Assembly (NCBI GenBank): GCA_025352985.1 | Contig: JANXRL010000171.1 | Location: 1 to 34,896 of the forward strand | DNA length: 34,896 nucleotides | Reading direction: 5' to 3' | Source of the DNA: Verrucomicrobiota bacterium | GTDB lineage: Bacteria > Verrucomicrobiota > Verrucomicrobiia > Opitutales > Opitutaceae | In this document: positions 1 through 34,896 of the stretch, in pieces | Layout of the letters: every line of letters begins with the position of its first letter | How positions within the stretch are numbered: the first letter of the stretch is position 1 | Translations under genes and position numbers: made by a program | The notes under the pieces: model-generated | Told to the model about the DNA's origin: nothing | Seen by the model: only the letters and a program-made list of their open reading frames with translations | Databases searched by the model: none

Positions 1-2
1 AA

Positions 3-323
3 AACAAGCGCGGCATCACCCTGCTCAGCGTCAACCGAGACCGCGACGAAGCCCTGCTCGCCTGCAACGGCCAGATCGCCCGCATCAAACTATCCTCGCG
101 GAAAATCACCGGAGTCGATTTTTCGCGTTTCGCCGAGGTCGTAAAATCCCTGCCAGCCAACAGCACGTTTCTCGCAATGCTGAACGCCAGTGGAATTCCC
201 CTAGAATCCGTCATCCTCAACATCGAGCTCGCTCCTCGTGAAATTGGAGAGCTCTACGCCGAAGCCGTCGCCCACCCCGAAAACTTCACCGACGAAATCG
301 CCTTCAAAGAACGCATCCAATAG
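3..323 (+). CDS. C-terminal part of an unidentified protein (5' truncated by window edge)
   Basis: Frame 3 is open from the window start to TAG at 321-323: ...NKRGITLLSVNRDRDEALLACNGQIARIKLSSRKITGVDFSRF...EIAFKERIQ*. Not in ORF track because it has no start in the window. Confidence 0.6.
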   Translation, partial: NKRGITLLSVNRDRDEALLACNGQIARIKLSSRKITGVDFSRFAEVVKSLPANSTFLAMLNASGIPLESVILNIELAPREIGELYAEAVAHPENFTDEIAFKERIQ

Positions 324-445
324 CTGGGCTTTTTTACCAGAGTCACGGCGGAAATGCTCCCGCGCATTCTACGAAACGAGCAAAAAAACCGCGACCTTGA
401 CGCCAAACTGCGCGCCGCCCTCTCCGCTATCGCCACCGCTCCGGC

Positions 446-1585
446 TCAACCCTGAACCAGGTTCACCTTTTCCAGCGGGTCGTTCTCCAGATCGAACTCC
501 AGCCACGGGGAACCGTCCGCGTTGAAAATCTTTTTTTTCTTTGCCGAACGCACGCCGCTCCAAACCCGGTCGCATTGGTGCGGCAGCGCCACCACACTCG
601 GCATCGAAATCACCGCGTGATCCCGCTCGCAACGCCACTCGCGCCCCCCCGCCCACGCGAGCGTCATCGCCGGCAGATCGACCAGCGACACCGGTTCGTC
701 CGATAGGCTCTCCGCCTTCCCATTCCTCACCAGAAACGGCACCCGCACGCTCTCCTCGTGCGGCCAGCCTTTCCGGAACAAACCGTGCGCCCCGTGCATG
801 TCGCCATGCACCGAGGTGAACACCACCACAACGTCATCCGGCAGCGCCGCCAGCAAACGCCCGATCGCCCGGTCGGTCGCCTCGATATGCGCATGATAGC
901 CCGCGAGCTCGCGCCGCGCCTGTTCGGCCGCAGACTCCGGCACATTCGCCGGCAAAACGACCGGCCCTCTCTTCACCCCCGAAGCCGACGCATCATACGG
1001 TGGATGCGGTGCCTCCAGGCTCACCACCGCGAACCAAGGCTGAGAAATTCCCGTGATTTTCTCCGCCGCCCGCTCGCAGACGACATCGCTTTGATAGCCC
1101 AAAAACTGCACCGGCTCCGGCAGCCGCGTCCCATGCAGCCAGGGATTGTTCAAAAGAAACCCGCTCTCGAATCCCTCCCAAAACCCAAAACCGCCACGCG
1201 CTTCCGGCGGCACGACCATCCGCGCATGAACCTCGCCGATCAGCGGCGCATAACGGTCACGCTCTGCCAGATGCCACTTTCCAAAAAATGCGGTGGCATA
1301 CCCGCGGTCGTTCATCTTGTGCGCGATCGTCAGCGCGTCCGCCGACAGCGGATCGTAGTAGTCGCGCACGCCATTCTCGGGCGAAGGCACGCCGGTGAGC
1401 ATCGCCGCGCGCGCAAACGGCCCGAACGGATGCGGCGTCACCGCCTGCGCGTAGTTGACCGCCTGCGCCGCCAGCGCGTCGATGCACGGCGTATGCGCGT
1501 TCACGTCGCCCGCATATCCGCACGCCTGCGCACGCCACTGCGTCGTGACGATCCAGAGAATGTTGGGCGCGACAGGCGAAGCCAT
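446..1585 (-). CDS. Sulfatase/alkaline-phosphatase-superfamily protein with atypical active-site motif
   Basis: MASPVAPNILWIVTTQWRAQACGYAGD..., PFGPFARAAMLTG, GKWHLAE, VVVVFTSVHGDMHGAHGLFRKGWPHEESVRVPFLVR typical of sulfatases. Confidence 0.85.
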   Translation of the reverse strand: MASPVAPNILWIVTTQWRAQACGYAGDVNAHTPCIDALAAQAVNYAQAVTPHPFGPFARAAMLTGVPSPENGVRDYYDPLSADALTIAHKMNDRGYATAFFGKWHLAERDRYAPLIGEVHARMVVPPEARGGFGFWEGFESGFLLNNPWLHGTRLPEPVQFLGYQSDVVCERAAEKITGISQPWFAVVSLEAPHPPYDASASGVKRGPVVLPANVPESAAEQARRELAGYHAHIEATDRAIGRLLAALPDDVVVVFTSVHGDMHGAHGLFRKGWPHEESVRVPFLVRNGKAESLSDEPVSLVDLPAMTLAWAGGREWRCERDHAVISMPSVVALPHQCDRVWSGVRSAKKKKIFNADGSPWLEFDLENDPLEKVNLVQG

Positions 1586-1660
1586 ACGGGTAAACTAGAC
1601 CGGAGCCGGCCCCGCGCAAGGTTTGCCAAGCCCGCGCGCAGACGTTCAGCCTTTCTTAAC

Positions 1661-2449
1661 ATGACCCTCCGCGAAACCGAAGCCATCGATCTACCCACTC
1701 CCAACGGTCCCATGCGGACCTTCCTGTTTCGCCCCGCCGCGCCCGGTAAGTATCCGGGCATCGTCCTCTACTCGGAAATTTTTCAGATGACGGGGCCCAT
1801 CGCGCGCACCGCCGCGTTTCTCGCCGGCCACGGTTTCCTCGTCGCCGTGCCGGAAATCTACCACGAATTCCTCCCCGCCGGCACCGTGCTCGCCTACGAC
1901 CAAGCCGGCGCCGACATGGGCAACCGCCTGAAAACCGATAAGGAACTATCCGCCTACGACGACGACGCCCGCGCCGCGCTTGCCTTCCTCAGATCGCACG
2001 ATGCCTGCACGGGAAAACTCGGCGTCATGGGCATCTGCATCGGCGGCCACCTCGCCTTCCGCGCCGCCATGAATCCCGAGGCGCTTGCCGGCGTATGCTT
2101 CTACGCGACCGATCTCCACAAGCGCGGCCTTGGCAAAGGCATGAACGACGATTCCCTCGCCCGCACCGCCGAGATCAAGGGCGAGCTCATGATGATCTAC
2201 GGCCGTCAGGACCCGCACGTCCCCGCCGAGGGCCGCGCCATCGTCTATGCCGCGCTCGCCGCCGCCGGCACGCATTTCACCTGGCACGAGTTCAACGGCG
2301 CCCACGCATTCCTGCGCGACGAGGGTTTCCGTTACGACCCCGAGCTCGCCCACCTCGCGCTCGGCATGGCAGTTGACCTGTTCCGCCGAAAGCTTGGCGA
2401 AGGCGACCTGCGCGCAACCTGCGGCGGGGCCGCCGGGTCGAAGCATTAA
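1661..2449 (+). CDS. Dienelactone hydrolase family protein
   Basis: ATG at 1661 (MTLRETEAIDLPTPNGPMRTFLFRPAAPGKYPGIVLYSEIF...); nucleophile elbow GICIGG, late YGRQDPHVP and FNGAHAFLRD motifs. The track ORF from 758 is an upstream over-extension antisense to the sulfatase gene. Confidence 0.88.
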   Translation: MTLRETEAIDLPTPNGPMRTFLFRPAAPGKYPGIVLYSEIFQMTGPIARTAAFLAGHGFLVAVPEIYHEFLPAGTVLAYDQAGADMGNRLKTDKELSAYDDDARAALAFLRSHDACTGKLGVMGICIGGHLAFRAAMNPEALAGVCFYATDLHKRGLGKGMNDDSLARTAEIKGELMMIYGRQDPHVPAEGRAIVYAALAAAGTHFTWHEFNGAHAFLRDEGFRYDPELAHLALGMAVDLFRRKLGEGDLRATCGGAAGSKH

Positions 2450-2485
2450 GACACAGCCGGCATAAAGCCGCTCCAGCATTCCCGA

Positions 2486-3856
2486 TCACTGGAGGCGGAA
2501 CGGCAGCGTGCGACGGCGGTTGATGAGATCGGTCAGTGGCCCGCTCGTGGGCCGCGTCGCAAGATCATCCCCGGTGCGCAGCGTGTAGGACGGGAGAAAA
2601 TTGTTCACCAACGCGCAGTAGTCGGTGTTCACCATGATGCCGAGCAGTTCGCCGGTCTTGCTCATCACAAGGTCGCCGCGCGACGGCGAGAAGTCGCCAA
2701 ACAACCGGCGCACAAGCCGGTTGTCCATGCGCACGTAGCTCGGGTTCGTCGGATCAAGTTTGAACGGCACCTCGCCGTAGCCCGCGCCTCCGCTGGAGAT
2801 GAGCACCGCTTCGGTGAACTTGAACGGCTCGAGCACGATCTTGTAGGGCTTCACGCCGAGGGCGGCGACTTGCTCCGCCGTCACCGGGAGCGCCACCACG
2901 CGCGGATCAATCGCAAGAAACACCAGCGCGGGCGAAGTGGTCCGACAGGTTCCGCTGCTGAACTCCGCCTTGAGCGTTTTCCAATCCCAGGCGGGACCGA
3001 TCAGGTCGAAGGGCGTGTCGTTGAGATGCACAAGTGCGACGGTATCATGTCCGTCAGTCACAAAGACGGTCTTCGTCTGCGTGACTTCCGTCTTGGTGCC
3101 GAAGAGGCCGGGACGCGTGCCGGTGAAGGTGGTCTGCACACGGTTGGCGAGGAAGTCGTTGAAGAGAACGTTGACGTTGATGGGGCGGTTGTCGCGGATC
3201 TCCTTGGTGAGTGCGGTGGAGCTTTCCGCGAGCTGGCCCACGCCCTGCGCGAGCTGGGTGGTGGTTTGCTGCACCTTGATACGCTCCTGACGCTCTGCCT
3301 CGACCTGGACCTTAAGGTTGTCTGCGGTGGCGCGGAGCATCTGTTTTTCCTGTTCGGCGACCTTCACGCTGACATTGAGATTTTCGATTTTTTCGCGGGC
3401 CTCAACCTGCTGTTTTTCGAGGTCGGCGAGCATCTTTTTCTGGCGCTCGGCCTCGGCCTGGCGCTCGGAAAGATCCTTTTGAAGCTGGGCGAGCTGTTCC
3501 TTCGTCATCGTGGCGTCGCGGGAGGCGACGGCGTATTTCTGCGAGAGATCGGCCGCGGTTTTCTGCGTCTCGGCCAGCGTGGAGGAGACCTGCGTGAGGT
3601 TCTGTTCGCGCAGCTGGAGCGTCGTCTCGGTGGACTGAAGTTTTTGCGAGAGCTGCTCGCGCTGCGCCTTCTCGTCTTCCAACGAGAGCTTCATGACGGA
3701 CACGATGTCGTCGTCCTTGGTGGCGGCGTTGGCCGACTGCGCCGAGGGCGCGGGTTTGCTCGAAGGCGTCGCGGGTGCGGCCTTCTCCCAGTTGGTGAGA
3801 GCGAGGAGGTTCAGCAACAGGAAGTCGCAGATGATGAGGAGGAGGGTCTTGTTCAT
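2486..3856 (-). CDS. Membrane-anchored coiled-coil protein of unknown function
   Basis: N-terminal hydrophobic segment MNKTLLLIICDFLLLNLLALTNW, long Q/E/K-rich coiled coil, C-terminal globular region. Confidence 0.8.
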   Translation of the reverse strand: MNKTLLLIICDFLLLNLLALTNWEKAAPATPSSKPAPSAQSANAATKDDDIVSVMKLSLEDEKAQREQLSQKLQSTETTLQLREQNLTQVSSTLAETQKTAADLSQKYAVASRDATMTKEQLAQLQKDLSERQAEAERQKKMLADLEKQQVEAREKIENLNVSVKVAEQEKQMLRATADNLKVQVEAERQERIKVQQTTTQLAQGVGQLAESSTALTKEIRDNRPINVNVLFNDFLANRVQTTFTGTRPGLFGTKTEVTQTKTVFVTDGHDTVALVHLNDTPFDLIGPAWDWKTLKAEFSSGTCRTTSPALVFLAIDPRVVALPVTAEQVAALGVKPYKIVLEPFKFTEAVLISSGGAGYGEVPFKLDPTNPSYVRMDNRLVRRLFGDFSPSRGDLVMSKTGELLGIMVNTDYCALVNNFLPSYTLRTGDDLATRPTSGPLTDLINRRRTLPFRLQ

Positions 3857-3896
3857 GGCACCGGGCGGGACGAACCCTGCGGTTGCGCGAAAAGGA

Positions 3897-5531
3897 TCAG
3901 GAGGTCTGGCTTTCGAGAATGAGGCGGCGTTTGAAGGGCCGCACGTGGCGGATCTTCACGAGCGCGACGCAGGTGATGCCGAAGAGGTTGGAGGAATAGG
4001 CGGCGAGCAGGTTGGGCTCGATGACCTTGAGCACCTGGAGCACGAGCGCAGTGGCGGTGCCAGCGATGCCGATGTAGAGGCCGCCGTCGAAGAGGTTCTC
4101 CTCGTTTTCCATGAGGCGCAGCTTGAGCAGCGCGGGGATCTGCTGGAGGTCTATCTCGCGCATCTTGGCGAGACAGAGGAGATACATGCCGACCTGGAGG
4201 AGGGCGAAGAATCCGATAGAGAGGAGCGTTGATGTGTCCATGGTGAACGTGTTTTCGACGTGGGTGAGCGAGGCGGGATCGGAGATGTTGGCGAGGACGG
4301 GAACGGTGAGTTTCAACTGAAATTCTGAGGGCGGTGCAGGTTTGATCAGGAACGGTTCCGTGGCGAGGACCAGCATGCCGGCGGTGAGGACGGCAAGCAC
4401 GCCGCTTTTGACATGAGGATGGGTGGCCGCGTCCGTCTGCGGTTCAAACAACACCCTGTCCAGACCGCGAAAAACAAAAAATGCTCCCACTAGAAAACCG
4501 AAATACTTGGCCGCAAGCGCCAGTTTGGGATAGAGCAACGCCAGCAACGTCGCCGGTCCGAACGAGGGCGCAGGCTGCCGGTTGACGGGCACCTGACGCA
4601 GCAGAAGCTGGTTCAACGCGCCCTCACCCAACAAGAGGGCGAGCTTCATATCCGCCATGCCGTTGCGGCCGTAACGCAGCAGGTAGGCTGCCACCCGGTC
4701 GGCCGAGCCGGACAACAACGCGGCGCTGTAAACGAGCGGCAAATCTTCGGGCGTGGCGCGGGCAAGCTGGGCGAATTCGCCGACGGCCTTCGTGCTGTCG
4801 GTCACGCGCAGGATTTCGCACAGCTGTAGCCAGTTGAGCCGACGCCCTAGCGATAACAGGTCGATGCAAACGGGTTCGAGTTCGCCGAGGTTTTTTTGCT
4901 CCAAGGCGGTTTCGGCAAGGCCGCGCAGTTCGCGCTGCAGCGGCTTGGAAAAATGTTCGCCCTGATAAAGCAGTGCGCCGAGCAGGATGACGGCATCGAG
5001 GGCTTGGCCGCCGGGTTGATGGGCGGAGACGAAGCGGCCGGTGCGGTCGAGCGTGCGCAAGCGCAGGAGCGACTGCACGCCGTCGGAGCGGGAGTTGACC
5101 AGATAGTCGCGCAGGCCGGTGCGGGCTTTTTCGGTGATGAAAAACGTGAGGACGGGCGTGCTGTCGCGATGGCCGCTATTGTCCTTGAGGTTGAAAAGCG
5201 GATCGAGAAACGGATCCCATCCGCCCCACGGCACGAGTTCGGGGCGGCGCTGCGCAACACGGTCGAGCGCGGTGGCCAGCGCATCGGCCTGAGGATCACC
5301 GAGGCTGCGCGTGGCGGCCAGCGCAAGCGCGGCGGGGCCAGATTTTTCGGAGTCGAGCAATTCGCGCCCAAGACGGACGACCGAGGGTGTGCCTTCGCCG
5401 GCGGCCTTGAGCAGGGCCGGCGTGACCGACTTGAGATTCACCGGCACTACCCACGCGGCGGCGATGAGCATCAACCCGGCGGCTATCCAGAGCGCGATGG
5501 TCCGGAAGCGGGTGTTCGAAGGGAGGCTCAT
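3897..5531 (-). CDS. Multi-pass membrane protein of unknown function
   Basis: Start chosen at MSLPSNTRFRTIALWIAAGLMLIAAAWVVP (5531); several hydrophobic segments in the C-terminal half; 40 bp upstream of the coiled-coil gene on the same strand. Confidence 0.75.
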   Translation of the reverse strand: MSLPSNTRFRTIALWIAAGLMLIAAAWVVPVNLKSVTPALLKAAGEGTPSVVRLGRELLDSEKSGPAALALAATRSLGDPQADALATALDRVAQRRPELVPWGGWDPFLDPLFNLKDNSGHRDSTPVLTFFITEKARTGLRDYLVNSRSDGVQSLLRLRTLDRTGRFVSAHQPGGQALDAVILLGALLYQGEHFSKPLQRELRGLAETALEQKNLGELEPVCIDLLSLGRRLNWLQLCEILRVTDSTKAVGEFAQLARATPEDLPLVYSAALLSGSADRVAAYLLRYGRNGMADMKLALLLGEGALNQLLLRQVPVNRQPAPSFGPATLLALLYPKLALAAKYFGFLVGAFFVFRGLDRVLFEPQTDAATHPHVKSGVLAVLTAGMLVLATEPFLIKPAPPSEFQLKLTVPVLANISDPASLTHVENTFTMDTSTLLSIGFFALLQVGMYLLCLAKMREIDLQQIPALLKLRLMENEENLFDGGLYIGIAGTATALVLQVLKVIEPNLLAAYSSNLFGITCVALVKIRHVRPFKRRLILESQTS

Positions 5532-5597
5532 GGACGCGTAGTATTCGGTTGCCGCACGCCGTAGGCAAATCCACGTTTTGCGGTCACTCATCGACCC

Positions 5598-6179
5598 ATG
5601 GCCCTGCCAATTGTTCATTACAACGATACCATCCTGCGAAAAAAAGGCTCCAAGGTGACCGTTTTCGACGCGTCGCTCACGCGCCTCGCCGAGCAGATGA
5701 TCGCCACGATGCACACCGCCGCCGGCATCGGTCTCGCCGCCCAGCAAGTTGGCCACGCGATCCAGCTCTGCGTAGTGGACCTGCGCGGCGTCAAAGTCGA
5801 TTTCAACTGGGAACTCGACGGCTCCAAACCGCCGAAAGAGTTGTTCATGCCATTCGCGCTGGTAAACCCGGAGATCACCTTTCTTCCCTCGGACGAATTT
5901 GTTTACGAAGAAGGCTGCCTGTCGTTTCCCGACATCCGCGGCGATGTGATTCGCCCCGACGCGATTCGCGTGACCTATCAGGATTTGCAAGGCACGGCGC
6001 ACACGCTGGTGTGCGACGACCTCCTCGCCCGCTGTATCCAGCACGAGGTCGATCACCTCAACGGCACGCTTTTCATCGACCGTATGGAAAAGAAAGTCCG
6101 CGCCACCATCGAACCCGAAATCAAGGCGCTCGCCAAGGCCACCCGCGAAGCCGCCGAAAGTCAGCCGCCAAAAACGTAA
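5598..6179 (+). CDS. def: Peptide deformylase
   Basis: Motifs GIGLAAQQVG, EGCLSFPD and QHEVDHLNG. Confidence 0.96.
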   Translation: MALPIVHYNDTILRKKGSKVTVFDASLTRLAEQMIATMHTAAGIGLAAQQVGHAIQLCVVDLRGVKVDFNWELDGSKPPKELFMPFALVNPEITFLPSDEFVYEEGCLSFPDIRGDVIRPDAIRVTYQDLQGTAHTLVCDDLLARCIQHEVDHLNGTLFIDRMEKKVRATIEPEIKALAKATREAAESQPPKT

Positions 6180-6315
6180 GCCTGATCGGGGCGGGATTTC
6201 ACGCCCTCATCACTTGGGGATAAACGCCAATGGGAAAAATCGTGCGCTTGGGAAATTTTTGGCTAGTCTAAGTTTAGCGCGTCAAACACCTCGCTGTTTA
6301 ATCCAAACAAACCCC

Positions 6316-6921
6316 ATGAAATCCCTGAAAATTCTGTCTGTCCTTGCCTTGATTTGCGCCTCCGCCCTCACCGTCCGTGCCGACGCTTTCTTCCAAGCTT
6401 CACTCTGGGCACCGGACTACCAACTCGTTCCCGCCACCGAAGGCGTTTCCGGCATCCGCCTGGAAATCTACGGCGAAAACAAAAACGTCACCGGTCTCGA
6501 AATCGGACTAGTCAACATCACCACCGGTGATTTCACCGGTTTCACTGGACTGTTCCCCACTATCTACAACCGCGTCGAAGGCAGCACCACCGGCGTGCAG
6601 TTCGGCCTTGTCAACGTGACCAAGGGCGAGGTCATCGGATGGCAAGGCGGCTGGGTCAACGTGCATGACTCCAAGGTCACCGGCTTGCAGACGGGCATCG
6701 TCAACTGGGGCGGCGCAAGCATCAAAGCCGATTTCACCGGCCTCCAGATCGGCTTGGTCAACGCCGCCAAGAACGTGACCGGCGTGCAGCTAGGCTTCGT
6801 CAACTACGCCGACACCCTCAAGGGCGTTCAGATAGGCCTCTGGAATCAGGTCAACTCGCGCAACTGGGACGAATTCAACCCGCTCCCGAAGGTTTTCCCC
6901 TTCGTCAATATAGGCTTCTGA
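6316..6921 (+). CDS. Secreted repeat protein with GLxxGLVN-type repeats
   Basis: Signal peptide MKSLKILSVLALICASALTVRADA; repeated units such as VTGLEIGLVN, TTGVQFGLVN, VTGLQTGIVN, FTGLQIGLVN, VTGVQLGFVN, LKGVQIGLWN. Confidence 0.8.
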   Translation: MKSLKILSVLALICASALTVRADAFFQASLWAPDYQLVPATEGVSGIRLEIYGENKNVTGLEIGLVNITTGDFTGFTGLFPTIYNRVEGSTTGVQFGLVNVTKGEVIGWQGGWVNVHDSKVTGLQTGIVNWGGASIKADFTGLQIGLVNAAKNVTGVQLGFVNYADTLKGVQIGLWNQVNSRNWDEFNPLPKVFPFVNIGF

Positions 6922-6962
6922 TCTTTAAAGATCAGCGCCCGATTTAGACTTATAGCCTGCCC

Positions 6963-6998
6963 GCCCTCGGAAATTTTTCCGGGGGCATTTTATTTTTT
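6963..6998 (+). terminator. Rho-independent-like terminator
   Basis: GCCCTCGG-aaattttt-CCGGGGGC stem followed by ATTTTATTTTTT. Confidence 0.7.
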
Positions 6999-7052
6999 CC
7001 CTGAGTCGTCGAAGGGGTGGACGCGCATCGGATTCTAAGCATCTTCCCCACC

Positions 7053-7583
7053 ATGTCATCCATCGCAACCCGCACCGGCGACAACGGCACCACCAGCCTG
7101 CTCTACGGCCAGCGCGTCCCCAAAGATCACCCGCAGATCGAAGCCGTGGGGTCATTCGACGAGCTAAACGCCGCCCTGGGGTTTGCCAAGGCCACCTGCA
7201 CCGACACCGCACGCCAGGCGGAAATCGAGCTGATTCAACACAACCTCGTAAACCTCATGGGAGAACTCGCCTGCGCCGAGGCGGATATGCCCCGTTATAC
7301 CGCGTCGAAGTTCACGAAACTCGCCGACCCCGATCTGGCCCGCATCGATACCGGTGTCGCGATGCTGGAAACCCAAAACATCAAATTCGACGGCTGGGCC
7401 ACTCCGGGAGCCAACCTGCATGCCGCCGCGCTCGATCTTGCCCGCACCGCCGCCCGCCGGGCGGAACGCCGCCTCGCCTCACTCCCCGCCCACGGTCGCA
7501 CCGTGCGTCCGTTGCTGCACCATTACGTTAATCGGGTCTCCGATCTTCTCTGGCTGCTCGCCCGGCAGGCGGAAAAAACCTGA
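7053..7583 (+). CDS. pduO: PduO-type cob(I)alamin adenosyltransferase
   Basis: MSSIATRTGDNGTTSLLYGQRVPKDHPQIEAVGSFDELNAALGFA... and C-terminal RRAERRLASLP...YVNRVSDLLWLLAR. Confidence 0.93.
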   Translation: MSSIATRTGDNGTTSLLYGQRVPKDHPQIEAVGSFDELNAALGFAKATCTDTARQAEIELIQHNLVNLMGELACAEADMPRYTASKFTKLADPDLARIDTGVAMLETQNIKFDGWATPGANLHAAALDLARTAARRAERRLASLPAHGRTVRPLLHHYVNRVSDLLWLLARQAEKT

Positions 7584-7650
7584 TTAGTCCCAAAATCCGC
7601 GCGCGGTGACAGGCTTGTCTTTCCTCCCCAACCCGCCAACCATTTCCATC

Positions 7651-8244
7651 ATGCCTCTCGCGATCGCGCTTATTCTGTCCGCCACGCTTTATCGGATCGT
7701 CGCCGTCTGGAATCCCGGCCTCGTCAATTTCTCGCCGCTCATGGCCCTGGCGTTCTGCGGCGCGGTTTATTTCCGCTCCGCCCGCCTGTGGTTCGTGCCG
7801 TTCTTAGCGCTCAGCCTCTCCGATCTCTACATCAACCATTATTACGCGACGCAGATGGGATACTCGTGGGACGGCGTCGGCGTCCTGACCCGCACGGCTT
7901 GCTTTGCCGCCGCGCTCGGCTTGGGATTGATTGTCGCGCGCCGCAAGAACTGGCTCAATCTCTTCAGCGGCGCACTCGGTGGCTCGGTGATTTTCTACCT
8001 AGCAACCAACACCGCTTCCTGGGCGACCGATCCGTTTTACGCGCGCAATGTCGTCGGCTGGTGGCAAGCGTTGACCGTGGGACATCTGGAATTCGCCCCC
8101 ACGCTTTACTTTTTCCGCAACACCTTCGCAAGCGATCTGCTCTTCACCGGCTTGTTCGCTCTCGCCATGGAATACGCCTCCCTGCGCGCCGGTCACCCCA
8201 GCCTGCTGGATCGCACTCCCGAGGTGGCGACGGTTCGCGCCTGA
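7651..8244 (+). CDS. Integral membrane protein, possibly DUF6580/ECF-S-component-like
   Basis: Multiple hydrophobic helices, MPLAIALILSATLYRIVAVWNPGLVNFSPLMALAFCGAVYF...SLSDLYINHYY; start could also be 7606. Confidence 0.7.
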   Translation: MPLAIALILSATLYRIVAVWNPGLVNFSPLMALAFCGAVYFRSARLWFVPFLALSLSDLYINHYYATQMGYSWDGVGVLTRTACFAAALGLGLIVARRKNWLNLFSGALGGSVIFYLATNTASWATDPFYARNVVGWWQALTVGHLEFAPTLYFFRNTFASDLLFTGLFALAMEYASLRAGHPSLLDRTPEVATVRA

Positions 8245-8259
8245 GTGCCCGATTAAGGG

Positions 8260-8281
8260 GTAGGAGCCTGCTTGCAGGAGA
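8260..8281. repeat. REP-like element GTAGGAG-CCTGCTTGCAGG
   Basis: GTAGGAG followed by CCTGC-TT-GCAGG hairpin; related to the element at 14529. Confidence 0.5.
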
Positions 8282-8340
8282 GGGTTTGGTGAACTTCCGA
8301 ACCTCAGAACCGCCTGCAAACAGTCTCCACCTTTTCCCCA

Positions 8341-8380
8341 AAAAAACGCCCGCCTCTTTTGAAAGCGGGCGTTTTTGTTT
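8341..8380. terminator. Bidirectional Rho-independent terminator between convergent genes
   Basis: AAAAAACGCCCGC-ctcttttgaaa-GCGGGCGTTTTTGTTTT. Confidence 0.9.
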
Positions 8381-8407
8381 TCAGAAACCGGACGGCTTGT
8401 CGCGGGC

Positions 8408-9976
8408 TTACAAAAGATCTGCCGCGAGTTCTGCCAGCTTGGAACGTTCGCCCTTCGTGAGCTTCACATGGGCCGAGATCGCGTGGCCCTTCATACGGTT
8501 ATAGCAATAGACGAGGCCGTTGCTGCGTGAATCGACGTAGGGATTGTCGATCTGCGCCGGATCGCCGATGAGGACGATCTTCGAGCCTTCCGAAATGCGG
8601 GTGATGACCGTCTTCACCTCGTGCGGCGTGAGCTGCTGCGCTTCGTCGAGGATGAAGAAACGGCGGGCGATCGACCGGCCGCGGATGAAGCACAGCGCCT
8701 CGACCTCGACCAGACCGCTCTTGATGAGACGCTCGTAGGGTTTGATCGGCACCGCGCTGCCACCGTTACCGCCACCATGGTGATGATTACCGCCATTCGA
8801 ACTGTGGCTGGAAACCGATTCGTTACGCGACATCTCAAGCGCACTCGGTTTGTTTTTCTGCTGCTTCTTGGAAACTTTTTTCGAGGCGAACTGCGGCTCC
8901 TTTGACGGCTTCGAAGGCATGAGCACCTCAAGCGCATCGAAGTAAGGCTGAAGCCAAGGCTTCATTTTTTCTTCAAGCGTGCCGGGGAGGAACCCGATGT
9001 CCTTGCCGAGCGCGATGACCGGACGGGAGATCGAGAGGCCGTCGTAGAGCGAACGGTCATCGTGCGTCTGATGAAGCGCACAGCCGATGGAAAGCAGAGT
9101 CTTGCCTGTGCCCGCCTTTCCAAAGCAGGTCACGAGCGAGATCGAATCATCGAGCAGCGCGTCCATGAAGAACTGCTGCTCAAGATTACGCGCGCGGATC
9201 GAGATGCCACCGGGGGCCTTGATACTTTCGGGGATACGAAGGCGCTTCACCAAGCCTTCGCCATAGTAGCGAGCCGGCATCGTCTTACCTTCGTCGGAGC
9301 GCAGCAGGACGTATTCGTTGAGAAAAAGCGCGGCGGCCGCCTCCTTACCGATGTCGAACTCGCCTTCCGAACAGAAGCGCTGGATTTCGTAAATGGTGAC
9401 AGGAATCTCGCGGTAGGAATTCTCGTCGATCTCCTCGGGGACCTTGTCGTTGAGGTAGTCCTGCGCCTCGAGTCCGACCGCTCGCGCCTTGAGTGCTACG
9501 TTGACGTCCTTCGTCACGAGGATCGTGGGCGGCGAGTAGCGCTCCTGCACAAAAAGCGCGGATGCGATGATGCGGTTGTCCTTCTTCGAAAAATCGGAGA
9601 GGACCGCGCGCAGTTTCTGCATCAGGGGGGCGTCGCGCATCGCGGCGCTGTCCGCCATGTAAGGGTTGATGATGACGGAAAGCGTGCCGCCAGTTTCCAG
9701 CTTCACGCCCTCATGCATCGAACGAGAATCGGGCAAAAGCTCCGAGAGGATGCGGTGCACGCGGCGGGCGTTGCGGCCGCGCTCGGTGGACTGCTCGGTT
9801 TTGATGGCATCCAGTTCTTCCAAAACCTCGACCGGTATGGCCAGGTTGTTGTCCTCAAATTTAAAAATCGACTGCGGGTCGTGGAGGAGGACGTTGGTAT
9901 CCAGGACGAAGGTCTTCGCCTTTGCAGAGACCTTGAGCTGCGGTTTAGAGGCTTTGGCCTCGCTCAGGTGTTCCAT
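8408..9976 (-). CDS. phoH: PhoH family ATPase with N-terminal PIN domain (PhoH2-like)
   Basis: TFVLDTNVLLHDPQSIFKFEDN (PIN), GKAGTGKTLLSIGCALH (Walker A), RFFILDEAQQLTPHEVKTVITRISEGSKIVLIGDPAQIDNPYVDSRSNGL (PhoH). Confidence 0.95.
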   Translation of the reverse strand: MEHLSEAKASKPQLKVSAKAKTFVLDTNVLLHDPQSIFKFEDNNLAIPVEVLEELDAIKTEQSTERGRNARRVHRILSELLPDSRSMHEGVKLETGGTLSVIINPYMADSAAMRDAPLMQKLRAVLSDFSKKDNRIIASALFVQERYSPPTILVTKDVNVALKARAVGLEAQDYLNDKVPEEIDENSYREIPVTIYEIQRFCSEGEFDIGKEAAAALFLNEYVLLRSDEGKTMPARYYGEGLVKRLRIPESIKAPGGISIRARNLEQQFFMDALLDDSISLVTCFGKAGTGKTLLSIGCALHQTHDDRSLYDGLSISRPVIALGKDIGFLPGTLEEKMKPWLQPYFDALEVLMPSKPSKEPQFASKKVSKKQQKNKPSALEMSRNESVSSHSSNGGNHHHGGGNGGSAVPIKPYERLIKSGLVEVEALCFIRGRSIARRFFILDEAQQLTPHEVKTVITRISEGSKIVLIGDPAQIDNPYVDSRSNGLVYCYNRMKGHAISAHVKLTKGERSKLAELAADLL

Positions 9977-10081
9977 TTAGGGTGGTGAGTAACTTGTGAA
10001 TAGAGCCTGCACGCGGACGGGCTTTTGTCCATGCAAGAGTTGGGCCACTTTGATAAAAGTTACATGCCCGTCACCGTCGGC

Positions 10082-10405
10082 TCAGGCGTAGGGGCGCACC
10101 GGAGTGCCGTCCGCGGATTTTTGCTTTGCTTTCACTGGTGCCCAGACACGCAGGAGATATTCCGCCAGATTTCGCAGGCTGATCCGGCGCAGTCCTTCGC
10201 GTTGCGCAACTTCTCGAAACGGCGACGCCACCGCCGAACGTTCCTCATAATACCGCCATAACTCTTCCTCCAGCGTGATCGCCGCGCCGTGCGGATCAGT
10301 AGCCCGTGCGGAAATCGTGCCCACCTTGTCCTGCCAATGGCGTTTTTCGTCGGGATTCTGCTGCACGTAATCAAACATCATCTGTTCCGCGCGGTTCAGG
10401 CTCAT
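10082..10405 (-). CDS. Small conserved-hypothetical-type protein
   Basis: 107 aa ORF with plausible composition: MSLNRAEQMMFDYVQQNPDEKRHWQDKVG... Confidence 0.6.
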   Translation of the reverse strand: MSLNRAEQMMFDYVQQNPDEKRHWQDKVGTISARATDPHGAAITLEEELWRYYEERSAVASPFREVAQREGLRRISLRNLAEYLLRVWAPVKAKQKSADGTPVRPYA

Positions 10406-10520
10406 GGGTGCGACACCGTGCGCACGTCTCCGCGAAAAACAACCGAAAATCCCCGCGCCACGACGACATTGCTTTTGAACGGCATTCTTTTAGATTCAAA
10501 TCACTTCATCCATACTTTTC

Positions 10521-11339
10521 ATGTGGCAAAAACTTAAGGAACAATTCCCCGCCGTCCTCACGACCGTTATCCTCGTCGGCCTCGTCCTCGGCGCATACGT
10601 CAATTTCAAGGTCATCCCCGACCTCAACTCCGAACGCCAGCGCGAGATCGCCGATCTCAAGGAACAGCACAGCGCTGAACTTCAGGCCTCCGCCGAGCAG
10701 ACGCGGCGCCAGATCGAGGCCGTCAACACGCTTCTCAAGGACGCCATCGCCAAACGCTCCGCCGACGCTCTCATGACCGACGCGGAATTCGCCAAGGCCA
10801 ACGAATCCAAGGTCAACCAGCTCGCCGAAGCCATCGCGCAAAAAATCCAGCCCTTCAACCCGCTGCCCAAGACTCCGGAGGAAGCCGAGCGCCTGCAGAA
10901 CGAACAGGTGGACAAAGTTTCCAGCCGCCTCTCCGAAAAAATCCAGCCCATCCTCGCCGACATCGCCAAGGATCAGAATCTCACACGGGAGTCGCTCGCC
11001 ACCTACAGCCAGCGAATCGCCGATCAGGTCGGCTCCGTTCTTACCGCCGAACTCGCCAAGAACCAGATGCTCAACAACAACCTAGTCCAAGCCCATTCGG
11101 TCGCCGAACAATCCCTCGCCCTCTCACACGAGACTGTCGCCCTGTATCTGAGCTCCCTCAAGGAACAAGGCGTGCTCACCCGCATCCTCTCGTTGCCCGC
11201 CAACGTCATCAAGGACATCTCCAGCTTCAGCATCGTTAACAGCAGCGAGCGCAAAAAAAAGGAGCAGGAGCTCGTGGACAAAATGAACGCGATTCAGAAA
11301 CAGCTCGACGATATCCAAGCGGCCAGCCCCAAGAAATAA
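10521..11339 (+). CDS. Membrane-anchored coiled-coil protein
   Basis: N-terminal TM (VLTTVILVGLVLGAYVNF), extended coiled-coil; followed by a terminator. Confidence 0.8.
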   Translation: MWQKLKEQFPAVLTTVILVGLVLGAYVNFKVIPDLNSERQREIADLKEQHSAELQASAEQTRRQIEAVNTLLKDAIAKRSADALMTDAEFAKANESKVNQLAEAIAQKIQPFNPLPKTPEEAERLQNEQVDKVSSRLSEKIQPILADIAKDQNLTRESLATYSQRIADQVGSVLTAELAKNQMLNNNLVQAHSVAEQSLALSHETVALYLSSLKEQGVLTRILSLPANVIKDISSFSIVNSSERKKKEQELVDKMNAIQKQLDDIQAASPKK

Positions 11340-11363
11340 ATCCTTCTCTTTTGTTCTTTCTCG

Positions 11364-11398
11364 ACCACACCGCATCCCACGGCGTGGTTTTTTATTGT
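11364..11398 (+). terminator. Rho-independent-like terminator
   Basis: ACCACACCG-catccca-CGGCGTGGT then TTTTTATT. Confidence 0.75.
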
Positions 11399-11491
11399 CC
11401 GATCTCGATGCGGCGTATGGGAAACCCCTCCATTTGCAGATAAATTTTCCCAATAGCTGCCACGGGCACGCGTTCTGCTAAAATAAAGTTG

Positions 11492-11521
11492 GTAACACTT
11501 TTTACCATAATCGTAACACTT
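11492..11521. promoter_or_regulatory. Candidate operator GTAACACTT-N12-GTAACACTT
   Basis: Two exact GTAACACTT direct repeats with 21-nt start-to-start spacing, 10 bp before the ATG at 11531; same arrangement recurs at 18873-18902. Confidence 0.6.
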
Positions 11522-11530
11522 ATCCTCACC

Positions 11531-12505
11531 ATGCGCCTACGTAACCTGATTGTCCTCCTCGCGGTTGCCGCCACTTCCGCCGCCTCCGCCGCCCCTCTTA
11601 AAATCGCCTTTTCAGACTGGCCCGGCTGGACCGCCCTCGAAATCGCCGCCCAGAAGGGCTGGTTCAAGGAAGCCGGCGTTGATGTTGATCTCCTCTGGTT
11701 CGAATATGGCCCGTCCATGGAGGCTTTCACGGCGGGCAAGTGCGACGCCGTGACCGTCACCAACGGCGACGCCCTCGTCACCGGCGCCGGCGGCGCCAAA
11801 AACATCGCCGTCCTCATCACCGACTACTCCAACGGTAACGACATGATCGTCGGCCAGCCCGGCATCAAATCCATCAAGGACCTGAAGGGCAAAAAAGTCG
11901 GCATCGAGATCGGCTTCGTCGAACACCTCCTCCTTTTGAACGGCCTGAAGAAAGCCGGCATGGCCGAGTCCGACGTCACCCTTGTCCCCACGCCCACCAA
12001 CCAGACCCCGCAGGTGCTCGCCTCCGGTCAGGTTGACGCCATTGGCGCCTGGCAGCCCAATTGCGGCGCCGCCCTCAAGGCCGTCGCCGGCTCCAAGCCC
12101 GTTTACACCAGCGCCGACGCTCCCGGACTCATCTATGACGCCATCGTGGTCACACCCCAAAGCCTCGCCCAGCACCGCGCCGAGTGGGTAAAGGTTGTCA
12201 AAGTTTGGGACAAAATCGTCGCCTACCTCGCCGACCCGAAGACCCGCGAAGACGGCATCAAGATCATGGCCGCCCGCGCCGGCGTGGACCCGAAGGAATA
12301 CGCTGCGTTTATGCCCGGCACCCGCCTGCTCACCCTTGACGAAGGCGCCAAAGTCCTCACCACAAAAACAGACGGCCTCGATTCCGTCATCGGCTCCTCC
12401 AAGATTGCCAACGAGTTCAACGTGAAAAACGGCGTCTACAAAGAGTCACAGGACGTGGGCGGCTACCTCGACGCCTCCCTGACCGTTGACGCGCTGAAGA
12501 AGTAA
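11531..12505 (+). CDS. ABC transporter substrate-binding protein (NMT1/TauA-like)
   Basis: Signal peptide then APLKIAFSDWPGWTALEIAAQKGWFKEAGVDVDLLWFEYGPSMEAFTAGKCDAVTVTNGDAL; followed by permease and ATPase genes. Confidence 0.92.
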   Translation: MRLRNLIVLLAVAATSAASAAPLKIAFSDWPGWTALEIAAQKGWFKEAGVDVDLLWFEYGPSMEAFTAGKCDAVTVTNGDALVTGAGGAKNIAVLITDYSNGNDMIVGQPGIKSIKDLKGKKVGIEIGFVEHLLLLNGLKKAGMAESDVTLVPTPTNQTPQVLASGQVDAIGAWQPNCGAALKAVAGSKPVYTSADAPGLIYDAIVVTPQSLAQHRAEWVKVVKVWDKIVAYLADPKTREDGIKIMAARAGVDPKEYAAFMPGTRLLTLDEGAKVLTTKTDGLDSVIGSSKIANEFNVKNGVYKESQDVGGYLDASLTVDALKK

Positions 12506-12524
12506 GCTTTCGCCCACCCAACAC

Positions 12525-12557
12525 CGGGTGCGTTGGAACCCAACGCACCCGTTTTCT
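12525..12557 (+). terminator. Intra-operon hairpin / attenuator-like terminator
   Basis: Perfect 12-bp stem CGGGTGCGTTGG-aac-CCAACGCACCCG followed by TTTTCTT between SBP and permease genes. Confidence 0.75.
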
Positions 12558-12583
12558 TATCGCCCAGCTTTACGCAGGCTCTC

Positions 12584-13624
12584 ATGTCACGCCCACGCTG
12601 GTTCTCCGTCCGCCAAGAGCTGACCCCCAAGCGCAGCCGCTTTCTCGGCGTGCTCGCTTTCATGCTGCCGCTGGCGTTGTGGAGCCTGTTCAGCTACATA
12701 CCCTGGCTCTGGCACCCGATGGTCAAGGTGACCGACCCCGGAGACGTGGACTGGATGCGCGCCGGCCTGCTCATCAATCGCCACGACTTCGACAAGGAAG
12801 TCGCCACCGCCCAGCTCGCCCACACGCACGCTCCCGTAGGATTTCGCGCAAACCCCATTTATTTTCCCGCTCCCCACGCCGTCATCCGCTCGCTCTATAC
12901 CGCCTTCACCACCGCGCCCGTCCTGAAGGGTGACCTCTGGCTCCACCAAAGCCTCTGGATGAGTATCCAGACGATCTTCTGGGGCTTCACGATTTCGTCC
13001 GTCGTTGGCATTCCGCTCGGCATTCTCTGCGGCTCCTTCATCGCGATCTCGCGCCTCACCGAGCCGTTCGTCGATTTCGTCCGTTACATGCCGGCCCCCG
13101 CGTTCGGCGCGCTCATGGTCGCCATCTTCGGCATTCAACTCGAACCCAAGATCGCCATCATCGTCATCGGCACCTTTTTCCAGCAGGTCCTCGTCGTCGC
13201 CAACACCGTCCGCAAAGTGGATTGCGCCCTCATCGAGGCCGCTCAAACCCTCGGTTCCAAACGTCGCCAGCTCGTCCTGCGCGTCATCGTCCCTGCCAGC
13301 CTGCCCGACCTCTACAACGACACCCGCATACTCCTCGGCTGGGCTTGGACCTACCTCATAGTCGCCGAGGTCGTCGGCGTCAGCTCGGGCATTTCTTTTT
13401 TCATCAACCAGCAGGCCAAATATAGGAATTTCGACAACGTTTACGCCGCCATCATCATCATCGGAATCCTCGGCCTCACCATCGACCAGATCCTCGCCTT
13501 CGTCGGCCACCGCCTCTTCCCCTGGAAAAATCCGCGTCCCAGCCGCATCCGCGCCTTTCTCGGAAAACTCTTCGGCCTCCGTCCCGCCTCCGCCGAAAAA
13601 CCCGTGCAACTCCTCCCGCAATGA
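12584..13624 (+). CDS. ABC transporter permease (TauC/SsuC-like)
   Basis: BPD-type motif region [45 protein letters not shown]. Confidence 0.92.
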
Positions 13625-14517
13625 GCGAGCCCCTTCCCGATTACCGCGACCAATCCCCCGCCGTCGCCGCCCGCTTTGCGAAAATCAAGGAGCGCCCCGT
13701 CGTCCTCGAAATTGATCGCCTAGGCCGCCAGTTCCCAGGCGAACACGGCCCCGTCGTGGCGCTGCGCGACATCTCTTTCAAAGTCCACCGCCGCGAATTC
13801 GTCTGCGTCATCGGCCCCTCCGGGTGCGGCAAGTCCACCCTCATCCGCATCATCGCCGGCCTCGACGAACCTACCTCCGGCCGCATGCTCGTGGACGGCA
13901 AGGAAACCAGCGGCCCCTGCCCCGAGCGCGGCATGGTTTTCCAAGGCTACACCCTCTTCCCGTGGCTCACGGTGAAAAAGAACGTCATGTTCGGCCTCAA
14001 GATGCAGGGCATGGACGGTGGCCAGGCGGATCGCGAGGCCCGCCAGTGGATCGACCTCGTCGGCCTCACGCGCTTCGCCGATACCTACCCCGCGCAACTC
14101 TCCGGCGGCATGAAGCAACGCACCGCTATCGCCCGCGCCCTCGCCGCCAACCCACGCGTCCTTCTCATGGACGAACCCTTCGGCGCCCTCGACGCCCAGA
14201 CCCGCGCCCAGATGCAGTCCCATCTCCTCGAAATCTGGCGCAACGTGGACGTCACCATCCTCTTCATCACCCACGATCTCGACGAAGCCATTTTCCTCGC
14301 CGACCGCATCCTCGTCCTCAAAGCCCACCCCGGCGAAGTCCAAGAGGTGATCGAGGTGCCTGTCCCGCGCCCCCGCAACCTCTCCCAGCTCAACTCACCC
14401 GAGTTCCTCGCCACCCGCCGCCGCCTCGAAGAACTCATCCACCCGCGCGTCGATGCTCACGCTCACGAACACCTGCCCATCATCCGTCTCACCCAAGCCG
14501 GCGACGACGTGGAATAA
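13621..14517 (+). CDS. ABC transporter ATP-binding protein (TauB/SsuB-like)
   Basis: [16 protein letters not shown] (Walker A), [32 protein letters not shown] (signature, Walker B); overlaps permease stop by 4 bp. Confidence 0.96.
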
Positions 14518-14528
14518 CCTGCCTTGAT

Positions 14529-14550
14529 GTAGGAGCCCGTTTACGGGCGA
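14529..14550. repeat. REP-like element GTAGGAG-CCCGTTTACGGGCGA
   Basis: GTAGGAG plus CCCGT-TT-ACGGG hairpin, intergenic. Confidence 0.55.
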
Positions 14551-14568
14551 TTACCCTTACGACCACTT

Positions 14569-15366
14569 ATGCCGCCCGCCAAGAAATCGAAAGCCCCCGT
14601 TCTCTGGAGCCGCTTAACCTGGCCCGAGATCGCCGCGCTTCCGTCCGACGGCATGGATGCCGTCATGCTCCCCTGCGGCGCGACCGAACAACACGGCCCG
14701 CACCTCGGCACCGGCATGGACACCTCGCTCGCCACCCACGTCTGCGCCGCCGTCTCCGCCGCGACCGGCGTGCCCGTTCTTCCCGCACTTTCCTACGGCT
14801 GTTCCCTCGGCCACTCCCACCGCTGGCCCGGCACGCTCGCCCTCCAACCCCAGACCCTCATCGCCCTCGTTACCGACCTTGGCGACTGGCTTTTTCGCGC
14901 CGGTTTTCGCCGCCTCTTTCTCGTCAACAGCCACGTCACCAACGCCGCCCCGCTCCGCTGCGCCCTCGAAATCCTCCGCAGCCGCCACGACGGCTTCATG
15001 GTCGCCGTCCTCAACACCGCCGAAGTCAGCCCCCGCGTGAAAAAAGCCTTCTGCGCCGACGCCGCCGACTGGCACGCCAACCAAGCCGAGACCGCCCTCA
15101 TGCTCGCGCTCGCCCCTGAGCTCACACGCCCGTCCCTCCTCTCCACTTCCGACGACCCCGACCGCACCACCGGTCTCGTCTTCGCCCATCCCGTCAACCG
15201 CACCAGCGCCAACGGCGTGACCGGCACGCCCTCCCGCGCCACCGCCGCCCAAGGCCACCGCCTCTTCCGCTGGATCGTCGCCGACCTCGCCAAAACCGTC
15301 CGCCGCGCCCTCCGCGAAAACCCTCCTCTCCCGCACGCTTACTCCGTCCCCGCTTCCGTTTCCTGA
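14569..15366 (+). CDS. Creatininase-family amidohydrolase
   Basis: [50 protein letters not shown] (variant creatininase motifs retaining the putative E/H/D metal ligands). Confidence 0.85.
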
Positions 15367-15384
15367 TTTCCAGCTTTCCACATT
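15359..15384 (+). repeat. 26-bp dispersed repeat (inverted copy at 20396-20421)
   Basis: TTTCCTGATTTCCAGCTTTCCACATT is the exact reverse complement of AATGTGGAAAGCTGGAAATCAGGAAA at 20396. Confidence 0.85.
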
Positions 15385-15395
15385 AAAAAATTCCC

Positions 15396-16760
15396 ATGAA
15401 ACCTGATACCGAAATCCTCGCTCTCCAAGCCGACCTCAAAGCCAAAGGCGTCAAATACGTCGTCGGCGCCTACCCCGACATCCACGGCGTCCCCAAGGGC
15501 AAATTCGTCCCCATCGACCATTTCGCCCACTTCGCCCACGGCTCCGAACTCTACACCGGCTACGCCCTCGACGGCCTCGGCCAGTCCCCCAACGACGACG
15601 AGATCGCCTCCGTCCCCGACCTCGACCGCGGCATCATTCTCCCCTGGAACAAACAGGTCGCCTGGTTCCCCGCCGACAACACCTTTCACGGCCAACCCTA
15701 CGACATCAGCACCCGCGTCGCGTTGAAAAACGTCCTCGCCGACGCCGCCTCTCTCGGCTTCGGCTTCAACCTTGGCATCGAGTGCGAAGTTTACGTCGTC
15801 AAACTCGGCGCCGACGGCAAATCCCTCTCCATCCCCAACCCCGACGACCGCCTCAATAAGGCCTGCTACGACATCCAGGGCTTCATGGACCGCTTCCCTT
15901 GGCTCGACAAGGTTTCCACCGCCATCAACGACCTCGGCTGGGACCTCTACTCCCTCGACCACGAGGACGCCAACAGCCAGTTCGAGTTCGATTTCAACTA
16001 CAGCGACGCCCTCACCATGTGCGACCGCTACGTCTTCTTCCGCACCATGGCCCGCCATTACGCCGCCGAGGAAGGCCTGCTCGCCACCTTCATGCCAAAA
16101 CCCTTCGCCGACAAAACCGGCAACGGCGCGCACTTCAACATGTCCCTCTCCGACCTGAAGACCGGCGCCAACGCCTTCAAGTGCGACCCCAAGGACGACC
16201 CCCGCGGCCTCGGCCTCACGCCCGTCGCCTACTCCTTCATCGCCGGCATCCTCCGCCACGGCCCCGCCCTCTGCGCCGCCTTCGCCCCCACCGTCAACAG
16301 CTACAAGCGCCTCGTCCGCCGCGGCCTCATGAGCTACTACTCCTGGGCGCCCGTCTTCAACAGCTTCGGCACCAACAACCGCACCAACTCCATCCGCGTC
16401 CCCATGGGCGGCGGCCGCTGCGAAAGCCGCAACGCCGACTCCGCCTGCAACCCCTACCTCGCCGCCACCCTCGCCCTCGCCGCCGGCCTCGAAGGCATCC
16501 GCGAAAACCTCGACCCCGGCTCGCCGCAGGAGGACAACCTCTACGAACTCCCCGAAGCCGAACTCGCCCGCCGCGGCATCAGCTACCTCCCGCAGACCTT
16601 GCAGGAAGCTGTAGCCGCCTTCGCCGCCGACCCGTTCATCACCAAAACCCTCGGCCAGGGCCTGCGCGACGAATTCGTCACCTACAAATCCGAAGAGTGG
16701 CGCCAATACCACCAGCAGGTCAGCGCCTGGGAAATCGACCGCTACGCCCGCATGTTCTGA
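15396..16760 (+). CDS. glnT: Glutamine synthetase family protein, GlnT / type III-like
   Basis: [64 protein letters not shown]. Confidence 0.88.
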
Positions 16761-16770
16761 TACGGGCTTC

Positions 16771-16804
16771 CCTCTGCGCCGATCTGTGTAATCTGTGGTG
16801 AAAA
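16771..16804 (-). repeat. CACAGATTACACAGAT-type dispersed repeat
   Basis: Minus strand reads TTCACCACAGATTACACAGATCGGCGCAGAGG, with a tandem ACACAGAT-like unit; intergenic. Confidence 0.4.
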
Positions 16805-16812
16805 CTTCGACC

Positions 16813-17253
16813 ATGCCCGTTTCCCCCAAAAAAGAACGTCTGGCCCGCTTCAGCGTCTCGCTTCCCGAGAGCCTGCTCGACGAACTTGACACGATGGTGG
16901 ACCGCCGCGGTTACAAGAGCCGCTCCCACGCCGTCGCTGCCTTAGCCCGCGACGGCCTGGTGGACTACGCAAGCCAGCTCGGCACCGAGTCGGTCGCGGG
17001 CACCATCAGCCTCGTTTACGATTACACCAAGAAAGGCCTCCAGGCCCGCCTCGCTGCCATCCAGCACAAGTATTACCTGCTCGTTGTCTCCAGCATGCAC
17101 GTCCACCTTGAGCATCACAACTACCTCGAAATCCTCCTCGTGCAGGGCAAGGCCAGCGAACTCCAGAAGCTCACCGACGAACTCGTCACATGCCGCGGTG
17201 TAAAAAACGGTAAGCTCAACCTCACCGCCACGTCCATCCCGCCGCTGCTCTGA
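16813..17253 (+). CDS. NikR-like ribbon-helix-helix regulator lacking the canonical Cys ligand
   Basis: RFSVSLPESLLDELDTMVDRRGYKSRSHAVAALARDGLVD (RHH) plus ACT-like domain QHKYYLLVVSSMHVHLEHHNYLEILLVQG...RGVKNGKL. Confidence 0.9.
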   Translation: MPVSPKKERLARFSVSLPESLLDELDTMVDRRGYKSRSHAVAALARDGLVDYASQLGTESVAGTISLVYDYTKKGLQARLAAIQHKYYLLVVSSMHVHLEHHNYLEILLVQGKASELQKLTDELVTCRGVKNGKLNLTATSIPPLL

Positions 17254-17351
17254 TTGCGATTGGGCGGCGACCCCGCGACTCCGCTTGCCCTTCCGTGCGC
17301 GACACAATTGGGTGAACCCTGCTCGATTGAGCATGTCTATCCCCTCTTCCC

Positions 17352-18002
17352 ATGTCTCGCCGCAATCCCCGTTTACTGGCCTCCTCAATTGCAGTCGTCG
17401 CCGCGGCCGGCTTCGTCTGGTATTTCTGGCCCGCCGCTCCCCGAAGCCAGCCCGCTCCGGCACCACGCACCGCTTTGCACCAGCCCGATCAAACGCCGCC
17501 GAAACCGACAGTCTCGCCGTCGGTTGCCGTCGCCCCAAACCCCGCGACCACAGGATCGCTCACGGCTCCCAAAAAGGAAACCGAACCCGCGATCGATTCC
17601 ATTTTGCGGGACACGTCGCTCGATAACATCGGCGCCGCCCGCGCTCTCGGCGGCTTGGTTCAGGACTCTTCGCTCAGCCTCGACGCCCGCGCCGAGGCCC
17701 TTGCCCACATGCTTAATTTATCCGTAAACAACGAAACCTCGCTGCTTCTCCCGCTCGTCCAGTCCCGCGACCTCCCCGACTCGCTCGCCAGCACGATACT
17801 CAGCGATGCGCTCAACGGTCCGCTTACCTGGCAGGCGGATGCGTGCCTGGCCGTCATGGCTCGCACGACGGGAAAAGAGCTTCGCACCCAGGCCAGCGAA
17901 CACCTCGTGTTCCTAACCGGAGAAGACCACGGCGACGACATCAACGGCTGGACGCTCGCCGTGCGAAACACGCGCGCGAAGTGGGACGCCGCCGGACAGT
18001 AA
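17352..18002 (+). CDS. Membrane-anchored hypothetical protein
   Basis: N-terminal TM (LLASSIAVVAAAGFVWYFW), Pro-rich linker, helical C-terminal domain. Confidence 0.7.
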   Translation: MSRRNPRLLASSIAVVAAAGFVWYFWPAAPRSQPAPAPRTALHQPDQTPPKPTVSPSVAVAPNPATTGSLTAPKKETEPAIDSILRDTSLDNIGAARALGGLVQDSSLSLDARAEALAHMLNLSVNNETSLLLPLVQSRDLPDSLASTILSDALNGPLTWQADACLAVMARTTGKELRTQASEHLVFLTGEDHGDDINGWTLAVRNTRAKWDAAGQ

Positions 18003-18032
18003 GGCACTCCTGGGCACAACCCCGAGGCATTG

Positions 18033-18087
18033 GGAGTGTCCACCTCCGTGTGGACCGGTTCGACCCGGACGACACAGAGGTCGTCCT
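18033..18087. repeat. Tandem hairpin (REP/BIME-like) intergenic element
   Basis: GTCCAC-ctccgt-GTGGAC at 18039-18056 and GGACGAC-acagag-GTCGTCC at 18068-18087. Confidence 0.45.
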
Positions 18088-18143
18088 TCCCCGTCCATCT
18101 AAGTCAAAGCAAACTTTGGATTATCAACGAACTTCATGGACAC

Positions 18144-18180
18144 AAAAAAGCCGCCCCGAGAAATTCCCGGGGCGGCTTGA
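18144..18180 (-). terminator. Rho-independent terminator (for the minus-strand gene)
   Basis: Minus strand AAGCCGCCCCG-ggaattt-CTCGGGGCGGCTTTTTTG. Confidence 0.85.
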
Positions 18181-18194
18181 AAACATTTGGCCGA

Positions 18195-18689
18195 TTACGG
18201 TATCGCCGGACCGGTGAAAATCACGTTGCCGGATTGAATCGAGCCGGTCGCCGGAACGGTTTTGACCGGCGGGACCGAGAAGAAGCCGCGCCCAAATTGG
18301 TTGGCCAAAGTCGGCGAGGGCAATTGGAGCAACACACCTTCAAGGGTCACCTTGCGACCGTCCGTCAAAATAAAGCTGCCCGAGAATAAGCCAGTCCTAG
18401 GAGTAATCGTGACCGCGAACTTCCTGTCGTTCGTAGGATTTACCCGAACCTGAACCTGTGGCCACAAAACGGTGTCAACAAAATTAGAGTCAGCCCCTAT
18501 GGCGGTAAAATCAGTCGTGCCGACCACAGTGATGACGTAAATGCCACCTTTGGAGATTGAGCCGACAGACAGTGCGACGGGACTACCCGTTATCACTGCG
18601 GCTTTGGCAAAATCGTCATTGCTGGGAGACACCGCCCAAACAGGCGAACTCATTAAAACAAAACTCAGAACCGCTAAGAGGTATTTCAT
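18195..18689 (-). CDS. Secreted protein of unknown function
   Basis: Signal peptide MKYLLAVLSFVLMSSPVWA followed by VSPSNDDFAKAAVITG and GGIYVITVVGTTDFTAIGADSN. Confidence 0.7.
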   Translation of the reverse strand: MKYLLAVLSFVLMSSPVWAVSPSNDDFAKAAVITGSPVALSVGSISKGGIYVITVVGTTDFTAIGADSNFVDTVLWPQVQVRVNPTNDRKFAVTITPRTGLFSGSFILTDGRKVTLEGVLLQLPSPTLANQFGRGFFSVPPVKTVPATGSIQSGNVIFTGPAIP

Positions 18690-18872
18690 AGGACAAAAAA
18701 TTCAGGGGGGAAATCGGAAATCGGGAAAATCGCCATTGGGAAACGCACAGGAAAAGCAACATCACAGAACCTTAGCCCTCAATTTTAGTCAGAGACACCA
18801 AAACCATCCCATAAAACCAGTGATCATCACCTTCCAAACGCCTCGCATCACCCGCTTGGCACCGATCTTGCA

Positions 18873-18902
18873 ATAACACGTTTTATACATTTCGTAACAC
18901 TT
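18873..18902. promoter_or_regulatory. Candidate operator ATAACAC-N14-GTAACACTT
   Basis: Same 21-nt half-site spacing and same right half-site as 11492-11521; 18 bp before the ATG at 18921. Confidence 0.6.
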
Positions 18903-18920
18903 TTATCGCTTTTCCTCGCC

Positions 18921-19724
18921 ATGCCTCCCCTAGTCCCGCCCGCCCCGTCCGGCACCTCCTTCACCACTCAACGCCCGACCGGTCTCCCGCCAACCCCACC
19001 CGTCGCCATTCCCACCGACCTCCTCCTCCATGAAGAAACCCTTCCCGGCGGCGCCGGCTGGTCTGCCACCGTAAAACGCGGCCAGTCTCTCCGCCTCACT
19101 GCACTCGAAGCCCGGGCCAACGTCTCCTTGATCTGCTTCAACCGGCACAATCCGGTGGATCGCTACAACATGGCTGACACCCTCAAAGGCCAGCACACCG
19201 CCAAGCTCACCACCGGCTACATCTTGGTCTCCGACATGGGCCGTGCGATGTTCTCCGTCACCGGTGACACCCTCGGCTGGCACGATCCCCTCGGCGGCCA
19301 CGATACTGCCGCCATCGTCCGCAAAAAATGGGGCGATAAAAACTACCAGACCGCCCGTAACGCCTGGCATCGCAACAGCCGAGACCACTTTCTCATCGAG
19401 CTCACCAAGCACGGCCTCGGCTCCCGCGACCTCGTCGCCAACGTCAATTTTTTCAGCAAAGTCTCCGCCGACGCCGAGGGCCGCCTTCACTTCCACCCCG
19501 ACCACGCCAAGCCCGGTGATTTCGTCGATCTGCGCGCCGAGATGGATCTCTTCGTGATCCTCACGACCTGCCACCACCCGCTCGACAACGCGCCCGCCTA
19601 CGACCCAAAGCCGGTGCAACTCCAGCTCTGGCGTTCGCCTCCCGCCGCAGTTGACGACTACTGCCGCACCTACCGCCCCGAAAACGAGCGCGCCTTCTAC
19701 AACGCCGAGCTTCTCTACCGCTGA
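18921..19724 (+). CDS. DUF1989 urea-carboxylase-associated protein (carboxyguanidine deiminase subunit type)
   Basis: LFHEETLPGGAGWSATVKRGQSLRLTALEARANVSLICFN...GWHDPLGGHD; paired with a second DUF1989 gene and upstream of the carboxylase. Confidence 0.88.
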   Translation: MPPLVPPAPSGTSFTTQRPTGLPPTPPVAIPTDLLLHEETLPGGAGWSATVKRGQSLRLTALEARANVSLICFNRHNPVDRYNMADTLKGQHTAKLTTGYILVSDMGRAMFSVTGDTLGWHDPLGGHDTAAIVRKKWGDKNYQTARNAWHRNSRDHFLIELTKHGLGSRDLVANVNFFSKVSADAEGRLHFHPDHAKPGDFVDLRAEMDLFVILTTCHHPLDNAPAYDPKPVQLQLWRSPPAAVDDYCRTYRPENERAFYNAELLYR

Positions 19725-19727
19725 GTC

Positions 19728-20387
19728 ATGAGCACCCTCATCTACACCGAAAGCCCGCTCGCCCCCGCCGCCGCGACCTACCGCCACGTCATCCCCGCCG
19801 GCGATTTCTGGATGCACGAAATCAAACGCGGCCAAACTCTCCGCATCGTGGACCTCGAAGGCAACCAAGCCGCCGACACCCTCTTCTACAACGCCGCCGA
19901 TTTCCGCGAACGTTACAGCGCGCAGGACACCATCCGCGAACAAGCCGCCCTCTACCTCACCACCGGCACCAAGCTCCTCTCCAACGAGTGCAACGTTCTC
20001 GCCGTGATCACCGCCGACACCTGCGGCCGCCACGACACCCTCGGCGGCGCCTGCGCCTGCGAAAGCAACGCCGTCCGCTACGGCCACGGCACGAAACACA
20101 TGCACTCGTGCCGCCAGAGTTTTCTCCTCGGCCTCGCCACCTGGCCCCACGCCCCTTTCGACCTCAACAAACGCGACATCCCCGCGAACATTAATTTCTT
20201 CATGAACGTCCCCGTCACGCCCGAAGGCGGCCTCAAGTTCGAAGACGGCGTCAGCGCCGGCGGCAAGTATGTCGAGATGCGCGCCGAGATGGACCTCGTC
20301 TGCCTCATCTCAAACTGCCCCCAGCTCAACAACCCCTGCAACGGCTACAACCCCACCCCCGTCGAAGTCCTCATCTGGAACCCTTGA
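19728..20387 (+). CDS. DUF1989 urea-carboxylase-associated protein (carboxyguanidine deiminase subunit type)
   Basis: [37 protein letters not shown]...[21 protein letters not shown]. Confidence 0.9.
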
Positions 20388-20395
20388 ATTCCATG

Positions 20396-20421
20396 AATGT
20401 GGAAAGCTGGAAATCAGGAAA
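20396..20421 (-). repeat. 26-bp dispersed repeat (inverted copy of 15359-15384)
   Basis: AATGTGGAAAGCTGGAAATCAGGAAA. Confidence 0.85.
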
Positions 20422-20433
20422 ACTCCTTCGACT

Positions 20434-20473
20434 CCGTTTCCAACTTTCCAGCTTTCCCTATTAAAAATTTCCC
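20434..20473 (+). repeat. Diverged third copy of the 26-bp repeat forming a hairpin with 20396-20421
   Basis: CCGTTTCCAACTTTCCAGCTTTCCCTATTAAAAATTTCCC versus CCGTTTCCTGATTTCCAGCTTTCCACATTAAAAAATTCCC at 15356. Confidence 0.75.
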
Positions 20474-20486
20474 GTTTCCGCGTCCC

Positions 20487-23400
20487 ATGTTCTCAAAAGT
20501 CCTGATCGCCAACCGCGGCGCCATCGCCTGCCGCGTCATCCGCACCCTGCGCAAAATGGGCATCGCCAGCGTCGCCGTTTACTCCGACGCCGACCGCCAC
20601 AGCCTCCACGTCTCCCAAGCCGACGAAGCCATCCCCATCGGCTCCAGTCCCGCCGCGCAAAGCTACCTCGACGCCGACAAAATCCTCGCCGCCGCGAAAC
20701 AGACCGGCGCCCAAGCCATCCACCCCGGCTACGGCTTCCTCTCCGAAAACGCCGCCTTCGTCGAAGCCTGCGAAGCCGCCGGCATCGCCTTCATCGGCCC
20801 CCGCGCCGCCCAGATGCGCCAGCTCGGCCCCAAACACTCTGCCCGCGCCCTCGCCAAAGCCCACGGCGTCCCCCTCCTCCCCGGCACCGACCTCCTCCCC
20901 GACCTCGCCACCGCCCAGCGCGAAGCCGCCCGCATCGGCTACCCCGTCATGCTCAAGAGCACCGGCGGCGGCGGCGGCATTGGCATGTCCCTCATCCGTA
21001 AACCCGCCGAACTCGCCCCTGCCTTCGAGTCCGTCGTCCGCCTCGCCAAAAACAACTTCAAGGACGGCGGCGTCTTCCTCGAAAAATTCGTCGAACACGC
21101 CCGCCACATCGAAGTCCAGATCCTCGGCGACTCCCACGGCCGCGTCGTCGCCCTCGGCGAACGCGACTGCTCCGTCCAGCGCCGAAACCAAAAGGTCGTC
21201 GAAGAAACCCCCGCCCCCGGCCTCACCCCCGCCCAACGCGCCGAACTTCTCGCCTGCGCCGCCCGCCTTGGCACCGTCGCCGCCTACACCAACGCCGGCA
21301 CCGTCGAATTCGTTTACGACAACGCCACCGGCCATTTCTACTTCCTCGAAGTCAACACCCGCCTCCAAGTCGAACACGGCGTCACCGAAGAAGTCACCGG
21401 CGTGGACCTCGTCGAGTGGATGATCCGCGCCGCCGCCGGCGAACTCGACCTCCGCGACTACGTTCCCTCCGCCACCGGTGCCTCCATCCAGGTCCGCCTC
21501 TACGCCGAAGACGCCGGCAAAGCCTTCCAACCCGCCGCCGGCACCCTCACCGACGTCCACTTTCCTTCCTCCGCGCGCATCGAGACCTGGGTCGAGACCG
21601 GCAGCGAAGTCTCCGCCTTCTACGATCCGATGATCGCCAAGATCATCGTCCGCGGCACCGACCGTGCCGACGCCCTCGCCCGCCTCGACTCCGCCCTTGC
21701 CGACACCCGCGTTTACGGCCTCGAAACTAACCTCCCCTACCTCCGCCAGATCATCGCCAGCGAGGGCTTTCGTATCGGCTCCGTCACCACGAAATACCTC
21801 TCCACGCTCCCCTTCGTTCCCTCCACAATCGAAGTCCTCGAAGGCGGCACCCAAACGACCGTTCAAGACTACCCCGGCCGCATCGGCTACTGGGACGTCG
21901 GCGTCCCGCCCTCCGGCCCGATGGACAACGTGTCCTTCCGCCTCGCCAATCGCCTCGTCGGCAACCCCGACACCGCCGCCTCCCTCGAACTCACCGTCAG
22001 CGGCCCGTCCCTCCGCTTCAACACCGCCGCCGTCGTCGCCCTCACCGGCGCGCACATGCCCGCGACGCTCGACAACAAACCCGTCGCCCAACACCGCGCC
22101 ATCCGCGTCCGCGCCGGCCAGACTCTCCGCATCGGCTCCATCGACGGCCCCGGCCTCCGCGCCTACCTTGCCATCCGCCACGGCCTAGACGTGCCCGACT
22201 ACCTCGGCAGCAAATCCACCTTCACCCTCGGCCTCTTCGGCGGGCACTCCGGCCGCGCCCTCCGCACCGGCGACGTCCTCCGCGTCCACACCTCCACGCC
22301 CGCCGGCGTCCTCACGTCCGCCCCTCTCCTCCGCGCCCCCGCCTCGATCCAGCCTCCACTCACCCGCGAATGGCAGATCGGCGTCCTCTACGGCCCGCAC
22401 GGCGCGCCCGAATTCTTCACCGAGGCCGACATCTCCGTCCTCCTCTCCACCGCCTACGAAGTCCACTACAACTCCGCCCGCACCGGCGTCCGTCTGATCG
22501 GACCCAAGCCAGAGTGGGCCCGCCGCGACGGTGGCGAAGCCGGCCTGCATCCCTCCAACATCCACGACAACGCCTACGCCATCGGCGCCGTCGATTTCAC
22601 CGGCGACATGCCGATCATCCTCGGTCCCGACGGCCCCAGCTGCGGCGGCTTCGTGTGTCCGTTTACGATCGTGCAAGCCGAGCTCTGGAAAATGGGCCAG
22701 CTCAAGCCCGGCGACAAAGTCCGCTTCACCGCGTTGACCGCCCAACACGCCCGCGAACTCGCCTTCGCTCAGGAATCCGAAATCGAAACCCTCAAGCGCG
22801 TCTCCAAGCCTGTTTGTCACTTATTAAGTGACAAACCTCCGGAGCCCGCCGTCCTCCATTCTCTTCCCGCTCGCCCCACCGCACCCGCCGTCGTTTACCG
22901 CCGCCAAGGCGACGCCAACCTCCTCATCGAATACGGTCCGCTCCAGCTCGACATCGCCATGCGCATGCGCGTCCACGCGCTGAAAACCTGGCTCGAACGC
23001 CACAAGGTCTCAGGGCTCATCGACCTCACCCCGGGCATCCGTTCACTCCAAGTCCACTTCGACTACCACCTCCTCCCGATGGAACGCCTCCTCGAAATTC
23101 TTCTCCGCGCCGAGAGTGAGCTCCCCGCCATCGACGACATCGAGGTCCCCTCCCGCATCGTTCACCTGCCGCTTTCGTGGGAAGACGAGTCCACCCTCCT
23201 AGCCATCCGCAAATACATGCAGATCGTCCGCAAGGACGCCCCGTGGTGCCCGAGCAACATCGAATTCATCCGCCGCATCAACGGCCTCGACTCGATCGAC
23301 GACGTCCACCGCATCGCCTTCGAGGCAAGCTACCTCGTCATGGCCCTCGGCGACGTCTACCTGGGCGCGCCCGTCGCCACACCCGTCGATCCCCGCCACC

Positions 23401-24098
23401 GCCTCGTCACCACGAAGTATAACCCCGCCCGCACTTGGACCCCCGAAAACGCCGTCGGCATTGGCGGCGCCTACCTTTGCGTTTACGGCATGGAAGGCCC
23501 CGGCGGCTACCAGTTCATCGGCCGCACCTGCCAGATGTGGAACCGCTACAAACAGACCGCCGACTTCACCGACGGAAAACCCTGGCTCCTCCGCTTCTTC
23601 GACCAAATCCGTTTCTATCCCGTCACCAACGCCGAGCTCACGAAATTCCGCGAAGATTTCCCGCAGGGAAAAGTAAAACTCCGCATCGAGGAAACCACCT
23701 TCCGCCTACGCGACTACCAAAAGTTCCTCGCCGACCACGAAGCGACCACCACGTCCGCCAAGGCCCGCCAGCAATCCTCCTTCGAAGCCGAGCGCAAACG
23801 CTGGGAAGACAGCGGCCAGCTCAACTTCTCAGCCAGCGAAGAGACCGCCGCCTCCGGCGACGAATCCGCCATCCCCGAGGGCTGCGTTGCGCTCCCCGCG
23901 CATATCCCCGGCAACGTCTGGAAAATCCTGGTCGAGCCCGGCGCGAATGTCGCCGAGGGACAGCCGCTCGTGATCCTCGAATCCATGAAAATGGAGGTTA
24001 CCGTCACCGCCACCCGCGCCGGTGTCATCCGCGAAGTCCGCTGCGCCGAAGGCCGCCCTGTCAACGCCGGCGAAACCCTCATCGTCCTAGAAGGCTGA
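20487..24098 (+). CDS. Biotin-dependent urea/guanidine carboxylase
   Basis: Biotin carboxylase (MFSKVLIANRGAIACRVIRTLRKMG, GGGGIGMS), KipA- and KipI-like domains, C-terminal biotinyl motif ESMKMEV. Confidence 0.95.
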   Translation: MFSKVLIANRGAIACRVIRTLRKMGIASVAVYSDADRHSLHVSQADEAIPIGSSPAAQSYLDADKILAAAKQTGAQAIHPGYGFLSENAAFVEACEAAGIAFIGPRAAQMRQLGPKHSARALAKAHGVPLLPGTDLLPDLATAQREAARIGYPVMLKSTGGGGGIGMSLIRKPAELAPAFESVVRLAKNNFKDGGVFLEKFVEHARHIEVQILGDSHGRVVALGERDCSVQRRNQKVVEETPAPGLTPAQRAELLACAARLGTVAAYTNAGTVEFVYDNATGHFYFLEVNTRLQVEHGVTEEVTGVDLVEWMIRAAAGELDLRDYVPSATGASIQVRLYAEDAGKAFQPAAGTLTDVHFPSSARIETWVETGSEVSAFYDPMIAKIIVRGTDRADALARLDSALADTRVYGLETNLPYLRQIIASEGFRIGSVTTKYLSTLPFVPSTIEVLEGGTQTTVQDYPGRIGYWDVGVPPSGPMDNVSFRLANRLVGNPDTAASLELTVSGPSLRFNTAAVVALTGAHMPATLDNKPVAQHRAIRVRAGQTLRIGSIDGPGLRAYLAIRHGLDVPDYLGSKSTFTLGLFGGHSGRALRTGDVLRVHTSTPAGVLTSAPLLRAPASIQPPLTREWQIGVLYGPHGAPEFFTEADISVLLSTAYEVHYNSARTGVRLIGPKPEWARRDGGEAGLHPSNIHDNAYAIGAVDFTGDMPIILGPDGPSCGGFVCPFTIVQAELWKMGQLKPGDKVRFTALTAQHARELAFAQESEIETLKRVSKPVCHLLSDKPPEPAVLHSLPARPTAPAVVYRRQGDANLLIEYGPLQLDIAMRMRVHALKTWLERHKVSGLIDLTPGIRSLQVHFDYHLLPMERLLEILLRAESELPAIDDIEVPSRIVHLPLSWEDESTLLAIRKYMQIVRKDAPWCPSNIEFIRRINGLDSIDDVHRIAFEASYLVMALGDVYLGAPVATPVDPRHRLVTTKYNPARTWTPENAVGIGGAYLCVYGMEGPGGYQFIGRTCQMWNRYKQTADFTDGKPWLLRFFDQIRFYPVTNAELTKFREDFPQGKVKLRIEETTFRLRDYQKFLADHEATTTSAKARQQSSFEAERKRWEDSGQLNFSASEETAASGDESAIPEGCVALPAHIPGNVWKILVEPGANVAEGQPLVILESMKMEVTVTATRAGVIREVRCAEGRPVNAGETLIVLEG
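22812..22836. repeat. Palindromic element inside the carboxylase CDS
   Basis: GTTTGTCACTTA-T-TAAGTGACAAAC, perfect 12-bp arms; encodes CHLLSDK. Confidence 0.9.
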
Positions 24099-24104
24099 GT
24101 TCGC

Positions 24105-25799
24105 ATGACCACCACGCCCGACCCCGTCTGGATTCACCGGCTCACCCCCGAAGAAAAAACGCGCCTCACGCCCTCACCCCAAACGGGCGCGCTCGCCGGC
24201 CTCGCCTTCGCCATCAAGGACAACATCGACCTTGCCGGCATCCCCACCACCGCCGCCTGCCCGGGCTTCGCCTACACACCCGCCTCCTCCGCCCACGTGG
24301 TCGAACGCCTGATCGCCGGCGGCGCGATTCCCGAAGGCAAAACCAACCTCGACCAGTTCGCCACCGGCCTCGTCGGCACCCGCTCGCCCTACGGCGTGCC
24401 GCGCAACGTTTTCAACCCCGCCTACATTTCCGGCGGCTCGTCGAGCGGCTCGGCTGTGGCCGTCGCCTCCGGGCTGGTCGATTTCGCGCTCGGCACCGAC
24501 ACCGCCGGTTCCGGCCGCGTGCCCGCCGCCTTCAACGGCCTCATCGGCCTCAAGCCCACCAAAGGCCTCCTCTCCACGCGCGGCGTCATCCCCGCCTGCC
24601 GCAGCCTCGACTGCGTCTCCGTCTTCGCGCGCGATATCGCCACCGCCGCCCGCGTTCTCGCCGTCACCGAAGGCTTCGACCCACTCGACCCCTTCTCCCG
24701 CGCCCGACCCATTTGTCACTTAATAAGTGACAAAATTTCCGACCCTCATCGCATCGGCGTCCCCCGCGCCGACCAACTCGAATGGTTTGGAAACACCGAG
24801 TCCCCCGCCCTCTTCGCCGCCGCCCTCGACCACCTGCGCACCCTCGGCATCAAAATTACAGAAGTCGATTTCTCCCCGTTCCTCGACGCCGCCCGCCTGC
24901 TCTACGAAGGCCCTTGGACCGCCGAGCGCTACGCCGCCGTCGGCGAGTTCATCGAAAAACACTCCACCACGCCCGAGGCCGCCTGTGCCGCCGGACTCGA
25001 TCCGACCGTCGCCCAAATCATCCTCGGCGGCAAAACTCCCTCGGCCGCCGATTGCTTCCGCGCCACCTATCGCCTCGCCGAGCTCCGCCGCGCCACCGAC
25101 ACCATCCTCGCCACCGTGGACGCGCTCGTCGCGCCTACCGCCGGCACGATCTACACCGTCGCCGAAATCGCCACCGACCCGATCCGCCTCAACTCGAATC
25201 TCGGCCGCTACAACAATTTCATGAACTTGCTCGACCTGTGCGGCCTCACGTTGCCCGCCGGTCGCTACACCTACGGCCCCGGCTTCGGCATCACCCTCAT
25301 CGCCCCCGCCTGGCACGACTCCGTCATCCTCACCCTAGGAGCCCGCTACCTTTCGGGACCCGCCCCTGCCGCCGCCAAGCCTCCCGCCGACTGGATCACG
25401 CTCGCCGTCTGCGGAGCCCACCTGCGCGGACAACCTTTGCACTCACAACTCACCTCGCTCGGCGCGCAGTTCCTCGCCTCCACAACCACCGCGCCACGCT
25501 ACCGCCTATACGCCCTCGCCCACACCACCCCGCCCAAGCCCGGTCTCGCCCGCGTCGCCGTAGGCGAAAGTGGCGGCGCCTCTATTGCCGTGGAAACCTA
25601 CGCCCTCACGCCGGAAGCCTTCGGGCGTTTCGTCGCTGCCGTGCCCGCGCCCATGGCCATCGGAACCGCCGAGCTGGCGGACGGCACTTGGGTCAAAAGT
25701 TTTCTTTGCGAGCCTTTCGCCTTGGCGGGCGCGCTCGATATCACCACCCACGGCGGCTGGGTTGCCTATCGCGCCCGTCTGACACCGGCGATTCCCTAG
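24105..25799 (+). CDS. atzF: Allophanate hydrolase (amidase-signature)
   Basis: FAIKDNIDLAGIPTTAACPGFAY, YISGGSSSGSAVAVASG, GTDTAGSGRVPAAFNGLIGLKPTKG; C-terminal allophanate-hydrolase-type domain. Confidence 0.94.
   Translation: MTTTPDPVWIHRLTPEEKTRLTPSPQTGALAGLAFAIKDNIDLAGIPTTAACPGFAYTPASSAHVVERLIAGGAIPEGKTNLDQFATGLVGTRSPYGVPRNVFNPAYISGGSSSGSAVAVASGLVDFALGTDTAGSGRVPAAFNGLIGLKPTKGLLSTRGVIPACRSLDCVSVFARDIATAARVLAVTEGFDPLDPFSRARPICHLISDKISDPHRIGVPRADQLEWFGNTESPALFAAALDHLRTLGIKITEVDFSPFLDAARLLYEGPWTAERYAAVGEFIEKHSTTPEAACAAGLDPTVAQIILGGKTPSAADCFRATYRLAELRRATDTILATVDALVAPTAGTIYTVAEIATDPIRLNSNLGRYNNFMNLLDLCGLTLPAGRYTYGPGFGITLIAPAWHDSVILTLGARYLSGPAPAAAKPPADWITLAVCGAHLRGQPLHSQLTSLGAQFLASTTTAPRYRLYALAHTTPPKPGLARVAVGESGGASIAVETYALTPEAFGRFVAAVPAPMAIGTAELADGTWVKSFLCEPFALAGALDITTHGGWVAYRARLTPAIP
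24712..24734. repeat. Palindromic element inside the allophanate hydrolase CDS
   Basis: TTTGTCACTTA-A-TAAGTGACAAA, exact reverse complement of 22813-22835; encodes CHLISDK. Confidence 0.9.
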
Positions 25800-25900
25800 A
25801 TTCGTTCATGATTGGGTTGTTAAACCCATAGGCGCACCGACATCGCAGCGGTAGAGTAGTGGTTCCACCTCCTGCTCAACCCTTCAACGCAGCATGCCAC

Positions 25901-26620
25901 ATGAACTCTGTTTACTGCCGCGCGGTCATGCCCGCCAACGCTGATTCTGCCGCCGACGCCATCCACGACGCCAAGCTTGTCCTCCGCTTCAACGCCGGCG
26001 ACGAATCCGCCTTTGTCGAGATCATGCGCCGCTATCACAACCGCCTTTTCACCCTCGCTCACAATCTCCTCCGCAACTCGGCCGACGCCGAGGAAATCGT
26101 CCAGGACGCGTTCCTCCGCGCGCACCGCAGCCTCGCCAACTTCCGCGGCGACTCCTCCCTCGCCACCTGGCTCTACCGCATCGCCCTCAACCTCTCCCGC
26201 AACCGATACTGGTATTTTTTCCGTCGACACCGCCACGATGCGCTCTCCTTGGATCATTCACTATCGGACGACTCGACAGCCACCTTCTCCGACCTCATCG
26301 CGGCGGGCGACGACGATCCCGCCCGCGGCACCGCGAACAACGAATTCATCAGCCTCATCTCCGCCTGCATGGAAAAGCTCGATGCCAACCACCGTGAAAT
26401 CCTCACCATGCGCAACGTCCTCGATCTTTCCTACGAGGAGATCGCCCGCGCCCTTCGCATCAACGTCGGCACCGTGAAAAGCCGCATCGCCCGCGCCCGG
26501 GAAATCCTCCGCAAACTTCTCGCCGAATGCGCCCCCGAGTTCGGCCCGGAATCCACGCCGGGCGATTTCTTGGAGATCACCCGGCGCGAAGGCGGCCTCC
26601 GCACCGTCGCCTGCACCTAG
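25901..26620 (+). CDS. ECF-type RNA polymerase sigma factor
   Basis: Region 2 (EEIVQDAFLRAHRSLANFRGDSSLATWLYRIALNLSRNR) and region 4 (LDANHREILTMRNVLDLSYEEIARALRINVGTVKSRIARAREILRKLL). Confidence 0.93.
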   Translation: MNSVYCRAVMPANADSAADAIHDAKLVLRFNAGDESAFVEIMRRYHNRLFTLAHNLLRNSADAEEIVQDAFLRAHRSLANFRGDSSLATWLYRIALNLSRNRYWYFFRRHRHDALSLDHSLSDDSTATFSDLIAAGDDDPARGTANNEFISLISACMEKLDANHREILTMRNVLDLSYEEIARALRINVGTVKSRIARAREILRKLLAECAPEFGPESTPGDFLEITRREGGLRTVACT

Positions 26621-26628
26621 CCCCGTGC

Positions 26629-27924
26629 TCACTCCATCCCGAACGCCTTGCGCAATTCCGCCAGCGCGCTGTCCGGCATCGGCACCAGCGGACCCAGCGG
26701 ACGGCTCAGTTGCAACGCCTCCGCCGTGGCCTCCAGCACCTCCAGCCGGTCAAACGCCTCCAGCAACGTGCGGCCAACTATGAGCGCGCCCTCGTTCTCG
26801 ATCAGCAACACCGGGCACTTCTTCAGCGACATCTTTGCAGCCAGTGCCTCCGCGTCGGCGACCACGCACGCAAACGGAACCTTCGGCGTATCTCCCAGCA
26901 CGAGATAGCTCTCAGGAATGGTGCGCGAGCTAAACTCCGCATCCGTCATGCAAAACGCGCTCGCGCACATCGGCTGCGCGTTGATCACCACGCCGATCTC
27001 CGGATTCGCCTCGTAGATCAACCCGTGCAGCCGGCTGGTGCGGCTGGCGCGTTTCCCTTCTTCGCACGCGTCGCGGGTCACGCGCACCAGGTTTTCCACC
27101 GTCAATTCCAACCGGTCGCGACGGCGGGGCGTGGTCACGAAATGCGCGGCGTCGAGTCGCGCAGAAATCGAACCCGCCGTGCTTATCATGAGGCGCTGGC
27201 GGTAGGCGCGGTGCGTAAAGTCGCACAACTGCGCGCGCAATTCCTTTTCGTGGTTGAGCGGCGCGACCGGCGGCAGAGTGGCATAGTCAGGAACGGCATG
27301 ACTGTGCAGTGCCGCCGCCGAAAGGGTTTTGAGCGTCCCCAGTGCCGAGGCGCGGATCACGGTCTGCGCCGCAAACTCGAGCGTCTCGAAACGTTGAAAC
27401 GCCTCGGCAAGGTCGCGACCGCCGATCACCACGCCGTGGTTCTCCAGCATCACGCAGTCCGCGCCGGTGGCGAAAGCCTCGGCGATCTTGTCGCCCAGCT
27501 CCTGGCTCCCGGGGCAGGCGTAGGCCGCATACGCGATCTTGCCGCAGACTTGGAAAGCATGCGTCTGCACGCGCGTCTCAGGCAGCGTGCGGCAGATGCT
27601 GAACGCCACCAGCGCACCGGGGTGCGCGTGAACGATGGCCTTGATGTCGGGCCGCCTCTTGTAGATCTCGCGGTGGAAGGGAAACTCCGAGGACGGCGGA
27701 TGCAGGCCTTCGCGCGAACCGTCGGCAAACACGCGCACCACATCGGCCGCCCGCAGCGAGCCCTTGTCCACGCGCGATGGCGTGATCCAGATGCCGCCAT
27801 CCGGGTCGAGAATCGAAAGATTCCCGCCCGATGTGGTCGTCATGTGATAGCGATAGATACGATCCATCGTCGCCACCAATTCATCACGCGGATGCTGCCA
27901 GTTCGTGGAGTCCATGCGGTTCAC
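26629..27924 (-). CDS. Tandem class II aldolase/adducin-domain protein
   Basis: First domain TTSGGNLSILDPDG...IVHAHPGALVAFS...LENHGVVIGG; second domain STAGSISARL...VVINAQPMCASAF...IENEGALIVGR. Start uncertain (GTG 27924 or ATG 27915). Confidence 0.85.
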   Translation of the reverse strand: MNRMDSTNWQHPRDELVATMDRIYRYHMTTTSGGNLSILDPDGGIWITPSRVDKGSLRAADVVRVFADGSREGLHPPSSEFPFHREIYKRRPDIKAIVHAHPGALVAFSICRTLPETRVQTHAFQVCGKIAYAAYACPGSQELGDKIAEAFATGADCVMLENHGVVIGGRDLAEAFQRFETLEFAAQTVIRASALGTLKTLSAAALHSHAVPDYATLPPVAPLNHEKELRAQLCDFTHRAYRQRLMISTAGSISARLDAAHFVTTPRRRDRLELTVENLVRVTRDACEEGKRASRTSRLHGLIYEANPEIGVVINAQPMCASAFCMTDAEFSSRTIPESYLVLGDTPKVPFACVVADAEALAAKMSLKKCPVLLIENEGALIVGRTLLEAFDRLEVLEATAEALQLSRPLGPLVPMPDSALAELRKAFGME

Positions 27925-28029
27925 ATCATATTAAGCGTGTCGCCACGTCAAAGCATGGCCAATCGCCGCGCAGCTCTGGCCAAAATACGCCTGCCGCCCC
28001 TTCAGAGGAGCACCCGAACCCGTCGGTTA

Positions 28030-29949
28030 ATGCGAAAATCCCGGCTCACCACACAATACACCTTGAGCCGAAAATCTCCGCCCGCAGTCTTCACCTCTTC
28101 TTCTGCCAACGTCCCTGCCGTGCCCGAACTCCTCAACACTCTCCACACCACCTTCGGCTACCCCGAGTTCCGCCCGCTCCAGCGCGACATCATCGAGACG
28201 TCCCTCGCCGGCCGCGACGTCTTCGCCCTCCTCCCCACCGGCGGCGGCAAGTCCCTCTGCTTTCAAATACCCGCCCTCCACCGCACCGGACTCACCATCG
28301 TCGTCTCGCCACTCATCGCGTTGATGAAAGACCAGGTGGACCAGCTCCAGGCCGCCGGCGTCGCCGCCACGTTTCTCAACTCCACCCTCTCCTCCGCCGA
28401 AGCCCGCTCGCGTCTCTCCGGCCTCCATCGCGGAGAATGGCGCCTCCTCTACGTCGCCCCCGAGCGCCTCATGCTCGATAACTGGCAGGAAAACCTGAAG
28501 GCATGGAACGTCACCGCCATCGCCATCGACGAAGCCCACTGCGTTTCCGAATGGGGCCACGACTTCCGCCCCGAGTATCGCCAGATTTCCAAGCTCCGCG
28601 AACTCCTCCCCGACGTCCCCCTCATGGCCCTCACCGCCACCGCCACTGAGCGCGTGCGCGTTGACATCATCAAACACCTCAAGCTCCGCGCCCCGTCCGT
28701 TTTCGTCGCCAGCTTCAACCGCCCAAACCTCACCTACAAGGTCACCCCCAAGGAAAAACCCACCGACCAGATTATCGCCTGGGTCAAAAAACGCGAAGAC
28801 GAGTCCGGCATCGTTTACTGCGCCAGCCGCGCCGCCACCGAACGCGTCGCCGAAGCCCTCGCCGCCAAAGGCTACTCCGCCCGCGCCTACCACGCCGGCC
28901 TCCCCGCCGACGAACGCGCCCGCAACCAAGAGCTCTTCCTCCGCGACGAAGTCCGCATCATGTGCGCGACCATCGCCTTCGGCATGGGCATCAACAAGCC
29001 CAACGTCCGCTGGGTCATCCACTACGACCTCCCCAAAAACATCGAAGGCTACTACCAGGAAACCGGCCGCGCCGGCCGCGATGGTCTGCCCGGTGATTGC
29101 CTCCTCCTTTTCTCCGCTGGCGACGCCTCCAAACAGACGCACTTCATCGACGAGATGACCAACGATCAGGAGCAGCAGATCGCCCGCGCCCAGCTCCGCC
29201 AGATCATGCGCTACGCCGAGGGTTCCGCCTGCCGACGCGCCGAACTCCTCGCCTACTTCGGCGAGAAATTCCCCCTCGATAACTGCGGCGCCTGCGACAA
29301 CTGCCTCGAACCCCGCGACACCTACGACGGCACCCTCCAAGCCCAAAAATTTCTCTCCTGCGTCTATCGCATCAACGCCGCCAGCCGCTTTGGCGTCGGC
29401 ATCAACCACGTCTGCGAAGTCCTCACCGGCGCCGACACCGACAAAATCCGCCGCTGGGACCACGACCGCCTCTCCACCTACGGCATTGGCAAAGACCTCT
29501 CCCGCCCCGCCTGGGCCGCCATCGGCCGCGACCTCCTCCGCCTCGGCCTGCTCGCCCAAAGCGAAGGCGAATACCCCACGCTCCAACTCAGCGCCGAAGG
29601 CATCGACGCCCTGAAAACCCGCCGTCCCATCACGCTCACCAAACCGATGGACCTGCCGAAAGTCCGCAAGGTCGTCCGCCGCGAAGGCGACATCGAGTGC
29701 GACGAAATTCTCTTCAACCGCCTGCGCGACCTCCGCAAAAAACTCGCCGACGAGCGCAAGGTCCCCGCGTATGTCATTTTCGGAGACGCCACCCTCCGCC
29801 AGATGGCCCGCGAATACCCGCAGTCCGACGAGTCGATGTCCGGCATCTTCGGCATGGGCGCCAAAAAACGCGCCGAGTTCAGCGAACTCTTCTCCCGCGA
29901 AATCGCGAGCTACCTCCAGGACAACTCCCGCATGACCTTCAACGACTGA
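28030..29949 (+). CDS. recQ: RecQ-type ATP-dependent DNA helicase
   Basis: FGYPEFRPLQRDIIE, LLPTGGGKSLCFQ, AIDEAHCVSEWGHDFRPEY, QETGRAGRDGLPGD; Zn-binding Cys region CRRAELLAYFGE...CGACDNC; HRDC-like end. Start may instead be GTG 28120. Confidence 0.93.
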   Translation: MRKSRLTTQYTLSRKSPPAVFTSSSANVPAVPELLNTLHTTFGYPEFRPLQRDIIETSLAGRDVFALLPTGGGKSLCFQIPALHRTGLTIVVSPLIALMKDQVDQLQAAGVAATFLNSTLSSAEARSRLSGLHRGEWRLLYVAPERLMLDNWQENLKAWNVTAIAIDEAHCVSEWGHDFRPEYRQISKLRELLPDVPLMALTATATERVRVDIIKHLKLRAPSVFVASFNRPNLTYKVTPKEKPTDQIIAWVKKREDESGIVYCASRAATERVAEALAAKGYSARAYHAGLPADERARNQELFLRDEVRIMCATIAFGMGINKPNVRWVIHYDLPKNIEGYYQETGRAGRDGLPGDCLLLFSAGDASKQTHFIDEMTNDQEQQIARAQLRQIMRYAEGSACRRAELLAYFGEKFPLDNCGACDNCLEPRDTYDGTLQAQKFLSCVYRINAASRFGVGINHVCEVLTGADTDKIRRWDHDRLSTYGIGKDLSRPAWAAIGRDLLRLGLLAQSEGEYPTLQLSAEGIDALKTRRPITLTKPMDLPKVRKVVRREGDIECDEILFNRLRDLRKKLADERKVPAYVIFGDATLRQMAREYPQSDESMSGIFGMGAKKRAEFSELFSREIASYLQDNSRMTFND

Positions 29950-29997
29950 ACCGAAACCGTGCCGCAACCAACGGCACGATTTCGGATGAGTTATCGG

Positions 29998-32016
29998 TTA
30001 AAAGCTCACGCTAGAACCCGCATAAACAAACCGTCCTTGCCCCGGATAAACGACCGTGGTCGGCGCAAACAGCGGCGGAGGATAACCGATGTTCGAATAT
30101 GAAACATAGGAGCGGTCGAAGAGGTTGTTTACCCCTGCAAATATCCGCCATTTCTCCGACGGACTGTAGCTGATCTTCGCATCGAACAAATTGATCCCGG
30201 CCACGCGGCCCGGCGAGGTGCCCGCATACGAATCGTCCACCAGGCTGCTGCCCATGTATTTGTGCGTCAGGCTTACGTCCACGGCCTTGATCGGACGCAC
30301 GACCGCCGTCGTGGTGAGCCGCAAAGCCGGCGTCATCCGCAGCGTCCCGTCGCTCACCAAACCCGCGCCCGGCGTGCTCTCGATCAACTGTGCATCGACG
30401 TAATCCGCCCGCGTGCGCAACCCGGCAAATCCGGCATCGTAACCGGCGTTGAGCTGTGCGCCAATCCGCCGTGTTTCCGCGAGGTTTTCATTCAGATTCG
30501 TGGCTGAATTATAAAAAATCTCGTCCTGCGTGGTGAGATAATAAACCGAGGTGCCCGCGCTCCATCCGTGTTTCTTGAAGTCGGCGCCGACCTCGTAGTT
30601 GTCACTGGTTTCGGGCTTCAGGGCTTTGTTGAAAAACTGGTTAAAGCCGGGACCGCCGAGAAAGCCTTGGTAATAGGAAATCTCGTCGGTCGCAGGGAAA
30701 CGATACGTATGGTCGTATTTCGCATACAGGTGCAGATCGGCGGTCGGCTTCCAGTTCGCGGCGAGCTGCACGGCGCTGCCGTCGTCGGAGCGGTTCGATT
30801 TGTCGCTGGCCACGTCTTCGCGGGCGGCGATCACGTTCCACTCGTGACGGTAGGCGGCCGACAGCGAAAACTCATCCGACGCCTTCCACTCCGAGCCCAG
30901 ATAGGGGCTTAGCACCTTCCGGGTAAGCGTGCTTTCCACAGGCGTAGTGGTGCGCACGTAAAGCTCGTCGTAGTTCACATCAACACCAGGCGTGAACGCA
31001 AAATCGCCAGCTTCGACATGCACCTTCGGCGAAAAGAAAAAGCCGTTCATCTTGCGGTTAAAATCCGTTCCGAAACCGCCATGGTAAAACTCCCGCACAA
31101 AACTCGCCCCCGCATCCGTGAGCAGCTTGGCCTGCGGACTGACGCCGAATTCGTTGCTCGCGGAGACGCGGCGGTAGTCCGACCAGCCGTTTGACGAGTT
31201 GGTGCCCTGCTGGGTGGGATCCTGCCGGAACTGAGCCATCGTCAGATATCCAGGCTGGTCGTAATGATTATCGAGAAACGAGGCGTTGATACGCGTGGCG
31301 GAGTTCTTGTGGTTGTCGTAACCGGCGCCGATGGAGGCCGACTTGTTGTCGTAGCCGGAATGGTCGCGCCAGCCGTCGGACGTATCGTAGCCGCCGGAGG
31401 CAGAGGTCCACGCGTTGCCAAACAACTCCGTGTAGCCGCCCGATAGCTTGAGCGTGCCGTCGCTGCCGACCAGCACCTGCGCCCTGCCGCCGCTTTGGGA
31501 CGGCGCGCCACGCGTGTTGATCTTGATGACGCCGCCCACCGCGTTGTCGCCGTAGAACGCACCCGCCGGACCCTGGATGATCTCGATGGAATCGATGTCC
31601 TGCAGGCTGAACTGAAGCCAGTTGAACTGGCCCGAGTCCGCACGATTAACGCGGATGCCATCCAACAGGACCAGCGTGCGACCATTGCCACCCGCGCTGC
31701 CGCCGCTCGTGCCGCGGAGAGAAATCGTGGTGTTCGTCGCGCTGCTTCCCAGAGACGTGAACTGAAGATTCGCCTCGTCCTCGAGGAGATCGATCACGTT
31801 AAGCGCGTCGCTCTTGTCGATTTGTTCGCGCGAAATGACCTGCGTGTAGGCCGGCACGTTGGAAGTATCCTCGGGAATCCGGCGCGCCGTGACGACGTAA
31901 TCCTCCAGTTGGATGACGGGCACGGTCTGCCCGCGCACGATGGAAACGAGCGGCGCCACAACGGCGCACGCGAATAGGAAGCGGCCCGCCTGGCGGGAAC
32001 GCGAAGGGATGTTCAT
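29998..32016 (-). CDS. TonB-dependent outer-membrane receptor (BtuB-like, probable corrinoid uptake)
   Basis: Signal peptide, QLEDYVVTARRIPEDTSNVPAYTQVISREQIDKSDALNVIDLLEDEANLQF plug, C-terminal ...GRFVYAGSSVSF; cobalamin-riboswitch-like leader upstream. Confidence 0.9.
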   Translation of the reverse strand: MNIPSRSRQAGRFLFACAVVAPLVSIVRGQTVPVIQLEDYVVTARRIPEDTSNVPAYTQVISREQIDKSDALNVIDLLEDEANLQFTSLGSSATNTTISLRGTSGGSAGGNGRTLVLLDGIRVNRADSGQFNWLQFSLQDIDSIEIIQGPAGAFYGDNAVGGVIKINTRGAPSQSGGRAQVLVGSDGTLKLSGGYTELFGNAWTSASGGYDTSDGWRDHSGYDNKSASIGAGYDNHKNSATRINASFLDNHYDQPGYLTMAQFRQDPTQQGTNSSNGWSDYRRVSASNEFGVSPQAKLLTDAGASFVREFYHGGFGTDFNRKMNGFFFSPKVHVEAGDFAFTPGVDVNYDELYVRTTTPVESTLTRKVLSPYLGSEWKASDEFSLSAAYRHEWNVIAAREDVASDKSNRSDDGSAVQLAANWKPTADLHLYAKYDHTYRFPATDEISYYQGFLGGPGFNQFFNKALKPETSDNYEVGADFKKHGWSAGTSVYYLTTQDEIFYNSATNLNENLAETRRIGAQLNAGYDAGFAGLRTRADYVDAQLIESTPGAGLVSDGTLRMTPALRLTTTAVVRPIKAVDVSLTHKYMGSSLVDDSYAGTSPGRVAGINLFDAKISYSPSEKWRIFAGVNNLFDRSYVSYSNIGYPPPLFAPTTVVYPGQGRFVYAGSSVSF

Positions 32017-32149
32017 GGGTGTCTGCTTTTGTCTAAGGCAAGAGCAGGCACCCGCCCCGTTAGCACGGGGAAAGGCGGCTACTCTCACGCTTCATTTTTG
32101 CGATGAAGGGAATGCCACCGGAACGCGCAATCGCACCGATGGACGTGAG

Positions 32150-32385
32150 CCTTCGCAGGACCGGATGTTCGGACTCCGCATATGTCATCGTGTCGAAAGA
32201 AAGCGCCAAAGCGTTTCCTTCGCGACGTCCTCGCCCCTCGCCTTCACCGGGGAGAGAGCCCCGATTGGCTTTGGCCCGCGCGCCTTCAAGCGCGGACTGT
32301 GGGTCTGGTTTGATGCGTTACCGCAGCGCAACTGTGGCCGGCTTTCACGGCCTTCCCCGTTTCCGCAAAGTTAAAAAAGAACGAC
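32150..32385 (-). ncRNA. Cobalamin riboswitch (candidate)
   Basis: Minus strand contains GGGGAAGGCCGTGAAAGCCGGCCACAGTTGCGCTGCGGTAACGC ... CGATGACATATGCGGAGTCCGAACATCCGGTCCTGCG, matching the core and B12-box layout of cobalamin riboswitches; boundaries approximate. Confidence 0.85.
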
Positions 32386-32438
32386 AGGCGCGCGCACCCT
32401 GCTCCGCGCCTCCGCCCAAATCAAGACCTAATCTAAAA

Positions 32439-32470
32439 ACATATCAATACATGCGTATATGACGATATGT
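32439..32470. promoter_or_regulatory. Long imperfect dyad upstream of metH (candidate operator)
   Basis: ACATATC-aatacatgcgtatatgac-GATATGT with 7-bp perfect outer arms. Confidence 0.5.
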
Positions 32471-32526
32471 TACTTGCCAATACGCCGTCATTGCGTTCCC
32501 TTTTCCCAGTCAAACTCTCTCAAACC

Positions 32527-34896
32527 ATGTCGTCCGCCTCCCCCAGAATGTCCGCCGCCGAAATCGATCTCCGCCGCCTCCTCTCCGAGCGCGTCGCCAT
32601 CATCGACGGCGCCATGGGCACGACTATCCGCAGCTACAACATCACCGAGGAACAGGCGCGCGGCGACCGCTTCAAAGACGCCCCAAAGGATCTCAAGAAC
32701 AACGGCGACATTTACTCGCTCACCCGTCCGAAGGAAATCGGCGACATCCACCGGCGCTTCCTTGAAGCCGGAGCTGACATCATCGAAACCAACACTTTCT
32801 CTGCTACCAGCATCGGCCAGAGCGAGTTCTTCATCGAAGACCCCCGCGAGCACGGCGGTCGCAAAGACCCGACGTTCTACCAAAAGGTCATCGAGGACAA
32901 ATTCCTCCAGGAGCTCGCCCACGACATCAACTTCCAGTCCGCCCGCCAGTGCCGCGAATGGGCCGACCGCATCGCCAATGCCACCGGCCGCCGCCGCTAC
33001 GTCGCCGGCGCCATCGGGCCGCTCACCGTCTCGCTTTCCAACTCCCCCGACGCCGACGACGCCGGCTTCCGCGTCATCACGTTCGACCAAGTCAAAGCCG
33101 ACTACCGCCGCCAAATCCGCTCCCTCATCGCCGGCGGCTCCGACCTGCTCCTCGTCGAGACGATCTTCGACTCCCTCAACGCCAAGGTCGCCCTCGTTGC
33201 CATCGAAGAGGTCTTTGCCGAGGACAACATCCGCCTCCCCCTCATGATCTCCGCCGCCGTCGGTCGCGGCGGTGAGACCATGATCTCCGCGCAAACCGTC
33301 GAGGCCCTCTGGAACGCCGTCCGCAGCCACAACCCGCTCTCCATCGGCCTCAATTGCTCCATCGGCCCCGACCTGATGCGCCCTTTCCTCGCCGAGCTGT
33401 CCGAGAAAGCCACCGACACATTCATCTCCGCCTACCCGAACGCCGGCCTGCCGAATCCGCTCACCCCCACCGGCTTCGACCTCGAGCCCGCCGACATGGC
33501 GCGCTACATGGGCGAATTCGCCGACAGCCACCTGTGCAACATCGCCGGCGGCTGCTGCGGCAACACGCCCGAACACATCGCCGCGATCGCCCAGGCCCTC
33601 GCCTCGAAAACCCCGCGCAAACCCACCGTCACCCGCGTCACGCCTCCGTCCGCGACACCCGCTTCCGTCGCCTCCGCCGCCGATCTCTCAGCGATCAACT
33701 CTCAGTTCCCAGCGCTTCCGCTGAAGCTCTCCGGCTCGTTGCCCTTCACCCAGCAACTCGGCTCCTACCTCATGGTCGGCGAACGCACCAACGTCGCCGG
33801 CTCTCCCAAGTTCGCCAAGCTCGTCAAAGCCGGCAACTACGAGGAAGCCGTCTCCGTCGCCCGCCAACAAGTCGACAACGGTGCCAACGTCATCGACATC
33901 TGCATGGACGACGGCCTCATCGACGGCGTCGCCGCCATGACGCGCTTCCTCCAGCTGATCGGCTCCGAGCCTGAGATCGCCAAAGTCCCCATCATGGTCG
34001 ACTCCTCCAAGTGGGAAGTCATCGAGGCCGGCCTGAAATGCCTCCAAGGCAAAGGCATCGTGAACTCCATCTCGCTCAAAGAAGGCGAAACCAAGTTCCT
34101 CGAACAAGCCCGCACCATCCTCCACTACGGCGCCGCCGTCGTCGTCATGGCCTTCGACGAAAACGGACAAGCCGCCTCCTATTCCGAAAAAATTCGCATC
34201 TGCGAACGCGCCTACCGCCTCCTCGTGGATGTCGTGGGCTTCCCGCCCGAGGACATCATTTTCGATCCCAACATCCTCACCGTCGGCACCGGCATCGAGG
34301 AGCACAACAACTACGCCGTTGATTTCATCGAGGCCACCCGCTGGATCAAAAAGAACCTCCCGCACGCCAAAGTCTCCGGCGGCGTCTCCAACGTCTCCTT
34401 CAGCTTCCGCGGCAACAACCCCGTGCGCGAAGCCATGCACGCCGCGTTCCTCTACCACGCTATCAAGGCCGGCATGGACATGGGCATCGTCAACCCGTCC
34501 ATGCTCGAGGTTTACGAAGAGGTCGAAAAGGAACTCCTCGAACTCGTCGAAGACGTCATCCTCAACCGCCGCCCCGACTCCACCGAACGCCTCGTCGACT
34601 ACGGCGAAAAACTCAAAGCCGCCGGCTCCGGCACCAAAGCCGAGGACATCAAGGTCGAGGAAACCTGGCGCAAGGGCACCGTCGAGGAACGCCTCTCGCA
34701 CGCCCTCGTCAAAGGCATCGATGCGTGGATCGACGCCGACACCGAGGAAGCCCGCAAGAAATACGGCAAGCCGCTGCTCATCATCGAAGGTCCGCTTATG
34801 GACGGCATGCGTGTCGTCGGCGATCTCTTTGGCTCGGGAAAAATGTTTCTCCCGCAGGTCGTCAAATCCGCCCGCGTCATGAAAAAAGCCGTCGCC
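32527..34896 (+). CDS. metH: Cobalamin-dependent methionine synthase (3' truncated by window edge)
   Basis: [44 protein letters not shown] (Hcy/Zn domain), [16 protein letters not shown] (pterin domain), start of the B12-binding region. Not in ORF track because it has no stop in the window. Confidence 0.95.

Follow-up and report, generated by a model that had tools for sequence, protein, structure and literature searches.

The locus analyzed here raises the question of which protein reads an element shared by two neighbouring operons, and in response to which signal. The window, i.e. the whole stretch of 34,896 nucleotides that was analyzed, belongs to an Opitutaceae (Verrucomicrobiota) MAG, and its relevant features are listed in Table 1. 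A preliminary description had reported a motif shared by the regions before a transporter operon and a DUF1989-carboxylase operon, in two copies with the same half-site spacing, each close to an ATG and with no other copy in the window. It had also pointed to a NikR-like gene lying between the two operons.

Table 1. Genes, predicted promoters and putative operators of the two operons (window coordinates).
Feature	Coordinates	Strand	Remarks
Predicted sigma-54 promoter, transporter operon	11465..11479	+	GGCACGCGTTCTGCT; -24 GG, -12 GC; predicted +1 near 11490
Putative operator 1	11492..11519	+	GTAACAC-N14-GTAACAC; ~+3 to +30 of predicted transcript
ABC transporter substrate-binding protein (NMT1/SsuA-like)	11531..12505	+	Predicted guanidine importer subunit; operon position conserved
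ABC transporter permease	12584..13624	+	
ABC transporter ATPase	13621..14517	+	
Creatininase-family amidohydrolase	14569..15366	+	Optional operon member
Type III glutamine synthetase (GS)	15396..16760	+	TIGR03105 603.9 bits; optional operon member
NikR-like RHH + NikR_C regulator	16813..17253	+	Three nickel-ligand His kept; Cys95 -> Tyr
Predicted sigma-54 promoter abutting operator 2	18856..18872	+	TTGGCACCGATCTTGCA; predicted +1 near 18883
Putative operator 2	18873..18900	+	ATAACAC-N14-GTAACAC; ~-10 to +18 of predicted promoter
UAAP1 (DUF1989; CgdA/B-type carboxyguanidine deiminase subunit)	18921..19724	+	TIGR03425 331 bits; PF09347
UAAP2 (DUF1989), second deiminase subunit	19728..20387	+	TIGR03424 330 bits
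Biotin-dependent 'urea carboxylase', predicted guanidine carboxylase	20487..24098	+	Asp703 vs Asn in fungal urea amidolyase
Allophanate hydrolase	24105..25799	+	TIGR02713 731 bits

The shared motif before both operons is real. The two sequences were found at 11492-11521 and 18873-18902, with an identical half-site spacing of 21 nt, and stop 9 and 18 nt short of the ATGs at 11531 and 18921, respectively. A search of the window for RTAACAC-N14-GTAACACTT allowing up to three mismatches gave exactly two matches (chance expectation 0.04), and RTAACAC-N14-GTAACAC was present only at 11492-11519 and 18873-18900, so that this part of the preliminary description held. Across the 2.88-Mb assembly of the same organism, no perfect RTAAYAC-N14-GTAAYAC was found beyond the window pair and one mismatch added only three scattered matches; no wider regulon was seen. 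Comparison with relatives set the conserved core as GTAAYAC-N14-GTAAYAC. Two further proposals failed in that comparison: inverted symmetry of the RTAA-N6-TTAY type occurs in the first half-site of both window copies but was not conserved, and neither was GTAACACTT as a 9-mer half-site, its trailing TT being peculiar to the window copies.

Lack of conservation before orthologous operons had been named as the result that would refute a common regulatory site; footprinting was run, and the motif was conserved. The sample comprised 150 genomes of the family, of which 23 carry a close ortholog of the NikR-like protein (≥55% identity) and 127 do not. Strict GTAACAC-N14-GTAACAC was present in 16 of the 23 genomes with the ortholog and in none of the 127 others (Fisher p = 1.8e-16, a value that overstates independence because the genomes are related), while 7 of these 23 clade-A genomes had relaxed variants only. 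Twenty-one of the 22 strict copies were located directly before the transporter or the UAAP1 operon, and the remaining one (G117:C32) at a contig end, the adjoining contig starting inside the transporter gene. When the half-site was relaxed to GTAWYAC and a match defined as at least 13 of 14 positions at gap 14, sites were detected upstream of the transporter in 23/25 cases and upstream of UAAP1 in 22/27 cases in clade A, as well as upstream of all nine clade B transporters. The same relaxed half-site gave essentially no matches in control upstream regions (permease, GS and carboxylase/UC genes), and essentially nothing at gaps other than 14. Spacers are rich in A+T; their sequence varies, while their length stays at 14 nt.

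Overall, the site is conserved before orthologous operons in approximately 20 genera and its distribution tracks the regulator gene. It was still present where the transporter lies 1.6 Mb away from the regulator (G046), and where the UAAP1 operon and the regulator are on different contigs (G097 and G035). In G075, G023 and G024, the UAAP1 site has degenerated or disappeared. In a genome with UAAP1 loci in which no regulator gene was found (G036, 80% complete), the motif was also absent. Distant class-level relatives (L157-L164, L166 and L167) retained the operon along with a regulator lacking the nickel Cys, but showed no site matching the pattern used; it is possible that their operator has changed.

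The orientation of the half-sites varied among relatives. Clade A sites are mostly direct (GTAACAC/GTAACAC), as are both window sites, and some are inverted (GTATTAC-N14-GTAATAC); the predominant form at clade B transporters is GTAATAC/GTATTAC. The invariant frame across sites is GT-N3-AC at 21-bp spacing. Since a ribbon-helix-helix (RHH) dimer is two-fold symmetric and this frame is palindromic, direct, inverted and everted orders are all possible, and either half-site orientation would be tolerated, which is an inference. Three clade B loci (L146, L147 and L148) have an extra palindromic GTATTAC-N14-GTAATAC just before the regulator gene, suggestive of autoregulation.

Directly before each window copy there is a -24/-12 box of the sigma-54 type, which the preliminary description had overlooked. 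Both boxes fit the GG-N10-GC spacing, and transcription from them is inferred. Among relatives, a GGYRY-N6-TGC box was found before 24/24 non-redundant clade-A transporter sites, 9/9 clade-B sites and 15/25 clade-A UAAP1 sites (in 14 cases ending at a distance of exactly 1 nt from the left half-site), with a shuffling expectation of 0.04-0.15 (0.15 for clade-A transporter sites); no sigma-54 box could be recognized at the other 10 UAAP1 sites. The rpoN gene is present in the same genome, split across two contig ends. No NtrC-like enhancer palindromes were detected with a simple pattern in the 350 nt upstream of either operon. Because a protein bound at these sites would obstruct the sigma-54 polymerase, and sigma-54 activators act from far upstream, repression is the likely mode of action; that the regulator is a repressor is thus inferred from site position, with no expression data.

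The protein encoded between the operons belongs by fold to the NikR family but fails the nickel-site test. It matched PF01402 (RHH) and PF08753 (NikR_C, ACT-like), both above cut-off, NF003381 (145.6 bits, cut-off 105) and PDB 2bj1 (E 1.5e-32), and retains the base-contacting strand R-x-S-x-S, while the TIGR02793 nikR equivalog was not met (104 vs 175.45). Of the nickel site formed by His76, His87, His89 and Cys95 (E. coli numbers), Cys95 is replaced by Tyr, as in every member of clade A, where the three nickel-ligand His are kept. Clade B has Thr, Ile, Val, Ser and similar residues at that position and has lost H76 and usually H89 too; Cys95 is absent from all operon-linked relatives examined. 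The operon-linked proteins formed a single clade (support 96/90), apart from NikRs with the full His3-Cys site, in a tree based on few columns and with weak inner forks; one member of this clade, L005, comes from a short contig with only a GS gene beside the regulator. Nor is the window regulator linked to nickel transport or to nickel enzymes, urease being encoded elsewhere in the genome; the guanidine operons hold transporter, GS, UAAP and carboxylase genes, and none for nickel transport. A nickel ligand is missing throughout the relatives examined, which makes nickel an unlikely signal. Nickel independence is therefore a likely inference, yet metal sensing is not excluded, given the three His kept in clade A.

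Regarding the function of the operons, UAAP1, UAAP2, the biotin carboxylase and allophanate hydrolase occur all together in the window, each above its NCBIfam cut-off. Gene order in relatives is SBP-permease-ATPase-(creatininase-GS)-NikR-like-UAAP1-UAAP2-carboxylase-allophanate hydrolase. Asp703 of the window carboxylase aligns with Asn1330 (N1330) of fungal urea amidolyase, and Asp was found at this column in 56/56 carboxylases of relatives read there and in three Proteobacterial carboxylases from operons with Guanidine-I riboswitches. According to a published active-site rule, Asp indicates guanidine and Asn urea specificity (PMC12186494). We take position 703 to correspond to the Asp/Asn position of that rule, an assignment with which the alignment data agree. 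Based on Asp703 and the rule, the annotated 'urea carboxylase' is predicted to be a guanidine carboxylase.

Some observations on gene neighborhood and assembly can be added. The regulator and UAAP1 are adjacent in most relatives and approximately 1.6 kb apart in the window, where the interval holds two small ORFs (17352-18002, plus strand; 18195-18689, minus strand), neither of which matched Pfam. Between locus L002 (JANYJB010000102.1) and the window (positions 9001-17253 and 18866-25766 compared), identity is 95-100% for the transporter, creatininase and GS proteins but drops sharply to 81% for the regulator and 70% for UAAP1, a step for which recombination or a chimeric MAG are possible explanations. 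In four genomes (G013, G064, G083 and G029), the contig with the guanidine operon also encodes urease alpha, only a few kb away. Farther downstream in the window, a cobalamin riboswitch (RF00174, 35.1 bits, 32142-32416, minus strand) precedes a TonB-dependent receptor gene (29998-32088, minus strand), probably encoding a B12 receptor.

Control of the window operons by a guanidine or other riboswitch was rejected. No guanidine riboswitch was found in the window or in 16 related loci, and the operator region gave no Rfam match of any kind up to E = 1. Such control is common for the guanidine carboxylase pathway without being required. Guanidine-I was not found in the 150 family genomes either, in a search that was not exhaustive, only the best 23 candidates per genome being scored. 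Proteobacterial counterpart operons have Guanidine-I/II riboswitches and lack the NikR-like gene. A 2025 review lists riboswitches as the only known guanidine receptors besides transporters and enzymes, states that transcription factors binding guanidine are not yet known, and suggests that such regulators may yet be found (PMC12186494). Nothing linking NikR with urea carboxylase or guanidine was found in the literature searched.

Taken together, the two 28-bp elements are likely operators through which a NikR paralog, repurposed and probably no longer dependent on nickel, controls guanidine uptake and breakdown, where binding, repression, nickel independence and the effector are all inferred. 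The NikR-like protein encoded between the operons would bind both elements as a tetramer, with one RHH dimer on each GTAAYAC; the spacing of 21 bp, or two turns, would put both dimers on the same face of the DNA. The operators would overlap the sigma-54 promoters or sit just downstream of them (centre ~+4 to +20), and binding of the protein would keep polymerase from opening or leaving the promoter. Nitrogen limitation would activate transcription via sigma-54 and an enhancer-binding partner, while a pathway compound would lift repression. Guanidine is the most economical guess for this compound, although considered alone it falls slightly short of being the expected answer. The bolder reading, that a NikR paralog, having lost its nickel site, evolved into a protein that senses guanidine or a pathway intermediate and fills in Verrucomicrobiota the role of riboswitches elsewhere, should likewise be held only tentatively. 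If true, it would provide a dedicated guanidine-responsive transcription factor, of the kind listed as not yet known in that review, and a metal sensor seemingly turned to a new signal; the locus is in any case a concrete, widespread and testable candidate for a guanidine-binding regulator, with operators defined base by base.

Three alternatives were considered. The one that survives best, albeit unlikely, is that the regulator has remained a sensor of nickel or another metal and shuts down a carboxylase pathway that needs no nickel whenever there is enough nickel for urease to function; repression along these lines has been suggested for a nickel-free hydrogenase of Desulfovibrio (PMC545781). 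In its favor are the three His kept in clade A, the presence of urease in 32/34 genomes with the regulator vs. 25/116 others, and the absence of a second NikR-family gene from every Opitutaceae genome searched. Against it, Cys95 is Tyr throughout clade A, clade B has lost H76 and usually H89 as well despite having the same operons and operator type, the carboxylase is of the guanidine type and no nickel-free urease substitute, and nickel transport genes are missing from these operons. A second, very unlikely alternative is that another transcription factor, e.g. a nitrogen regulator, binds the motif and the NikR-like gene is merely a neighbor. Given the apparent sigma-54 dependence of both promoters, a nitrogen regulator is probably involved as well, and co-occurrence alone cannot separate a regulator from its operon. 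However, half-site and gap equal those of nickel-type nikR sites of the same phylum and of the delta-proteobacterial NikR signal (PMC545781), sigma-54 enhancer proteins bind far upstream rather than at -10 to +30, and L146, L147 and L148 have their palindromic site right before the NikR-like gene. Finally, an RNA motif in the mRNA leader, to which the location within ~60 nt of the start codon and, in the transporter operon, downstream of the promoter would point, is all but excluded, since the left half at the UAAP1 promoter (-10 to -4) precedes the predicted start and would stay untranscribed, no Rfam match appeared at any E up to 1, and the spacer varies freely in sequence at a fixed length.

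The preferred reading, a repurposed NikR paralog acting on DNA operators, can be compared with known systems. E. coli NikR and its operator GTATGAT-N14-ATCATAC share fold, tetramer logic and 21-bp centre spacing with the window (PMC545781), and differ in half-site sequence, orientation, nickel dependence and regulon. With the delta-proteobacterial signal, GTGTTAC-[N13/14]-GTAACAC (PMC545781, where everted sites are described for Desulfotalea), the window shares the GTAACAC half-site, the 20-21 bp half-site spacing, the proximity to the regulated start codon and the RHH-NikR_C regulator; those operators are inverted and serve nickel transport, and the window has direct repeats, guanidine uptake and breakdown genes and sigma-54 promoters. 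The resemblance to this signal pointed out in the preliminary description held for half-site and gap; the orientation is direct in both window sites. A shared site for the NikR-like protein is supported by conservation, regulator co-occurrence and this NikR-type half-site and gap, without binding data. Within Verrucomicrobiota, nikR genes whose products have the complete His-His-His-Cys site are directly preceded by GTGTTAC-N14-GTAACAC or a close variant at 12/16 loci, and CbiM-PDGLE transport components were found in the three checked operons carrying a transporter. These NikR-nikMNQO-type loci (L137-L140 and L171-L180) share with the window the phylum, a homologous regulator (~42-51% identity), the half-site and exactly N14, and differ in their full His3-Cys nickel site, inverted left half and downstream CbiM-PDGLE genes. 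One regulator family therefore re-uses one half-site in direct, inverted or everted order at a fixed 21-bp spacing. As for gene content, the closest counterparts are the riboswitch-controlled guanidine carboxylase operons (PMC12186494, PMC12508155), which likewise comprise an ABC importer, UAAP1/2 (CgdA/B), an Asp carboxylase and allophanate hydrolase; they are controlled by RNA and have no NikR-like gene, whereas the window has no riboswitch and a putative protein operator instead.

Follow-up and report, generated by a model that had tools for sequence, protein, structure and literature searches.

The window analysed here, a stretch of 34,896 nucleotides from a member of the Opitutaceae (Verrucomicrobiota), carries the gene of a NikR-family protein that we consider likely to act as a metal-blind, local repressor of an operon for guanidine import and degradation, from which guanidine or a pathway intermediate would release it, with DNA binding, repression and the inducer all being inferred. 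The regulatory link between this protein and the guanidine catabolism genes is well supported by the sequence comparisons below, which cover the operon, the regulator and its lost nickel site, the phylogenetic distribution of the locus type, and the predicted operators and promoters.

The Guanidine Operon of the Window

The features of the locus lie in the following order:

11464..11479 (+): predicted sigma-54 -24/-12 promoter GGGCACGCGTTCTGCT of the transporter half; 9/11 consensus positions, conserved in relatives, precedes operator 1
11492..11519 (+): predicted operator 1 ahead of the transporter genes, a direct repeat GTAACAC-N14-GTAACAC; no binding data
11531..12505 (+): substrate-binding protein (SBP) of an NMT1/SsuA-type ABC importer; the ATG at 11531, which follows operator 1, is taken as its start
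12533..13624 (+): ABC permease
13621..14517 (+): ABC ATPase
14569..15366 (+): creatininase-family amidohydrolase (PF02633), in some loci only
15396..16760 (+): type III glutamate-ammonia ligase-like protein (TIGR03105), in some loci only
16813..17253 (+): NikR-family regulator without a nickel site and with a C-terminal IPPLL tail, identified by domain and profile matches, ligand alignment and an AF2 model
18857..18872 (+): predicted sigma-54 promoter TGGCACCGATCTTGCA of the degradation half; 11/11 consensus positions, followed without a gap by operator 2
18873..18900 (+): operator 2, ATAACAC-N14-GTAACAC, before UAAP1 and directly after the -12 element; predicted, no binding data
18921..19724 (+): UAAP1, carboxyguanidine deiminase subunit (DUF1989, TIGR03425)
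19728..20387 (+): UAAP2, carboxyguanidine deiminase subunit (DUF1989, TIGR03424)
20397..24098 (+): guanidine carboxylase (TIGR02712; Asp733, Asp986), by the signature criterion of PMC11410670
24105..25799 (+): allophanate hydrolase (Amidase + AH_C)

An insertion of about 1.6 kb separates the regulator from UAAP1 (17254-18856); it holds two open reading frames, one of them without a Pfam match, and is missing from most relatives. The creatininase-family and glutamate-ammonia ligase-like genes (14569-16760) recur within some guanidine operons. In Asticcacaulis, and at four Opitutales loci, the regulator gene and the transporter genes are divergently transcribed.

Guanidine carboxylases are told apart from urea carboxylases by Asp at the position of Kluyveromyces lactis residue 1330, which is Asn in urea carboxylase, together with Asp at 1584 (PMC11410670). 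Alignment with the full-length urea amidolyase of K. lactis (5i8i) places Asp733 of the window enzyme at the Asn1330 position and Asp986 at that of Asp1584, and because both residues satisfy the published criterion the enzyme is, by signature, predicted to be a guanidine and not a urea carboxylase; the guanidine-type Asp is present in all 56 of the carboxylases read at related loci. A two-subunit carboxyguanidine deiminase and an allophanate hydrolase adjoin the carboxylase, which meets the criterion for the guanidine pathway.

As the initial annotation had held, there is neither a urease nor a nickel transporter in the window, Pfam revealing none among the main open reading frames tested. More broadly, no metal-related genes were seen at the regulator loci, and the linkage to nickel transport or nickel enzymes expected of a NikR is replaced by linkage to a guanidine operon; the urease of the window's genome is encoded on another contig. 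In the genomes of three further loci (L057, L081 and L088), the presence of urease genes no more than about 10 kb from the guanidine operon is suggested by matches to the Rfam 5'ureB sRNA, which is antisense to ureB, and no strong operator of the regulator's type was found beside these putative genes. No guanidine riboswitch reached the gathering threshold in the window, which does contain a cobalamin riboswitch (RF00174; 32142-32416, minus strand) upstream of a TonB-dependent receptor gene (29998-32088).

The Regulator and the Loss of Its Nickel Site

The open reading frame at 16813-17253 translates to 146 residues from its ATG, and an in-frame GTG six codons upstream is a possible alternative start. 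Its product matches NikR_C (PF08753, E 1.6e-28) and RHH_1 (PF01402), scores 145.6 bits against the NCBIfam NikR model PRK04460 (cut-off 105), and has the domain order, ribbon-helix-helix and then NikR_C, that qualifies it for the family. The AlphaFold (AF2) model (pLDDT 84.6, pTM 0.59) adopts the NikR fold with 2bj3 as its top structural match (E 1.2e-13), the closest solved relatives being NikR proteins, and the DNA-contact strand RFSVSL is identical to that of Helicobacter pylori NikR.

Alignment with the Escherichia coli and Pyrococcus NikR structures equates H85, H96 and H98 with the E. coli ligands H76, H87 and H89, and puts Tyr104 (codon TAC, 17122-17124) at the position of C95, so that the ligand set reads HHHY and the His3-Cys criterion is not met. 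The initial annotation, which had aligned the protein by eye, thus proves correct in describing a NikR-like regulator with an H. pylori-like contact strand, its His ligands kept, its Cys replaced by Tyr and its canonical ligand set lost. The annotation named a sequencing error at this codon as grounds for refutation, but such an error is ruled out: among relatives found in other assemblies, Tyr occupies the position in each of the 17 whose sequence extends over it, and comparison with ten relatives gives dN/dS values of 0.03-0.34, from which we conclude that the gene is functional and, by this codon-level measure, under purifying selection.

Across the wider set of guanidine-locus regulators the nickel site is degenerate in many ways. 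At Verrucomicrobiota guanidine loci the four positions read HHHY, HSHY, HNHY, HLHS, HHLT, HRLT, RHLI, RHLV, RHLT, RHFT, RHQT, RHQR, YHLT, YHHT, RQLV or RQMN; plasmid-borne regulators of Novosphingobium and Sphingobium have AHFS, those of Acinetobacter QHQI and QHQV, and that of Asticcacaulis Leu, His, Phe and Ser (an alignment judged by eye). Cys is absent from every member of the group that covers the position, and His3-Cys is broken in each regulator tabulated from these loci. The His ligands that have gone differ between subgroups, some of which retain one ligand or none; HHHY, with H76, H87 and H89 in place, persists in most Opitutaceae members including that of the window, and two Tyr-type regulators have also lost H87 (HSHY, HNHY). 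Loss of the nickel site throughout this group is well supported by the alignments. Tyr is only the local form of something larger: the site has been lost throughout the group, and the Cys-to-Tyr change is the shape that this loss takes in the Opitutaceae.

Two features have been gained. Gln111 is invariant (56/56), whereas canonical proteins mostly have Arg or Lys there, and a C-terminal [ILM]PP[LIV] tail (PQL in one case) is carried by 54 of the 56 proteins as against 0 of 94 canonical ones, the remaining two having PQV.

The NikR proteins of our sample that are not at guanidine loci are HHHC, with the exceptions of one HHYC protein and of a divergent DRAS/DRLS/NRTS lineage. The latter is a second, independent NikR_C lineage without any nickel ligand, located away from guanidine loci and found in one genus (g70) of the Verrucomicrobiota sample (L064, L065, L068, L073, L111 and L167-L170); its L065 member sits near Hsp70-like and EamA genes, and GTATTAC-N13-GTAATAC palindromes occur at some of its loci.

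A Single Clade at Guanidine Loci

NikR_C and UAAP1 searches over an evenly drawn sample of 390 Verrucomicrobiota genomes showed a NikR_C protein within 7 kb in 38 of the 45 genomes with UAAP1 above the cut-off. When the regulators from this sample were combined with relatives from other sources, those of guanidine loci formed one clade of 56 proteins on a single branch (SH-aLRT 99), which also holds when the four ligand columns are removed from the alignment, and in which the Proteobacterial proteins, from Sphingomonads and Acinetobacter, are nested. UAAP1 lies within the fetched stretch at 52 of the 56 loci; at two loci (L006 and L007) the UAAP genes do not follow directly. Because the association between regulator and guanidine locus is found inside one clade, it does not reflect many independent events. 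That there is one such clade, linked to guanidine-carboxylase genes and sharing a predicted operator and promoter anatomy, is directly visible in the sequences. The initial annotation had asked whether Cys-to-Tyr proteins form a clade linked to DUF1989/carboxylase loci: the tree does contain a clade tied to these loci, but Tyr does not define it.

A regulator remnant lacking the N-terminal DNA-contact strand lies at 4495-4830 of L077, on a contig shared with L015, in a near-complete genome without UAAP1, and is apparently a case of regulator decay after loss of the operon.

Predicted Operators and Sigma-54 Promoters

Exact pairs of the half-site GTAAYAC (or its complement) occur 35 times at N14 in the clade loci, and none was seen when the other spacings between 6 and 23 were counted. 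They lie before the SBP, UAAP1 or regulator gene, with half-sites either direct or inverted; in Acinetobacter they precede UAAP1, the regulator and the permease, and Sphingomonad loci also carry them. No exact pair was found in the seven UAAP1 loci without a regulator; no known riboswitch was found in these seven either, and we reject the idea that one replaces the regulator there. The operator 1 pattern has only one match in the 2.9 Mb genome assembly of the window, and the predicted sites of that genome are confined to the guanidine operon. A recognisable operator (at most one mismatch) is missing from 17 of 48 SBP upstream regions, and since operators are thus unrecognisable in about a third of loci, the half-sites of some subgroups may have drifted.

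The signal predicted for delta-proteobacterial NikR is GTGTTAC-N13/14-GTAACAC with variable orientation (PMC545781). The half-site of the clade equals this predicted half-site, at N14 and as a direct repeat in the window, so that the NikR criterion of such paired half-sites at target promoters is met; canonical NikR genes in the same sample have similar pairs nearby. From the shared half-site and these similar sites we infer that the DNA code was inherited and the metal site lost. Retention of a nickel regulon is rejected, the urease contig of the window's genome carrying no operator at up to two mismatches.

The operators are accompanied by predicted sigma-54 elements, defined as GG-N10-GC and scored with a threshold of at least 9 of 11 positions against a background of random 260-nt pieces. 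This score is reached in 24 of 31 operator-bearing SBP upstream regions and 9 of 12 for UAAP1, compared with 2.8% of the random pieces. The distance from the -12 GC to the start of the operator is exactly 3 nt in eight UAAP1 promoters. Three divergent Opitutales loci have the reverse order, with the operator placed between the two divergent genes and ahead of the sigma-54 element. A sigma-54 DNA-binding-domain sequence, split at contig ends, was found in the window's genome.

Proposed Mechanism and Competing Explanations

We propose that the regulator, retaining the ribbon-helix-helix part and ACT-like C-terminal domain of the NikR fold as well as the NikR half-site, would bind pairs of GTAAYAC half-sites 21 bp apart at sigma-54 start sites, before the transporter genes and before UAAP1, where it would block transcription; binding has been inferred, and so has repression, which is assumed because a protein bound at the operator should obstruct the start site. 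Nickel as co-repressor would have been replaced by guanidine (most likely) or a pathway intermediate, which may bind the remodelled regulatory domain and free the protein from DNA, and nitrogen limitation would enter as a separate input via sigma-54. The inducer is probably guanidine or a related small molecule, a conclusion drawn from gene context alone without ligand-binding evidence; the signal could still be glutamine, 2-oxoglutarate or urea, or the protein might have no ligand. In the Acinetobacter locus L053 a guanidine-I riboswitch lies between the operator and UAAP1, which independently ties this locus type to guanidine. There (Acinetobacter baumannii, L053 842-999) the operator, GTATTAC-N14-GTAATAC, stands just before the riboswitch, and UAAP1 is apparently under double control.

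The same repressor could respond instead to general nitrogen status, through glutamine or 2-oxoglutarate at the ACT-like domain, or act without a ligand through its protein level and sigma-54, a possibility that we regard as rather unlikely. ACT-type domains often bind amino acids, a glutamine-synthetase-like gene lies inside some of the operons, and the promoters are of the sigma-54 type linked to nitrogen limitation; yet that gene is missing from many loci, sigma-54 already supplies nitrogen control, and the confinement of operators in the window's genome to the guanidine operon suggests a pathway-specific signal. We give very little credence to the regulator gene being an accidental neighbour, for which nothing speaks except the missing experiments, and which is contradicted by adjacency conserved across phyla, by NikR-type operators at the same promoters and by their absence where the gene is absent.

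The remaining alternatives keep a metal as the signal. That the protein is an ordinary nickel-responsive NikR with a harmless substitution and a regulon of nickel genes is what the curated models, in naming it NikR, would imply, and there is a urease elsewhere in the genome; we nevertheless strongly disfavour nickel, because the site is lost clade-wide, Cys in every member covering the position and His ligands in many, and because the urease has no nearby operator at up to two mismatches, the operators being at guanidine genes. That the Opitutaceae proteins use a His3-Tyr site to bind Cu, Zn, Fe or Co is improbable: three His and the Tyr are kept in most of them, but HSHY and HNHY exist inside the Tyr group, other subgroups keep one ligand or none, and the loci hold nothing related to metals. 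Weak metal binding by Opitutaceae members is not excluded, because three of four ligands persist in most. The initial annotation had suggested a NikR repurposed for another metal or for a small molecule such as a nitrogen compound; the latter is strongly supported by the single guanidine-locus clade, the degenerate ligands and the promoter operators, while a different metal is an improbable signal when the entire clade is considered, since its members share no common set of ligands.

Relation to Known Systems and Significance

With the NikR proteins of E. coli, H. pylori and Pyrococcus horikoshii the clade shares fold, domain order and the RFSVSL strand, and with those predicted in delta-proteobacteria the GTAACAC half-site and a spacing of two helical turns. 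It differs in lacking the nickel ligands, in the change from Arg/Lys to Gln111, in the new tail, in targeting guanidine and not nickel genes, and in operators that are often direct repeats and overlap sigma-54 promoters; its ancestry and fold make it a member of NikR, although it fails the nickel criterion.

FrmR belongs to the CsoR/RcnR family. This formaldehyde-sensing repressor (PMC5146963) offers a precedent for a metal-sensor family turned to a small organic molecule, although the fold and chemistry of the present clade are unrelated to it. The guanidine carboxylase operons of Pseudomonas syringae and Vreelandella boliviensis (PMC12508155, PMC11410670) resemble that of the window in their ABC importer, deiminase pair, carboxylase and allophanate hydrolase. 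Control of the V. boliviensis operon has been ascribed to guanidine riboswitches, whereas the window has no threshold-level riboswitch of that kind and has a NikR-like protein with its own operators, and the Acinetobacter locus has both.

A 2025 review states that, transporters and enzymes aside, no receptors for guanidine are known other than its riboswitches, and we found no published description of a NikR-like regulator of guanidine operons in the open-access literature. We put forward, as a tentative reading that falls somewhat short of even chances, that the clade is the first case of a transcription factor made of protein that responds to guanidine, a counterpart of the riboswitches that acts together with one in Acinetobacter, and that arose as the metal site was decommissioned, the DNA code was kept, and a small-molecule pocket and a new C-terminal tail were gained.

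For the guanidine-locus clade, automatic annotation as 'NikR' is misleading. The clade provides a concrete candidate for a protein guanidine switch, with predicted operators mapped, in at least two phyla, and, if this is true, it would be an example of a metalloregulator that has dropped its metal while retaining its operator code.
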